A stretch of 64,000 bases of DNA, taken from the NCBI RefSeq assembly GCF_024363255.1, contig NZ_AP026070.1, positions 1,364,001 through 1,428,000 on the forward strand, written 5' to 3'. Shown one piece after another: positions 1 through 64,000 of the stretch. A program made the position numbers and the translations under genes. Numbering within the stretch: position 1 is the stretch's first letter; each line of letters begins with the position of its first letter. The notes beneath the pieces were generated by a model. It searched no databases and was not told the origin of the DNA. It worked only from the letters and a program-made list of their open reading frames with translations. Source of the stretch: Shewanella sp. NFH-SH190041 (GTDB lineage: Bacteria; Pseudomonadota; Gammaproteobacteria; Enterobacterales; Shewanellaceae).

Positions 1-38
1 GCCGGTTGGCAAAACGAGGGGTTGGTTGTCAGTGTTGA

Positions 39-52
39 TTGATTTGCATCAA
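39..52. promoter_or_regulatory. FNR/EtrA-type box upstream of cydABX-1
   Basis: The bases read TTGAT-TTGC-ATCAA, an exact match to the FNR consensus TTGAT-N4-ATCAA. It lies about 310 bp before the first cydA, so the promoter must be well upstream or the leader long. FNR homologues (EtrA in Shewanella) respond to oxygen, which fits control of a high-affinity oxidase. The match is seen directly; binding is inferred. Apart from this box and the hairpin at 199-224, the 362-bp leader shows only an AT-rich tract and a good ribosome site (AAGGAG) just before the gene. Confidence 0.65.
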
Positions 53-198
53 ATTATGATGGTATAAATTCAAGGTGAAAATAAAATTAAATTCTATACA
101 TGAGTATGATATTTAAGGATATTTTCCAATCTCTGTACAAAAAATGGTTGTTTGTGGTGTTGCTCGTCTGAAAATGTGATCCTGTTAATAAGTTACAG

Positions 199-224
199 GA
201 TAAGGCTGGATTTTAGGCCTTATC
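199..224. repeat. 8-bp inverted repeat in the cydA-1 leader
   Basis: GATAAGGC and GCCTTATC form a perfect 8-bp stem around a 10-base loop. Only three T residues follow, so it is a weak terminator candidate for an upstream gene outside the window, or a leader hairpin of the cyd transcript. Confidence 0.35.
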
Positions 225-362
225 TTTCAGTTGAAGCATCAGTGCTGATAAAAATGGTGTATTTACCCGGGTAACGGGTGAGTGCGATAAAAATATTAAC
301 CAACTTACAAAGGTCGATGGCGGTGTGAGCACGGCATCATTGCACCAAGTAAGGAGAGACTG

Positions 363-1919
363 ATGATTGTTGAAGAGGTTGTAGAGCTTTCACGCTTGCA
401 GTTTGCGCTGACAGCCATGTATCACTTCTTGTTTGTTCCTCTCACCCTAGGTATGGCATTTCTGCTGGCTATCATGGAGTCACTTTATGTGATGACGGAT
501 AAACAGATTTATAAAGATATGACCAAATTCTGGGGCAAGCTTTTTGGTATCAACTTTGCCCTGGGGGTCACCACGGGGTTGGCAATGGAATTCCAGTTCG
601 GTACCAACTGGTCTTATTATTCCCACTATGTTGGGGATATTTTTGGTGCGCCGTTGGCCATTGAGGGCCTGATGGCATTCTTCCTTGAATCTACCATGGT
701 GGGGATGTTCTTCTTCGGCTGGGACAGGTTCAGTAAACGTCAGCATTTGGCTGTGACTTGGCTGGTTGCGCTGGGGACAAACCTGTCCGCATTGTGGATC
801 CTGGTTGCTAATGGCTGGATGCAAAACCCGGTGGGCAGTGTGTTTAACTATGAAACCATGCGCATGGAAATGACCAGTTTTGCTGAAGTGCTGTTTAACC
901 CAGTGGCTCAGGTCAAATTTGTCCATACCGTGGCATCTGGTTACGTAACCGGAGCCATGTTTATTCTGGCGATCAGCTCTTACTACATTTTGAAAAAGCG
1001 TGATCTGCCCTTTGCTCGCCGTTCATTTGCGATTGCTGCGAGCTTTGGCATGGCATCGATTCTGTCTGTTATTGTGCTGGGTGATGAGTCAGGTTATGAA
1101 ACCGGTGAAGTGCAGAAAGTGAAACTGGCGGCCATTGAGGCTGAGTGGCATACCGAGCCTGCGCCAGCGGCATTTACGGCTTTTGGTTTCCCGAATGATG
1201 AAACCATGGAAACCGATTACGCCATTAAAATCCCTTATGTGATGGGGATTATCGCTACGCGTTCCTTGGATGAGCAGGTCACCGGGATCCGTGATTTGAT
1301 TGTGGAGCACGAAGCCCGCATCCGTAATGGTATGCAAGCTTATGGCATGTTGCAGCAACTGCGAAGTGGTAATAAAGATCCTGAGTTGATTGCTGCATTT
1401 GAGGCCGCCAAAGTGGATCTAGGTTATGGCCTGCTGCTCAAGCCTTTTACTGACAAAGTTGTGGATGCGACTGAAGCACAAATCAAAGCGGCAGCCCGTT
1501 CTTCCATTCCTTCTGTCGCTCCTGTGTTCTTCAGTTTCCGCATCATGGTGGGGCTGGGCTTTGTGATGTTGTTTGTGTTTGCTGCAGCTTTCTGGCAAAG
1601 CACTCGTCATCAAATTGATGAGAAACCTTGGGTACTGAAAGCGGCACTTTATAGTTTGCCACTGCCTTGGATTGCCATCGAATGTGGTTGGTTTGTGGCG
1701 GAATATGGCCGTCAGCCTTGGACTATCTCTGAGATGTTGCCAACTTACATGTCCGCTTCGAGCCTGACGACGACCGATATCTGGTTCAGTATTTTGACTA
1801 TTACCGCGTTTTATACCGTGCTTTTGGTCATTGAAGTGTTCCTGATGCTGAAGTTTGCCCGTCTTGGGCCAAGCAGCCTGAAAACCGGGCGTTACCATTT
1901 TGAAAAATTGGAAGCTTGA
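363..1919 (+). CDS. cydA: Cytochrome bd ubiquinol oxidase subunit I, copy 1
   Basis: This inner-membrane subunit carries the three hemes of the bd oxidase and oxidises quinol while reducing oxygen to water without pumping protons. The 518-residue length matches the E. coli-type long Q-loop class. His21 in TAMYHFLF sits at the heme b595 ligand position, a second His is in [10 protein letters not shown], and the conserved GRQPW motif lies near the C-terminus. A strong AAGGAG ribosome site precedes the ATG. It heads a cydA-cydB-cydX operon with a 12-bp gap to cydB. A complete second operon follows directly downstream, which makes this locus unusual. Family assignment is secure. Confidence 0.97.
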
Positions 1920-1931
1920 TAGGGGAATACC

Positions 1932-3071
1932 ATGTTTGACTATGAAATGCTGAGATTTATCTGGTGGGCGTTAGTCGGCGTGCTGTTTATCGGCTTCGCA
2001 GTCACCGATGGTTTTGATATGGGGGTTGGGGCCTTGCTGCCAATCCTTGGTCGAGACGATACCGAGCGTCGGGTGATGATCAATACCGTCGCTCCGCACT
2101 GGGATGGTAATCAGGTCTGGTTGATCACAGCTGGTGGCGCGCTGTTTGCTGCTTGGCCTATGGTGTATGCCGTCTCTTTTTCCGGCTTCTATGTTGCAAT
2201 GATGCTGGTGCTGTTTGCCCTGTTTCTGCGGCCGGTTGGGTTTGATTACCGCTCTAAAATTGAAGACCCCAAATGGCGTAGTACTTGGGACAAGGCGCTG
2301 TTTATCGGCAGTTTTGTTCCACCACTGATTATCGGGGTTGCTTTTGGTAATCTGCTACAAGGGGTGCCATTCCATTTTGATGAATACCTGCGGGCATACT
2401 ATCAGGGCAACTTGTTTGGATTGCTGAACCCTTACGGTCTGTTGGCCGGATTAGTGTCGGTATCCATGTTTATGATGCAGGGCGCCTGTTGGTTGCAGAT
2501 GAAAACTGAAGGTGAGTTGCGTGCTCGTGCGGCGAAAGCGGCGCAGTTTACTGCGTTGGCCCTGGTTGTATTGTTCGCCATCGCAGGCATCTGGTTGGCC
2601 AAAGGTATCGATGGTTATGTGATCACTTCGTTTATCGATACCTCCGCACCTTCTAACCCAGTGGGTAAAACGGTGGAACTGATCACAGGTGCTTGGCTGG
2701 ATAATTATGACAAGTACCCGCTCACTATGCTGTTTCCCCTGTTGGGCTTGTTAATGCCGCTGTTGGTTATCCTTGCTAGCCGCTTACAGCGCTCAGGGTT
2801 TGCCTTTGCATTTAGCTCGTTGGCGATAGCTGGTGTTATTTTGACCTGTGGCGCAGCAATGTTCCCCTTTGTGATGCCATCCTCACTGGATCCGAATGTG
2901 AGCTTGACCATGTGGGATGCCACAGCAAGTAAGACCAGTCTCACAGTAATGACCTGGGCCGCCATCATATTTGTACCAATTGTGCTCAGCTACACCATCT
3001 GGACTTATATCAAAATGTATGGCCGATTGAACCGTCAGTACATTGAAGACAATAAAACGTCACTCTACTGA
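1932..3071 (+). CDS. cydB: Cytochrome bd ubiquinol oxidase subunit II, copy 1
   Basis: Subunit II is a heme-free integral membrane partner of CydA, needed for assembly and stability of the oxidase. The 379 residues equal the usual length of the E. coli-type protein. Family hallmarks include the N-terminal RFIWWALVGVLFIGFAVTDG stretch and the APHWDGNQVWLITAGGALFA region. A purine-rich AGGGGAA ribosome site lies before the ATG. It sits between cydA-1 and cydX-1. The second copy at 5223-6362 has the same length and is clearly paralogous. Confidence 0.97.
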   Translation: MFDYEMLRFIWWALVGVLFIGFAVTDGFDMGVGALLPILGRDDTERRVMINTVAPHWDGNQVWLITAGGALFAAWPMVYAVSFSGFYVAMMLVLFALFLRPVGFDYRSKIEDPKWRSTWDKALFIGSFVPPLIIGVAFGNLLQGVPFHFDEYLRAYYQGNLFGLLNPYGLLAGLVSVSMFMMQGACWLQMKTEGELRARAAKAAQFTALALVVLFAIAGIWLAKGIDGYVITSFIDTSAPSNPVGKTVELITGAWLDNYDKYPLTMLFPLLGLLMPLLVILASRLQRSGFAFAFSSLAIAGVILTCGAAMFPFVMPSSLDPNVSLTMWDATASKTSLTVMTWAAIIFVPIVLSYTIWTYIKMYGRLNRQYIEDNKTSLY

Positions 3072-3089
3072 GATAAGGAGCCCTGAATT

Positions 3090-3206
3090 ATGTGGTATTT
3101 CGCTTGGATCTTAGGTGTTTTGTTGGCATGTTCTTTCGGTATTATCAATGCCTTATGGTTAGAAAATACTGAAAATATGGATAGAAAACATCAAGATGTA
3201 GAATAG
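3090..3206 (+). CDS. cydX: Cytochrome bd small subunit CydX, copy 1
   Basis: A 38-residue single-pass membrane peptide that starts MWYFAWILGVLLACSFG, almost identical at its N-terminus to E. coli CydX. CydX binds CydAB and stabilises its hemes. The gene has its own AAGGAG ribosome site and starts 18 bp after cydB, as expected for the third gene of the operon. It is followed by a strong terminator. The C-terminal tail is polar and poorly conserved, as is usual for this family. Confidence 0.93.
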   Translation: MWYFAWILGVLLACSFGIINALWLENTENMDRKHQDVE

Positions 3207-3223
3207 CTTTATATTTGATAGTC

Positions 3224-3250
3224 AAACCCCGCGAAATGCGGGGTTTTTTA
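3224..3250 (+). terminator. Rho-independent terminator of cydABX-1
   Basis: AAACCCCGC and GCGGGGTTT pair perfectly over 9 bp around a 5-base loop, and the second arm runs into a T-tract. It lies just after cydX-1 and separates the two cyd operons transcriptionally. Confidence 0.92.
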
Positions 3251-3314
3251 TTGGTTAAAATTTGTTTTTTGATTAACGTGATTTAACCAAATTCAAGCGC
3301 TTGCACTTATTTAA

Positions 3315-3330
3315 AGTGATCTTTGTCACA
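3315..3330. promoter_or_regulatory. CRP-like site 1 upstream of cydABX-2
   Basis: AGTGA-TCTTTG-TCACA is a near-consensus CRP dyad (TGTGA-N6-TCACA) with one mismatch. It lies in the 448-bp gap between the two cyd operons. The gap also holds a second CRP-like box and two large hairpins. CRP control of cyd genes is reported for Shewanella; binding here is inferred. Confidence 0.6.
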
Positions 3331-3339
3331 CTTCATTTT

Positions 3340-3355
3340 TGTGATCAGTGTGACA
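3340..3355. promoter_or_regulatory. CRP-like site 2 upstream of cydABX-2
   Basis: TGTGA-TCAGTG-TGACA has a perfect left half and a right half with one mismatch. It starts 25 bp after the start of the first CRP-like dyad, so the two would lie roughly on the same helix face about two and a half turns apart. Confidence 0.45.
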
Positions 3356-3459
3356 ATTTGTATCTGGTGATTTTCAATGATTTGCTGATGTACTGCCGGT
3401 AGCTGACTCCCCCAAAAGCCGGTACTGAAATGCTGCACGATAAGAAAACGGGAGTTTAT

Positions 3460-3500
3460 TTGTGTTACGCGCGCGTGCGCTATGTATGTGCGTAACACAA
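3460..3500. repeat. 11-bp inverted repeat in the cydA-2 leader
   Basis: TTGTGTTACGC and GCGTAACACAA are perfect complements around a 19-base GC-alternating loop. It lies between the CRP-like boxes and cydA-2. It could be an operator for a dimeric regulator or a transcript hairpin; nothing decides between them. Confidence 0.5.
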
Positions 3501-3588
3501 GAAGGCTCATTTTTTCAATAGTCTGTATTTTCCATATCTGACAGTCCTGGAATCCCATCGGCGGCACCTGGCCCGCCGTTATACGTTG

Positions 3589-3628
3589 TTCCCCGTTTCC
3601 CCGGTTGCAAGTCCCGGATGACGGGGAA
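3589..3628 (+). repeat. Leader hairpin just upstream of the cydA-2 ribosome site
   Basis: TTCCCCGT pairs with ACGGGGAA, and an inner CCGG/CCGG pairing extends the structure. It ends 16 bp before the GGAG ribosome site of cydA-2. No T-tract follows, so it is more likely a stabilising or regulatory leader structure than a terminator. Confidence 0.45.
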
Positions 3629-3654
3629 TAAAGGCACTTTGAATGGAGTTGAAA

Positions 3655-5211
3655 ATGATCCTAGATCAGGTTGTTGAGCTGTCGCGTCTGCAGTTTGCGT
3701 TGACCGCCATGTACCACTTCTTGTTTGTTCCCCTGACATTGGGACTGGTTTTTTTGCTGGCCATTATGGAATCCGTTTATGTGATGACCGGCAAGCAGAT
3801 TTATAAAGATATGACCAAGTTCTGGGGCAAGCTGTTTGGTATTAACTTTGCCCTTGGCGTGACCACAGGTCTGGCCATGGAATTTCAGTTCGGGACCAAC
3901 TGGTCCTATTACTCCCAATATGTGGGCGATATTTTCGGGGCGCCACTGGCGATTGAAGCGCTGATGGCCTTCTTCCTGGAATCTACCATGGTGGGGATGT
4001 TTTTCTTCGGTTGGGACAAGATGTCCAAACGTCAGCACCTTGCTGTAACTTGGTTGGTTGCTGTTGGTACTAACTTATCTGCCTTGTGGATCTTAGTCGC
4101 TAATGGTTGGATGCAAAACCCAGTGGGCGCAGTGTTCAATTTTGAAACCATGCGCATGGAAATGGCCAGCTTTGCTGATGTGGTGCTGAACCCAGTTGCC
4201 CAAGTGAAGTTTGTGCATACCGTTGCATCCGGCTATGTGACCGGTGCGGTATTTGTCTTAGCGATCAGTTCCTTCTACCTGCTGAAAAAGCGCGATGTCG
4301 AATTTGCCCGTCGCTCATTTGCCATTGCGGCTGCATTTGGTATTGCCGCGATTATCGCTACCATTGTGCTGGGTGATGAGTCCGGCTTTGAAGTGGGTAA
4401 AGTTCAGCCGGCTAAATTGGCTGCGATGGAAGCGGAATGGAATACTGAACCTGCTCCTGCTGCCATGACAGTATTTGGCTTCCCTGATGATCAAACCATG
4501 ACCACCAATATGGCGGTTAAAGTGCCATATGTGATGGGTTTAATTGCAACTCGTAGCTTGGATACTCAGGTGGAAGGTATTAAACAGCTGATTGCCCAGA
4601 ACGAGCAGCGTATTCGCCGCGGTATGGTGGCCTATGGTCTGCTGGAAAAACTGCGTGCGGGTAATGCGACCCCTGAACTGAAAGCTCAGTTTGATGCGGT
4701 TAAGCAGGATCTTGGTTTTGGTCTGTTGCTGAAGGCGTATACCGATAAAGTGGTTGATGCGACTGATGCGCAGATTAAAGCAGCCGCTCGTGCTTCTATC
4801 CCAAATGTTGCGCCAATGTACTGGAGTTTCCGTGTGATGGTGGGTGCCGGTATGGCGCTGCTGGTGATTCTGGCTGCCGCAATGGCTGCCAGCTTGATGC
4901 CTAAACTGCAGCGTAATCCTTGGCTGCTCAAAGCACTGATTTTCTCTCTGCCACTACCTTGGTTGGCGATTGAAGCCGGTTGGTTTGTGGCCGAATATGG
5001 CCGTCAGCCTTGGACCATCACTGATGTGCTGCCGACTGTGGTATCCGCTTCCGGCCTTAGCGTCGGCGAGTTGTGGACCAGTATCGCTGCCATTACTGCC
5101 TTCTACACAGTGTTCTTAGTGGTTGAGCTGTTCCTGATGATCAAGTTCGCCCGGATTGGCCCTAGCAGCCTGAAAACCGGTCGTTACCACTTTGAAAAAC
5201 TGTCTGCCTGA
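3655..5211 (+). CDS. cydA: Cytochrome bd ubiquinol oxidase subunit I, copy 2
   Basis: A second complete CydA, highly similar to copy 1 along its whole length. I place the start at the ATG at 3655: a GGAG ribosome site sits six bases before it, and the protein then has exactly 518 residues with the same N-terminal pattern and His21 as copy 1. An upstream in-frame ATG at 3643 would add four residues and lacks a good ribosome site. Divergence from copy 1 is spread through the Q-loop and helix ends, while heme-ligand regions and GRQPW are kept, so both copies look functional. Confidence 0.96.
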
Positions 5212-5222
5212 GGCGTACTGAA

Positions 5223-6362
5223 ATGATTGATTATGAAGTACTAAGATTTATCTGGTGGGTGCTGATAGGCGTCCTGTTTGTAGGTTTTGCCGTGACAGAT
5301 GGCTTTGATATGGGGGTAGGTTCACTACTGCCATTTCTGGGCAAAGATGATACGGATCGCCGGGTGATGATTAACTCGATTGCCCCCCACTGGGACGGTA
5401 ACCAAGTTTGGCTTATCACTGCTGGTGGTGCGCTGTTTGCGGCTTGGCCGACTGTATACGCGGTGTCTTTTTCCGGTTTTTATCTGGCGATGATCATCGT
5501 GCTGTTGGCGTTGTATTTACGGCCAGTAGGGTTTGATTACCGTTCAAAAATTGATAATCCAACTTGGCGTAAGGCTTGGGACTGGGCACTGTTCTGTGGC
5601 GGCTTTATTCCTCCGCTGATTATCGGTGTTGCTTTCGGTAACTTACTGCAAGGTGTGCCATTTGATTTTGACGCCATGTTGCGCGTCAGCTATCACGGTA
5701 ACCTGTTTGGCTTGCTGAACCCATTTGGTTTGTTGTCCGGCATCATGTGTGTGGTGATGTTTATGATGCAGGGTGCGGCTTGGTTGCAGATGAAAACCGA
5801 AGATGAAATGCGTGCCAAGGCGATGAAGACAGCTCAGCTGACGTCTCTGCTGCTGTTTGCACTGTTCATTATTGCCGGTATTTGGCTGTTTAAAGGTATC
5901 GATGGCTACATGGTGACTTCTGTGATGGATCACAATGCGCTGTCTGATCCAACCCACAAAACTGTTGCGGTACATGCCGGTGCTTGGATGCATAACTTCC
6001 GGGATTATCCAGCCACGATGATTTTCCCTGTGCTGGGACTGATTATGCCGCTTTTGGTATTTATCTGTAGTCGTCTGCGTCGCTCAGGTTTTGCTTTCCT
6101 GTTTAGCTCTCTGGCGGTAGCCGGTGTGATTGTGAATGCCGGTGTGATGATGTTCCCATTTGTGATGCCATCATCCATTGCACCTAATGACAGTCTGACC
6201 ATGTGGGATGCAACAGCCAGTAAGTTCACGCTAGAAGTGATGACAGTGGTTGCCGTGGTTCTAGTACCTGTTGTACTGGCTTACACTTGCTGGACTTACT
6301 ACAAGATGTACGGCCGGATTAACCGCAACTTCATCAATGATAATCAGACTTCACTGTACTGA
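5223..6362 (+). CDS. cydB: Cytochrome bd ubiquinol oxidase subunit II, copy 2
   Basis: A 379-residue CydB paralogue, same length as copy 1 and collinear with it, with the same VTDGFDMGVG and APHWDGNQVWLITAGGALFA segments. It starts 11 bp after cydA-2 and is followed by a second cydX. Substitutions relative to copy 1 are mostly conservative and fall in loops. No stop, frameshift or missing motif was seen, so this operon is not visibly decaying. Confidence 0.96.
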   Translation: MIDYEVLRFIWWVLIGVLFVGFAVTDGFDMGVGSLLPFLGKDDTDRRVMINSIAPHWDGNQVWLITAGGALFAAWPTVYAVSFSGFYLAMIIVLLALYLRPVGFDYRSKIDNPTWRKAWDWALFCGGFIPPLIIGVAFGNLLQGVPFDFDAMLRVSYHGNLFGLLNPFGLLSGIMCVVMFMMQGAAWLQMKTEDEMRAKAMKTAQLTSLLLFALFIIAGIWLFKGIDGYMVTSVMDHNALSDPTHKTVAVHAGAWMHNFRDYPATMIFPVLGLIMPLLVFICSRLRRSGFAFLFSSLAVAGVIVNAGVMMFPFVMPSSIAPNDSLTMWDATASKFTLEVMTVVAVVLVPVVLAYTCWTYYKMYGRINRNFINDNQTSLY

Positions 6363-6381
6363 TTGATAAAGGATTGACACT

Positions 6382-6489
6382 ATGTGGTATTTACTTTGGG
6401 CTGTGGGTATTTTGTTAGCCTGCAATCTGGGCATTGTTAATGCCCTGAGAATTGATGCGGCTGAAAATAACAGCGCTGACGCTAAATAA
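6382..6489 (+). CDS. cydX: Cytochrome bd small subunit CydX, copy 2
   Basis: A 35-residue peptide beginning MWYLLWAVGILLACNLG, the same pattern as CydX copy 1 with a diverged polar tail. It starts 19 bp after cydB-2 behind an AAGGA ribosome site. Keeping a matched CydX in each operon suggests that each duplicate makes its own oxidase complex. Confidence 0.9.
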   Translation: MWYLLWAVGILLACNLGIVNALRIDAAENNSADAK

Positions 6490-6507
6490 TTTTCGTTGAG
6501 GGAAGCT

Positions 6508-6539
6508 AAAAAGCACGCAGTTTCTGCGTGCTTTTTTTA
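6508..6539. terminator. Bidirectional terminator between cydX-2 and the RND pump
   Basis: AGCACGCAG and CTGCGTGCT form a 9-bp stem with a TTT loop, flanked by A-tracts on the left and a T-tract on the right. It can therefore end both the rightward cyd transcript and the leftward pump transcript. Confidence 0.92.
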
Positions 6540-6547
6540 TGCCTGTG

Positions 6548-9500
6548 TTATTTGATAGATAGGGACGCGGCACTGGACTGATAGGCTGTTGTTTGTCTGG
6601 CGCTGTTGCGTTCTTCAGGCGGCCGGGTACACCAGAGTTTGAACATCACTGGCACCCAAATCAGGGAGATAAAAGTTGTTAACGCCGTACCGCCAGCGAT
6701 GGCGATAGCAAAGGGTGGCCAGAAACCACCACCGGCGATAATAAGAGGCAAAAAGCCGCCAACAGTGGTGATGGTGGTGGAGCCGATATGGCGGCCGCAA
6801 CTGCTGACCGCTGTCATAATCTCATTAATACTGCTGTGGCGGGGAGCAGGATGCTGTTGCAGCTCCGCCAAGATCACAATGGCGGCATTGATCGCCAGTC
6901 CCATCAGCCCCAACAAACCAATAATCACTGTAAAGCCAAACGGATAACCGAATAGGTAAACCACCAGGAGTCCTAATCCGGCACTTTGTAGCGCACTGAG
7001 CAGAATAATAGCTGTCAGACGAAAGGAGTTGAAAGAGAGGACTAAAGTGGCCAGTAACGCAGTGATCACCAGTACCAGATTAGAAAGCAAATTGCCCACG
7101 GCTTCATTGCGTTTAGCGCTTTCGCCTCCCAACTCGAGCTGGTATCCATCAGGTAGCGGCAGGGCCGCCAGTTGTGAGGAAACACTGGCTAGTACTGCCG
7201 CTGGCAGTACCCCGGTATTGAGATAGGCTTCAATGGTATTGACTCGCTGGCCATCACGGCGGGGGATGGCGCCTTGGCTGATACTGACTTGGCTGCTGGC
7301 CAGTGCCGATAGTGGCAGCAATTCTCCGCTGCTTGTGGTGAGCATCAAATCACTTAGCCCAGCTTCACTTCGCTGCAGCGCTTGATCCAGCCGGACTCTG
7401 ACCGGCAGATTTTCTGTCTGCTCAATCACGCTGCCACCGGTAATGCCTGTGGTGGCCGCTTGTAGCTGGGCGGCAATATCCGACAGGCTCAGTCCGCTGA
7501 TTAAACCGGCATCTTCATTTATCTGATACCAGAGTTTGGGGGCACCAGCGGTTAAGGTTGCCCGGGTATGTCTGACATCGGCATTGGCGTGCAGTATCCC
7601 CCGCACCGCTTCGCCTAGCCGCTTAAGCTCAGTTAAATCTGGCCCAAACAGGCGAATTTCCACCGGCGCATTAAATGGGGGACCTTGTTCCAGTTTGCGT
7701 ACTAGAATCTGCGCTGCCGGGAAATCCTGATCCAATTGCTGTTGTAGTGCAGGAATAAGCTTATTGGCAGTGACAAAATCGCGGGTTTTCACCATCCCTT
7801 GCGCATAATGGCTGGCACCTTGTTGCCTTTGGATAATGTTGTAGTAAAACGATGGCGCATTACCGCCAATGACCCAGTCATTGCTGACAATACCATCTGT
7901 GTCTGCCAACTGCTGTTGCAGGCGCTGAACCAGCCTAGTGGTATGCGCCAGGCTGGACTGAGGTGGCAGGTAGACTTCAATTTGAAACATATCCCGATCT
8001 GACGGAGGAAAAAATTGCTCCGTTAATTGGCCTGCAGCGATAAAGCCGAGCAGAGGGAACAGTCCCAGCCCTAAGGCTGCGGTGACAGGTCTTTGCAGGG
8101 CAAAGGACAGGGAGCGGCGAAAAGCGAGGCTTAATGCTGGCAGGGTGATGCCACTGTGATACCAGTGGTTATCGGTTGCGGCGGTGGAAAATCGCCCCGC
8201 GAGCCCAGCGATTAAGGTATGGGAGATAAGGTAAGAGCCCAGCAGGGCAAAAATCACTGAGATGGCGATGCCGCCGACGAACTCGCCTGCTGAGCCGGGC
8301 ATCAAGACGATAGGGGCAAAGGCCAGCATGGTTGTGAGGGTGGAGCCAGCCAGGGGAAGCCATAAATGTTGCAAGGTGCGGCGTACAGCACTGATGGCAT
8401 CGAGCCCTTCTTTACGGCGCTGGGCAATGGCATCAACAATAACAATGGCATTATCTACCATGATGCCTAAGGCGACCACCAATCCGGTGACGGACATTTG
8501 ATGAATGGGCAGCCCAGTAAATTTCATACAGGCCAACGTAAATAGCGCGGTGAGTGGTAGGGACAGGGCAACAATTAGGGCGTTTCTCAGCCCCAGCGTC
8601 AGCATCAGTACCAGTAGGATCAGCACAAAGCCAAGTAGTAGGCTGCTGATAAGCTCGGACAATCTGGTTGAGGTGTAACTTTCCTGCTCAAAGAGCCAGT
8701 TAACCCTGACTTCTGAGGGCAAGGTGCGTTGGAAGGCATCGACTTTATTGCGTACCTGCGCCAGCCAGTGATCCACCCTGACGGTATTGAGCATACGCAC
8801 GCCAAGCATCACAGCATCTCGGCCGTTGACTATCGCCTTGGTATAACCTGGGGTTTTGATCTGGCGGCGGACATCGGCAATGTCCCCGAGGCGGATAAGT
8901 TGACCATGTGGGCTGACTTTTAAGGGGACAGCGCGGATGCGGTCGAGGGAGTCTAGCTCGCCAGACACCTCAACAATGGCTCGAAAAGTGGCATTATTCA
9001 GTTCTCCGGCGGAAATTTTACTGTCAGCTCGGCTAAGAATCGCAGCAATGTCTGCTGGAGACAATTGCAGTTGACTGATGGCATCCGTATTGAGTTCCAC
9101 CAGAATTTCTTCTGTTGGTGCGCCAAACAGGGCGGCAAAATCGGTTCCCGGCAATTGGCGCAGCTGGCTTTGCAACTCTTTGGCATAGCGGTGAAGCACT
9201 TCAGTGGGGATCGGTGAGTCAGCCTGCCATTCCAATGCGAGGATGGCAGTATTCGCATAGCCAGACTGATCATTGAGGCTGCTATTTCGCGCCGCCTGTG
9301 GCAGCAGTGATTGACTGTCACTGATAAAGTCCCGCGCTCGGGACCAAACGGGATCCGGCTCGAGTACTTCGTCTTTGAGCTCTAGTTGGATAACTGAAAT
9401 TCCTGGCCGGGAGGTGGACTGCAGCACTTTAACTTCTTCCATCCGTCTGAGTTGCTGCTCCAGCACTTCGGTCACCAGTACCTCTACCCGTTGGGCTGAT

Positions 9501-9661
9501 GCGCCGGGATAGTGGCTAACAACCGAAGCAAAGCGGTTAGTAATATGGGGGTCTTCCATCCGAGGCAGGCTATGGATCGCACCAAGGCCGGCAACCAGTA
9601 ACAGTGCGATCAGCAGGCTGGCTAAACGGCCATTTTCAACCAGTGCACGCACGGCCGTCAT
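6548..9661 (-). CDS. RND-family multidrug efflux transporter (AcrB-like)
   Basis: An inner-membrane proton-driven exporter of 1037 residues, the usual RND length, with two hydrophobic helix bundles and two large periplasmic loops. It ends next to its adaptor gene, whose stop region overlaps this start by 4 bp, so they are co-translated. In helix 4 the proton-relay motif reads VDNAIV, so the first of the two AcrB aspartates is kept and the second is Asn. In helix 10 the AcrB lysine position appears to be Asn (GLAINAAIVIL). These changes place it in a diverged HAE1 branch; substrate is unknown. The divergent tetR repressor is broken. Confidence 0.93.
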   Translation of the reverse strand: MTAVRALVENGRLASLLIALLLVAGLGAIHSLPRMEDPHITNRFASVVSHYPGASAQRVEVLVTEVLEQQLRRMEEVKVLQSTSRPGISVIQLELKDEVLEPDPVWSRARDFISDSQSLLPQAARNSSLNDQSGYANTAILALEWQADSPIPTEVLHRYAKELQSQLRQLPGTDFAALFGAPTEEILVELNTDAISQLQLSPADIAAILSRADSKISAGELNNATFRAIVEVSGELDSLDRIRAVPLKVSPHGQLIRLGDIADVRRQIKTPGYTKAIVNGRDAVMLGVRMLNTVRVDHWLAQVRNKVDAFQRTLPSEVRVNWLFEQESYTSTRLSELISSLLLGFVLILLVLMLTLGLRNALIVALSLPLTALFTLACMKFTGLPIHQMSVTGLVVALGIMVDNAIVIVDAIAQRRKEGLDAISAVRRTLQHLWLPLAGSTLTTMLAFAPIVLMPGSAGEFVGGIAISVIFALLGSYLISHTLIAGLAGRFSTAATDNHWYHSGITLPALSLAFRRSLSFALQRPVTAALGLGLFPLLGFIAAGQLTEQFFPPSDRDMFQIEVYLPPQSSLAHTTRLVQRLQQQLADTDGIVSNDWVIGGNAPSFYYNIIQRQQGASHYAQGMVKTRDFVTANKLIPALQQQLDQDFPAAQILVRKLEQGPPFNAPVEIRLFGPDLTELKRLGEAVRGILHANADVRHTRATLTAGAPKLWYQINEDAGLISGLSLSDIAAQLQAATTGITGGSVIEQTENLPVRVRLDQALQRSEAGLSDLMLTTSSGELLPLSALASSQVSISQGAIPRRDGQRVNTIEAYLNTGVLPAAVLASVSSQLAALPLPDGYQLELGGESAKRNEAVGNLLSNLVLVITALLATLVLSFNSFRLTAIILLSALQSAGLGLLVVYLFGYPFGFTVIIGLLGLMGLAINAAIVILAELQQHPAPRHSSINEIMTAVSSCGRHIGSTTITTVGGFLPLIIAGGGFWPPFAIAIAGGTALTTFISLIWVPVMFKLWCTRPPEERNSARQTTAYQSSAASLSIK

Positions 9662-10776
9662 TGCGTGGCTCCCGGGGTATGACCTGCAATGGCTTCGGTT
9701 GCGGGCAGAACTGTTTGTCCGGCGACCAGTTTATGCAGTCCGTGGCGAACATAGCGTTGATGGTTATTGAGGTTGCCACTGATAAAGGCACGTTGTTCAT
9801 CGGTATAGAGAATATCGACATCGCGCCGCTCTAGGGTATAGCCCTGTTCATCGGGGCGGAGTAACAACAGATTCCAGCGGCCGCGAATGCCGTCGGTTAG
9901 TGCAGAGACAGGAACCCAGAAGCCGGATTGTGCAACCTTCTGGCGAAAGGCGAAACGAGCGATTTCACCATTGAAAATGCCCGCATCAGTGGGCAGGCGA
10001 AGGCGTAAATTAACGGTGCGGGTAAGCGGATCGATTGCACTGCTGATCCCGGCTAAGGTGGCATTGAGTTGCTGCTGCCCCACTGTCAGTGGCAGCGTTT
10101 GCCCAGGCGTTAGTGTGCGGGCCACATCGGCCGGCACGCCGATATGGGCTTGGGGGTTGTTGTCTTGTACCAAGGTGAAGATGGCGCTACCAGCATTGAT
10201 AACTTCCCCTAAACTGTGGTGCCTCTGGGCTAAGGTGCCTGCAAATGGCGCGGTCAGAACAGATTTTTCCAGTTTCAGTTCAGTGGTTCGGCGGGAAGCT
10301 TGTAGCCGTTGTTTATCGGCCAACAAACTGAGCCGGCGTCCCTGAAGCTCATCTAATTGCTGATCAGACAGGTAACTTTTTTCTCCCAATGTCTGGCTGC
10401 GGCTGAGGGTACGCATGGCCAGATCTAAATCCACTTGATTCTGGGCCAGGGCGGCTGTTATCTGGGCAAGTTCCGCTTGCAGCAGCGCGGTATCAAGGCG
10501 TGCCAGTACTTGTCCTTCGCTAACACTGTCGCCACTGTCTGCGGGCAGCTGATTTAATTTTCCCCCCAACTCAAAGCTGACCGCTGTGGTATTACCCGCT
10601 CGGACACTGCCGGAAAAATGGCGCAGTTGCTGGTAATGATCCTGTTCAGCCAAGGATGCAACACTGACGGTTTGGGGGCGGGGTGGCGTTGGCTGAGACT
10701 GACTGTCTGGCTGGCAAGCAAGCAGCAGGGGTAACAGGAGGGCTGGCAGCAATCGATGGCTGGGGGCTGGCAACAT
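9658..10776 (-). CDS. RND efflux periplasmic adaptor (membrane fusion) lipoprotein
   Basis: A 372-residue adaptor linking the RND pump to an outer-membrane channel. The N-terminus is a lipoprotein signal with lipobox LLLAC (Cys21). A split lipoyl/barrel-sandwich domain is indicated by SFELGGKLNQLPADSGDSVS and by APFAGTLAQRHHSLGEVINAG on either side of a helical hairpin rich in Leu and Gln. A beta-barrel and membrane-proximal region follow. The gene is first in the operon and overlaps the pump by 4 bp. No outer-membrane channel gene is present, so the pump probably uses a TolC encoded elsewhere. Confidence 0.92.
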   Translation of the reverse strand: MLPAPSHRLLPALLLPLLLACQPDSQSQPTPPRPQTVSVASLAEQDHYQQLRHFSGSVRAGNTTAVSFELGGKLNQLPADSGDSVSEGQVLARLDTALLQAELAQITAALAQNQVDLDLAMRTLSRSQTLGEKSYLSDQQLDELQGRRLSLLADKQRLQASRRTTELKLEKSVLTAPFAGTLAQRHHSLGEVINAGSAIFTLVQDNNPQAHIGVPADVARTLTPGQTLPLTVGQQQLNATLAGISSAIDPLTRTVNLRLRLPTDAGIFNGEIARFAFRQKVAQSGFWVPVSALTDGIRGRWNLLLLRPDEQGYTLERRDVDILYTDEQRAFISGNLNNHQRYVRHGLHKLVAGQTVLPATEAIAGHTPGATQ

Positions 10777-10872
10777 GGGTATCAGTCCTGAAGGTGTGTG
10801 TCTACGGGTGTTTTGAACAAAAAAACAGTTAAAAATCCGTTAAATAAATGTAAGCAGTTTATGTTGACTGGG

Positions 10873-10885
10873 CTAGACTGTCTAG
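10873..10885. promoter_or_regulatory. Palindromic operator candidate in the pump/tetR intergenic region
   Basis: CTAGAC-T-GTCTAG is a perfect dyad. It lies between a TTGACT (10864-10869) and a TAATTT (10888-10893) spaced 18 bp apart, so it would sit in the spacer of a rightward promoter for the tetR remnant. This is the standard arrangement for TetR autoregulation. The cognate regulator is disrupted. Confidence 0.5.
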
Positions 10886-10921
10886 TCTAATTTATAGCCA
10901 CTTTCTGTAGATGGATGCCTT

Positions 10922-11555
10922 ATGTCAGTGGATGATTCCCCTGCAGCCAGAATCGATAGCGCTGCTCATTCGACCTTAGATGCCCAGTTGGACGCAGCTG
11001 AAATGACATCCCCGCGCCCTGTGGCCACCTTGTCACCACCGACGGAGAAGGGAGCTTATTTTCAATGCCGCCATGGCTCTTTTTGCCGAACATGGTCTTG
11101 CTTGGGTCTGTTGACCTTTCAAGTTTTTTTTTGCAGCGATTTGAGGGGGCTTTATACAAGGCAGAGGCTTTGAAATGCACTACCTGATAAGCCGATAACG
11201 CAGTAGAAAGCATCCTCAAACGTTGCCCGACGGGTTCGGCTAAAAGCGTTTTACGCTTTGTTGAGCGGTTCTGGCTTAGCATAACTAGGCGGCAAACCAT
11301 TCGCCGTGATTAAAACGCTTTTATCTCGAATAAAATTTAACTACTAAAGGTCAACAGACCCTAGGGCATTATCGTTTCCCCTGTTGCCATGACAGTGCCG
11401 TGCGCCTGTGCTTGATGCTGTTTGGTGAGTTGCGTCTTCGCCTTGAGCTTGGTCTGGATGACAAGGGGTTACAGCGAAAACGCGATGGCTATGTAGCAGA
11501 GACTGTGCGGCTATTTTTAACCGGGCACAAAGTCAGCAACACAGTGGCTGATTAG
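10922..11555 (+). pseudogene. TetR-family repressor remnant, frameshifted and split by a MITE
   Basis: The N-terminal piece starts at the ATG at 10922 and, after a one-base shift near 11050 (an extra G in AAGGGAG), reads ELIFNAAMALFAEHGLA, the typical first helix of a TetR DNA-binding domain. A 258-bp MITE then interrupts it. The far side (11362-11555) encodes a helical C-terminal tail ending at TAG and including RLCLMLFGELRLRLELGL. The two pieces sum to well under a TetR protein, so the middle is also deleted. It is divergent from the RND pump, which it presumably repressed. It cannot make a working repressor as read. Confidence 0.8.
11104..11361 (-). mobile_element. MITE-like element, full copy 1 (258 bp), inside tetR
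   Basis: The ends GGGTCTGTTGACCTTT and AAAGGTCAACAGACCC are perfect inverted repeats. No transposase is encoded. The interior matches the copy at 27358-27616 in reverse orientation, including two TAAAAGCGTTTTA-type arms. Flanks here differ (TT left, TA right), as expected if the adjoining part of tetR was deleted after insertion. Confidence 0.85.
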
Positions 11556-11616
11556 GTTGTATCATATTGTTTCTATTACTGACTGGGGTAATAAGTCCCC
11601 ACAAGCTGGAGGCACA

Positions 11617-12504
11617 ATGCAACAAGCATACAGGCTCTTTTCCACAGTGACTTTTGGCGGGGCGTTGATGATTATCTCTGCGCTGATGCCGGCACAGGCG
11701 GCAAAACCTGCGCATATCAAGCCCTTTTCGCTGGAGGTATCCCACATTAATACTGCCAAGGCGTCATTGCCCGGGGATAATAGTTTGAACCGGCAAAGTT
11801 GGAGTGTTAATGCGGGTATTGCGTTTCCTTTGCCCGGTGGTGCTGGTGGACGCTTGTCTCTGGAGGCGGCCAGATTGGATTATCAGTTGGGAGAGCCGAT
11901 GGCCTACGGCGGGGGCTGGGATAATATCCAGCGCTATCGCGCCAGTTTAGGGGTGTTTTATCGGCTAACCCCCCATTGGATGCTGATGGTCACGCCTAAG
12001 TTGCAATATGCGTGGGCTCAGGGGGCTTCGGGTCATGATAGTCAGGGATATGGTTTATCGGCTGCGGCCATGTACCAATTTGACTCAGGCAATGTTTTGG
12101 GGCTCGGGGCGGCTTATCTTAATGATATCGGGCAAGTGAGAACCATTCCCTATTTAGCCATAAAGTGGCAGCTCAGTGACCGCTTGGCGTTAGCCAACCC
12201 GTTTCGTGCCGGGTTCAGTGGCCCGGCCGGTTTAGAGCTTAGGTATCGTTTGACGCCTGCTTGGCAGTTTGGGATTGGCAGCTCCCGTCGGGTACAGCAC
12301 TTTTTAACTGCGATGGGCCCACAGCAAGAGGCAGAAATTGAAGAGTGGGTCGGTTTTGCTCGCGCCAGCTGGCAAGTGCAGCAGAATATCGCGGTGAATT
12401 TTTATGGTGGGTACTATTTTGGCTCCAGTTTGAATCTACCTGATACGAGTGTTGATATTGACGGTCATGCGGCGATGGCTGTCGCGGTGAAATTCAGTTT
12501 TTAA
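11617..12504 (+). CDS. Outer-membrane beta-barrel protein (DUF6268-like)
   Basis: I start at the ATG at 11617, which has a GGAGG ribosome site, rather than the in-frame ATG 60 bp upstream. This gives 295 residues with a clean signal peptide ending near AQA-AK. The mature protein has alternating aromatic and polar residues, many short beta-like stretches and ends in Phe (VAVKFSF), typical of outer-membrane barrels. The LALANPFRAGFSGPAGLELRY stretch resembles DUF6268 proteins. Function is unknown. It stands alone between the tetR remnant and a bidirectional terminator. Confidence 0.75.
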   Translation: MQQAYRLFSTVTFGGALMIISALMPAQAAKPAHIKPFSLEVSHINTAKASLPGDNSLNRQSWSVNAGIAFPLPGGAGGRLSLEAARLDYQLGEPMAYGGGWDNIQRYRASLGVFYRLTPHWMLMVTPKLQYAWAQGASGHDSQGYGLSAAAMYQFDSGNVLGLGAAYLNDIGQVRTIPYLAIKWQLSDRLALANPFRAGFSGPAGLELRYRLTPAWQFGIGSSRRVQHFLTAMGPQQEAEIEEWVGFARASWQVQQNIAVNFYGGYYFGSSLNLPDTSVDIDGHAAMAVAVKFSF

Positions 12505-12544
12505 TCTGCAGCAGAGTTACGCCCTTATGGGCATATCAATACAA

Positions 12545-12580
12545 AACGGCCGCAGTGGGCATACCTGCTGCGGCCGTTGT
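12545..12580. terminator. Bidirectional terminator between convergent genes
   Basis: AACGGCCGCAG and CTGCGGCCGTT form an 11-bp GC-rich stem around a 12-base loop. It lies between the barrel protein and the leftward chalcone-isomerase-like gene. The T-tracts are weak. Confidence 0.7.
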
Positions 12581-12625
12581 TGTTATCGCTTAAGCGGAAT
12601 ATGGGCTGGGCTTTAAGTCATCCAA

Positions 12626-13183
12626 CTATTCGCCCAGCATAGCGTCTTTTAAGCTATCTTGCGCAGGGGCATGACCCAGCCAGATTTTCAACAGTGCTGC
12701 GCGAAATGCTTCGCCTTGGATAGTGCTCAGCAATTGATTGTTTTTGTAGCAGCTGACACTGTCTTTAGTGGTCATAAAGGTGAACTGATCGCCTTTATTG
12801 ATTGGGGCATTAAACAGTCCCATAAATTGACTTATCTGACCGGCGATTGCTTGAATATTATCGTCGGTGGCTAATTCAAATCCCTCAGTAATGGTATCAC
12901 GCATTTTCTCTGCGGTGATCAGGCCTGAGGTGATATTTAAACGCACCAGTGCTGATGGTTGCGCCAGCACTTGTTGTAGATCATGGGCCTGCTGCGGCAG
13001 ATATAAACTACCAACATACAAATCCATAAAAAACTTACTGCGCACGCCAGCACCGTTCAGGGTTAGCTGTTGATGATCCATGGCAATAGAGCCGGGCAGA
13101 GTAATGCCTGCAACTTCAGTGGCCAGACTCTGGGCAGAAAACAGCAGCGCTGAGATCAGCGTAAGAGAGCGGAGGGACTTCAT
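12626..13183 (-). CDS. Chalcone-isomerase-like periplasmic protein
   Basis: I use the ATG at 13183, behind a GAGG ribosome site, giving 185 residues. The first 22 residues are a signal peptide (MKSLRSLTLISALLFSAQSLA). The rest matches the bacterial chalcone-isomerase-like fold by its GAGVRSKFFMDLYVGSLYLP segment and the later FRAALLKIWLG helix. Bacterial members are not known to isomerise chalcones and their role is unclear. It follows the DUF2947-like gene on the same strand with a 40-bp gap, so they may be co-transcribed. Confidence 0.8.
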   Translation of the reverse strand: MKSLRSLTLISALLFSAQSLATEVAGITLPGSIAMDHQQLTLNGAGVRSKFFMDLYVGSLYLPQQAHDLQQVLAQPSALVRLNITSGLITAEKMRDTITEGFELATDDNIQAIAGQISQFMGLFNAPINKGDQFTFMTTKDSVSCYKNNQLLSTIQGEAFRAALLKIWLGHAPAQDSLKDAMLGE

Positions 13184-13223
13184 AAAACCTCGTTGAATTA
13201 TCGTTTTTGTTGGTATGTCAGGC

Positions 13224-13703
13224 TCAGCGGCGTGCACCCATATTGAATTGGCCACATTGTTCAAACATCACAGCCTGTTTGCTATCAGCACTGATCAGTA
13301 GTGGACCGTCATCGAAAAACAGGAAGCATTTCCAGTTACGGACGAACACATCCCAGCGGGTTTCAATGACCTGATATTTTTCGTAGCAGAAATAGACCAC
13401 GGTTTCGGCTGGCCACTGGATAAATTCACCCATCTCAGGCGGTAGCGTATTATCTTCGCTGTCCCAAGCGCCTTGCCAACATTCGCGCTTGCTCCATGCT
13501 TTGGGATTGGCGGCCCAATCACCCTTGGTGAATCTGTCCGGTGTAGTGCTTTTATCACTGATCAACCGGGTCCAGATCTGCATGGCACTTTTTTCCGTTA
13601 ACGGTTTGATGGCCTGTTTGTCATCATCTGTTACCGGCAGATCTTTATGGTTGAAAATCCACTTGCGTTTGTATTGTTCAAGGGGGATATAGGTATGGCT
13701 CAA
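13224..13703 (-). CDS. DUF2947-like cytoplasmic protein
   Basis: The protein begins SHTYIPLEQYKRKWIFNHKD and is rich in Trp and aromatic residues, resembling the DUF2947 family of Vibrio and Shewanella. No ATG is available. A TTG at 13703 has an AGGAG ribosome site six bases upstream, while the TTG at 13727 lies before that site, so I choose 13703 (159 residues). There is no signal peptide or membrane segment. Function is unknown. It lies between maf and the chalcone-isomerase-like gene on the same strand. Confidence 0.75.
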   Translation of the reverse strand: MSHTYIPLEQYKRKWIFNHKDLPVTDDDKQAIKPLTEKSAMQIWTRLISDKSTTPDRFTKGDWAANPKAWSKRECWQGAWDSEDNTLPPEMGEFIQWPAETVVYFCYEKYQVIETRWDVFVRNWKCFLFFDDGPLLISADSKQAVMFEQCGQFNMGARR

Positions 13704-13788
13704 GCCAAGCTCTCCTGACAGGGGCAAAAAGTTGCCCGCATTATACTGACGGAATCTGTATTACTCCATCTCAAGATGCGTGGCCGAT

Positions 13789-16251
13789 TTATGATGAGCG
13801 GGCTAAGGCTTGCTCTAATTGGGTCAGTTGTCTGGCGGCCAGCAGATTGTCCGGGTTAACCTCCACGGCCTGTTGGTACATTTCTTTCGCCTGTTGATAA
13901 TGGCCTTGCTGTAACAAAATATCGGCCAGTTTGGTCCACCCTTGGCTATCACAGGGCACTTTTTGCAAGTATTGCTGCCAGCAATTGATCGCATCATCCA
14001 AACGTTGTTGCAAGGTATAGAGCTTGGCCAGCTGGGGGGCATATTCGTCACTGTAGGGCAACAGTGCTTCCAGTGCAGTGGTTGCTGTATCAACTTGTGC
14101 CGTTTTGAGACTAATCAATACCTGCTGGCGAATATCGGCCTCTTGTTGCAGGTGCTGGGGCATACTGTGGATTGCCTGATGGGATTCAAAATCCTTGCCT
14201 TCGAGCTGATAAAGGTAGCTCTTAGCTCTAAACCCCAGTTGTTTTGCTTTATCTGATGGTGGCAGGGCAGCGAATGCCGCCACCATCTGTGCCAGTCCTT
14301 GGGTATGGCCAATCAGGTGCAGATATTCGAGCTTTTCTTCTGCGGCCAGTAAATCCCACTGTTTTAATGGCCGGTTATTGCGGGTCATGACCGGTACTTG
14401 CATTGTTTGGCGATAGGCCTGTAATAAACGGCTGATAATCTGGGCTTCACCAAAGGTGAGACTTGTGGCTAACGTTGGGTGACGCTGCAACAGAATATCA
14501 ATTCGCCCGGATTGCTGGTGACGTTGCCATTGTTTTGCCAGTAGGGACAGATTGGGATATGGGCGGTTTTCTTCCTGGCGAGATGTTATTTGCCGTAAGG
14601 TTTCATCCAACAGATTAATAAGACTATGGCATGATTCTGACATGGCCTGGTAATACTGGCGGGACATGTTACATACCTGATTTTGTTGCCAAGTATCACT
14701 CTCTCGGGTGGAAAGGAATTTGCTGAATTGGTGATAACCATAAAATTTTATCAATTTTAATTGAGCTGGAAATTGTTGATCTAGCTGCTGTTGTAAGCGT
14801 GCTAATGCGTCTGCATGACCCACAGCATCATCGGATAAATCCAATGCGATTTGTGCTTGAGTAAAGATTGTTTGTAATGCTTTTTGGCAATCTCGGCAGT
14901 GTTGAGCGAGCTGGTGTAAATGGCGGCCATGGTGCTTACCGGAGATTGCCGCAGGATATCGTTGTCTTAGTTTGCCCAGTAATTCATATTTATCTGGCAG
15001 TGATGCAAGTTTTAGTGCGGTAGGCTCTATAAAAGCAACCCCTTTTATTTTGGCGCCATGTAATGACAGACTTATCACATCCGTATCGGGTAATGCTTTG
15101 ATTTGTTGTTCTAGTGAGGTAATGGCAGCAGATAACTGTACGGTTGTTTCTGCCTGTTGTGCATTATTGGTCGGGACCCAAATGCCAATTTTACTGATAA
15201 AGGGACCAAGTCGCCCCTCTAAACTGCCACTGGCATGGGATACTCCGGTGGGGGACCAACACATATCAACCCCAAGTAGCAATATCCTTCCTGCTCCGAG
15301 TGTCGCTGCTAGCTGAACGGCACTATTACTGACGGTAGGTCCAGTAATTCCCATATTATTTTCCGTGCGCCAAGGTAGCTGCTGACCGGTATAGAAATGG
15401 CTGCCTTGCCATTGACCGAGCAAAGCCGGGTGAGCATGGTCGGCATTGATTAGGATGGTTTCTAGGGGGAGGTTAAGAATTGCTTTACTCGTCGCAAAAC
15501 TTACTTGTTGCGGATCGACTGTGACCACAAAATCAATGTGTATGCCAGCATGGTGTAATTGTTCTGCGGCGCGGGAAACACTGATAATGATCAACTCATC
15601 CTGATGTTGTTTCACCCAATCAATATGTTTATCTAAAGATGGTCCCCCACCAATGACTAGACAATCGGCACCTAAGGTCAGATGACGGAGTAATTCGGCC
15701 GGATAAATGTTATCGCAAGCATTAAACAATTGCTGCTGAATAAAACTATCCCCGTTAATATTGGCCTGTAGATTGAATGCTGCTTGTTCAACTTCCAGTT
15801 GTACTTGTTGTTTCAGTAGGCGGTAATTCTGGGTATAGGCGTGTTTAGCCCCAAGAGACAGATAGAGCTGATAACGGTTTTTGAGAAAAAACAGCTCATA
15901 TTGGGGTTGAGTGAGTATCTGAGCCAGTTGATTAAAGGAAATGATATCCATAGCACTGGCATATGCTGGCTCAATATCAATATTTAATGCATCTAATACC
16001 TCATCCAATTCGACAAACAAATAATGACTGCCAGCCGGGAGTGGATGACTCATCACATAATTGGCCAGCAGTCCAGAATCCATTCCTACAATAATATGTA
16101 ACTGATCTGTGTCGGTTAGTTTTTTATATTCAGTATCGTAATATTCAGTGGATTTTTTTTGGGTAAATTGTTCTCGATTAATAGTCGGGAAATAAGTTTC
16201 ATTAAAGGAGCTAATGGCAAATTGCAGGGCAGTTGGCTGATCCTGTGACAT
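13789..16251 (-). CDS. Maf-type motility accessory factor, flagellin nonulosonate transferase
   Basis: A large cytoplasmic protein of 820 residues. The central DUF115 (MptE-like) domain is marked by CLVIGGGPSLDKHIDW, FVVTVDPQ and the long MGITGPTVSNSAVQLAATLG segment. The C-terminus carries a TPR-like repeat (HYQQAKEMYQQAVEVNPDN). Maf proteins transfer pseudaminic or legionaminic acid to flagellin serines and threonines. I choose the ATG at 16251 because AAGGAG lies seven bases before it; a TTG six bases earlier is too close to that site. It is divergent from pseB, the first gene of the CMP-pseudaminate operon, which supports the role. Confidence 0.9.
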   Translation of the reverse strand: MSQDQPTALQFAISSFNETYFPTINREQFTQKKSTEYYDTEYKKLTDTDQLHIIVGMDSGLLANYVMSHPLPAGSHYLFVELDEVLDALNIDIEPAYASAMDIISFNQLAQILTQPQYELFFLKNRYQLYLSLGAKHAYTQNYRLLKQQVQLEVEQAAFNLQANINGDSFIQQQLFNACDNIYPAELLRHLTLGADCLVIGGGPSLDKHIDWVKQHQDELIIISVSRAAEQLHHAGIHIDFVVTVDPQQVSFATSKAILNLPLETILINADHAHPALLGQWQGSHFYTGQQLPWRTENNMGITGPTVSNSAVQLAATLGAGRILLLGVDMCWSPTGVSHASGSLEGRLGPFISKIGIWVPTNNAQQAETTVQLSAAITSLEQQIKALPDTDVISLSLHGAKIKGVAFIEPTALKLASLPDKYELLGKLRQRYPAAISGKHHGRHLHQLAQHCRDCQKALQTIFTQAQIALDLSDDAVGHADALARLQQQLDQQFPAQLKLIKFYGYHQFSKFLSTRESDTWQQNQVCNMSRQYYQAMSESCHSLINLLDETLRQITSRQEENRPYPNLSLLAKQWQRHQQSGRIDILLQRHPTLATSLTFGEAQIISRLLQAYRQTMQVPVMTRNNRPLKQWDLLAAEEKLEYLHLIGHTQGLAQMVAAFAALPPSDKAKQLGFRAKSYLYQLEGKDFESHQAIHSMPQHLQQEADIRQQVLISLKTAQVDTATTALEALLPYSDEYAPQLAKLYTLQQRLDDAINCWQQYLQKVPCDSQGWTKLADILLQQGHYQQAKEMYQQAVEVNPDNLLAARQLTQLEQALARSS

Positions 16252-18803
<2,552 letters not shown>

Positions 18804-18807
<4 letters not shown>

Positions 18808-19508
18808 CGCTTGCCATTATTCCTGCCCGCGGGGGCAGCCAACGCATTGCCAATAAAAATATCCGCGCTTTTCTGGGACGGCCGCTGCTGGCTTACAGCA
18901 TTGATGCGGCTTGGAAGTGCGGCTTGTTTGAGCGAGTGATTGTCAGTACCGACAGTGACGAGATCGCTGCCATCGCTCGTGATTGGGGGGCAGAGGTGCC
19001 GTTTATGCGTCCGGCGGCATTGGCTGATGGCATGACAGGTACAACTGCGGTAATGCGCCATGCCTTGAGTGTCTTGGCCCAAACCGGGCCGTTACCATCA
19101 TTAAGCTGCTGTCTATATGCCACGGCACCCTTGTTGCAAATTGCCGATTTACGGCTGGCTGGTTTACAGCTGCAGGCTGCGCCAGAGGTCGATTTTATCT
19201 TTGCTGCGACGGAATACGATTTTGCCGTACAGCGGGGATTGATCACAGATGAACAAGGAGGCGTCCAGCCAAGAGAGGCTGAGTTTATTGGTTGCCGCTC
19301 GCAGGATTTGCCACAGGTTTATCATGATGCAGGACAATTTTATTGGGGCCGCAGCCGGGCATTTTTGGCTGATGATGCTGCTGTTTTTGGCCCGGCATCC
19401 AGGCTCTACCTGCTGCCCAGGCGTCACGTGGTCGATATTGATACTGAAGCGGATTGGCAAGAGGCTGAGATCCGCGCTCAGATACTCAGACAACAGGGGG
19501 TGATGTGA
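18804..19508 (+). CDS. pseF: Pseudaminic acid cytidylyltransferase
   Basis: A 234-residue NeuA-like enzyme that activates pseudaminic acid with CTP to CMP-Pse, the donor used by Maf. The N-terminal nucleotide-binding signature IPARGGSQRIANKNIRAFLG is clear, and DSDEIAAIA and the C-terminal VDIDTEADW follow the family pattern. The start overlaps pseC by 4 bp, and the stop overlaps the GTG start of pseG. Confidence 0.94.
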
Positions 19509-20554
19509 ATCTGGTTTTCAGGGTTGATGCCGGCATGCATACCGGGCATGGCCATGTAATGCGCTGCCTGACATTAGCTGGTGCCATGCAGCAGCGGGGT
19601 ATTCCGGCGCGACATATTACCTTTTTATGCCGGGCACTGCCGGGGCATGCTGGTGACACTATTGCCGCCGCCGGTTACCGGGTGATCTGGTTAGCACAGG
19701 GCATTGATGATGAAGCGCTAGATGCCGCTGCATCCTGCCAGGCTTGGACCAATTTCAGCCAGGCAAAAATGGATTTACTGGTGGTGGATAATTATCGGCT
19801 TGGGCGAGAGTACTGTCGTGCCATGCGCCGCTGTAGCCGGTATCTGATGGTGATTGATGATTTAGCCGATCGGGATCATGACTGTGATCTGTTGCTGGAT
19901 CAAAATCTGCTGCCGGGATTTCGTCAGCGTTACCTCAACCGGGTTCCCACTTCAACCCAATTACTGCTTGGGCCGGAATATCTTTTGCTGCGCCCGGAAT
20001 TTGATCAGTGCCAGACGCTGCCCCGCGACAGTATTTTAGTCAGCTTTGGTGGCGGCGATACTCTGGCGTTGTCATGCCTTGCCGCGCGGGCCTTTCAGCG
20101 GCTTAATCCTCCCGATTTGACCTTGAATGTGGTTGTCGGTGGCGCGGCCGGACTGGATATCGGCAATGCCAAGCAGGTGTTTGCTCCGGACCCGCGCATT
20201 GTCTGGCATCACAACTGCCGCAATATGGCGCAGTTAATGTCCCGGGCGGTGATGGCTGTCGGTGCGGGTGGCACCAGCCATTGGGAGCGGCTCAGTATGG
20301 CGCTGCCTGCACTGGTCACTGTGGTGGCGGATAACCAGAAACAGACCACAGAATTACTGGCCAGGCAGGGTATGTGCGTCAGTCTGGGGGGCGTGGAGTC
20401 TGTTTCAGAAGCCGCCCTGGCCGATGCCATGGGGGCATTGCTGGCTGACCGGGCTAGTCGTGAAGCCATGGCCGAGCGAGCCAAGGCGATGATGCCAGCC
20501 AGACCCGGACGAGACCGGGTCGCTGGCGCCATGATGAGTTTACTGGGGGGATAA
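19505..20554 (+). CDS. pseG: UDP-2,4-diacetamido-trideoxy-altrose hydrolase
   Basis: A GT-B fold hydrolase of 349 residues that removes UDP from the diacetylated sugar before condensation with phosphoenolpyruvate. The DAGMHTGHGHVMRCLTLA N-terminus carries the conserved GHGHxMR motif, and GGTSHWERL is the UDP-binding region near the C-terminus. It starts with GTG, in a GTGA overlap with the pseF stop, behind a G-rich ribosome site. Confidence 0.94.
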   Translation: MNLVFRVDAGMHTGHGHVMRCLTLAGAMQQRGIPARHITFLCRALPGHAGDTIAAAGYRVIWLAQGIDDEALDAAASCQAWTNFSQAKMDLLVVDNYRLGREYCRAMRRCSRYLMVIDDLADRDHDCDLLLDQNLLPGFRQRYLNRVPTSTQLLLGPEYLLLRPEFDQCQTLPRDSILVSFGGGDTLALSCLAARAFQRLNPPDLTLNVVVGGAAGLDIGNAKQVFAPDPRIVWHHNCRNMAQLMSRAVMAVGAGGTSHWERLSMALPALVTVVADNQKQTTELLARQGMCVSLGGVESVSEAALADAMGALLADRASREAMAERAKAMMPARPGRDRVAGAMMSLLGG

Positions 20555-21604
20555 ATGCAGCCATTTTCCATTGCTGGCCACCACGTCGGGCCAGAACATC
20601 CGGTACTGGTGATCGCTGAGTTGTCCGGTAATCATCATCAAAGTTTGGCGACGGCAAAAGCCATGATCAAAGCCGCGGCTGATGCCGGGGTACAGGCGAT
20701 TAAGTTGCAGACTTACACCCCAGACACCATGACATTGGATATCAACCGGGATGAATTTCTTATCCGGGATGCAGATAACCTGTGGCAGGGAAAAAGCTTG
20801 TATCAACTGTATGCTGAAGCCATGACGCCCTGGGAGTGGCATCAGCCCTTATTTGATTATGCCCGCAGTTTAGGTTTACTGGCCTTCAGTACCCCTTTTG
20901 ATGCTAGCGCCGTAGCGCTACTGGAGTCCCTTGAGGTGCCTTGCTACAAAATTGCTTCATTTGAAAATACCGATCATGCCCTGTTGGCGGCGGTCGCCAG
21001 TACCGGGAAGCCTGTGTTGCTGTCAACTGGCATGGCGACAGTGGCTGAGCTGGCGGACAGTGTGGCGGTATTGCGACGCCATGGGTGTGAGCAGTTGCTG
21101 CTACTAAAATGCACCAGCCATTATCCGGCAGACCCGGTTGATGCCAATTTGTTGACCTTACCCCATCTTCAATCCCTGTTTAACTGTCCGGTAGGGTTAT
21201 CCGATCACACCTTAGGAATTGGGGTTGCGGTTGCCGCCGTGGCCCATGGTGCGTGTGTGGTGGAAAAACATTTTGTACTGGATCGCGCAGCTGGTGGCAT
21301 CGACAGTGAGTTTTCGCTGCAACCGGATGAGTTTGCCACTTTGGTCACAGAAACAGAACGGGCACGACTGGCGTTGGGGGGCATTCGTTATGGCTGCAGT
21401 GAGCGGGAACAAGCATCGCGTAAATTCCGCCGCTCTTTGTATATCAGTGCTGATTTACAGCAGGGACAGTTGCTCAGTGCTGACAATGTGCGCGCAGTGC
21501 GACCAGGACTGGGGTTGCCGGTGAAATATTTGCCGCAGTTGCTGGGACGGCCGGTGCAGCGTGATGTCTGTGCGGGCACGCCGCTGCAATGGGAGTTGAT
21601 TTGA
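20555..21604 (+). CDS. pseI: Pseudaminic acid synthase
   Basis: A NeuB-family enzyme of 349 residues that condenses the free diacetamido sugar with phosphoenolpyruvate. The N-terminal TIM-barrel shows IAELSGNHHQSLATAKAMI and IKLQTYTPDTMTLD; the C-terminal SAF (antifreeze-like) domain begins near RKFRRSLYI. The ATG follows the pseG stop directly. Its last 16 bp overlap the next gene. Confidence 0.94.
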   Translation: MQPFSIAGHHVGPEHPVLVIAELSGNHHQSLATAKAMIKAAADAGVQAIKLQTYTPDTMTLDINRDEFLIRDADNLWQGKSLYQLYAEAMTPWEWHQPLFDYARSLGLLAFSTPFDASAVALLESLEVPCYKIASFENTDHALLAAVASTGKPVLLSTGMATVAELADSVAVLRRHGCEQLLLLKCTSHYPADPVDANLLTLPHLQSLFNCPVGLSDHTLGIGVAVAAVAHGACVVEKHFVLDRAAGGIDSEFSLQPDEFATLVTETERARLALGGIRYGCSEREQASRKFRRSLYISADLQQGQLLSADNVRAVRPGLGLPVKYLPQLLGRPVQRDVCAGTPLQWELI

Positions 21605-22236
21605 TTCGCGGGCCAATAAGCGGTCAGGCCGCAGAGAATTTACTGCCCGGACAAAGCTGCGAGGTTGGTGGCATCCGGGTACGCAGTTTTGGCACTGCAG
21701 GTGATGGCGTTGGGGGGTATGGCGTGGTGTTGTTGCCAGTCATGGCGCGGGATTTACCCCAACTGCGTCGCTGGCGCAACAGTGATGATATCCGGTTGCA
21801 AATGGTGGATACCGGGCATATTGGTGCCCATCAACAAAGGTGTTGGTTTGAACATTGCCGCGAGCAAGGCGGTCAGCGCCATTGGGTACTGCGGGCGCAG
21901 CGCCAGCGTGCTGGGTATGTCAATTTGAAATCCCCAGAGCCAGCGGTATTGACAGGTCAAAGCCGGGTGGATACCGGATTGTATGTGGCGCCTTCTGCGG
22001 TGCGCCATCCTATGCTGGCGTTATCTGCGGCCTTGTGTCAGTTAGATTATGCCTTTGAGCTGCAGGGAGTACAGTCGGTTTGCACTCAAGTGCGGCAGGA
22101 TAATCATGCTGCATTGGGGCTGGATCAGTATCTGGGGTATCGGCAGGTTGGCCGCAGTGACGGTTTCATCCGCTTGGAGCTCAGTGATGAAAATTACCGG
22201 GTGGCAAGGGACAGATTGAGGAGATTTTATCGATGA
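21589..22236 (+). CDS. GNAT acetyltransferase, probable PseH
   Basis: A 215-residue protein whose second part is a GNAT domain, marked by RDLPQLRRWRNSDDIRLQM at the start and the C-terminal QDNHAALGLDQYLGYRQVG acetyl-CoA region. In pseudaminate synthesis PseH acetylates the 4-amino sugar from PseC, and no other gene here could do it, so context supports PseH. The first 45 residues do not look like the usual PseH start; they may be a linker or an over-extended start. The ATG overlaps pseI by 16 bp. Identity as an acetyltransferase is strong, the exact substrate is inferred. Confidence 0.78.
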   Translation: MGVDLIRGPISGQAAENLLPGQSCEVGGIRVRSFGTAGDGVGGYGVVLLPVMARDLPQLRRWRNSDDIRLQMVDTGHIGAHQQRCWFEHCREQGGQRHWVLRAQRQRAGYVNLKSPEPAVLTGQSRVDTGLYVAPSAVRHPMLALSAALCQLDYAFELQGVQSVCTQVRQDNHAALGLDQYLGYRQVGRSDGFIRLELSDENYRVARDRLRRFYR

Positions 22237-22463
22237 AAACACTGGAGCAGATTTTTGCTGTTGCCCTCGGGCTGGATGAGCAGCAGATCCATGATGATTT
22301 GGGCTATAACACCATTGCCCAGTGGGACAGTGTGGCCCATATGGGGTTGGTGGCCATGTTGGAAGATCACTTCGGGGTACTGCTCAGTGCCAATGACATT
22401 ATTGATATGAGCTCAGTGGCTCAGGCGCGGACAATTCTGCGTCGCAACGGCGCGCAACTCTAG
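22233..22463 (+). CDS. Acyl carrier protein
   Basis: A 76-residue acidic four-helix carrier with the phosphopantetheine serine at Ser33 in QWDSVAHMGLV. The start overlaps the previous gene by 4 bp, and its TAG shares a base with the GTG of the next gene. It is not the housekeeping AcpP, given its divergent sequence and position. With the ketoreductase and acyl-AMP ligase that follow, it likely carries a short or modified acyl group for sugar decoration. Confidence 0.9.
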   Translation: MKTLEQIFAVALGLDEQQIHDDLGYNTIAQWDSVAHMGLVAMLEDHFGVLLSANDIIDMSSVAQARTILRRNGAQL

Positions 22464-23212
22464 TGTTGTTTAATCCGTCGCTGGACGGTAAACAGATCCT
22501 GCTCACCGGGGCGACAGGCGGCATTGGTCGGGCTATCGCCCGTACGCTGGCCTCGCTGGGGGCCGGGCTATGGCTCAACGGCCGGGATGAGCAAGCCCTA
22601 TTGGGGGTGGCCGATGAGCTGGCTGCAGAGTTTAGTCTCAGTCCCAAAATCGTGGCGTTTGATGTTACGGATGCCAATGCGGTGCAGGTGGGGTTCAGTC
22701 AGATTTTTTCCCAAGGCGGGCTTGATGTACTGATTAATAATGCCGGCGTTATGTTGCCATCATTGCTGGGCATGGTGCGGGATGATGAGTTAGAGCAAAC
22801 ATTTGCCTGTAACAGTTTTGCTGTGCTGCATTGTTGTCAGTATGCCGCCAGATTAATGCAACGCCGAGGCGGTGGCTGCATTATCAATATGACCTCAGTG
22901 CTGGCCGCCAAAGGGGCTGCGGGGCAGAGTGTGTATGCGGGTAGCAAAGCGGCAGTGTGCGGTTTTACCAAGTCGCTGGCTAAGGAGCTAGCCGGCGATA
23001 ATATCCGCGTTAATGCGGTAGCGCCGGGCATGATAGCAACGCCCATGTTAGAGGCGCTTTCCAGTGAAGTGTATCAACAAACCCTGGATGGGATTGCTTT
23101 GGGGCGCATTGGTCAGCCAGACGATGTGGCTGCACTGGTGGCGTTTTTGGTATCCGATCTGGCTGGTTATATCACGGGGCAGGTTATTGATATTGATGGA
23201 GGCATGTTGTGA
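22463..23212 (+). CDS. SDR 3-oxoacyl-ACP reductase-like protein (FabG family)
   Basis: A 249-residue classical SDR. The NAD(P)-binding motif TGATGGIG is at residues 15-22, NNAG follows near residue 90, and the Ser-Tyr-Lys triad lies around SVYAGSKAAV. FabG-type enzymes reduce 3-ketoacyl-ACP to 3-hydroxyacyl-ACP. A dedicated ACP is immediately upstream, which favours an acyl-ACP substrate over a sugar. It starts with GTG, one base overlapping the ACP stop. Confidence 0.85.
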   Translation: MLFNPSLDGKQILLTGATGGIGRAIARTLASLGAGLWLNGRDEQALLGVADELAAEFSLSPKIVAFDVTDANAVQVGFSQIFSQGGLDVLINNAGVMLPSLLGMVRDDELEQTFACNSFAVLHCCQYAARLMQRRGGGCIINMTSVLAAKGAAGQSVYAGSKAAVCGFTKSLAKELAGDNIRVNAVAPGMIATPMLEALSSEVYQQTLDGIALGRIGQPDDVAALVAFLVSDLAGYITGQVIDIDGGML

Positions 23213-24753
23213 CGCAGGCGTTTATCAATAACAGGTTACTGGCCGCATTTTGCCCGGATAATCGGGCGCCTTTTTGGTGGGATAAGCAATCTGGCTGGCT
23301 CAGCTACGCCACGGCTGCGGCTGAAATCACGGCATTGCAGCAGCATTATACTAAGCCGCGACAACTGATCTATTTCCCCTTTGCCAATAGTCGGGCTCAT
23401 GTGCTGCAGTATTTGGCGGCGCTGGGGACAGGCCAAGTGCTGATGTTAGCCGACCCGGCATGGTCTGTATCTCAACATCAGCAAAATTGCACCCGCTTTG
23501 CCGTGGATGCCTGGGTGGATGATACCGGCCAATTACAATATGGCCGTTATGGCTGCGAGGGAGAGTTACCGGATAAGGCGGGGGCTGAACAAGATGCGAT
23601 CCATAACCAGTCCTTAGCTAGTGCTGCTATTGTAGCCGGTTCAACGCAACAAAATGTTGCTAAGCAAGCTTGTGACGAACACGCTCAGACCCATGCGCCA
23701 CTACACCCGCAGTTGACCCTATTATTGCCCACCTCAGGCAGTACTGGCAGTCATAAGTGGGTGCGGTTATCGGCTGCGAATATAACCAGTAATGCTGAGG
23801 CCATTGCCGCTTATCTGACCTTAACCGCTGCGGATCGCGCCATTACTTCACTGCCTTTTTTCTATGCCTATGGCTTGTCGGTATTACACAGTCAGCTAAT
23901 TGTTGGTGGGGCGATGGTGCATTGCCGGGCAACTATGCTGCAGCCAGCGTTCTGGCAATGTATGCGACAACATAATGTCTCCCATTTGGCCGGGGTACCA
24001 TTTTCATTTCAAATGATGCTACGCGCCGGGTTTGAGCGGGCCGATTATCCCGCACTGCGGGTGCTGACGCAGGCTGGTGGCAGATTGGTTCCTGAATTAG
24101 TGCGTCATTTTGCCACTGAAGCACTGCAACTGCAGCAGCGCTTTTTTGTGATGTACGGTCAGACAGAGGCTGCGCCGCGTATGGCTTGGCTGGCGGAGCA
24201 TGAAGCGGTGGATTACCCCGATGCCATTGGCCGCGCGCTGGCGGGTGGGGTGTTTATTTTGCGTGCTCTCGGTGCAGCTGACCATGGGGTTGATGATGTG
24301 GCCGATGATCTTAGCCGGGGGGAGCTTGTTTACCGAGGCCCTAATGTGATGATGGGCTATGCCAACGACAGAGCGATGCTGGCTCGTGGTAATGATTGTT
24401 CAGAGTTACTTACTGGGGATTTAGCGCGGCGGGATGGCCAAGGGCGTTATTACCTTTGTGGGCGAATAAGCCGTTTTATCAAACTTTACGGTCGGCGCAT
24501 TAATTTGGTGGATGTGGAAGCCTTTTTACACCGGGAGGGGCACACTAGTGCATGCCTTGCCAATGACGAGTTACTGGAGGTTGCATTGGAGGCTCCGGCC
24601 GTGTTGGCCCAGGTGCAAAAAAGCCTTTGCCGTTGGTTATCTTTGCCTCCAGGTGCGGTTCGTTTACATCAACTGACCGCATTGCCTCGTACCGCCAGTA
24701 TGAAGGTGGATTATCCCGCGTTAACCCGGCAGTTAAGCCGCGGTGCATCTTAG
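23209..24753 (+). CDS. AMP-forming acyl ligase
   Basis: A 514-residue adenylate-forming enzyme of the acyl-CoA synthetase superfamily. The P-loop-like signature TSGSTGSHK is at residues 175-183, YGQTEA is present, and the GDLARRDGQGRYYLCGR region precedes the C-terminal hinge. Such enzymes activate an acid as acyl-AMP and load it on CoA or a carrier protein; the ACP two genes upstream is the likely acceptor. An unusual insertion-like stretch rich in Ala and Gln lies near residues 120-165. It starts with GTG, overlapping the reductase by 4 bp. Confidence 0.87.
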   Translation: MTQAFINNRLLAAFCPDNRAPFWWDKQSGWLSYATAAAEITALQQHYTKPRQLIYFPFANSRAHVLQYLAALGTGQVLMLADPAWSVSQHQQNCTRFAVDAWVDDTGQLQYGRYGCEGELPDKAGAEQDAIHNQSLASAAIVAGSTQQNVAKQACDEHAQTHAPLHPQLTLLLPTSGSTGSHKWVRLSAANITSNAEAIAAYLTLTAADRAITSLPFFYAYGLSVLHSQLIVGGAMVHCRATMLQPAFWQCMRQHNVSHLAGVPFSFQMMLRAGFERADYPALRVLTQAGGRLVPELVRHFATEALQLQQRFFVMYGQTEAAPRMAWLAEHEAVDYPDAIGRALAGGVFILRALGAADHGVDDVADDLSRGELVYRGPNVMMGYANDRAMLARGNDCSELLTGDLARRDGQGRYYLCGRISRFIKLYGRRINLVDVEAFLHREGHTSACLANDELLEVALEAPAVLAQVQKSLCRWLSLPPGAVRLHQLTALPRTASMKVDYPALTRQLSRGAS

Positions 24754-24771
24754 GGGAGGGCAGACAGCACT

Positions 24772-25926
24772 ATGTCACAGTCACCCCAGAGTGTAGCGCC
24801 AATGATAACCTCAACGACGCCAGCTGATACTGACTCTACAGATGATATTGAGTCATCTTGGTCTATGCCTGATGCATTTGGGCTTGGTCAGCAGGATAAA
24901 GCTGCGCGGCTATTAGCGCGACTTAACCGCCTGACGGTACACCATGCCAACAATTGCCCTCCTTACCGGCAATTGTTGCAAGCATTTACGCTGTCACCAT
25001 CCAACACGGGCTACCAGTCGAGCAATGATTACAGTCAATTGCCTTATGTGGCATCTGGACTATTTAAAGCCGTAAGGTTACTCAGTGTTGCCGAAGCCGA
25101 TGTGCTGCGGGTAATGCGCTCTTCAGGTACGGGGGGGCAGGCATCACAGATAATACTCGACCGACAGACAGCTGCGGCTCAGAGCCAAGCATTGGTGACA
25201 ATAATGCAGTCATTTCTAGGGCCGGATCGTTTGCCTATGCTGCTATTTGAGCCCCCGGGATATGTCCATAGTCATGGCCGTTTCAGTGCCCGTGGTGCAG
25301 GCGTGCTGGGTATGGGGCTATTGGGGCGAGATCATCATTATGCGCTTAATGAGGATATGAGTCTGAACTGGGCGGTGATCAATCGTTTTACCGATCGCTA
25401 TGCCGGGCAAAGAACGCTGCTTTTTGGCCTCACTTTTGTTATCTGGCAGCAGGTTTTGCAAGTTTTAGCCAATCAACCGCGAACGTTAGCACTGGATGGC
25501 GGCATTTTAGTGCATGGCGGCGGCTGGAAAAAACTGCAGCATCAGGCGGTGGACAATCAGGCATTTAATCAGGTGTGTGCTGAACAGCTCGGTATCACCC
25601 AGGTGCATAACTATTACGGCATGATGGAGCAGGCAGGCTCAGTGTTTGTTAGCTGTGCCCAAGGGCATTTTCATGCGCCGCTGTGCAGTGATGTACTGGT
25701 GCGTCATCCCATTACTTTGATGCCACAGCCTGAGGGGGAAGCTGGGCTGCTACAGGTGCTGTCAGCCTTGCCGCTGAGCTACCCGGGACACAGTATTTTG
25801 ACTGAGGACTTAGGGATATTACTGGGAGAGGATGATTGTCCCTGTGGCAGGCGCGGGCGTTATTTTACTGTGCTGGGACGGCAACAGGGTTCGGAGGTGA
25901 AAGGATGCAGCGATACATTTTCTTAG
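24772..25926 (+). CDS. LuxE-like acyl-protein synthetase
   Basis: A 384-residue protein of the LuxE/acyl-protein synthetase family, related to adenylate-forming enzymes. The C-terminal half shows the typical YYGMMEQAGSVF and CPCGRRGRYFTVLGR segments. In luminous bacteria LuxE activates a fatty acid and passes it to LuxC. The next gene here is LuxC-like and overlaps by 22 bp, so the pair is kept together although no luciferase genes are present. Confidence 0.87.
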   Translation: MSQSPQSVAPMITSTTPADTDSTDDIESSWSMPDAFGLGQQDKAARLLARLNRLTVHHANNCPPYRQLLQAFTLSPSNTGYQSSNDYSQLPYVASGLFKAVRLLSVAEADVLRVMRSSGTGGQASQIILDRQTAAAQSQALVTIMQSFLGPDRLPMLLFEPPGYVHSHGRFSARGAGVLGMGLLGRDHHYALNEDMSLNWAVINRFTDRYAGQRTLLFGLTFVIWQQVLQVLANQPRTLALDGGILVHGGGWKKLQHQAVDNQAFNQVCAEQLGITQVHNYYGMMEQAGSVFVSCAQGHFHAPLCSDVLVRHPITLMPQPEGEAGLLQVLSALPLSYPGHSILTEDLGILLGEDDCPCGRRGRYFTVLGRQQGSEVKGCSDTFS

Positions 25927-27350
25927 CCGCTAGCGATAGTCAACCTGTGGGGTATGGTGTGATGGCTGCTTGGGCACCAAATGATCTGCCAAATGTTGAA
26001 CCGGGTGTTAAGCCTAGGAGTGAACTGGATTTTAAGCTTGAAGGCGGAGCACGCTTAGACCAAAACTTCAGTTTGCATAAGCGTCAGAGCCAGAGCCAGA
26101 AGCAGAGCCAAGATAAGCCGCTTTATGAATCTGTTGATGAAGACATTGCCGCGCCACATGATTGGCAGCAAGTCCCCGAGGTTGAACAGGTCTTGCCCGG
26201 CACAGACTGGCAAGATTTTACCCCTTCACCATTGCCTGCCTTTGCACCTGAGATCCTGAGTTTTCTGGCGCATTTGTCCCAGCGATTAATACAGGCCGGT
26301 ACACAACAGCCGGATTTGGCGGCATTGGGGTTTTTATTGCGTCCAGCACAGTTAGCTGCTCAGCAGCAACGCCTTGGAAATAATCATGCTCTTGGCTTGG
26401 TATTTCACTTGGTGCCTTCCAATGTGCCGGTAGTGGCATTTTATTCTTGGGCGATTGCACTGTTGCTGGGCAATGCCAATGTGGTGCGTTTGTCCTCCAA
26501 GCGTAGTGAGACACAACAGCAGATCCTAGCCATAGTGCAGCAACTACTGACGCAGCGCCGTTGGCAGGATATTGCCCGGCGTAACCGTTTTATCCGCTAT
26601 CGTCACTCAGATGATAGTGCGAATGACAGCACAACTAGTCACGATGAAGTGACCGCGTGGTTTAGTGCCCGCTGCCGCTTACGGGTGATTTGGGGCGGTG
26701 ATAATACGGTTGGTGCGGTGCGGGCAGTGCCCTTAGCCCCCCGTGCAGCTGAACTGGTGTTTGCCGATCGGCAATCAATCGCTGTGTTAGATAGCCGTTG
26801 GTTACGCTTGTGTTGTTCGGCGCAGTTAGCTGCCATCGCGGCCGGTTTACAACAAGATTGCTGTCGCTTCAATCAGCAAGCTTGTTCATCCCCCACCGGA
26901 TTTATCTGGTTGGGGCAGCCAGAGCCTGAGCTACGTAAACAATTATTGCAGATGATTTTTGCTCCCTTTGCTCACGATGCAGCCGCAGTGATGCAGCGTT
27001 TAGTCGGCTTGCAGCAGTATTTATGTTTATCTGCTGCACCTATTCATGTAGAGCAGTTGGCTGGGGTCAATATTGTTCAGCCGGGTAATGGGCCGTTATT
27101 ACAGCATGCTGGTGGCGGGGTAATTGCCGAGTGGGTACTTGATGATGCCCAGTGCCTCTTGGATATGCCGTGGGATATACAGACTTGTGTATTAGCCGGG
27201 GATGCATCATTACGCCAATTGCTATTGGCGCAGTGTGGAAGGTTGCAGTTGGATAGGGTGGTTCGGCCGGGACAGGCGTTGGCACTGGACTGGTATTGGG
27301 ATGGCATGGATTTACCCGCCCGGTTCAGCCGCAGTGCCAGACAAGGGTAA
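25905..27350 (+). CDS. LuxC-like acyl reductase
   Basis: An NADPH-dependent acyl-CoA or acyl-enzyme reductase of 481 residues. I start at the ATG at 25905, which has GGAGG seven bases before it; an upstream in-frame start would add 23 residues read from luxE sequence. HLVPSNVPVVAFYSWAIALL and VVRLSSKRSETQ are LuxC signatures, and Cys327 in QQACSSPTGF is the catalytic cysteine. A low-complexity Gln-Ser-Lys run lies near residues 60-70. Product would be an aldehyde. A MITE begins 8 bp after the stop. Confidence 0.87.
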   Translation: MQRYIFLAASDSQPVGYGVMAAWAPNDLPNVEPGVKPRSELDFKLEGGARLDQNFSLHKRQSQSQKQSQDKPLYESVDEDIAAPHDWQQVPEVEQVLPGTDWQDFTPSPLPAFAPEILSFLAHLSQRLIQAGTQQPDLAALGFLLRPAQLAAQQQRLGNNHALGLVFHLVPSNVPVVAFYSWAIALLLGNANVVRLSSKRSETQQQILAIVQQLLTQRRWQDIARRNRFIRYRHSDDSANDSTTSHDEVTAWFSARCRLRVIWGGDNTVGAVRAVPLAPRAAELVFADRQSIAVLDSRWLRLCCSAQLAAIAAGLQQDCCRFNQQACSSPTGFIWLGQPEPELRKQLLQMIFAPFAHDAAAVMQRLVGLQQYLCLSAAPIHVEQLAGVNIVQPGNGPLLQHAGGGVIAEWVLDDAQCLLDMPWDIQTCVLAGDASLRQLLLAQCGRLQLDRVVRPGQALALDWYWDGMDLPARFSRSARQG

Positions 27351-27357
27351 GGCTCTA

Positions 27358-27616
27358 GGGTCTGCTGACGTTTCGTGATTGAATTTTGTTCGAGATAAAA
27401 GCGTTTTAATCGCGGCGAGTGGTTTGCCGCCTAGTTATTCTAAGCAAGAACCGCTCAACAAAGAGTAAAACGCTTTTAGCTGAACCCATCGGGCAGCGTT
27501 TGAGGCTCCTTTCTACTGCGTTATCGGCTTATCAGGTAGCGCACTAGCAAAGCCTCTGCCTTGTATAAAGAATCCTCAAATCGCTGCAAAAACAAACTTG
27601 AAAGGTCAACAGACCC
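27358..27616 (+). mobile_element. MITE-like element, full copy 2 (259 bp), within the operon
   Basis: It runs from GGGTCTGCTGACG to GGTCAACAGACCC, with TA on both sides as a likely 2-bp target duplication. Internal arms TAAAAGCGTTTTA (27396-27408) and TAAAACGCTTTTA (27466-27478) are exact reverse complements, so a long hairpin can form. It has no coding capacity. It splits the glycosylation operon and could reduce or pause read-through to the downstream genes. Confidence 0.87.
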
Positions 27617-27688
27617 TAGCAAGAAAGAGCAGTATTTTTCATCTGGCCCAAACCGGAATGAGTGCCAAAACGACAGGAGTGAAACACA

Positions 27689-28684
27689 GTGCAAGGGAGT
27701 GCAAAACAGACCCGTTTGGAGAGCTTGGCCGCTGTCGGACCGGGGCAGAGTCACCCGCAACAGTATGTCCTGTTTGGATGTGGCAGTGGCGGGAAAACGG
27801 CCTTAGCTCGATTACAACGCGAAGGGGTGGCGGTCACAGCTCTATGTGATAACGATGCATCCCTGTGGGGACAGGAATATCAAGGCTTGCCGATTATGGC
27901 GCCGGCGGTATTACTTGGTAGTGAAACAGCCATTGCCAGCACCGCTGTGCCGACTTTAGTGGCAGGCCGGCACATTCACTGGCTGATTGCCAGTGGTTAT
28001 TCCCCGGCGATAGTGCAGCAGTTACAGCAGGCCGGCGTGTCAACTGATGCTATCTGCGTCTTACCTCAGCATTATTTAAAGTCATTTAATTTTTCCTATG
28101 CGCCGGCACGGATGCTGGCCGAAAACTTGCTTCTGTCTTGCTGTCACTATTTTGACCGACAACAACTGATGTATTGGCTGGATTTTGGCACCTTGCTGGG
28201 ATTGGTGCGAGATGGGGAGCTGATCCCTTGGGATTCAGATTTGGACTGTGCTATGCCCAAAGAGGATTTTGACCGTTTGTGTCAGCAGTTGCCTAAGTTG
28301 ACAGCAGTTTTATCCCGGGCGTTAGGGCGGGAGGTTACCGCTCGACTGATTGATGGGCAATTTGTGGCTCCCAGTCGGGTGCTGTTGACGGTGACATTGG
28401 TGGAGGCTGAATTGAATATGGATATTTTTTGTCGGGTATTTCCAAAAGATAAGGATGCTTTACCTACGACAATCGCCTTAGAAGATACCGCTGATACTGA
28501 TTGTGAAATCGAAATAATGTCCCGGCGGGTACCGGCTCAGGCCGCGTTTTTTCACCATGCCGAGCCGCTCTATTGGCGGGGCAGGCGTTTACACATCCCC
28601 GCCGGATTTGAACCGTACCTGAGCCATGTTTATGGACCTGATTGGCGTGTAGCGAACCGTAACTGGACCTTGCATACCCAGTAA
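27689..28684 (+). CDS. LicD-family transferase with N-terminal Rossmann-like domain
   Basis: A 331-residue two-part protein. The N-terminus (QYVLFGCGSGGKTALARLQ, LCDNDASLWG) is a small Rossmann-like domain often fused to glycan enzymes. The C-terminal part has LicD signatures YWLDFGTLLG (residues 162-171) and WDSDLD (181-186). LicD proteins transfer phosphocholine or related phospho-alcohols from CDP-donors to glycans. It starts with GTG behind AGGAG. A LicC-like nucleotidyltransferase three genes downstream is a plausible donor maker. The transferred group is unknown. Confidence 0.8.
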   Translation: MQGSAKQTRLESLAAVGPGQSHPQQYVLFGCGSGGKTALARLQREGVAVTALCDNDASLWGQEYQGLPIMAPAVLLGSETAIASTAVPTLVAGRHIHWLIASGYSPAIVQQLQQAGVSTDAICVLPQHYLKSFNFSYAPARMLAENLLLSCCHYFDRQQLMYWLDFGTLLGLVRDGELIPWDSDLDCAMPKEDFDRLCQQLPKLTAVLSRALGREVTARLIDGQFVAPSRVLLTVTLVEAELNMDIFCRVFPKDKDALPTTIALEDTADTDCEIEIMSRRVPAQAAFFHHAEPLYWRGRRLHIPAGFEPYLSHVYGPDWRVANRNWTLHTQ

Positions 28685-28769
28685 GACAGTGGAGCCAGCT
28701 GCGAGTAGTGCTGGCATAACAAGCGCTGAGCCAAATCGCGCATTGATAATGTGAAGACGGAGACCCCTT

Positions 28770-29528
28770 ATGACTCGATTACTGGTGGATGCACAGGACA
28801 GCCGACACAGTCTGGATAAAGCGGCAGTACGGCAGTTTTTTGATATCCGCGCCAATAAAGCCGCCACCCTGGGGTTAGACCGGGCGGTGATTTATCAGGA
28901 TAAACATCCTGAGTTAGCCCAAGCGCGGGATAAGGCGGAAAAGCAGCGTCTAAGACCATATTTGGCCCTGGCCGCGGATGACAGAGTACTGGATATCGGC
29001 TGCGGTACTGGCCGCTGGGCTGATGAAGTGCTACCCCAATGCGGGACATATCTTGGGGTGGATATCTGTGATGGTTTTATCCAGTTGGCGCGGGAGCGAT
29101 TTGCCCATTGTAGCCATGCCTGTTTTTGCCAACTGGGGGCGGAAGATGTCGGTTTATTACCGGCAGGGCCTGAAGAGCAATTCCAGTTAGTGCTGTCCAT
29201 GGGGGTGATGATTTACCTCAATGATGCGGAGCTGCAGCGGTATTTAGATGGCTTATGTCGTTTAGTCGCGCCGGGCGGGCGGGTTATTTTCCGTGAGCCG
29301 GTCGGGCTAGATAAGAAGCTGGTACTGAGTGAGCATTATTCAGCTGAAATGGGTCAGGATTATCACGCTATTTACCGCACTGAGGCTGAATTGCAGCAGT
29401 ATTTTGTCGCATCACTGGCTCGCTGCGGTTTTCGCTGCCGTGCCAGCGGCAATATGTTTGATGACAAGCTGAATAACCGTCAAGAAACCGGGCAGCAATT
29501 CTATCTGTTTGTACGGGAAGGCGCATGA
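28770..29528 (+). CDS. SAM-dependent methyltransferase
   Basis: A class I methyltransferase of 252 residues. SAM-binding motif I is VLDIGCGTG at residues 73-81, followed by GVDICDGF and the LVAPGGRVIFREPVG segment. The substrate cannot be told from sequence; its place between a LicD-like transferase and a phosphatase suggests a sugar, an amine or a phospho-alcohol head group. It is separated from the LicD-like gene by 85 bp and overlaps the phosphatase gene by 4 bp. Confidence 0.86.
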   Translation: MTRLLVDAQDSRHSLDKAAVRQFFDIRANKAATLGLDRAVIYQDKHPELAQARDKAEKQRLRPYLALAADDRVLDIGCGTGRWADEVLPQCGTYLGVDICDGFIQLARERFAHCSHACFCQLGAEDVGLLPAGPEEQFQLVLSMGVMIYLNDAELQRYLDGLCRLVAPGGRVIFREPVGLDKKLVLSEHYSAEMGQDYHAIYRTEAELQQYFVASLARCGFRCRASGNMFDDKLNNRQETGQQFYLFVREGA

Positions 29529-30121
29529 AAACGGCATTTTGCTTTGACTTAGATGGCACTGTCACCACCACGGAAATTTTGCCCTGTATCGCCTCTGAGT
29601 TGGATATTGCCGAGGAGATGGCGGTACTCACCCAAGCCACCATGGATGGACTGATTGATTTTCGGGCATCATTTCGGCTGCGGGTGAGGCTGCTTGCCAC
29701 AATTGCTCCGGGGCGGGTGCGGGATATTGTTGCTCAGGTGCCACTGGATCCTCATATCAGTGATTTTATCCGTCGCCGGACTGACTGTTTTGTGGTGTCG
29801 GGCAATCTGGCGCAGTGGATCAGCCCGATTATTGAGCAGTTGGATTGTGGCAGTTTTGCATCTCAAGCCGGAGATGGTGAAGGCGGACTGCAGCTTGAAC
29901 ATATCCTGGATAAGGGCGCAGCGCTTGATTGTTTGCGGCAACAGGGATTTGAACGCATTGTGGCGGTGGGGGATGGCATGAATGATTGCGCCATGTTTGA
30001 CCGGGCTGACATCGCCATCGCCTATGGTGGCGTGCATGCTCCGGTTGCGGGGTTAACCGCGCGGGCCGATTATCTGGTAAATAACGGGAGGAAGCTGTGT
30101 CAATTGTTACAAATGCTGTAA
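29525..30121 (+). CDS. HAD-family phosphatase (SerB-like)
   Basis: A 198-residue haloacid-dehalogenase phosphatase. The nucleophile motif is DLDGT (Asp8 and Asp10), the motif II region is FVVSGNLA, and the acidic motif is VGDGMNDCAMF. Size and layout match the SerB-like subclass that dephosphorylates small phospho-metabolites. The start overlaps the methyltransferase by 4 bp, and its end overlaps the nucleotidyltransferase by 25 bp, so the genes are coupled. Confidence 0.87.
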   Translation: MKTAFCFDLDGTVTTTEILPCIASELDIAEEMAVLTQATMDGLIDFRASFRLRVRLLATIAPGRVRDIVAQVPLDPHISDFIRRRTDCFVVSGNLAQWISPIIEQLDCGSFASQAGDGEGGLQLEHILDKGAALDCLRQQGFERIVAVGDGMNDCAMFDRADIAIAYGGVHAPVAGLTARADYLVNNGRKLCQLLQML

Positions 30122-30834
30122 TAGCAGCCGCAGGTATGGGCTCGCGCATTGGGCTGGGAATGCCCAAGTGTATGATTGAAATCCAAGGGGTTACCTTACT
30201 GAGCCGGATGTTAGCTGCTCTGGTTGGGCAGGTCGAGCATGTTTTCCTGGTGGTGGGATATCGGGAAAATCTGGTGGCTGAATATTGTCGCCGCCATCAT
30301 CCTGAGGTGATTTTGGTGCGTAATCCTGATTTTGCCACTACCAATACCGCCGCCAGTTATGGCATCGCGGCACGCTATTTACAGGGTAAGACACTGTTTA
30401 TTGACGGCGATTTAATTGTTAATCCGGCATCATTGGCAGCTTTTCTACAGCAGGCTGAGGATTGCCCACTGCTGGTGGGGATCACCCCGGCCAGTTCAGA
30501 TAATGCCGTGCTGGTGAGTCACCAAGGCGATACGATCACCGGCTTTACGGCGCAGCAGGGTGAGTCGGCGGCATATGAATGGGCCAATTTATTTGTTGGT
30601 GATGGGCGGGTATTTGAGTCTGCTGACGGTTTTGTTTACGAGTCGCTCAATGCCTTTTTGCCTGCGCGCTGCGCGGCGGTGGAATTATGTGAAATTGATA
30701 CTCAGGCTGACTATCAGCGGGCTTGTGCTTTTGTGCAGACCCTAGATTATTGGCAGCATCAGCAAACGATTGCCAACAGTCCAGTAGCATCAAGAGAGAA
30801 AGATGGTATTACGTCAGATGTGAGTTGTATCTGA
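30097..30834 (+). CDS. LicC-like NTP:phosphate nucleotidyltransferase
   Basis: A 245-residue nucleotidyltransferase. AAGMGSRIGLGMPKCMIEI is the nucleotide-binding loop, and FIDGDLIVN holds the metal-binding acidic pair. It resembles LicC and similar enzymes that make CDP-choline-like donors, which would suit the LicD-like transferase upstream. It starts with GTG, five bases after GGAGG, and overlaps the phosphatase. It is the last gene before a terminator. The true substrate is not shown by the sequence. Confidence 0.8.
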   Translation: MSIVTNAVIAAAGMGSRIGLGMPKCMIEIQGVTLLSRMLAALVGQVEHVFLVVGYRENLVAEYCRRHHPEVILVRNPDFATTNTAASYGIAARYLQGKTLFIDGDLIVNPASLAAFLQQAEDCPLLVGITPASSDNAVLVSHQGDTITGFTAQQGESAAYEWANLFVGDGRVFESADGFVYESLNAFLPARCAAVELCEIDTQADYQRACAFVQTLDYWQHQQTIANSPVASREKDGITSDVSCI

Positions 30835-30877
30835 ATTTTGGGGCGAGATTTGAGGAAGATAATACGCTCGTATTATA

Positions 30878-30907
30878 AAGCCGGACAGTATTGAGTCCGG
30901 CTTTTTT
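30878..30907. terminator. Terminator of the glycosylation operon
   Basis: AAGCCGGAC and GTCCGGCTT form a 9-bp stem around an 8-base loop, followed by a T-tract. It lies between the nucleotidyltransferase and the convergent aldehyde dehydrogenase gene and may serve both. Confidence 0.92.
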
Positions 30908-30927
30908 GTGGCTATAGGGCGATAGCG

Positions 30928-32424
30928 TTAGAACATGCCAGTTGTGGTATCGGTATAAGAAGAGATGATGTTTTTGGTATGGCGGTAAGCATTTAGCATC
31001 ATCATATGGGTTTCACGACCGAATCCGGATTTTTTGTAACCGCCGAAAGAAGCATGGGCTGGGTACATATGGTAGCAGTTGACCCATACCCGGCCAGCTT
31101 CAATACCGCGGGATACACGGTGAACCTGGTGAACATCACGGGACCAGACACCGGAGCCCAGTCCGTACATGGTGTCATTGGCGATTTCCAGTGCCTCAGC
31201 CTCATCTTTAAAGGTGGTCACAGCCAGTACCGGGCCAAAGATCTCTTCTTGGAAGATACGCATCTTATTGTGGCCTTTGAAGATGGTGGGTTGGATATAG
31301 AAACCATCTGGGAAGGTCTGGTTATCATAAGCGGCGCCACCAATCAGGCACTGTGCGCCTTCTTCTTTACCAATAGCGATGTATTTCAGAATTTTTTCTT
31401 TCTGATCAATCGAGCATTGCGCGCCCATTTTGGTAGCGGGATCCAGAGGGTTTTCTTCTGTAATAGCTTTGACCCGTTCCAGCACCCGTTCCATAAAGGG
31501 CTCATAAATGGACTCTTGGATCAGCGCCCGAGATGGGCAACTGCAAACTTCACCTGAGTTAAAGGCGAACATTACTAACCCTTCGATAGCCTTGTCAAAG
31601 AAGGCATCGTCGGCAGACATAATAGATTCAAAGAAGATATTAGGGGACTTGCCACCCAATTCCATAGTTGATGGGATCAGGGTTTCAGCTGCATAACGCA
31701 AAATAGTCTGGCCAGTGGTGGTTTCACCGGTGAAGCTGACTTTGGCAATGCCAGGGTGAGTGACCAGATATTGGCCCAGTTTAGCCCCTGAGCCATTGAC
31801 GATATTTACCACGCCTTTAGGCAAAATATCGGCAATGGTCTGCATCAGTAAAAGTACAGACATGGGAGTCGCACGGGCAGGTTTCAGAACCACACAGTTA
31901 CCGACTGCAATGGCAGGCGCGATTTTCCATGCGGCCATTAACAGTGGGAAGTTCCAAGGAATGATCTGGGCAATTACCCCCAGTGGCTCATGGATTTCTT
32001 GGGTGACAGTATTGGCATCTAGATCGGCAATATTGCCAGATTCTGCCCGGATCACAGAGGCAAAATAGCGGAAGTGGTCAACCACTAAAGGCAGATCGGC
32101 ATGCAGGGTTTCTCGGACAGCTTTACCATTATCCAAGGTTTCGGCCACCGCCAGCGCTTCAAGATTTTTTTCAATGGCATCAGCGATGTGGTTGAGCATG
32201 GCGCTTCGTTCAGCGACTGAGGTGTGTTTGAAGTTTTCAAACGCTTCCTGGGCTTTGCTGACGGCCATATCGATATCGGCTTCGCTGGAATAAGGTACAC
32301 GGGTTAAGAATTTGCCATCGACCGGGGAGTAATTATCAAAATATTCATTATTTAGTGGGGCAACCCACTCTCCGCCGATAAAGTTTTCAAATTGTGTCTG
32401 ATACTCGGGTCTGGTAAAAATCAT
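30928..32424 (-). CDS. NAD-dependent aldehyde dehydrogenase (AldB/ExaC-like)
   Basis: A 498-residue soluble aldehyde dehydrogenase oxidising aldehydes to acids. The catalytic cysteine lies in FNSGEVCSCPSRAL, the paired-cysteine form found in AldB/ExaC types, and the general base Glu is in MELGGKSPN. PWNFPLLMAAWKIAPAI is the cofactor-loop region. Length is normal and no defects are seen. A good CRP-like box lies 85-110 bp upstream, suggesting control by carbon status. It is convergent with, and separate from, the glycosylation operon. Confidence 0.93.
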   Translation of the reverse strand: MIFTRPEYQTQFENFIGGEWVAPLNNEYFDNYSPVDGKFLTRVPYSSEADIDMAVSKAQEAFENFKHTSVAERSAMLNHIADAIEKNLEALAVAETLDNGKAVRETLHADLPLVVDHFRYFASVIRAESGNIADLDANTVTQEIHEPLGVIAQIIPWNFPLLMAAWKIAPAIAVGNCVVLKPARATPMSVLLLMQTIADILPKGVVNIVNGSGAKLGQYLVTHPGIAKVSFTGETTTGQTILRYAAETLIPSTMELGGKSPNIFFESIMSADDAFFDKAIEGLVMFAFNSGEVCSCPSRALIQESIYEPFMERVLERVKAITEENPLDPATKMGAQCSIDQKEKILKYIAIGKEEGAQCLIGGAAYDNQTFPDGFYIQPTIFKGHNKMRIFQEEIFGPVLAVTTFKDEAEALEIANDTMYGLGSGVWSRDVHQVHRVSRGIEAGRVWVNCYHMYPAHASFGGYKKSGFGRETHMMMLNAYRHTKNIISSYTDTTTGMF

Positions 32425-32508
32425 TTTTACACTCCTTAACTGGTTTCAGAAAAAACACAAAAGAGACTGATAAAAAGCTTCAAGAGTGTTGCGTTTCTAT
32501 TGTGGTAA

Positions 32509-32530
32509 AAATGTGATCTTAATCAGATTT
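32509..32530. promoter_or_regulatory. CRP-like site upstream of the aldehyde dehydrogenase gene
   Basis: The core TGTGA-TCTTAA-TCAGA (32512-32527) has a perfect left half and one mismatch in the right half, flanked by A and T runs as in the CRP consensus. It lies about 90 bp before the start codon, a position suited to activation. The rest of 32425-32821 is AT-rich with no gene seen. Confidence 0.6.
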
Positions 32531-32811
32531 AATCATTAAATTTTGCGATGGCAATAATTTGTAAATTCGATAAATTCTTGCTAGGAAGTGGTTCTTCTGT
32601 TCCGTATTACTCTCTATGTATAGAGGTATAACAGCAGAATAAACTGATGCGAGGTTGATTGTTACTATTTAGCTAAACATTAGTATAAATAATAAATCAT
32701 TTACCCGTGAATAGTGCTGATTTGTGTAGTGGTGATGGATTTGCAGTTATCCAATAGTAGTTTAAATGTCATCTATTAAGATGGGGTAGGTATTGAGATA
32801 ATAAGAGGGTT

Positions 32812-32821
32812 ATTACCGAAG
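32812..32821 (+). repeat. 10-bp target duplication, left of the ISAs1 element
   Basis: ATTACCGAAG lies directly before the left end of the insertion element and is repeated exactly at 34016-34025, directly after the right end. It marks a transposition event. Confidence 0.93.
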
Positions 32822-34015
32822 CAGGGCGGGATCGCACTTTATTAAAAAATATGATCAAATAGCGGCGTCTTTTATTATTGGTCATTGCTATGGACTTGTT
32901 TGAACACCTCTCCGTCGTTACCGAAACACGCTCTGACATTAATCGTCGGCACGATCTTATTGATGTCATCTTTCTTGTTATTAGTGCCATTGCCTCAGGA
33001 GCTGAGGGTTGGCGCGATATTCAAGAGTTTGGGGACAATAAAATTGATTGGTTAAAGCAGTACCGTTTGTATGAATCAGGTGTTCCCCGCCGGCACACGA
33101 TTGCGCGCATCTTGCGCGCTATTGAAGTCGAATCACTGCTGTTAGCCCTATTAAGCTGGGCCAATGAGCATCGTTACCATTCTGGTAAGCCACTGATTGC
33201 ACTGGATGGCAAGGTACTTCGAGGGGCTTATCGTAATAACCCCAAGCAAGCATTGCAGCTTGTTACTGCATACGACTGTGAGAACGGACTCGTTCTCAGC
33301 CAGCGGCCGACAGCCAATAAAAACGGTGAAATCAAAGTTGTACGACAGATGCTCAAAGTCCTTGATATCAAAGGTGCCGTCATCACTATGGATGCACTCC
33401 ATTGCCAGCGTGAAACGCTTGAGTTAATCAGCAGTAAGAAAGCTCATGTCGTTGTTCAAGTTAAGAAAAATCAACCTCTACTGCATAAATTTATTCGTTC
33501 TCAATTCCAAACTCTGTGTGATGCCAATAAGGAAAAGGTCATTACTGAAGTTATTCAGCAAGCTCATGGGCGTACAGAAGCACGTTACGTCTTTCAGTTA
33601 AAGGCTAAGCTCACCCCGGAGTTAATAGAGAAATGGCCGACCATCCGCAGTTTCATTGCGGTGGAGCGCCATCGTACTCAAGATGGTAAAACCTCAATCG
33701 ATACCAGCTTCTACGTCAGCTCTTTATCACCAAAACATAAGCTTTTAGGACACTATATTCGTCAACACTGGCGTATTGAAAATAGTCAACATTACATCCT
33801 TGATGTTGTTTTTAAAGAGGATGCTTCGCGCATTGCAATGGGTGATGCCGTTGAAAATATGGCGCTATTTCGCCGGTTTGTGATGAACCTGTTGCAGCAG
33901 TGCCATTGTGATGCACCAAGCCAACGAAATAAGATAAAAAAGGCGGGCTGGAATGATGATTATCGTTCAAAGGTCTTCTTTGGATAAAAAGTCATCGAAG
34001 TATGCTCTCGCCCTG
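32822..34015 (+). mobile_element. ISAs1-family insertion sequence, intact (1194 bp)
   Basis: The left end begins CAGGGCGGGATCGCAC and the right end reads CAGGGCGAGAGCATAC on the other strand, 12 of 16 bases matching. A 10-bp direct repeat flanks it, fitting the 8-10 bp duplications of this family. One transposase gene fills the element. The intact duplication and open gene suggest recent insertion. Confidence 0.92.
32890..33987 (+). CDS. ISAs1-family DDE transposase
   Basis: A 365-residue transposase. The N-terminus (HDLIDVIFLVISAIASGAEGW) is the zinc-free N-terminal domain typical of ISAs1 proteins. ALDGKVLRG, ITMDALHCQRE and the later QHWRIENSQHYILDVVFKED are conserved family blocks that carry the catalytic acidic residues. 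I take the ATG at 32890; a TTG at 32878 would add four residues. No frameshift is seen, so it may be active. Confidence 0.93.
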   Translation: MDLFEHLSVVTETRSDINRRHDLIDVIFLVISAIASGAEGWRDIQEFGDNKIDWLKQYRLYESGVPRRHTIARILRAIEVESLLLALLSWANEHRYHSGKPLIALDGKVLRGAYRNNPKQALQLVTAYDCENGLVLSQRPTANKNGEIKVVRQMLKVLDIKGAVITMDALHCQRETLELISSKKAHVVVQVKKNQPLLHKFIRSQFQTLCDANKEKVITEVIQQAHGRTEARYVFQLKAKLTPELIEKWPTIRSFIAVERHRTQDGKTSIDTSFYVSSLSPKHKLLGHYIRQHWRIENSQHYILDVVFKEDASRIAMGDAVENMALFRRFVMNLLQQCHCDAPSQRNKIKKAGWNDDYRSKVFFG

Positions 34016-34025
34016 ATTACCGAAG
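34016..34025 (+). repeat. 10-bp target duplication, right of the ISAs1 element
   Basis: ATTACCGAAG is the exact partner of the repeat at 32812-32821. Confidence 0.93.
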
Positions 34026-34094
34026 CTAACTATGAATTGGCGATGGTCACAATCGTTACTTCTTATGGTCACTCCGGTAATAGAGGGGGATTAA

Positions 34095-34469
34095 TTATAG
34101 TTCTGGCGTCATAGTCATTATGCCCAAACGTTTTTTACCCATATGAATCGTACAACGAGTTTCTAGGAACATACCAGGTTTAGCGCATTCCAAAGTGACT
34201 AATTGATCTTGATAGATCCCCTGTAATTGGCCAGATTCATCTTTATGAAGAGGTCCTTTTAAAACAATTTCATCATTGATATACAGGGTGACATCATTTT
34301 TAACCTCAGTAGAGAAAATGCCTGGGGTATAGTGTTTTTCAATGCGAGCACTGACGTGATAACTGTCCAAGACCTTGGTATTATTACCATAATCAACTTT
34401 GTAGTTATAAGCTGATGCACAGCTGGATAATAAAACTACAGAAGATAATAGTGTGATAGTTTTTTTCAT
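34095..34469 (-). CDS. Small lipoprotein of unknown function
   Basis: A 124-residue protein with a lipoprotein signal peptide (MKKTITLLSSVVLLSSCAS; the lipobox is LSSC). The mature part is beta-rich, contains two further cysteines (LECAKPG, ETRCTIHMG) that could form a disulfide, and ends GIMTMTPEL. I do not recognise the family. It stands alone, upstream of a long noncoding stretch, with the ISAs1 element beyond its 3' end. Confidence 0.72.
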   Translation of the reverse strand: MKKTITLLSSVVLLSSCASAYNYKVDYGNNTKVLDSYHVSARIEKHYTPGIFSTEVKNDVTLYINDEIVLKGPLHKDESGQLQGIYQDQLVTLECAKPGMFLETRCTIHMGKKRLGIMTMTPEL

Positions 34470-35766
34470 TCGATCATTCTCAATGGTGCTTTGTTAGTCA
34501 ATCACGGGGTGATGTGATGTTATCGATTATTTAGTGATTATCGTGTTATTAAGGTAAGGTTTAGATGCTTGCGTAACCTAATATCACAATTTGTTGGATA
34601 AATAAGCGCTATAACTAGAAGTGGGCTTGATAAGATTATATCAACAACACAAAATAATATTTTCAGTAATCTAAATAAGTTAGCATATTTTTTAATTTTC
34701 GTCAGTAGCTTAATTTATTCAGATTTGAGTTTTATGAAAATGAATAATGAGTATCAAATAGCGTCGTTATTTTCTCTCTGCATATGTTAACTATTCCTGC
34801 TAATTATTTTATTGAATATTAATCTATTAGTGTAAAAATGTTTTGACGATGGCGAAAAGGATTTTACTATCATCATGCGTCGTTGATAAAAAACGCAATT
34901 TAAAACTCGGTCTTATCAAGCTGTACTAAAGGCGATTTGTTGTAGATTAGGCTATTTTAAGCTGAATATGGGCTAATGTAGATAGGCAATAAAGCCTGAG
35001 ATGTATAAAAATGCTGCTGTAAAATTAGGGATGGAAAGTATCTGGTATGTCGTCAAAAGATAGGCTTCAGTGTTCATTCTTTATTTGCTAACTTGTCGCG
35101 ACTAACTAAATTAACGATGAAGAGATTATGGTCGTTGCTGTGATGATTCATTGAGGGCTGAATTGGGTATGACCAAGCTGATTATTGCTGCTTTTTTCAA
35201 AAAGCTTGGGTTCGTTTTTTTATTTGCCGTTTTTTTGCTTAGATAAGCTGACTGAATCCTTAATAGCGTATATCACTTATCTCAAATTACTTAATGTGAT
35301 TTGCATTTCACCGCCTTATTCGCTAATAGCTTTGCGCGCTATTCCTACTATCAACCAAGTTAAGTTATTTCCGTTAGTATCAATCTTCAAAGATCGATAG
35401 GCATGTTTGTCTCTTGCGCGTTGCCAACAGTTGTAGACGAGTTATCTCACGTTAGCAGTCTGTTTGTTTTATGGTCAAACAGGATAAATAAAAACCGGAC
35501 TAATTCTCAATTGCGACATCTGCCAGCTAGTGTGATTTTTTAATGTGATCAAGATAACGTTTTTGCGGTGAATAAATGCTTGAGTCACTAAAAACCGGAG
35601 CTGGATCAATGTTTGTTGAGCCGTCACTTATATAGTGAGCCGCGAATTGTATCAATTATTATCAATTCACCCTTGATTATTCCTTAATCGACACTGCCAA
35701 CAGCATTGCTGTCGGTAGGGTTTTCTTTGTGCCGGATTATTCCGCGCTTATCAATCAGGAGATGTC
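34470..35766. other. 1.3-kb AT-rich noncoding region before fdh
   Basis: No supported gene is seen; short open frames here lack ribosome sites and family-like sequence. It contains an exact dyad TTGATA-AGATTA-TATCAA at 34627-34644 and a CRP-like box at 35544-35559. The region may hold a long fdh leader, an unrecognised RNA, or decayed DNA. Confidence 0.45.
35544..35559. promoter_or_regulatory. CRP-like site upstream of the fdh operon
   Basis: TGTGA-TCAAGA-TAACG has a perfect left half and a poor right half, about 210 bp before the first fdh gene. It is a weak candidate. Formate dehydrogenase genes are plausible CRP or FNR targets, but no clean FNR box was found here. Confidence 0.3.
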
Positions 35767-35964
35767 ATGAAAAAGCAACAGCCAGATCTGGACCGCAGAT
35801 CTTTGCTTAAAGCTTTGGCCATGGGCAGTGCCGCCGGTGTTGCCATTGCAGCAGCGACAACAGGTACCGCACAGGCGGCTGAATCAAAAGCCACGGCCGA
35901 GTCCCAAGACGGCTATCACGAAACAGCGCATATCCGCGCTTATTACAATACTCTGCGTGACTAA
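35767..35964 (+). CDS. Formate dehydrogenase region Tat-target small protein
   Basis: A 65-residue protein with a twin-arginine signal (DRRSLLKALAMGSAAGVAIAA) and a short mature part ending ETAHIRAYYNTLRD. It matches the small Tat-target protein family found just upstream of formate dehydrogenase large subunits (sometimes called FdhX). Its role is unclear; it may assist assembly or export. It has a CAGGAGA ribosome site and lies 15 bp before fdhA. Confidence 0.87.
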   Translation: MKKQQPDLDRRSLLKALAMGSAAGVAIAAATTGTAQAAESKATAESQDGYHETAHIRAYYNTLRD

Positions 35965-35979
35965 TTCAGGAATACAGCG

Positions 35980-38832
35980 ATGAAGTTAACTCGCACATCT
36001 GAGATCGCTAAATCAAGCGATAAACCGGCGCTGGGGATCAGCCGCCGTCAATTTATGAAGCATGCTGGTCTGGCAACAGGCGGTATTGCAGCTGCATCCT
36101 TAATGGGCAGTGGCATGATGCGTCGCGCCGAAGCCGCTGAAGTACCATACGATGCCCCTGTCGAAGTTAAGCGCACCATCTGTAGTGCCTGTGCGGTAGG
36201 TTGTGGTCTGTATGCTGAAGTACAAAACGGCGTTTGGACTGGCCAAGAGCCAGCATTTGATCACCCATTCAATGCCGGTGGTCACTGTGCCAAAGGTGCA
36301 GCGTTGCGTGAACACGGCCACGGTGAAAAGCGGGTGAAATACCCAATGAAGCTGGTGAATGGCCAGTGGAAACGCTTGAGCTGGGATCAGGCCATCAATG
36401 AAGTGGGCGATAAGATGCTGGCAGTTCGTCAAGCGTCTGGTCCAGACTCTGTTTACTTTATGGGTAGTGCTAAGTTTTCTAACGAAGGCTGTTATGGCTA
36501 CCGTAAATTCGCGGCAATGTGGGGCACCAACAACGTCGACCACTCTGCTCGTATTTGTCACTCTACCACTGTAGCCGGTGTGGCCAACACCTGGGGCTAT
36601 GGTGCGCAAACCAACTCTTTTAACGATATTCAAAACGCTAACGCCATTTTCTTTATCGGTTCTAACCCGGCGGAAGCACACCCGGTTGCCATGCACCACA
36701 TTATGCTGGCCAAAGAGCGCAACCAGGCCAAGATTATCGTGGTAGACCCACGCCGTACTCGCACAGTGGCCCATGCTGATCTGCACTGTACTATTCGTCC
36801 AGGTACTGATATTCCGTTTATTTACGGCATGCTGTGGCACATCTTTGAAAACGGCTGGGAAGATAAGACCTTTATCCAGCAGCGCGTATTCGCGATGGAT
36901 GAAATCCGTGCCGAAGTGAAAAAGTATCCGCCAAAAGAAGTGGCGAATATCACAGGTTGCTCTGAAGAGTACATCTATCAGGCTGCCAAAATGATGGCAG
37001 AAAACCGCCCTGGCACTGTGGTGTGGTGTATGGGTGGTACCCAGCACCATATCGGTAACTCTAACACCCGTGCTTACTGTATCCTGCAGCTGGCACTGGG
37101 CAATATGGGTGTTTCCGGTGGTGGTACCAATATTTTCCGTGGGCACGATAACGTACAGGGTGCGACCGATATTGGTCTGCTAAACGATACGCTGCCGGGT
37201 TACTACGGCCTGACCACTGGCTCTTGGAAGCACTGGAGCAACGTGTGGCAGCTGGATTATGACTGGGTGAAGAGCCGTTTTGACCAAGGCACTTATCTGG
37301 GCCGTACGCCAATGACCACCCCGGGTATTCCTTGCTCGCGCTGGCATGATGGTGTGCTGATGGAGAAATCTGAGCTGGCACAGCGTGATAATGTGCGCAT
37401 GGCGTTCTTCTGGGGTCAGTCAGTGAATACTGAAACCCGTCAGGATCACGTTCGTACTGCGTTGGATAAGATGGACACCATCGTGGTGGTTGACCCATTC
37501 CCAACCCTGGCATCTGTACTGTCTCATCGCAAAGATGGCGTGTATCTGCTGCCAGCCTGTACCCAGTTTGAATCCCGTGGTTCCCTGTCTAACTCTGGTC
37601 GCTCTATTCAGTGGCGTGAGCAGGTAATCGAGCCGCTGTTTGAGTCTAAAAATGACCTTGAGATCATGTATCTGCTGGCCAAGAAAGCCGGTTTTGCCGA
37701 GCAATGGGCGAAACGTTGGCAGGTGACTGACAATATGCCGCTGATCGAAGATGTGACCCGTGAGCTGAACCGTGGTATGTGGACCATCGGTATGACAGGT
37801 CAGAGCCCTGAGCGTCTCAAAGCCCACAATAAAAACTGGGGCACATTCAGCTTTAAGACGCTGGAAGCCGCCGGTGGCCCATGTAAGGGTGAAACCTATG
37901 GTTTGCCATGGCCATGTTGGGGTACACCGGAAGCGAAGCATCCAGGGACCCAAATTCTGTACCGTACTGACCGTGAAGTGAAAAACGGCGGCGGTAACTT
38001 CCGCGCCCGTTATGGTGTGGAATATCAGGGACACAATCTGCTGGCTGAAGGCTCTTACTCTAAGGGCTGTGAGCTGGAAGATGGTTACCCAGAATTCTCC
38101 GATAAACTGCTCAAGCAATTGGGCTGGTGGAATGAGCTGACTGCGGCTGAACAAGCTGCTGCAGAGGGCAAAAACTGGAAGACAGATTTGTCTGGTGGCA
38201 TTGTGCGTGTGGCCATCAAGCACGGCTGTATTCCATTTGGTAATGCCAAGGCCCGTTGTATTGTTTGGACCTTCCCTGACAAGCTGCCAATTCACCGCGA
38301 GCCGCTATATACCCCTCGCCGTGATCTGGTTGCCAAGTACCCAACCTTTGATGATATGCGGGTGAACCGCCTGCCAACCCTGTTTAAGTCAATTCAGGAA
38401 CAGGATTTGTCTGGCAAGTATCCGTTGGTGATCAGCTCCGGCCGTCTGGTGGAGTACGAAGGTGGTGGTGAAGAAGCCCGTTCCAACCCATGGCTGGCTG
38501 AACTGCAACAGGAAATGTTTGTGGAAATTAACCCGGCAGATGCCGCTGATCGCGGTCTGCAGGATGGTGAAATGGTCTGGCTGGAAGGCGCCGAAGGCGG
38601 CCGCGTGAAAGTGATGGCCATGGTAACCACCCGGGTACCGAAAGGGGTGACCTGGATGCCATTCCACTTTGCCGGTGTGATGCACGGTGAAAGTTTGGCC
38701 TCTAAGTATCCTGAAGGTACTGTGCCGTTCGTTCTGGGTGAGTCCTGTAACACAGCGCTGACCTATGGTTATGACCCAGTGACTCAGATGCAGGAAACCA
38801 AAACCTCTCTGTGTCAAATCAGCAAAGCCTAA
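35980..38832 (+). CDS. fdhA: Formate dehydrogenase large catalytic subunit, Cys type
   Basis: A periplasmic molybdopterin enzyme of 950 residues that oxidises formate. It has a Tat signal (SRRQFMKHAGLATGG), then a 4Fe-4S site with Cys68, Cys71, Cys75 and Cys103, then the molybdopterin domains. The metal ligand is Cys193 in ARICHSTTV followed by His194; it is not selenocysteine, as the gene has no in-frame TGA there. The C-terminal molydopterin dinucleotide-binding domain is present. It is followed by the iron-sulfur and cytochrome subunits, giving a membrane-bound respiratory complex. Confidence 0.95.
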   Translation: MKLTRTSEIAKSSDKPALGISRRQFMKHAGLATGGIAAASLMGSGMMRRAEAAEVPYDAPVEVKRTICSACAVGCGLYAEVQNGVWTGQEPAFDHPFNAGGHCAKGAALREHGHGEKRVKYPMKLVNGQWKRLSWDQAINEVGDKMLAVRQASGPDSVYFMGSAKFSNEGCYGYRKFAAMWGTNNVDHSARICHSTTVAGVANTWGYGAQTNSFNDIQNANAIFFIGSNPAEAHPVAMHHIMLAKERNQAKIIVVDPRRTRTVAHADLHCTIRPGTDIPFIYGMLWHIFENGWEDKTFIQQRVFAMDEIRAEVKKYPPKEVANITGCSEEYIYQAAKMMAENRPGTVVWCMGGTQHHIGNSNTRAYCILQLALGNMGVSGGGTNIFRGHDNVQGATDIGLLNDTLPGYYGLTTGSWKHWSNVWQLDYDWVKSRFDQGTYLGRTPMTTPGIPCSRWHDGVLMEKSELAQRDNVRMAFFWGQSVNTETRQDHVRTALDKMDTIVVVDPFPTLASVLSHRKDGVYLLPACTQFESRGSLSNSGRSIQWREQVIEPLFESKNDLEIMYLLAKKAGFAEQWAKRWQVTDNMPLIEDVTRELNRGMWTIGMTGQSPERLKAHNKNWGTFSFKTLEAAGGPCKGETYGLPWPCWGTPEAKHPGTQILYRTDREVKNGGGNFRARYGVEYQGHNLLAEGSYSKGCELEDGYPEFSDKLLKQLGWWNELTAAEQAAAEGKNWKTDLSGGIVRVAIKHGCIPFGNAKARCIVWTFPDKLPIHREPLYTPRRDLVAKYPTFDDMRVNRLPTLFKSIQEQDLSGKYPLVISSGRLVEYEGGGEEARSNPWLAELQQEMFVEINPADAADRGLQDGEMVWLEGAEGGRVKVMAMVTTRVPKGVTWMPFHFAGVMHGESLASKYPEGTVPFVLGESCNTALTYGYDPVTQMQETKTSLCQISKA

Positions 38833-38858
38833 GTGCAGTTATCAGGAGACATGCCAAC

Positions 38859-39428
38859 ATGGCAACTTTAAAATTTTTATGTGATACCAAACGCTGCATT
38901 GAATGTAACGGCTGTGTCACTGCCTGTAAAAACGAAAACGCCTCAGCCGTTCACTGGGGTATCCAGCGTCGCCGCGTGGTGACCATTAATGATGGTCAGC
39001 CCGGTGAAGCCTCAATCTCTGTGGCTTGTATGCACTGTGCGGATGCACCTTGCATGAAAGTATGTCCAGCAAATTGCTTCTACAAAACAGAAGATGGCTT
39101 GACTCTGCATAATAAGGATCTGTGTATTGGCTGTGGTTACTGCCTGTATGCCTGTCCTTTCGGTGCGCCACAGTTCCCGAAAACCGGTGCCTTCGGTACC
39201 CGCGGCAAGATGGATAAATGTACCTTCTGTGCCGGTGGTCCGGAAAAAGATCACTCTGAAGCTGAGCTGAAAAAGTACGGTGCTAACCGTCTAGCAGAAG
39301 GCAAGCTGCCAATGTGCGCTGAATTGTGTGCCACTAAGGCGCTGCTGGCAGGTGATGCTGAAGTGATCTCGACCATTTACCGTCAACGTGTGGCCTACCG
39401 TGGTGCGCCAAACGCCGGCTGGAAATAA
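38859..39428 (+). CDS. fdhB: Formate dehydrogenase iron-sulfur subunit
   Basis: A 189-residue ferredoxin-like subunit that carries electrons from FdhA to the membrane cytochrome. Four cysteine clusters are visible, starting with CDTKRCIECNGCVTAC, then CMHCADAPCMKVCP, CIGCGYCLYACPFG and a later CTFCAGG with CAELCATKA. I start at the ATG at 38859, ten bases after AGGAG; in-frame codons upstream overlap fdhA and lack a ribosome site. It lies 26 bp after fdhA. Confidence 0.95.
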   Translation: MATLKFLCDTKRCIECNGCVTACKNENASAVHWGIQRRRVVTINDGQPGEASISVACMHCADAPCMKVCPANCFYKTEDGLTLHNKDLCIGCGYCLYACPFGAPQFPKTGAFGTRGKMDKCTFCAGGPEKDHSEAELKKYGANRLAEGKLPMCAELCATKALLAGDAEVISTIYRQRVAYRGAPNAGWK

Positions 39429-39468
39429 GGTATCGAACTTAAGCACACAGTAGTGCTGAAAAGATTCT

Positions 39469-39496
39469 GGCTCAATAGCTACAGTGCTGTTGAGCC
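39469..39496 (+). repeat. 11-bp hairpin in the fdhB-fdhC gap
   Basis: GGCTCAATAGC and GCTGTTGAGCC pair over 11 bp (one G-T) around a 6-base loop. No T-tract follows. A smaller AGCAC/GTGCT hairpin lies just before it (39442-39457). It could be a processing or attenuation site that tunes fdhC relative to fdhAB. Confidence 0.55.
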
Positions 39497-39692
39497 GGAC
39501 AAGTCTGCTTTTTACTGTAAAGTGCGGCTGTCTTAACCGTATCTCGCTTGTGGCTGTTCTGATGGTGAGTTGTGGGTTGCTGACCATTGGGGGGATGCAG
39601 CGTCATGATCAGGACATTGCTCTTGGGTGGGATGTGTAAGGCACGATGAGGCAGATTTTCAGCGCTAGCCGTGTGCGGGCAAAACGCATTGA

Positions 39693-39713
39693 TCACAGCC
39701 CGGTGGGCTGTGA
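39693..39713 (+). repeat. 9-bp hairpin abutting the fdhC ribosome site
   Basis: TCACAGCCC and GGGCTGTGA form a perfect 9-bp stem with a 3-base loop that ends at the base before the AGAGGA ribosome site of fdhC. It could influence ribosome access to fdhC. Confidence 0.6.
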
Positions 39714-39726
39714 CAGAGGATATCCC

Positions 39727-40707
39727 ATGAACAAATTGTTCAAACTGCTTGGTTTGACCATGGCGCTGTTTTTTGCCGCCATGAGTTTTGCCAATGCTGC
39801 TGAACCTGCGCCGACCGGTGAGCCAGGCAATGCCCAGTTATGGGCTGAGCTGCATGCCGGCGCGACAGGTTTTACTGTATCCCAGAGTGAATTTCATAAG
39901 CAGCCGATTAATGTTTATGATCTTCACGTTCTGGACTTCAGAGCACACTGGTTGGCCCCAGGGTTAGTATTGGCACTGTTTGGTATGATTACCCTGTTTA
40001 TCGTCTTTATTAAGATAAACGGTATCTCCAAGGTGCATAACGGTTTTTCTGGCAAGATGGTTTACCGTTGGTCTAAGGCTGATCTGTTCAGTCACTGGCT
40101 GGGTGCGATTCCTTGCTTACTACTGATCCTGACCGGTCTGGTGATTTTGGCTGGGCGTTTCTTCGTCAAGCCTTATCTGGATCAAGGGGTATGGGGCTCA
40201 CTGGTGTATGCCGCCAAGTTCACCCATAACACAGTTGCGCTGCCATTTTTCTTTGGTTGGGCGCTGATGACACTGCGCTGGGCGAAAAAACAGCTGCCAA
40301 AATCATATGATCTGAAATGGTTTATGATGGCTGGCGGTTACATTAATTTCGGGCCGTTCAAAGGTAAGCACCCAGACTCTGGCTTTGCTAATGCCGGTGA
40401 AAAACTCTGGTTCTGGACCTTTGCATTGTTTGGGCTGGTGATTGCTGTGACCGGCATGATTCTGCTGTTCCCGAACCTGCTGCACCCAAGCCGGACTGTG
40501 AGTCTGTATGCTCTGATCCTGCATGGCATCAGTGCCATTATTCTGTGTGCCTTTGCTGTGGTGCATATCTTTATGGCTACGGCTATGTCTGAAGGCGGTA
40601 TGGAATGTATGTTGTCTGGCTACTGTGATGAAAACTGGGCCACGCAGCACCACAACCTGTGGTTTGATGAAATTAAAGCCAATGGTACGCTGAAATACCG
40701 AGAGTAA
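39727..40707 (+). CDS. fdhC: Formate dehydrogenase cytochrome b subunit
   Basis: A 326-residue membrane subunit that takes electrons from FdhB to the quinone pool. An N-terminal signal peptide (FAAMSFANA-A) precedes about 80 periplasmic residues, then four membrane helices with histidines in DLFSHWLG, KFTHNTV and LILHGISAI/VVHIFMAT that can ligate two b hemes. I start at the ATG at 39727 with a GAGG ribosome site; upstream in-frame codons have no signal-like character. The 298-bp gap before it holds three hairpins. A strong terminator follows. Confidence 0.93.
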   Translation: MNKLFKLLGLTMALFFAAMSFANAAEPAPTGEPGNAQLWAELHAGATGFTVSQSEFHKQPINVYDLHVLDFRAHWLAPGLVLALFGMITLFIVFIKINGISKVHNGFSGKMVYRWSKADLFSHWLGAIPCLLLILTGLVILAGRFFVKPYLDQGVWGSLVYAAKFTHNTVALPFFFGWALMTLRWAKKQLPKSYDLKWFMMAGGYINFGPFKGKHPDSGFANAGEKLWFWTFALFGLVIAVTGMILLFPNLLHPSRTVSLYALILHGISAIILCAFAVVHIFMATAMSEGGMECMLSGYCDENWATQHHNLWFDEIKANGTLKYRE

Positions 40708-40799
40708 TCAGTTTTTGTAACTTGAACGATTCATTATCTCGTTGTCAGTGTGTTGGCGAAAGCCAATGCCAGTTTGTTAACTAAGACTAGTGAATAGGC

Positions 40800-40832
40800 A
40801 GGATCTGCATGCAACATGCAGATCCTTTTTTA
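40800..40832 (+). terminator. Rho-independent terminator of the fdh operon
   Basis: AGGATCTGCATG and CATGCAGATCCT form a perfect 12-bp stem with a 3-base loop, followed by a run of T. Confidence 0.95.
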
Positions 40833-41189
40833 TTGGCTGTGATACGTGGCGGTATAAGGCTGACTGACAAGATCACCAGCTTGAATGACGAGAAGAGGAG
40901 TTAGGTGACGAACACATTTAGTAAACTGATCCGGCTAGAAAGTTGGGTGTTTTTATCGGCTGGCTCAGCATATTTTTGTCGGGCTCTGATTTGCCACCTC
41001 CGATTGGTTTTTATCAGGTGGTATTATTAACGGCTTTATTAGCATTGGTACAGCGTCGATACTTGATGTTTTTATTGCCGCGATTAGTATAGGGCGGTTT
41101 TTTCTTACTAATACTGGACTGTTTTTAGCTGTTGGCTTATTGCTTGGTTTGATAACCGGAGTGTTAGGGCAATATGAGTCAGCTTGAAT

Positions 41190-42266
41190 TCAGATAATAA
41201 GTGCACCACTCATGGTTAAACGGTAAGAAGAGATCAACTGCCTGTAGGTGGTACTCTATCGTCGCCAAACAAATAGAAGTCATTACCATGAGTTACAAGC
41301 AGTTGATCGAAGGGCAACGATACCAGATCGAAGCCTACCTACGCGAGGGCTTCAGCTATCGAGCAATCGGCAAACGCTTAAAAGTGAGCCACAGCACGGT
41401 GAGTAGAGAGGTTCGTCGTAACCGTATTCGTGACAATCATTATTTGCCTGAAGTTGCACAGGCCAAGACAGTTAAGCGCCGCTGCCAGGCTGCCAAAAAT
41501 CGAGTGTCTGTAACGACCGTCACTTTCGTTGAGTTCGGACTGAAGCAAAAGTGGAGTCCAGAACAAATCGCGGGCGTAGGTCAACTTATCGGTTACCCTG
41601 TCAGTCATGCATGGATTTATGGCTTTGTTCAGCAGGACAAGCAGCGTGGCGGAAAGCTCTATAAAGCGCTGAGACGCGGTCATCGTAAATACCGCAAAGG
41701 CTGTCGTGCGAAACGGGTTATCATTCCAAATCGCATAGGTATTGAACACCGGCCGGCAGTTGTCGACGAAAAAGCACGATTAGGTGATTGGGAAGCCGAT
41801 ACGGTGTTGGGAAAACAAGGCACTGGCGCTATAGTCAGTTTGGTTGAACGCAAAAGCAAACTGTATCTAATCCGTAAAGTGCCCGCCAAAAGCGCAGCCG
41901 ATGTGAGCCGAGCCATGATAGGCATGCTTTGGCGGTATCGCAGTCACGTTCACACTATCACAGCGGACAATGGCAGCGAGTTCTGTGACCATCAAAAGGT
42001 TGCACAAGCACTGAAGGTAGATATCTATTTCGCCAACCCATACTCATCATGGGAACGTGGGTTGAATGAGAATTTCAATGGTCTGTTGCGGCAGTATATC
42101 CGCAAGGGAACTGATTTACGCACGGTAACGGATAAGCAAATTGCTGACATCGAACGAGCACTTAACTCACGTCCGAGAAAGTGCCTTGGTTTCAAACAGC
42201 CTGCTGTAGTATTCGATGAATTACGAAAAGCAGCTTAATGAAGCGAGTGGTGCACTTCGGGGTTGA
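41190..42266 (+). mobile_element. IS30-family insertion sequence, copy A (1077 bp)
   Basis: The ends share AAGTGCACCACTC, with outer TTCA/TGAA bases. The element equals in length the copy at 58445-59521, in opposite orientation. Target duplication is only 2-3 bp and cannot be fixed exactly. The bases just left of it (AGCTTGAAT) also occur next to copy B, hinting at a preferred target. Confidence 0.88.
41288..42238 (+). CDS. IS30-family transposase, copy A
   Basis: A 316-residue transposase. The N-terminal helix-turn-helix domain reads YRAIGKRLKVSHSTVSREVRR, as in IS30, and the DDE domain includes DWEADTVLG, ITADNGSEF and the final NENFNGLLRQYIRKG. I use the ATG at 41288 (MSYKQL); upstream codons come from the IS end. 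It differs from copy B by a few percent, so the two copies are not from the same very recent event. Confidence 0.93.
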   Translation: MSYKQLIEGQRYQIEAYLREGFSYRAIGKRLKVSHSTVSREVRRNRIRDNHYLPEVAQAKTVKRRCQAAKNRVSVTTVTFVEFGLKQKWSPEQIAGVGQLIGYPVSHAWIYGFVQQDKQRGGKLYKALRRGHRKYRKGCRAKRVIIPNRIGIEHRPAVVDEKARLGDWEADTVLGKQGTGAIVSLVERKSKLYLIRKVPAKSAADVSRAMIGMLWRYRSHVHTITADNGSEFCDHQKVAQALKVDIYFANPYSSWERGLNENFNGLLRQYIRKGTDLRTVTDKQIADIERALNSRPRKCLGFKQPAVVFDELRKAA

Positions 42267-42646
42267 ATGCGCGAGTATCACAATGGGTAATTTGGCTTGG
42301 GGTTATCGTATCCGTGAGTACAATTTATGGGATATTATTTGGCTTGGTTAATCAATGGTTGGTAAATCGAAATAGTAATCGTATAGATAAAGATATGTTT
42401 TAGTACGTATATGTATTATTACCACTGATGAAACACGCAATTTAGTATCTTATTTTATTGACCTTATTTTGATTATATGCATATAGGTTGTATTTTGTTC
42501 TAGCAATAAATATGTTGCTTAATAATTGTACGTATACTTGTCGTTTAGTTATCTTCAAAATGGATAAGAGTATATATAATATAATTTATGTTATAGTAAC
42601 AAACTATATTATTGAAAGTTATTAATTTTCTTATTCAGGCTTATTG
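42267..42646. other. AT-rich gap before the first chemoreceptor
   Basis: The first 137 bp belong to the decayed membrane-protein gene; the remaining about 240 bp are strongly AT-rich, with no gene or clear promoter match seen. Confidence 0.5.
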
Positions 42647-44230
42647 ATGATTAAAAATACCAAGACCAGTTTGCTGATGGCTTTTCCAGCAATGCTAGCC
42701 AGTATATTAATGATTGTAATTGGAGTGTACGCTTATACTGCATTTAACAAGATGGATGCGACTACGAAGCAATTAGTGAATAATAGTGAGGTTGCAGATG
42801 TCTTCAGTCATACTCGTAAGGAATTTTTTCAGCTTAGGCTTGGTACGTTAAAACATAATGAAAAAGAAATTCAAAAACGTAAACGCGTTATCAGCAAAGC
42901 ATTGTCTGAATTAAATAGTCTTGATATTAGTTTTCTTGATGATAAGCAAAGTATTATCTCCAGTTTGCTGCCGGATATTGATCGATATATTGCAATGTAT
43001 CGGGAAGAAGAACGTTTAGCTCTGTCAACCAATACCATTGGAGAGGTAACTGCGGAGCGAAATTTATTCGGCAAAAAAATTAGTGGCAGAATTACGCAAC
43101 TGGTATTGGCGGTAAATAATCACAGTCATCATTTAGGCAGTCAGACAACAGACTCTATTCACCAAGTAAAAATTAATATTATTACGCTTATTATCATAGC
43201 AACACTGCTGTCAGTGATGACTGCATTATGGATGAGTAAACGGTTACTGCATATTATTAATCGAGTAAAGTGTGTGATGGAAAAGCTTGCCCGGGGTGAG
43301 TTAACTGAGCAAACTAACATTGATGGCAGTAATGAACTTTATGCACTTGCGGCAGATATTGATAAAGTTATCGTATATATGCGGCGTATGATGTCAGATA
43401 TCAGCAATGCAACCGCTCAGATGGCCTCACAAATTAGTCAGTTAAATAATCAGTCCAATGCCAATTCTAGAGCACTGGAAGCGCATACTGTTGAAACTGA
43501 TCAAGTTGCTGCGGCAATGTCGCAGATGAATGCTGCGACTCACAATGTTGCCCGTGATGCGAATACCTCAGCGCAATATACTCAACGAGCTAATGAACAG
43601 GCCCAACGTTCAAGGGAATCCGTGGAGCAAGCAACGAATACCGTTGCCGCTTTGGTTCGAGAGGTGGATTCTGCAGCGGCAACGATTGCTCATATTAACC
43701 AAGATACCCAGCAGATCGCTTCTATTTTGGGGGTCATTGGTGATATTGCTGAACAGACTAATTTGTTGGCATTGAATGCGGCCATAGAAGCAGCAAGAGC
43801 TGGGGAACAGGGACGAGGGTTTGCTGTTGTGGCTGATGAGGTGCGGGCGCTGGCAGGCAGAACTCAGGCTTACACATCAGAAATTGATACTATGTTGTCA
43901 CAACTGCGTCGAGGTGCTGATAGTGCTGTATCTGCCATGGAGAATACTCGACAGAGTTGTCAGGAGGCGGCTAAAACGACCTCAGTCGTCACAGAGACGC
44001 TGGCTGAACTGAATAACTCTGTATTTGATATAAATGGATTGAGTAATCAAATTGCGGCGGCTGTAGATGAGCAGAGTGCAGTATCTGAAGAGGTGAATTG
44101 TAATTTGTCTCGCATCCGGGAGATGGTTAATGAGTTTAGTGACAGTAGCCAGATCACATTAGCCAGTACTTGTTCATTGGCTGAGACCAGGGAGCAACTT
44201 TCTTCAATGGTTTCCCATTTTAAACTGTAA
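42647..44230 (+). CDS. Methyl-accepting chemotaxis protein 1
   Basis: A 527-residue chemoreceptor. One membrane helix near residues 10-30 and another near 180-200 enclose a helical periplasmic sensor of about 150 residues, followed by a HAMP domain and a long cytoplasmic coiled coil. The signalling tip contains [18 protein letters not shown] and [12 protein letters not shown], which bind CheA and CheW. I choose the ATG at 42647; a TTG three bases before is less likely. No CheR-binding pentapeptide is at the C-terminus. Ligand unknown. Confidence 0.93.
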
Positions 44231-44240
44231 AAAATTTTTA

Positions 44241-44272
44241 TTTATCTACCGACATTTTTGTCGGTAGATAAA
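44241..44272. terminator. Hairpin terminator after chemoreceptor 1
   Basis: TTTATCTACCGACA and TGTCGGTAGATAAA form a perfect 14-bp stem with a TTTT loop. An A/T-rich tract precedes it but no long T-run follows on the plus strand. The rest of the 341-bp gap is AT-rich and featureless. Confidence 0.65.
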
Positions 44273-44571
44273 CGCTAACGCTATTCTTAATAAGATAATT
44301 TAATACTGGCATTATAAATAAATTCTATAGTGGTAAGGTTCATTATAAAGCGATAGTCGCGTTCTACGGTATTACAGTTTTTATTAATTTATATCTGAGT
44401 AAAAAAGTAACACGTATACTATTTATTATGAATATAGCGATTGATTTATGAATTCATTATATCTATAGAGTGAAAAACTATTAATATCTCTAATGTGTTT
44501 CAGTTCACAATTTAATCGTTGCACATAAAATATGCTTTTTTACACCAAGACATATTTTATCTACCCTCACT

Positions 44572-46038
44572 ATGAAATTATCAGTTATTGCATCTTTGCT
44601 TTCTATTTTATATTTGCCTGCAGTATTTTCTTGCACAACTATTCTCGTTGGTGATAAAGCAACAGCGGATGGCAGTTATATTATTGCGCGTAATGCTGAT
44701 CACAGTGCGTTGACTAATCAGCATTATTTCCATCATCCTCGAATTGATAATGCTTCCGGGAAATTTAAATCTAGCTTTAATGATTTCACTTATCCGGTCC
44801 CTAAAACCAGTTTGGCTTATGACAGTTTTGCTAAAGCAATGACTCATGATCATTCTTGGGGCTCTGCAGGCTTTAACGAAGCCGGCGTTGGGATGACTGC
44901 CACTGAAACTATTTTCAATAATCCAGCGGTATTGAAAATTGACCCCTATGTCGAGAATACCGGTATTAATGAAGATTCGATTATCAATGTGATTTTACCT
45001 AGAGCTAAAACAGCCAAAGAAGGTGTAGAAATTCTGGGTAAGATTATTGAAGATCGCGGTGCAGCTGAAGGGTTTGGTGTTGCTTTTGTTGATCCGGATG
45101 GGATTTGGTACTTAGAGACAGCCAGCGGACATCAGTGGATGGCCACTAAATTAAATAGTGAGGATTGTTTTGTCTCTGCAAACCAAGGGCGATTGCAGCA
45201 ATATGATCCCAAAGACACGGCTCACTATTTGGCAAGTCCTGATCTTATCCGTTTTGCCGAGCAACATGGATTATATAATCCACAGCAGGATGGCGTATTT
45301 GATTTTCATAAAGTCTACTCTAAAGATGATAAAACAGATGTGAGATATAATTATCCACGAGTATTACGTCTACAGCATCAATACAATCCTCACTTAACCA
45401 CAGTGTTGAGCGAACCAATGGCATTTCCGGTATTTACTAAACCGGAGAAGTTATTGACTGTGGATGATATTAAAGCAGGGTTAAGAGATCATTATCAGGG
45501 CACTAAAGATGATCCTTATGCAGAAAAAGATCCTTATGCACCTAAACGGCCTATTTCTGTATTCCGTACCTATGAATCGAATATTTTACAGGTAAGACCG
45601 GAATTACCTCAGGCGATTGGTGAGGTGACTTATATTGGTTGGGGAATGACAGCGCTGACACCTTATATTCCATTTTATGAAGGTGCGAAAATTCCACATA
45701 TCTTCCGTGAGGGGGGCAATAGTGCGGATGAACACTCAGCCTTCTGGCAATTACGTACTGTGCAGACGTTGGCCATGGTAGATTACAAGCAATTTGCGCC
45801 AATTGTGCAGTCTGCTTATCAAAAAATGGAGCAAGAGCAGGCGCAGTTGATGCATAAAACTGAGCAGGAATATTTAGCACTTTATAAGAAAGATCCAAAA
45901 GCTGCCCAGAAATTGCTGGATGATTTTGAAATCACTATTGCCAACCAGACCATGGCAACAGCGAAAAAGCTACAACTGGAATTAATTACCAAGCTGACAG
46001 CAGATATTGATCATAAATATCATTTTGCCGGTGCATAG
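44572..46038 (+). CDS. Secreted peptidase family C69 dipeptidase
   Basis: An Ntn-hydrolase of 488 residues. A signal peptide of 20 residues (LYLPAVFS) is followed at once by Cys21 in CTTILVGDKATADGS, the family's nucleophile exposed by cleavage, with IIARNADHS as the next conserved block. C69 enzymes hydrolyse dipeptides. Here secretion to the periplasm and N-terminal activation would coincide. No clear ribosome site is seen before the ATG, and no neighbours share its strand within 300 bp. It ends at a terminator partly built by a MITE fragment. Confidence 0.9.
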   Translation: MKLSVIASLLSILYLPAVFSCTTILVGDKATADGSYIIARNADHSALTNQHYFHHPRIDNASGKFKSSFNDFTYPVPKTSLAYDSFAKAMTHDHSWGSAGFNEAGVGMTATETIFNNPAVLKIDPYVENTGINEDSIINVILPRAKTAKEGVEILGKIIEDRGAAEGFGVAFVDPDGIWYLETASGHQWMATKLNSEDCFVSANQGRLQQYDPKDTAHYLASPDLIRFAEQHGLYNPQQDGVFDFHKVYSKDDKTDVRYNYPRVLRLQHQYNPHLTTVLSEPMAFPVFTKPEKLLTVDDIKAGLRDHYQGTKDDPYAEKDPYAPKRPISVFRTYESNILQVRPELPQAIGEVTYIGWGMTALTPYIPFYEGAKIPHIFREGGNSADEHSAFWQLRTVQTLAMVDYKQFAPIVQSAYQKMEQEQAQLMHKTEQEYLALYKKDPKAAQKLLDDFEITIANQTMATAKKLQLELITKLTADIDHKYHFAGA

Positions 46039-46057
46039 TCGGTTAGTGTAAGCAGAT

Positions 46058-46084
46058 AAAAGCCCCGATATGATGGGGCTTTTA
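46058..46084 (+). terminator. Terminator of the dipeptidase gene
   Basis: AAAAGCCCC and GGGGCTTTT form a 9-bp stem around an 8-base loop. The right arm overlaps the first bases that match the MITE interior (CTTTTA), so the MITE fragment appears to contribute to this terminator. Confidence 0.85.
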
Positions 46085-46227
46085 TCTGAACTCTACGGGC
46101 AGCGTTTGAGGATGCTGTCTACTGTGTTATCGGTTTATCCGGTAGTGCGACTACCTATCAAAGACCCGGCCTTGTATAAAGCACTCTCAAATCGCGGCAA
46201 AAACAAACTCGCAAGGTCAGTAGCCCC
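46079..46227 (+). mobile_element. MITE-like element, 5'-truncated copy 3
   Basis: About 149 bp align with the 3' part of the copy at 27358-27616, from CTTTTATCTGAA through GGGCAGCGTTTGAGG and CCTTGTATAAAG to a degraded right end GGTCAGTAGCCCC. It is the most diverged copy. It ends 6 bp from the stop codon of the convergent chemoreceptor. Confidence 0.8.
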
Positions 46228-46233
46228 TCGGGC

Positions 46234-47865
46234 TCAGGCCAGTCTGAAATTGGCCATGGCTTGCTGTAATGAGCCCGCAATCTCGGTCAGTTCATGGCAA
46301 GCTTTGACGGTTTGTTGCGAGCCTTTTGCAACAGTTTGCGATGCTGTATGAATATTACTGATATTACGATTTAATTCTTCAGCAACACAATCTTGTTGAT
46401 TACAGGCACTGGCAATCTGGATACCTGTATCAGTTACCTCAGTTATCCCTTGCTGAATACTTAAAATTAAACTTTGCGCTTGGTGAGCCTGTTCAACACA
46501 TTGTTGAATACTGACACGACAATGATCGGTGGCATCTTTTGTGTCTTGGCTACTTTGCTGCAGTTTTTCAATGATTGAGGTGATTTCCCCGGTTGATTCA
46601 TGGGTACGTCCAGCCAGTGTCCGCACTTCATCGGCCACCACGGCAAATCCCCTGCCTGACTCGCCGGCGCGGGCCGCTTCAATGGCTGCATTTAGCGCTA
46701 GTAGGTTAGTTTGCTCAGCAATGCCGCGGATTACATCGACAACAACATCAATTTGCTTTGATTGATGTGCGAGTTCATCCACTTTATTACCTGTTTGGCT
46801 GATGACTGATGCGACCTCACCAATCGCTGCGACCATGGATTCAATGTACTTGACACCCTGATAGGATTGGCTATTGACCTGTTCAGTCTGCTCTGCTGAA
46901 GTATCTGTGTTACGGGCAACATCACTGACGGCATTTTTCATTTCGGCCATTGCAGTAGCAATGTGTTGTAATTGAGCCTGTTGTTGTTGCATATCATTAG
47001 CAGAATGTCCGGAAATATTCGCAACAGAAGAAACGGAATGGTTCAATTGCGATACTGCGCCATTAATATTATTCACCAATTTACGCAGGTTATTGCGCAT
47101 AGTATCTGTGGCATCAGCGAGTTGACCTAACTCATCATCACCAATTAAATGACGGTTCAGTTGTTCTGTTAGATCGCCCTGGGAAATTGAATTGGCTTGG
47201 GATACGACTTGACGCAGTGGTTGGCAGATTAAGCGGGTCAGTACAAGGGTAATAATTACCATTAATACGAGTACTATGCCATTAAGTGAAACCGAGTAAT
47301 CATCCACTTTGGTTAGTGTAGATAAGATAGTGTCACGGTTGTTATCCAGCTTAGTATTAAGTTGGTTTACTAGGACTGTAACTGTGTGTTCAATATCGTG
47401 GAAACGTTTGCGAGAGTTACTGAGATAAAGGTAGGCATCATCTGTTTGCCCCTGATGAATAGAGGAAACCACGTTTTGGCTGACAGATTTATATTTTTCC
47501 CATAAGTCAGCAAGATGGTTGTAATCGTCAAGCTCTTGCTGCCCGGTGATAATTTGACTGTAGGCCTGGAGTTTTTGACTTATATCACTGATGTAACGAT
47601 CAATTTTTGTGATGCGATAATTAATATTGGCATTATTTTTTTCCACGAGTAAAACATATTGTGCCCGTCGCAGCAGGGCAATTTCGTCACGGATTGCATC
47701 GACTTGTTTTACTGCAGGCAAGGTTTGATCAGTGAAATTGATTAATTCTCCGTGGATAAAACCAAGAGATGCGTATACAAAACATCCAAAAAAAATATTG
47801 ATTACAGCAATGATGCCAAATGCTGCAGCAATTTTTGTCCGGATAGACAGGTTTTTAAAAAACAT
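46234..47865 (-). CDS. Methyl-accepting chemotaxis protein 2
   Basis: A 543-residue chemoreceptor with an N-terminal membrane helix, a helical sensor of the four-helix-bundle type ([21 protein letters not shown]), a second helix near residues 190-215, HAMP, and a signalling domain containing [19 protein letters not shown] and [15 protein letters not shown]. It is on the minus strand with its 3' end abutting a MITE fragment. No CheR pentapeptide is visible. The ligand is unknown. Confidence 0.94.
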
Positions 47866-48883
47866 GGGGAACCTAAATATAATGACAAACAGCGAGGGTA
47901 TAAGGTGCGCTGCAAACCCGGCAATTATATGGAGATTATTTGGCAGGTAAATAAGATGTAGTGTTAAAATGCAACATATATATCTTTAGGGTTATATCAA
48001 TCTAATTAAAAATTTATTTTTGTTTTGTTTTGATGAATTTAGCTTGGCAAATTTAAATAATAAATGACCAGATGTAATGTTGATATTGCATTTAATTGGC
48101 GTATTTCTGTTTGAAATGTGATTGATAGTATTGGCTTTAGCACTGTTGAGGGATAAATAATATACGATCAATCAAGTAATATGGGCTTTATTTGTTCGCG
48201 TTTGTTGTTTTTATATACAGATTATTTTTATCTTTGATACTAAGAATGTTGATAATAACGCATAACTAAATTAGTGAATGATTAATAAATCAAAACTATA
48301 GCACTAAAACATATAATTATGCACTTATTATGACTGGTGGCTATCGGTATTGAATATATGAAATACAACATCTGACAAATGACATATCTATTAAATTAAT
48401 GCATATGCTTATATGGTGAATTGCAGGCTGGTTTTTATTTGATGTACAAAATCGCCCTTCATACTGTTTAGTCAGTTTGATTTTTCGCTGTCTAACTTCT
48501 TTTGGTCCAACCTCCCTTGACCTTGTGTCCTTGCGCATAGCTTTACTTCGGTATCGATAGTCTTAGCGAATTTTGAATAACTTGCAGCAATCTCACTTTG
48601 GTAATGTTCTAGACAAAAGGACCTATGTAACAAGTAAAACAGGTGTGTTTGTATCAATAAGCTGTTGTATTAGGCGGGGAAAAGAATTGACTAAGTGGAC
48701 TTTATGGGTCGTGCCAATGTGTTTTTTAAAGATACTTCACACTTGATTTGTTATTAATTTATTGTTTTTTAAAGGTATTTAGTTAAATATTAACTAATGT
48801 CAATTTTTTATTCATCCATGATTTACACTTGTATCTTTTTTGGCTAATATCGCCGCCTTTATTTTTGAGTCAGAGTGTAATTA
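47866..48883. other. 1.0-kb AT-rich divergent intergenic region
   Basis: It separates chemoreceptor 2 from the RCC1-like lipoprotein gene. I see no supported gene, RNA or repeat; both promoters should lie here. Confidence 0.5.
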
Positions 48884-51247
48884 ATGCGATTTTTATTTCT
48901 GGTATCAGCTCTTTTATTAGCAGGCTGTGGTGGCGGTGAAGGTGGAGCAGCCACTACTGGCAGCGTTGATTCACACTCTGACGCCGCAACTGGTACAAAC
49001 AGACAGTTGCCAAAGCCCAATATTGTTACGCCCAAACCTGATGTGACTGAGCCTGATGGGCGTTATCCTCCGGTGGTTCCTGTCCCAGATGTTGGCATGC
49101 CTGCTGTGCCGACAAATCCTGAACAGCCACAGCCACAGCCACAGCCACAGCCACAGCCACAGCCACAGCCACAGCCTGAGCCACAGCCACAGCCTGAGCC
49201 ACAGCCACAGCCTGAGCTACGGCCAGAACCACAGCCTGAGCCACAACCAGAACCTGAGCCAGAACCACAGCCTGAGCCACAACCAGAACCTGACCCTGAG
49301 CCAGAACCAGCACCTGTTCTGCCACCAGAAACCTTTGCAGCTCAGACCCCTGAAGATCTGCAATTGCTGAGCCATCCCGCGAGCAGTGTGATGCTGACCG
49401 GGAGCCTCTTTAACCACACCCGTGACGATCTTAGCCGTAGGATCCGTGGTGAGTTGGTATTAACGGATGATTATGGCCCTGGAGATTCATTAAGTTTTCG
49501 GGCGGTGTTTGATAACGACCGAGATAACTTTAATTCTCGGGTACAGTATCACTGTCAGTGGTTGCGTGAGGCGGCAAATCCAGCAGATAACCAAGTGTTA
49601 TCAAATCGCTGTAATTATACCTTGCAAGGTGATGAGCATTTACAGCCATTGCTGATTAATGTTCGCTATGCCTATCAAGACAAAGGTATTGCAATACAGC
49701 AATATCGCTACAGTAAGCGGATGTTGATTGATCATAAGCATAATGAACAGGGCCGTTTAAATTTATATGCTGATCATTCTGTTACTGTCAGTCTGAATCG
49801 GGATGAAAATGGCCGGGCTTATGTTGCCCGGGAGCTGACCGCGGCGTTTTCCCATCAGATTGCCAAGATTGAAATGAATTTCCATGCTTTTGCTCAGTTA
49901 AGTCTGGATGGCAAGCTGTTTACTTGGGGACGTAAAGACTACATCGGGTCTGATGCATTTTTACAGCAGCTCAGTGACCATACATTTAGCGATGTAGTAC
50001 CCAGTTTATCGGCTTTTGCCGCCTTGGATGATCAGGGACGGGTATTTGTATTGGGAGCGCTGGGAAACTTTATCGATGTGCAATTGCAGGGCGATGAAGA
50101 ATATGACCAGATCGCTGGTAATCGCCATGGGATTGCACTGAAAACTGTATCGGGCAAAGTGTGTTTGGTGACGGATACCATGACATTGGCGGACTTCTCC
50201 GGTACTTGTAAGGCGCTGAAAATTGGTGATGGCAAAATCAGTAAATTTATTGGACTGGATCAGGATCATCAGAGTTTTGTGGTACTGACAGATAAGGGTG
50301 AATTATTGGAATGGGGACGAACTAGCCATGAATATTTTGTGTATCGGGATACTTTGTCACCACAAGTGAAAGCAAAGACCCGCTTTAACTGGGATATGTA
50401 CCATGGCGTATTACGTGACAGTAAGGATGATTCCCCCATTGAAACCTTTAAAGATGTTATAGCCACAGAGGGTGCTTATGCGCTGCTGACTAATGACGAT
50501 ACAGTGATTACCTGGGGCAGTCCGGCTTATGGTGGTGATAAAACGTATAGCTATGCCGGTTTTAATGACACTCATAATCGAGTAGATAAAAACTATAAGT
50601 TAAATATTCCCCTCGAACATGTGAAAAAAATGGTGGCGGATGATGGTGCCTTTGCTGCCTTAACGGAAGGGGGAGATGTGATCACCTGGGGCAGTGTGTT
50701 CAGTGGTGGAAATACCTATTCCAATGAGCTGGCAAGTGTACGCCATGAATTAAGCGATATCTTAGATATTCAAGCCGGCGGTGATGTATTTTCTGTGATT
50801 AAAAACAATGGTAAGACATTTTCTTGGAAAGGTATTTGGCATTTGGGTATGGATACCCCAAATGGTTCAGCGCCTTCTACGCGATACTATGCTTATGACT
50901 CAGCAGATAATGCGCAAAATCATGGCTGGGTAATGGGTAATAATGTTAAATATCCTCGAAATCTTTCAGCATTCATCTCTAATGGCACAGCATTTATGGC
51001 GGCATCCAGTCATGATGATAATACCGACGTTAGCAGTTGGGGTTATCAAGTTGCAGGTGGAGGGGTAACAAGCAAGTCTAGCAATATCATGGGTAATGTT
51101 ACGCAAGTATTTAAAGATACCCATGGTTTTACCATGGTGACAGACCGTGGCGATGTGTATTTGCTAGATGGCAATGAACGTGGTGCATTAGTTGAACTCA
51201 CCCTAGATAAGATTGCTTCAGCAGTGGTTAAAACCCGATTACAGTAA
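48884..51247 (+). CDS. RCC1-like repeat lipoprotein with Pro-rich linker
   Basis: A 787-residue surface lipoprotein. The lipobox is LLLAGC. A low-complexity linker of Pro alternating with Gln and Glu spans about residues 78-145. The rest holds repeats such as [36 protein letters not shown] and [13 protein letters not shown], which look like RCC1-type blades (a conserved Trp-Gly after a strand). Such domains bind proteins or sugars. The linker would hold the domain off the membrane. It stands alone; function is unknown. Confidence 0.8.
49121..49314 (+). repeat. CAGCCA-type hexanucleotide repeat
   Basis: A run of CAGCCA units, then mixed CAGCCTGAG-type units, encodes the Pro-Gln/Pro-Glu linker. 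As the unit is six bases, gain or loss of units stays in frame and would change linker length only. It also creates long open frames in other frames and on the other strand, which are artefacts. Confidence 0.9.
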
Positions 51248-51276
51248 CAGCTTGCGTGTACAAGCTAACGACGACT

Positions 51277-51306
51277 CGCTCAGCGTTGATATCCGCTGGG
51301 CGTTTT
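51277..51306. terminator. Terminator between the lipoprotein and SMR genes
   Basis: CGCTCAGCG pairs with CGCTGGGCG over 9 bp (one G-T), followed by TTTT. The genes are convergent, so it may act in both directions. Confidence 0.75.
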
Positions 51307-51341
51307 ATTATCGGCAGTTCACAGCGTGTGCCTGATGAATA

Positions 51342-51650
51342 TCAATACCTGACGGTTTTGGCGTAGACATTAATCATCATCACGCTGGCGAGTATCAATA
51401 CCGTCCCGATAATAGCGGCAAGATCCGGTAATTGGCGATAGAGTATTGCGCTGATCACGGTGACCAGAAGGATACCTATACCGGCCCATATTATGTAAGC
51501 AGCCCCTAATGACAGAAAATAAAAGGCAATGCAGTAGTCAATAATACTGACAGTACTTGGCATACTGTGACTAACAACATGTGACACTTTTAGGGGCAGT
51601 ATTGCCATCACCTCGGTAGCAATGGCTATTGCCAGATACCAATATCCCAT
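51342..51650 (-). CDS. SMR-family (EmrE-like) transporter with internal in-frame deletion
   Basis: A 102-residue four-helix membrane protein. I use the ATG at 51650 (MGYWYLAIAIATEVMAILPL), behind GGAG; the essential helix-1 Glu lies in ATEV. Helix 3 keeps GAAYIIWAGIGI. But where EmrE homologues have about seven more residues between helix 2 and this motif (with a conserved Ile-Pro), FYFLSL runs straight into GAAY. This looks like a 21-bp in-frame loss and may inactivate the protein. An MITE fragment lies just upstream. Confidence 0.75.
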   Translation of the reverse strand: MGYWYLAIAIATEVMAILPLKVSHVVSHSMPSTVSIIDYCIAFYFLSLGAAYIIWAGIGILLVTVISAILYRQLPDLAAIIGTVLILASVMMINVYAKTVRY

Positions 51651-51740
51651 CTCTCCATCCTGTGCTGTTAAGTTCCTCATGGCGGATTGCGCTAATCAGA
51701 CTGATTTGTCACATCTTTTTTGTCTTGTTGTCGCCGCTTT

Positions 51741-51812
51741 TATCAAAGCCTCTGCCTTGTATAAAGCATCCTCAAATCGCTGCAAAAACAAACTTGAAAG
51801 GTCAACAGACTC
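51741..51812 (+). mobile_element. MITE-like element, terminal fragment copy 4
   Basis: About 72 bp match the right end of the copy at 27358-27616 almost base for base (CCTTGTATAAAG, TCAAATCGCTGCAAAAACAAACTTGAAAGGTCAACAGAC). It ends in CAGACTC followed by TA. The rest of 51651-52363 is AT-rich DNA without a supported gene. Confidence 0.83.
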
Positions 51813-52363
51813 TAGTGAAAGGATAAAGGGACTTAAGAATGTAAGGTTGCTTAGTTAAATAAAGTGATGTTTATTTAATCAATTAATCAGTTTTAGTTAA
51901 TGCTTAATTTGTCGACAAGAGAGTGAAAAATCAATAATTGAGTTTTTTGCATGAAAGGTGTTTTTTTAACCGCATTTTAGTTTGTCGGCTGACGTGTATA
52001 CAATTTGTTCATTGGGTTAAGCATAAAAACCATTGTGAATTAGAGTGTTGCGGATACATTCTCAGAGAATATTAATATTTAGAAAATAAATTATTTTTCT
52101 CAGTTAGTTTAATCAAAATTAAAGTCACTGGTGTGTGGTTAAAGATTTTTAATATAACTTTGTTAATAATTGATAAATTATTATCAGTTTAATAAGGTAA
52201 TAGGTAATTACCCCTAGATAGCAGATAAACTTATTCGGTATTTCATGGTCTAACGAGAAGTTTCATTTTATCTCCTTTAGATTCATTGCTTTAATTGGCT
52301 GTTGTCACAGGTTCATAAGTTAAAACAATGGGGTTGGTTTAAAGTTTTGCGATAAGGATTTTT

Positions 52364-54016
52364 ATGTTTTTAAGACATTTGACAATAGGGAAGAAGCTGG
52401 CAATGGCTTTTTCCTTAATGGGACTGATTTTGCTGTTTATGGGTATATCGTCTTTGTATCTTTTTCATACGATGAATTACCAAGTCCTTGATATTACTGA
52501 CTCTACCATCCCCAGTATGAATATGGCGAATGGCATCCGTGATGAAGTCGCGGATTTTCGTCGTTATGAACTTGGTTATTTTTTGATTAAAGATGATCCT
52601 GTGACTAAAGCAAATTACCGCAGTGTGATGGATCAAAAACAGAGTAAGTTAGAAGGCTTAATCAATAGTTATGGCAAAACGCTTTACGATCCGCAGGAAA
52701 CAGAAACTTATAATGCCATCGTAAATAATTGGGGCGATTATTACAGTTTCCATAATCAGGTGTTTGATTTATTAGAGCAGGGAAAAAGAGAACAAGCACA
52801 GAAACTCTTTTTAACTGAGGGGCCTAAAAAGTTTAGTATTATTATGGCCGATGCGAAAAAACTGGTGCAGATAAATAACGGATTTGCTAATGATGGCAAA
52901 CGTTTATCTGAAAACAGTTATCACACAGCTAGAGTCAGTATTGTTATTATTACGCTGATTGCATTGATGATGGTGATTATGCTGGCCAGTATTTTAACCC
53001 GCCAGATCCGTGACCCATTAATCATGTTAGTGGGGCAGGCGCGTTCAATTACCCAAGGTAAACTGGGGCGTAGCGAACTGTGCGAATGGCTGGATAATGA
53101 CAAAATCAACCATGATGAGATTGGCGCCCTGGCCAAGGCTGTGCGGGATATGAAAAATGGCCTGCGGGAACTTGTGGCCGAAATTACCTCCTCGGTATCG
53201 CAGTTAAGTTCTGCTGTAGAAGAAATGAGTGCCATTTCAGAACAGTCTGCCCAGGGCATGAGTCAGCAACAGAGTGAAATTGATCAGGTTGCAACAGCGA
53301 TGAACCAGATGCAGTCAACCTTGGGTGAGGTGGCTCGTAATACCACGGAAGCGGCTAATGCAGCCAACCATGCTCGTAGTGCAGCTGAACACGGTAATGA
53401 TATTGTGCAAAATACCGTGACCAGTATTGATGCCGTAGCAGATAAGCTGGATATCGCTTCTGGCGTGGTACAACAATTAGAGCAGGACAGCCACAATATC
53501 AGTATGGTGCTGGATGTGATCCGTGGCATTGCGGATCAGACTAACTTGCTGGCGCTTAATGCTGCTATCGAAGCTGCCCGAGCCGGTGAGCAGGGTCGAG
53601 GGTTTGCTGTGGTCTCTGATGAAGTGCGTACATTGGCACAGCGGACGCAGGATTCAACTGAAGAGATCAGCAAAACCATTGAAATGCTGCAAAGTCGTAC
53701 CGCGCAGGCCGATGAGGCAATGCAGGTCAGCCGCAATCAGATGCAGAGCTCATTAGAGTTAGCGGGTAAGGCCGGGGAAAGTATTGTCAGCATCAATACT
53801 GCTGTAAATACGATTACAGACATGAATAATCAAATTGCCAGTGCGACAGAAGAGCAAAATGTGGTTGCGGATGAGCTTAACCGCAATATTACCACTATTC
53901 AGGGTGTGGCAGATGATAATGCTCAAGGTGCGCGTCACACTGCGACTACCTGCCATGATCTAAATAGATTGGCCACTGAGTTGCTGGAAACCACTCGTAG
54001 GTTTGAACTCGATTAA
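52364..54016 (+). CDS. Methyl-accepting chemotaxis protein 3
   Basis: A 550-residue chemoreceptor with a membrane helix at residues 10-30, a helical sensor that includes [20 protein letters not shown], a second helix near 190-210, HAMP, and a signalling domain with [20 protein letters not shown] and [15 protein letters not shown]. The leader GCGATAAGG, gene, C-terminus TTRRFELD and terminator are shared with chemoreceptor 4, so the two are a tandem duplication. There is no CheR pentapeptide. Confidence 0.95.
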
Positions 54017-54055
54017 TTGTCACGGCAATCGACATTGTTAGGATGTCAGTGGTTA

Positions 54056-54085
54056 GCAAAAACCCGGCTTAGGCCGGGTTTTTGC
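54056..54085. terminator. Terminator after chemoreceptor 3
   Basis: GCAAAAACCCGGC and GCCGGGTTTTTGC form a perfect 13-bp stem with a TTAG loop that includes both A and T tracts. After it, 54086-54903 is AT-rich with no gene seen; a leader like that of chemoreceptor 3 lies at its end. Confidence 0.92.
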
Positions 54086-54903
54086 TATGGTTAAGAAATG
54101 GGTATTTTGTTTATTAATGTTTCATTTTTGAGCAGAAAAATACGATATTATTTATGATGGATTATTAGCTAACTCAGAATATGCAAAGTATCAAATATCA
54201 TTTTGAATAAAATATAAATCTGCTCTTCAAATTATAAATTGAAGTCACTTTTATTCATTATATAAATTAATAATGATTTTCATTGTTTGTAAAATTGATA
54301 TCAATATCAACATAGCCGTGTTGCTACGTCCTAAGCTGGCTATAACGCCTGATTATCGCGTTGATTCACTTTTCGTAGATGGTGAAATTCATTGTCAACC
54401 GTCAGCATCTTTCCATTAAGCTTGCTGAGGCTGTAAATTGTTATATGGTAAAAACAATCAGTTATAGCTGTTCATCGTCTCAATCAACTACTGCTATTAC
54501 AGATCCTAATGTGAAGCGTATTAAAACCTCGCGGTAGTGCAGTAATCCACAATAATAAACCTGTCATACATTCGTTAATATTTAGCGATCTCGTTACATT
54601 TTAACAAGCAACCTCAAATTCTGCCTAATAATTTAGCTGGTGATGCAAAATTAATCGGAAAAACTTTTTGAAGTGTAAATTTAACTTTCACTGTGGGCAT
54701 CTTTATATTGTCATGTTATTTTAATTGAAAGTTAATGTGCTGTTTATTGGGCTTAAATCAAATTCCATGGCGTCAGATAATCGTATCTCCCATATTTTTT
54801 GAACAACATAGTATATTTTCTTCATTTAATAGTTAATGAAGTGTTGCTGTTATTTAAACGCTAAATGATCAATTGGTTTTAATAGTTCGCGATAAGGTTT
54901 TTT

Positions 54904-56556
54904 ATGTTTTTACGACATTTAACGATAGGGAAAAAGTTGATATTAGCTTTTTCATTAATGGGCCTCATTTTGCTTTTTATGGGAATGTCCTCATGGTATT
55001 TATTTTATAAAGTCAATGAAGAAGTTGTTGATATAACCGATTTAACTATTCCAAGTATTAATATCGCGAATGGCATTAGAGATGATATTGCTGACTTTCG
55101 TCGTTATGAATTAGGTTATTTTTTAACTGAGAATGTGCCTTCTGCTCATGCTAATTATCAAAGTGTTTTAGTGCAGAAAGAAATAAAACTGAGAGAGCGT
55201 ATCAGTAGTTATCGTCAGATGCTATATGATGCGTCAGAAGCTGATATTTATAATGCGATCATCAAGCATTGGGATATTTATTATCGCTTACATCAGCAAG
55301 TTTTTGCCTTGATAGAGCAGGGGCACAGGGATCAGGCGTTAACGCTCTTTTTAGAACAAGGTCCTCAAAAATTCAGCGTTATCATGACGGATGCGACAAA
55401 ATTAGTAAAATTGAATTATGATTTTGCCAATGAGAGTAAGCAGATATCACAGGAAAGTTATGATTCTGCCAAGCTTGGTATTATCGTGATGACGTTACTG
55501 GCATTAATGATGGTTGTGTTGTTAGCCGGGATTTTAACGCGTCAAATATGTAATCCCTTAATTATGTTGGTGAATCAAGCTCAATCGATTACTCAGGGAA
55601 AATTGGGACGAAGTGAACTATGTGATTGGCTGGATAATGACAGAATCAATCACGACGAGATTGGGGCATTGGCTAAAGCGGTAAGGGACATGAAATATGG
55701 GCTGCGGGATTTAGTTGCAGAAATTGCTGCTTCAGTTGTGCAGTTAAGTGCGGCTGTTGAAGAAATGAGCGCGATATCAGAACAGTCAGCTCATGGTATT
55801 ACCGAGCAACAGTGTGAAATTGAGCATGTGGCGACTGCGATGACACAAATGCAGTCAACCTTGGGTGAGGTGGCGCGTAATACAACAGAAGCCGCCACGG
55901 CGGCTAATCAGGCTAGAACGGCCGTAGAGCAGGGAACCGAGGTGGTGCAAGAGACGGTTAGCAGTATTGATGCCGTCGCAAATAAGTTGGATATTGCCTC
56001 AGATGTGGTACAGCAACTGGAACAAGACAGCACCAATATCAGTATGGTGTTGGATGTTATTCGTGGGATTGCTGATCAGACTAATCTGTTAGCGCTGAAT
56101 GCGGCGATTGAGGCTGCACGTGCTGGTGAACAGGGGCGGGGATTTGCGGTGGTCTCTGATGAGGTGAGAACGCTGGCACAACGGACGCAAGATTCCACTA
56201 AAGAGATCAGTCAAACCATCGAACTGCTACAAAGTCGCACCGCCCAAGCCGATGAAGCCATGCAAAATAGTCGGCAACAGATGGAGAGTTCATTAGCATT
56301 GGCCGGTAAAGCTGGTGAAAGTATTGTCAGTATCAATACCGCGGTTAATACCATCAATGATATGAATAATCAGATTGCCAGTGCTACAGAAGAGCAGAAT
56401 ATGGTTGCTGATGAGTTAAATCGGAATATGACGGCCATCCAAGGGGTGGCTGATGATAATGCTCAAGGGGCAAGACACACTGCTGCGACCTGTCATGATC
56501 TAAATCGACTGGCCACTGAGTTGCTGGAAACCACCCGTAGGTTTGAACTCGATTAA
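54904..56556 (+). CDS. Methyl-accepting chemotaxis protein 4
   Basis: A 550-residue paralogue of chemoreceptor 3, equal in length and collinear throughout. The signalling half is nearly identical, while the periplasmic sensor (for example [20 protein letters not shown] and the region around residues 60-170) carries most of the changes. The codon use of the sensor half is more AT-rich. Diverging sensors with a fixed output domain suggest different ligands after duplication. Confidence 0.95.
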
Positions 56557-56600
56557 TTGTCACGGCAATCGACATTTTTCAGGATGCCAGCATTTGATAG

Positions 56601-56627
56601 AAAACCCCGGCTTAAGCCGGGTTTTTC
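56601..56627 (+). terminator. Terminator after chemoreceptor 4
   Basis: CCCGGC and GCCGGG pair around a TTAA loop, with a single-base mismatch before an A/T extension and a T-tract. It is the counterpart of the terminator after chemoreceptor 3. The following 450 bp to the integrase remnant show no gene, tRNA or clear attachment site. Confidence 0.85.
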
Positions 56628-57077
56628 TTAATATGTCTCATAATACTAAAACTTGGTGTTTTATTTTTTTGGGCTTCTGAACCTTCCCTAGAGAGGAATT
56701 TTCGTCGGTTGGTTCCGGCTTCATATCTGTCAATTCCCTGTCCCTGTGATGCTCACAGAAAACTAACGGAAAATAGCTGGAGAGTCCAGATTGTCACTGG
56801 AGTGGCCAAAACGCTGAATTTAAAAAAGTGCTAAAGGGTGTGGTCGTTATGATGCAGAATGGAATTTTAGCGGTGGACTATTGAAATATCACAATAAAAG
56901 CTGGTCTCCCCACAGGAGCTATTTTTGACATTAACTGAAAATAACTGAATTTTACGAATCATTATAAATCAATAGGTTGAAAGATTATTTAGTGTTTTGA
57001 CTTTATTTAACCGAACTTACGCTATTTTAACTCCGGGGGCGGCACATAGGCGGCACCAGATTTGAGGCTAAGTTCAT

Positions 57078-58388
57078 ATGAATACTGAAAATACCTTCAC
57101 AAAACGTGCTCTCGAAGGCAGCAAAAATCACCGAAAAAAGGTACAGAATCGCTGATTTTGGCCACAGAGAGTCAGTAAATGGCCTGATTCTGGAAGTTTT
57201 GCCCTCGGGTAAAAAAGTTTTTCGCTTTCGCGGCAAGCACTTAGGAAAAGACACCTCAGTGACCATAGGCGAGTTCCCGGCAATTACCATAGAACAAGCC
57301 CGCAGGCGGGCAAAGCAAATCGCCTCAGACTTTGCCGAAAGCACCATAACGAGACAAAAAAAGCGGCTAAACAGGAGCTTGTACGTCAGGCACTGTTGTC
57401 GATGTTGGTACAGGAGCTGTTTGATGCCTGGGTGCTGGAGTTTGAACTCAAAATCAAGATAGGTGAGCGGCGGCCTAAGTCATTACAGGATGCCCGTTCA
57501 ACCTGGAGAAATCATCTACAGGCTGCAATAGGTCATTTGCAGGTGGATACCATTGATAGTGTGCAGGCTGAAACCCTGTTGAAGCGCATTTTAATCAAGA
57601 CCTCAGTCTCAGTGCGTAACAAGTGCCTGACACTGCTCAAATCCATGTATGGGGAGCAGGAAGTAAATCCCTTTACCAAAGTCAAAAAGCTGGCAGAAAC
57701 CAAACGTGAACGCATTCTCAGTAAAGATGAAGTCAGAAGCCTGATTGAAAGTCTGAACGAAGAGCCGCAAATCTACCAGGACATCATCACGCTGTTGCTG
57801 CTGACAGGTCAGCGCAAGTACTGTGTGTTGAGTATGGAATGGCGGGAGATAGATCATCAGCGCGGGATCTGGTTAATCCCCACAACCAAGATGAAAGCAA
57901 AGAAAGCTCATGCTGTGCCGTTAACGGTTGAGGCTATGGAGATCCTTAAACGCAGGAGCACAGAGGCTGCGGCAGGTCAGAAATTCGTGTTTCCGTCCCT
58001 GGGTAGCAAAACAGGCCATGTAACCGAGAAGTCTGCCAAGGGCAGTTTCTGGTATCGCATAACTGAAAGGGCGGGGCTTCGTGGTGAAGGCAAAGGGGAG
58101 AGCGTCACTATCCATGATCTTAGGCGAACCATTGCCAGTTGGAGTGTAATGCGCGGTGGTAACATTCAAACCACCAGTAAACTTTTGGGACACAGTGACA
58201 TCAGTATCACGGCCAGTACCTATGCTCATCTGGATATCGAGCAAGTAAGGGCTGAACTAGGGATTACTACGGCAGCTTTGCTGGGTAGGAATGTAAAGGT
58301 GGAAGAAAGCAGGGTAGAGAGACTGGTCAAAGAGATAGAGCAACTCTCGCCAGAGGAGAGGCGAGAGTTGATGCTCAGTATCCTATAA
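57078..58388 (+). pseudogene. P4-type tyrosine recombinase (integrase), two frameshifts
   Basis: The ATG at 57078 opens NTENTFTKRALE, the usual arm-binding start. A one-base insertion near 57117 shifts the frame into AAKITEKRYRIADFGH and the DUF4102-like domain. A second break in CAAAAAAAG at 57355-57363 shifts to KKAAKQELVRQALLSM and the rest. The catalytic domain (LLLLTGQRKYCVLSMEW, HDLRRTIASW, LLGHSDISITASTYAHLD) is whole and could still be made as a 330-residue piece from 57396 or so. This marks the edge of an acquired island. Confidence 0.85.
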
Positions 58389-58444
58389 ATACAAGAGCCC
58401 ATTTGATTATATTGTATGGCTAGTATTTTAAATGTCTCGCGAAT

Positions 58445-59521
58445 TCAACCTCGAAGTGCACCACTCGCTTCATTAAGCTGCTTTTCGTAATTCATCGAAT
58501 ACTGCAGCAGGTTGTTTGAAACCAAGGCTCTTCCTTGGGCGTAAGTTAAGTGCTCGTTCAATGTCAGCAATTTGCTTATCCGTTACCGTGCGTAAATCAG
58601 TTCCCTTGCGGATATACTGCCGCAACAGACCGTTGAAATTCTCATTCAACCCACGTTCCCATGATGAATATGGGTTGGCGAAATAGATATCTGCCTTCAG
58701 TGCTTGTGCAACCTTTTGATGGTCACAGAACTCGCTGCCATTGTCTGCCGTGATGGTATGAACATGACGACGATACTGCCACAACATACCTATCATCGCC
58801 CGGCTCACATCGGCTGCGCTTTTGGCGGGCACTTTACGGATTAGGTAGAGTTTGCTTTTGCGTTCAACCAAACTGACTATGGCACCAGAGCCTTGTTTTC
58901 CCAACACCGTATCGGCTTCCCAATCACCTAATCGTGCTATTTCGTCGACAATTGCCGGACGATGCTCAATGCCTATGCGATTTGGAATGATAACCCGTTT
59001 CGCATGGCAGCCTTTGCGATACTTACGGTGACTGTGTCTCAGTGCTTTATAGAGCTTGCCGCCATGCTGCTTATCCTGCTGAATAAAACCATAAATCCAT
59101 GCATGACTGACATAGCAACCGATGCGTTGACCTACACCAGCGATTTGTTCAGGACTCCACTTTTGCTTCAGTCCGAACTCAACGAAAGTGACAGTTTTTT
59201 CAGACACTCGATTTTTGGCAGCCTGGCAGCGGCGCTTAACTGTCTTGGCCTGTGCAACTTCAGGTAAATAATGATTGTCACGAATACGGTTGCGACGAAC
59301 CTCTCTACTCACCGTGCTGTGGCTCACTTTTAAGCGTTTGCCGATTGCTCGATAGCTGAAGCCCTCGCGTAAGTAGGCTTCGATTTGGTATCGTTGCCCT
59401 TCGTTCAACTGCTTGTAACTCATGGTAATGACTTCTATTTGTTTGGCGACAATAGAGTACCACCTACAGGCAGTTGATCTCTTCTCACCGTTTAACCATG
59501 AGTGGTGCACTTATTATCTGA
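58445..59521 (-). mobile_element. IS30-family insertion sequence, copy B (1077 bp)
   Basis: Same length and ends as the copy at 41190-42266, in inverted orientation. The end near 59521 is flanked by a GAATTC-rich tract that resembles the left flank of copy A. It sits 56 bp after the integrase remnant. Confidence 0.88.
58473..59423 (-). CDS. IS30-family transposase, copy B
   Basis: A 316-residue transposase starting at the ATG at 59423, collinear with copy A and differing at scattered residues (for example RVSEKTVTF versus RVSVTTVTF). The helix-turn-helix and DDE blocks are intact, so it may be active. It may supply transposase in trans to copy A as well. Confidence 0.93.
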   Translation of the reverse strand: MSYKQLNEGQRYQIEAYLREGFSYRAIGKRLKVSHSTVSREVRRNRIRDNHYLPEVAQAKTVKRRCQAAKNRVSEKTVTFVEFGLKQKWSPEQIAGVGQRIGCYVSHAWIYGFIQQDKQHGGKLYKALRHSHRKYRKGCHAKRVIIPNRIGIEHRPAIVDEIARLGDWEADTVLGKQGSGAIVSLVERKSKLYLIRKVPAKSAADVSRAMIGMLWQYRRHVHTITADNGSEFCDHQKVAQALKADIYFANPYSSWERGLNENFNGLLRQYIRKGTDLRTVTDKQIADIERALNLRPRKSLGFKQPAAVFDELRKAA

Positions 59522-59927
59522 ATTCAAGCTCAGTGTTAAAACAAATTAGAAGGTATCATATTCTTCTTTATTTATGCTAATTATGAATCCAGACACTGCT
59601 ATTATGTTTTTTGTGTTTATAATGATATCTGTTTTTATTTTGATTCGAGATATAATCATAATGTCTAACTGCGACATTGGTTTATATTGTGATGAATAAC
59701 GGTGATTATGCGCTGCCAACTATTTTTTAGAGTCTATTGGATTTGGTTGAATAAAGGTTTGCAAATTATATGCTTTTAAGGTTATTGAAAAAACTCGGTT
59801 GAGTTTTAAGTGATAACATTCAACTCTTGTCTATAACACGGCAAGAGTTGAATGTTATGTTGTGTAAATGGTGTTTCTTAATTTAACTACTGCAATAATT
59901 ACTTGGAGTTATTTGATTTATATGCTC
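59522..59927. other. AT-rich gap between IS30 copy B and hamB
   Basis: No gene is seen. The main feature is the large hairpin at 59813-59858; the remainder is AT-rich and gives no family match. Confidence 0.5.
59813..59858. repeat. 17-bp perfect inverted repeat downstream of hamB
   Basis: ATAACATTCAACTCTTG and CAAGAGTTGAATGTTAT are exact complements around a 12-base loop. It lies 70 bp beyond the hamB stop, on the side where that transcript ends. No T-run follows on the minus strand, so it may protect the transcript 3' end or be a recombination or regulatory site rather than a classic terminator. Confidence 0.75.
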
Positions 59928-62432
59928 CTATGTCGGAATAATTCCTTGCATTGATTGTATCTCCTGTTTACAAAGGCTAGGGATGTTCAGCTTGCTTACA
60001 TCTAGTAGTTTGATTTTAGAATAGTAATCATCGAGGTCATTTGTCTTAGGGATTATATTTCTAACTTTTAATAGATGAAGTGCTGTAAATCTAGAAAGCC
60101 CCGTCGCCATGATGTTTAATGCGTCTTTATTGCATGTTCCGAATTCTAGGTATATATGATATGGTTCAAGTTCTACATCAATGATTTTTCGTTCTATCAT
60201 TACATACTTTAAAATATCATTATATGCAGAGAAGTATTTAACTAACTTGAATCTAATTTCGTTATCCAAAACATCTAAATATTCTCTGATTATTTCAGAT
60301 GTCTTCATTTCTATATTTTTTGATTTGACGTAGCTAACTCTCGAATGTAATATCTCGCTAAGAGATTTACCCCATGCCCAATTATAAGCTAAGCTGTTTA
60401 TCAAGTTTATATAAGGTTCGCTGAACTCTAGATTGAAACAGCTATTAAATAGTCCAATGGCTTTTTTCATCTTTATGTTTGCGCCTGATGTGTGTGGATT
60501 GATTAGTAAATAGTTATCTAGACTTGCATTTTTTGAAATGACGTCAAATAGTCGTTGTAGATAATCTGGACGAATACTTTTGTGTTTTTCAATAATAGAC
60601 TGGGGGAGCTGTGTTTTAATGCTTGAAATTGCTTCTAGAGTTTTATCAAGTGACTCTGAATTTTCAGTATTTCTATATGATTCAATCTCTATACCGCTGT
60701 CAGAGTAATGATAATCCTGAAATATTTTAACAAGTGCAACTTCTGCATCATTAACAAATTTTTTAGAGATTGTATCATTGAGTAGGTCTTGTATTAATTT
60801 TCCACCATCATTCATAATGCTGCTTATTGCAGATGTGATTTCTTGGAGTTTTTCTCCCTCATATGAATTCGTATCCCATGAGCCTGGCCTAATGCACCAA
60901 ATGTTACCGTGGAATTCTTTTAGTAACCTACCTGCACGCCCAGACAAGTTCAGGAAGTTGGCTCTTGACATTGGCGATGTTCCTGACATCGGGTTCTCAA
61001 TGATGATGTGTTTAGCGGGTAAGTTTACCCCTTGTAATAGAGTGCTGGTACAGCAAATAAACTTAATCTGCTCACTTTTGAAGAGGTTTTCAACACCAGT
61101 TCTTACTATTGATGGCATTTTGCCATAATGAAAACCAACCCCTGACTTTAGGCAGTTAATTAATGGATAATCAGGGTGAATTTCTTTTGCAATGAAGTCA
61201 ATGAAGATTTCTATATCTTTGGTTATAGTAAAATCATTGACACAGTTTCTTACCTCGGCTGCAACCTTTTCAGCATCAGCAGGGCCATTAGAAAAAATTA
61301 TGACAGACTCTTTATTTTTGGAAATGGAATATGCCAATTTCGCTCTTTGGGCTGCTTTGTTATTTCTAAGTTTGAAATCTAGCTTTCGGATTCCCAGAGG
61401 CAGTTTTTTATTTTCTTCCAATAGTTCGAATTTTGCTTCTCTTGGACTTCTATGCACCTCATCTATAAGAATTATATTTTGTGCTACTGGTGATATGGTT
61501 TCAGTGAAAAACTTCCCATTGTCGAGTTTGTTAAATATGTTTAGGAAGTAACCGGGGTTTTTAATCAACGGACTTGCAAACAGAATTTCTGCATGAGGAT
61601 TGCTTTTGATTAAAAAGTCAATCGCACTTTGGAGTAGTATCCCTCTGTTACCATTCTGAATTTCATGAGCCTCATCAACAATTAAAGATGTAATGGTTGG
61701 GGTATTATCTTTTTGTTCGAACAAAAAGTTCATAAGTCGCTCTTGGGTGAGGACATAAATCACACCAAGCTTTGCCTTTTCTTTTGATATCGGGAAAGGC
61801 GCTGTTCTAATTATAACATCGTCAAGATCGTATTTTCTTAACGCCTCTCTTATTCTATTTGATACTTCGCTGATAAGGGCTCTCGTAGGAACAATGTACA
61901 CAATGCATTGGTTGTTATTCTTTTGTATTTTATTTACAAGGTTTAGGCTTAGTACAAAAGATTTCCCCGCAGAAGTAGGCGCAGATATGCTCAGAGTTTT
62001 TTCATTGTTTAAAGAAGAAAAGAAGTTATATTGAAAGTCTGTTAGTTTTATTGCCTCATCATTTATAAAAATCGAATTCTCAATTTCTCGGCTAAGGCAT
62101 TCGAGTTTTAAGTAGCTAGATTTATTTTTGTTATTATAATCAAATCTCTGCTGAAGTAGTTGCCTGGCAGGAAAATTTCCAAGTCGTGACATAATGACTT
62201 CTGCGAAGTTGAGGAGGTTATCTTTATTAACTCCTCCTAATTCAATTAGTCTAGTTATTATTTCATACGACAATGTTTTGTCTTCGGCTGAATCTGATAG
62301 TGATAATATTGAGGCGTATCCCATCAACTGGTTTTTTTCTTTTTCGCTGAGTATTAGTTCTTCGCTTGTGGATATACCGGGAAGTTGAGTCAGGGTGCTA
62401 CTAATCTTTAGCTTTTCTATGATGTTCTTCAT
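59928..62432 (-). CDS. hamB: Hachiman defence protein HamB, DEAD/DEAH-box helicase
   Basis: A superfamily 2 helicase of 834 residues. Walker A is APTSAGKS (about residues 151-158), the Walker B box is DEAH (253-256), and motif VI is SGRAGR (497-502), a Ski2-like layout. The C-terminal part is helical and unrecognised. In Hachiman systems HamB unwinds DNA and holds HamA in check until invading DNA is sensed. I choose the ATG at 62432, 14 bp after hamA; a GTG at 62441 is the alternative. No motif is missing. Confidence 0.9.
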   Translation of the reverse strand: MKNIIEKLKISSTLTQLPGISTSEELILSEKEKNQLMGYASILSLSDSAEDKTLSYEIITRLIELGGVNKDNLLNFAEVIMSRLGNFPARQLLQQRFDYNNKNKSSYLKLECLSREIENSIFINDEAIKLTDFQYNFFSSLNNEKTLSISAPTSAGKSFVLSLNLVNKIQKNNNQCIVYIVPTRALISEVSNRIREALRKYDLDDVIIRTAPFPISKEKAKLGVIYVLTQERLMNFLFEQKDNTPTITSLIVDEAHEIQNGNRGILLQSAIDFLIKSNPHAEILFASPLIKNPGYFLNIFNKLDNGKFFTETISPVAQNIILIDEVHRSPREAKFELLEENKKLPLGIRKLDFKLRNNKAAQRAKLAYSISKNKESVIIFSNGPADAEKVAAEVRNCVNDFTITKDIEIFIDFIAKEIHPDYPLINCLKSGVGFHYGKMPSIVRTGVENLFKSEQIKFICCTSTLLQGVNLPAKHIIIENPMSGTSPMSRANFLNLSGRAGRLLKEFHGNIWCIRPGSWDTNSYEGEKLQEITSAISSIMNDGGKLIQDLLNDTISKKFVNDAEVALVKIFQDYHYSDSGIEIESYRNTENSESLDKTLEAISSIKTQLPQSIIEKHKSIRPDYLQRLFDVISKNASLDNYLLINPHTSGANIKMKKAIGLFNSCFNLEFSEPYINLINSLAYNWAWGKSLSEILHSRVSYVKSKNIEMKTSEIIREYLDVLDNEIRFKLVKYFSAYNDILKYVMIERKIIDVELEPYHIYLEFGTCNKDALNIMATGLSRFTALHLLKVRNIIPKTNDLDDYYSKIKLLDVSKLNIPSLCKQEIQSMQGIIPT

Positions 62433-62446
62433 ATTTACCACTATAA

Positions 62447-63373
62447 TCAGTCTAATGCAGCATTGAAGGCATTTCGAAATTCTACTACAGACGGGAAAGG
62501 CAGAAATATAACATCTAATACAAGATGTTTTTTATCGAAATTGTCAAGCTTCTTCTGTAGTAAATTTGTTAATTTTGGTGCGTTTGTTAAAAGCTCAGTC
62601 TCAAATGTTTCCTGGATCTCTCTATGCTGAAGTGATGCTGTATTTGCATAACCTCCATAATCATATCCAATTAAGCATGCATGATTGATCCTTACATTTG
62701 GACCAGGGTTTCCATTTATGAATAGATTAGATATTTCCTTTTTAACTTCTTCGTCTGCATATTTAAAATGCTTGGTAACCATCGTGAACTCATGTTGGTA
62801 CATTTTAATATCATGGAAATCACTTATACTTTTTAGTGCTGATGTCATTGCGTCTGCAGCATTTTTATATAGTTTTGACTCGCCAAAATAGAAGTCAACC
62901 ATGTCTAACTCAGAATTCCATCTTGCGTGAATACCATCTGAACCTTTTACTTCGTCCTTATGGTTTGTTTTTAACTCCATTTTAGATACCATTTGTGGAG
63001 CTTCGAGAACAGCTTCTAGTAAAAAGTAGAGTAACGTTTCTCCTGCTTCACCAGTTTTGTCCGGAGAATCATCAGTAACTTCTGGATGTCTAAATAGTTT
63101 TCTAGCTTCTTTGGTTAATATGGCTGACTGTTTATTAGATAGGTTATCTTCTCTATTCCTTGCTGATAGGCAGTAATCAATGATATACCCATAAAGAGTG
63201 TCTGCTAATGCATTAACCATTGGCATTTTGTTACCATCGAATTTCAGATGGTGAAGCCTAATTGTCGTTTCAACGCCAGTGATTGAAAGGTTATGCTCAA
63301 CAATATTGATGCAGTTTGAGAAGTCAGGTCGCTCAACTGATATCTTGTTAGCGATGTCTTTTACTAATTTCAT
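62447..63373 (-). CDS. hamA: Hachiman defence protein HamA, DUF1837 nuclease
   Basis: A 308-residue DUF1837 protein. The conserved core GETLLYFLLE (Glu112), ELKTN, GSDGIH (Asp146) and FGESKLY (Glu165, Lys167) matches the HamA nuclease fold, in which the Asp and Glu-x-Lys groups form a PD-(D/E)xK-like active site. HamA is the DNA-degrading effector of Hachiman. The gene precedes hamB by 14 bp on the same strand, the order typical of this system. Confidence 0.9.
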   Translation of the reverse strand: MKLVKDIANKISVERPDFSNCINIVEHNLSITGVETTIRLHHLKFDGNKMPMVNALADTLYGYIIDYCLSARNREDNLSNKQSAILTKEARKLFRHPEVTDDSPDKTGEAGETLLYFLLEAVLEAPQMVSKMELKTNHKDEVKGSDGIHARWNSELDMVDFYFGESKLYKNAADAMTSALKSISDFHDIKMYQHEFTMVTKHFKYADEEVKKEISNLFINGNPGPNVRINHACLIGYDYGGYANTASLQHREIQETFETELLTNAPKLTNLLQKKLDNFDKKHLVLDVIFLPFPSVVEFRNAFNAALD

Positions 63374-63439
63374 AGACTGTTGTTCTGGGTTTGTAGTTAA
63401 CGATTGGGGTATTATGCAATGAACATGGATAAGGATTTG

Positions 63440-63841
63440 TTATTTATAATCTTTCAGTATGCTAATTGCATGATTCATCATTTTTTCTAATCCAACATCG
63501 GATTTTTTTAAGTAGTCAATATCGGTTTTATCTGGATTCTCCCAGTGTTTCCCTTTTATAAAACATTTTTCAGCAAGTTTATTGACGTTAAGCACTTCAA
63601 GGGATAGACCTAACTCCGTCCAAAGCATCGATAATTCTTCCTCTGTCCCGACGTCCCTCGTTCCCGTTTGTTCTCGTTTTTTAAGATAAAGAGCTGTTTT
63701 TCGAGAGGCTATGACTACACGTTTTAAAGCTTCAATAGATTCTTTTTTTCGTTCTTCCTTTGCTCTTTTTAGATTTGATATCCAGCTACTACAATGCTTG
63801 ATTAGCTCCCATAAGGAGATTGTTGTTACTAGTTCGATCAT
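63440..63841 (-). CDS. Small helical protein of unknown function, 5' of hamA
   Basis: A 133-residue soluble protein. The N-terminus is amphipathic (TISLWELIKHCSSWISNL), followed by a Lys/Glu-rich helix (KRAKEERKKESIEALKRVV) and a conserved-looking C-terminal ISILKDYK. I do not recognise it with certainty. It has an AAGGG ribosome site and lies 66 bp before hamA on the same strand, so it may be the first gene of the defence operon or an independent cargo gene. The following 158 bp to the window end hold no gene seen. Confidence 0.7.
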   Translation of the reverse strand: MIELVTTISLWELIKHCSSWISNLKRAKEERKKESIEALKRVVIASRKTALYLKKREQTGTRDVGTEEELSMLWTELGLSLEVLNVNKLAEKCFIKGKHWENPDKTDIDYLKKSDVGLEKMMNHAISILKDYK

Positions 63842-64000
63842 AGAATTGCCCTTTGACTCATTGTTTTACCCGAAGACGCTACCGCCCCTGAATTATGGGT
63901 TCCAGCGTCCCTGCTGCCCTGAATGGGGTAAATTTTGGCTGTTCTTACGAAAGGTACACGGGACATTATCACGTTATAAGAGGTTGTTATGTAAGACATC

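Follow-up and report, generated by a model that had tools for sequence, protein, structure and literature searches.

A candidate six-gene module for a short hydroxyacyl modification of pseudaminate in Shewanella sp. NFH-SH190041

In a 64,000-nucleotide stretch of the Shewanella sp. NFH-SH190041 genome (hereafter, the window), the pseudaminate (Pse) genes pseBCFGI and pseH are followed by five intact open genes on the plus strand (22233..27350), which encode an acyl carrier protein (ACP), an SDR (FabG-like reductase), an AMP-forming ligase, a LuxE-like protein and a LuxC-like protein. On balance, we consider it probable that pseH and these five genes form a module that makes a short hydroxyacyl group for N-7 of Pse; we infer which reactions take place, which donor and acid are used and which protein is the target. 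LuxE would adenylate a small acid, a single carboxyl of a dicarboxylate (malate, for example) being the likeliest target, and hand the acyl group to LuxC, which would reduce it to a semialdehyde. The SDR would turn this aldehyde into an alcohol, the ligase would load the resulting hydroxy acid (our best guess is dihydroxybutyrate, of the 3-deoxytetronate type) on the ACP, and PseH would transfer the short hydroxyacyl group from the ACP to N-7 of Pse. We know of no assay of any enzyme of the cassette. An earlier reading of the sequence alone had predicted a fatty or hydroxyacyl-derived, possibly aldehyde-derived, modification; a fatty or aldehyde-derived end group is not supported, a short hydroxyacyl appears more likely, with the aldehyde as an intermediate, and we think that the published fatty-acid or "liposugar" interpretation is wrong.

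Organization of the locus

The Pse genes all lie on the plus strand and are equivalog matches above cut-off: pseB (16517..17662; TIGR03589, 548 bits when read from the likely start near 16670), pseC (17659..18807; TIGR03588, 531 bits), pseF (18804..19508; TIGR03584, 275 bits), pseG (19505..20554; TIGR03590, 235 bits) and pseI (20555..21604; TIGR03586, 475 bits). Divergent from pseB is the gene of a Maf-type flagellin glycosyltransferase with an MptE-like domain and a TPR C-terminus (13789..16257, minus strand; PF01973, 131 bits).

The six-gene block, on the plus strand throughout, starts with a PseH-like GNAT protein (21589..22236), the proposed hydroxyacyl-ACP N-acyltransferase. The other five products, as identified in the sequence-only reading, all score above the Pfam cut-offs: the ACP (22233..22463; PF00550, 26.8 bits; DSV motif, the pattern DS[LVIM] being present in only 58 of 73 ACPs), the SDR (22463..23212; PF13561, 206.6 bits; YAGSK motif; FabG-type models below cut-off), which is a candidate semialdehyde (or keto) reductase, the ligase (23209..24753; PF00501, 124.6 bits; motifs TSGSTG, YGQTE and TGD), a candidate loader of the hydroxy acid onto the ACP for which the closest NCBIfam model is TIGR03098 (142 of 592 bits), the LuxE-like acyl-protein synthetase (24772..25926; PF04443, 156.4 bits; GCS motif) and the LuxC-like acyl-protein reductase (25905..27350; PF05893, 74.5 bits over profile positions 79-236 of 401 only; QQACSSP motif). 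The overlapping starts claimed for these genes hold for pseH/ACP (4 nt), ACP/SDR (1 nt), SDR/ligase (4 nt) and luxE/luxC (22 nt, given a luxC start at the ATG at 25905), but the ligase gene and luxE are separated by an 18-nt gap.

The block is followed, on the same strand, by the gene of a LicD-family protein with an N-terminal extension (27689..28684; PF04991), which is a further decoration gene outside the block, and by those of a methyltransferase (28770-29528), a HAD phosphatase (29525-30121) and an NTP transferase (30097-30834), all assigned by Pfam. In another Shewanella genome (G364, locus L200), which shares the gene order, a LicD-family gene also lies 3' of luxC and the other three genes recur in the same order with 42-50% identity.

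Origin of the six-gene block

When the window was compared with 80 loci selected for LuxE, pseB, pseC, pseF, pseG and pseI had their best matches in Shewanella (L075 and L089), whereas pseH and the ACP, SDR (ketoreductase, KR), ligase, luxE and luxC genes had theirs in Aeromonas. The difference is pronounced for pseI, the last gene with a Shewanella best match (541 bits versus 335 for the best Aeromonas match; 75% identity to S. mangrovi L075 and at most 51% to the Aeromonas loci), and for luxC (381 bits in Aeromonas versus 119 in Shewanella), and is close to a tie for the KR (267 versus 264 bits). The Aeromonas stretches used lack pseB and a clear pseC, so that for the Pse genes the contrast rests on pseF, pseG and pseI. 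The order pseH-ACP-KR is that of Aeromonas, in contrast to pseH-KR-ACP in L075 and L089, and the window PseH clusters with six Aeromonas PseH proteins (support 97), apart from other Shewanella PseH.

Judging from these sequence affinities, pseH probably belongs to the cassette unit, which had earlier been taken to begin at the ACP gene with pseH outside, and the six-gene block was seemingly taken up as one unit. PseH can also travel alone: in Aeromonas L034 (and G230), a PseH of another type (in L034, 26% identical to that of the window) accompanies Aeromonas-type cassette genes.

The PseH-like protein

The model of the window PseH (pLDDT 88) has the PseH fold, with Helicobacter pylori PseH (4ri1) as the best PDB match; a sequence search of this protein against PDB gave no match. 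FdhC, a sugar GNAT with a 3-hydroxybutanoyl product in 5ktc, appears at ranks 16-17 among the PDB matches of the model. Compared with canonical, acetyl-CoA-dependent PseH (H. pylori 4ri1, Campylobacter jejuni 4xpk), the window protein has the same fold and the same place in the Pse pathway, but its TIGR03585 score is below the curated cut-off (48.8 versus 93.1 bits) and it lacks the loop glycine, which in H. pylori (Gly103) binds the CoA pyrophosphate through its main chain, according to the part of the structural report considered here (PMC4363471).

Loss of this glycine is expected if the donor is an acyl-ACP. It is kept in 2 of 52 cassette PseH rows, whereas in LuxE-free genomes 25 of 26 rows have it. 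Nevertheless, five PseH-like proteins with ACP and KR alongside and without LuxE (G005, G096, G329, G334 and G350) retain it, so that losing it is not a general sign of ACP use. The loss also amounts to few events (4 changes and 3 independent pairs on a quick tree; sign test not significant). Neither is the PseH score a mark of the cassette type, given that 3 of 7 Shewanella cassette PseH proteins (G253, G346 and G368) pass TIGR03585.

Relationship to known systems

The system nearest to the six genes is the Aeromonas Group II polar flagella glycosylation island, in which orf1-3, luxE and luxC follow pseH, i.e., the same genes in the same order: ACP, 3-oxoacyl-ACP-reductase-like protein, AMP synthetase, LuxE and LuxC. 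In Group II, however, the pse genes are split over two places, whereas in the window pseBCFGI stand together and are Shewanella-like, and the glycosyltransferase gene fgi-1 follows luxC where the window has the LicD-family, methyltransferase, HAD and NTP transferase genes. The window thus has the cassette in common with Group II, not the whole island type. In the parts of the surveys considered here, the cassette is already in print for Aeromonas Group II and Enterobacteriaceae islands, labelled as fatty-acid or "liposugar" genes (PMC7874193; PMC4875605). In agreement with the sequence-only reading, we found no full chemical account in the open-access literature searched.

A more distant analogy is offered by Vibrio cholerae O1, where VC0248-0252 (rfbKLMNO/wbe) make tetronate and RfbN carries a LuxE domain; we take RfbL (wbeL) to be the ligase and VC0248 to be the ACP. 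Shared with the window are RfbL, an oxidoreductase, a LuxE/LuxC-type protein and an amino-sugar acyltransferase. In contrast to the window, V. cholerae has an Fe-alcohol dehydrogenase (Fe-ADH) in the slot held by the SDR and one protein for the LuxE and LuxC functions instead of two, and its acceptor is perosamine. This comparison was made through a distant tetronate-type proxy only (L113), with identities to the window of 33% for LuxE, 21% for the ligase, 33% for the ACP and 23% for LuxC; the correspondence of ACP, ligase, LuxE and LuxC functions and amino-sugar acyltransferase is one of domains only. Since there is an SDR in place of the Fe-ADH, we do not class the window as a member of the tetronate pathway, only as working alike.

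With the reductase of lux operons (7xc6), the window proteins share the LuxE and LuxC cysteines: by alignment, Cys379 near the LuxE C-terminus (invariant, n = 18 aligned) corresponds to the GC motif of 7xc6 LuxE, and Cys327 of LuxC (invariant, n = 22 aligned) to its QQAC motif. The NCBIfam lux scores are far below cut-off (LuxE 72.7 of 550 bits, LuxC 32.8 of 750 bits) and, as noted previously, a luciferase is missing: there was no Pfam match to this family among the 10 proteins scanned (21589-30834), which sets the window apart from bioluminescence operons. Unlike that in the lux operon, the LuxE/LuxC substrate is probably small.

Glycan masses and alternative explanations

For Aeromonas piscicola AH-3 (Group II), the published description of the glycan lists a Pse derivative of 376.14 Da (one reported value) together with Hex, HexNAc, phosphate, methyl and 102 Da of unknown nature; a long chain is not among the components. 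The mass computed for Pse5Ac7(C4H6O3) is 376.1482, and this agreement supports the short hydroxyacyl reading; for the 3-deoxytetronyl amide that a V. cholerae O1-type pathway makes, it is an indirect match. A scan of CHO acyl groups (up to C7, within 0.025 Da, one acetyl kept) returned C4H6O3 and one absurd formula; isomers such as O-methylglyceryl or two lactyls match equally well. Two other strains were set aside: AH-1 (a single-Pse strain, Group I/III type) was unusable as a 316-Da control because its derivative is 403 Da, which implies that a heavy Pse does not need the cassette, and S. oneidensis MR-1 was rejected as a model because the sfm genes described for it (NeuB, TPP enzyme, SDR, methyltransferase and ATP-grasp) include no LuxE or LuxC, so that its 274+236-264 Da sugar is not used as support.

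A plain 3-hydroxyacyl cassette, in which the ligase loads a 3-oxo acid, the SDR reduces it and PseH transfers the product, with LuxE and LuxC acting separately, seems unlikely. The FabG-like character of the SDR and the presence of FdhC among the matches of the PseH model are compatible with it, as is the 3-hydroxybutyryl described on marine bacterial sugars in the part of the source considered (PMC3210612). However, it leaves no role for LuxE (80/80 loci, by selection) and LuxC (76/80), predicts 360.15 (computed 360.1533) rather than 376.14 Da, and does not fit the fused LuxE-LuxC proteins, which are partnered by an Fe-ADH, not a ketoreductase. By mass, simple 3-hydroxybutyryl ranks as the second choice.

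It is quite doubtful that the cassette acts on a different glycan (O-antigen or capsule) and merely adjoins the pse genes. The NeuB+pseG+PseH set is missing in 40 of the 80 loci, some of them on short contigs, and the closest flagellin genes lie ~22 kb outside the window. Against this, PseH is, like the cassette, closest to Aeromonas, in all seven LuxE-bearing genomes among 97 of Shewanella a PseH-like gene lies next to those of ACP and KR, and the L200 island adjoins genes for Maf and a FlgN-like protein (flgN being our reading). The source genome encodes three Maf-type proteins (PF01973 matches) and has two flagellin loci. The original proposal of an acid-activating and acyl-reducing cassette tied to Pse synthesis, probably for flagellin, is retained. 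The fatty-acid or fatty-aldehyde modification, which is supported by the fatty-acid enzyme annotation of LuxE, LuxC, ACP and reductase in the parts of the surveys considered (PMC7874193; PMC4875605), is improbable and was set aside on the AH-3 masses, given the lack of a long chain in that glycan as described, the outcome of the acyl scan and the absence of ketosynthases among Pfam matches of the scanned ORFs (a scan not aimed at these enzymes).

Distribution and a possible modular scheme

Dozens of genomes from several phyla carry the cassette set, which is more than expected by chance. In four Pfam-checked loci outside the Pse context (L058, L082, L091 and L098), its companions are an aminotransferase-like gene and one for a hexapeptide acyltransferase. 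Of 25 non-Pse loci with full flanks, 9 gave no acyltransferase. The ligase is fused to LuxE in L114, and LuxE to LuxC in L115. In L113, genes for ACP, ligase, Fe-ADH and a LuxE-LuxC fusion are consecutive, near NeuB- and DegT-like genes, and the fused type with Fe-ADH recurs in five of seven others (L187, L189, L191, L192 and L193), the sequences of L188 and L190 stopping before its presence could be judged. ACP had no match in three longer stretches of this kind. Among the 80 loci, no Fe-ADH replaced the SDR in the cassette, Fe-ADH-type matches of ~80 bits in L046 and L061 being outside it. Another search, within the family to which G124 belongs, matched G124 alone (1/12). Correlated divergence was dropped as support: the correlation with LuxE is 0.64 for PseH versus 0.19 for NeuB overall and weakens to 0.39 versus 0.25 once Bacillota are left out; NeuB (0.64) even exceeds PseH (0.47) in the smallest subset.

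The hydroxyacyl prediction puts specific chemistry in place of the published liposugar guess. It covers the cassette in Aeromonas, Shewanella, Enterobacteriaceae, Bacillota and uncultured lineages, accounts for the special pseH that usually accompanies it, suggests a formula for the AH-3 sugar of 376 Da and assigns a role, testable by enzyme assays and glycopeptide masses, to LuxE/LuxC proteins that are not involved in light production. If it is true, DNA would allow the chemistry of many surface sugars of bacteria to be predicted in part.

More tentatively, and with less confidence than in the six-gene module itself, we propose that LuxE/LuxC/ligase/ACP cassettes could be modular lines for N-linked polyhydroxyacyl groups on the surface sugars of bacteria. 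The LuxC semialdehyde would be either just reduced, by an SDR or Fe-ADH, giving a C4 group of tetronyl type, or extended by a split transketolase or a TPP enzyme before its reduction, giving at least C6. Were this so, the acyl group could be read from the genes. Treponema denticola flagellin reportedly carries 2-methoxy-4,5,6-trihydroxyhexanoyl on Pse, with a mass of 450.2 Da; the mass computed for the lengthened route plus one methyl is 450.185, in line with this scheme.

The pseudaminate island and its acyl cassette

The five genes that the sequence-only reading had named between 22233 and 27350, encoding an ACP, an SDR (also KR), an AMP ligase, LuxE and LuxC, are genuine open frames according to ORF, Pfam and motif analysis, and their position after the pse genes is confirmed, with a complete pseudaminate (Pse) set preceding them. 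The products of pseB, pseC, pseF, pseG and pseI pass the curated NCBIfam cut-offs, and that of pseH (21589–22236) scores 48.8 bits, below its cut-off of 93.1. One of the three Maf-type genes in the genome is located at 13789–16257; the nearest flagellin genes (C1:1449840–1452539) lie ~22 kb past the window, and a second flagellin set is found elsewhere in the genome. Downstream of luxC, licD, methyltransferase, HAD and NTP transferase genes (27689–30834) form a block that may add a phospho-linked group, in a manner resembling a nucleotide-activated phospho-substituent pathway. The order maf/pseBCFGI-pseH-ACP-SDR-ligase-luxE-luxC-licD-methyltransferase-HAD-NTP transferase is shared by another Shewanella (G364, locus L200), in which a second Maf gene adjoins the island and a gene that reads as FlgN-like follows a few genes further. 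By reading of the ORFs, the window also contains two tandem cydAB-like (cytochrome bd oxidase) operons (363–3071 and 3643–6362) and, just outside the island, a transposase-like ORF of the ISAs1 type (32878–33987).

The cassette is in print for Aeromonas (Group II islands, 98 strains) and Enterobacteriaceae, and a liposugar is suggested in the available text of these reports (PMC7874193; PMC4875605). The gene set is real and already known, and in our view the published chemistry has been misread.

Distribution and conserved gene content

Relatives of LuxE are present in 7 of the 97 genomes of the genus and in 35 of the 295 genomes of the order. A scan of named genomes yielded at least 595 pattern matches, 574 of those listed being relatives, and the best 80 of the 574 were kept. 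With profiles built from these same 80 loci, the ligase was detected in 80, LuxC in 76, ACP in 73 and SDR in 69, and any of four types of acyltransferase in 63; the respective counts for the 59 loci with full flanks are 59, 57, 59, 54 and 50. NeuB, pseG and PseH occur together in 40 of the best 80, and the most frequent gene order is PseH-ACP-KR-LIG-luxE-luxC (21 loci).

PseH as a probable part of the cassette unit

Among the same best 80 of 574 loci, the closest relatives of the window pseB, pseC, pseF, pseG and pseI come from two Shewanella loci, and those of pseH, ACP, KR, ligase, luxE and luxC from Aeromonas. The best matches score 541 bits in Shewanella vs 335 in Aeromonas for pseI, 119 vs 381 for luxC, and 264 vs 267, almost a tie, for KR; the Aeromonas stretches compared lack pseB and a clear pseC, so that no such contrast exists for these two genes. 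The ACP-KR order is common to the window and Aeromonas, and KR-ACP is found in S. mangrovi (L075) and another Shewanella (L089). In a tree built by a quick method, the window PseH groups with six Aeromonas PseH (97*), apart from those of other cassette-bearing Shewanella. The cassette unit, judged from these sequence affinities, probably includes pseH. Against this, in Aeromonas enteropelogenes (L034, 7071–7697) and Aeromonas G230, a PseH of the other type accompanies Aeromonas-type cassette genes (in L034, in front of the ACP-to-luxC set), which shows that pseH is exchangeable alone. Correlated divergence across 39 taxa is 0.64 for PseH-luxE vs 0.19 for PseH-NeuB, and is weak once Bacillota are dropped.

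The confidently predicted structure of the window PseH (pLDDT 88) best matches H. pylori PseH (4ri1) in the PDB; FdhC, which in 5ktc has a 3-hydroxybutanoyl product bound, ranks 16–17. In the available text on H. pylori PseH, the CoA pyrophosphate is held by the Gly103 main chain (PMC4363471). A loop Gly that we assume, from the loop, to be equivalent is kept in 25 of the 26 PseH-like proteins of LuxE-free genomes vs 2 of the 52 counted as cassette. On the 74-row tree this residue changes four times, i.e., has few origins, with three independent pairs on starred branches and four on all branches; Gly goes with LuxE absence in 1.4 independent pairs on average and the reverse occurs in none. The window PseH may have changed its donor. 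Caution over the loop Gly is called for because five PseH-like GNATs adjoining ACP and KR in LuxE-free genomes (L122, L125, L126, L127 and L174), perhaps another ACP-based acyl system, retain it, and because, of the seven PseH encoded with Shewanella cassettes, three score above the PseH cut-off.

The tetronate parallel and a proposed pathway

Perosamine of V. cholerae O1 bears 3-deoxy-L-glycero-tetronate, to which VC0248–VC0252 are assigned in the available text of PMC3441752, and a LuxE domain is noted in RfbN (PMC4772473). The O1 tetronate genes include an Fe-ADH, whereas the window has the SDR in that slot; accordingly, the cassette is said to work like the tetronate pathway, not to be it. 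RfbK is presumably the ACP and RfbL the ligase. By this parallel, with the SDR occupying the Fe-ADH slot, LuxE and LuxC would convert an acid to the aldehyde, the SDR would reduce the aldehyde to the alcohol, the ligase would load the hydroxy acid onto ACP, and PseH would transfer the acyl group from ACP to the amino sugar. The LuxE C-terminal Cys aligns with the GC of 7xc6 LuxE, and the LuxC Cys, invariant in 22 of 22 aligned sequences, stands opposite QQAC of 7xc6 LuxC; we take these to be the acyl-transfer and catalytic residues. Among the open-access papers listed (in one listing, 20 of 866), none connected the flagellin cassette to tetronate, and none in the open-access set searched mentions both tetronate and pseudaminic acid.

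In genome G124, an 825-aa LuxE-LuxC fusion is encoded in a single run of genes together with ACP, ligase and Fe-ADH, and NeuB- and aminotransferase-like genes lie nearby. The fusion is matched at 1e-60 in 11 of the 398 genomes of the phylum, G124 included; of the other ten, six carry full-length fusions, one has a fusion-type fragment truncated at the end of its contig, and three have LuxE as a single protein. Fe-ADH adjoins five of these seven other fusion-type matches, and ACP gave no match in the three fusion-type stretches taken longer. At L198:12218–13330, an ORF that reads as GDP-mannose dehydratase-like adjoins a set comprising ligase, Fe-ADH and a LuxE-LuxC fusion, an arrangement that would be in keeping with an acylated GDP-sugar, for example perosamine.

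Sugar mass and identity of the acyl group

According to the available text on A. piscicola AH-3 (Group II), Fgi-1 deletion leaves a 376 Da sugar, given as 376.14, on flagellin (PMC7874193). Pse bearing a single acetyl and a C4H6O3 acyl group has a computed mass of 376.1482, which isomers of this composition would match equally well; the unassigned 102-Da unit of the AH-3 glycan equals the nominal mass of C4H6O3. Pse with 3-hydroxybutyryl would have 360.1533, and with two acetyls 316.1271. AH-1 has a sugar of 403 Da in the available text of PMC4691044, so the cassette cannot be deduced from a high Pse mass by itself.

We consider it probable that pseH encodes the cassette acyltransferase and that N-7 of Pse is the target. 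A short hydroxyacyl is the favoured acyl group, and its derivation from malate is a tentative proposal. Taken whole, the reading as a six-gene module that makes a short hydroxyacyl and places it on N-7 of Pse is modestly preferred, its odds, like those of the modular case below, being lowered by the exchanged PseH in L034 and G230 and by the five ACP-linked PseH that keep Gly. The less likely rivals, a plain 3-hydroxyacyl group, a fatty-acid group and modification of another glycan, each gain slightly in probability.

Variants of the cassette

That LuxE/LuxC/ligase/ACP cassettes are modular assembly lines for N-linked polyhydroxyacyl groups on bacterial surface sugars appears rather doubtful. 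Four loci of non-Pse type (L058, L082, L091 and L098) combine an aminotransferase-like gene with a hexapeptide acyltransferase, and a PglD N-domain is present in three of these. A split transketolase is encoded nearby in 23 of the best 80 of 574 loci, and a TPP enzyme in six where it is absent; the Pse set accompanies the transketolase in only 3 of 20 full-flank cases. The cassette with split transketolase and KR is seen in L083, L088, L093, L095, L102, L104, L109 and others, from gut Bacillota, Gastranaerophilales and other lineages. Fusions include ligase-LuxE in L114 and LuxE-LuxC in L113 (the G124 locus) and L115. At L118:987–6746, LuxE is followed by an 805-aa fusion of LuxC with an AMP-binding domain and by a GNAT, with no luciferase match in the scanned proteins.
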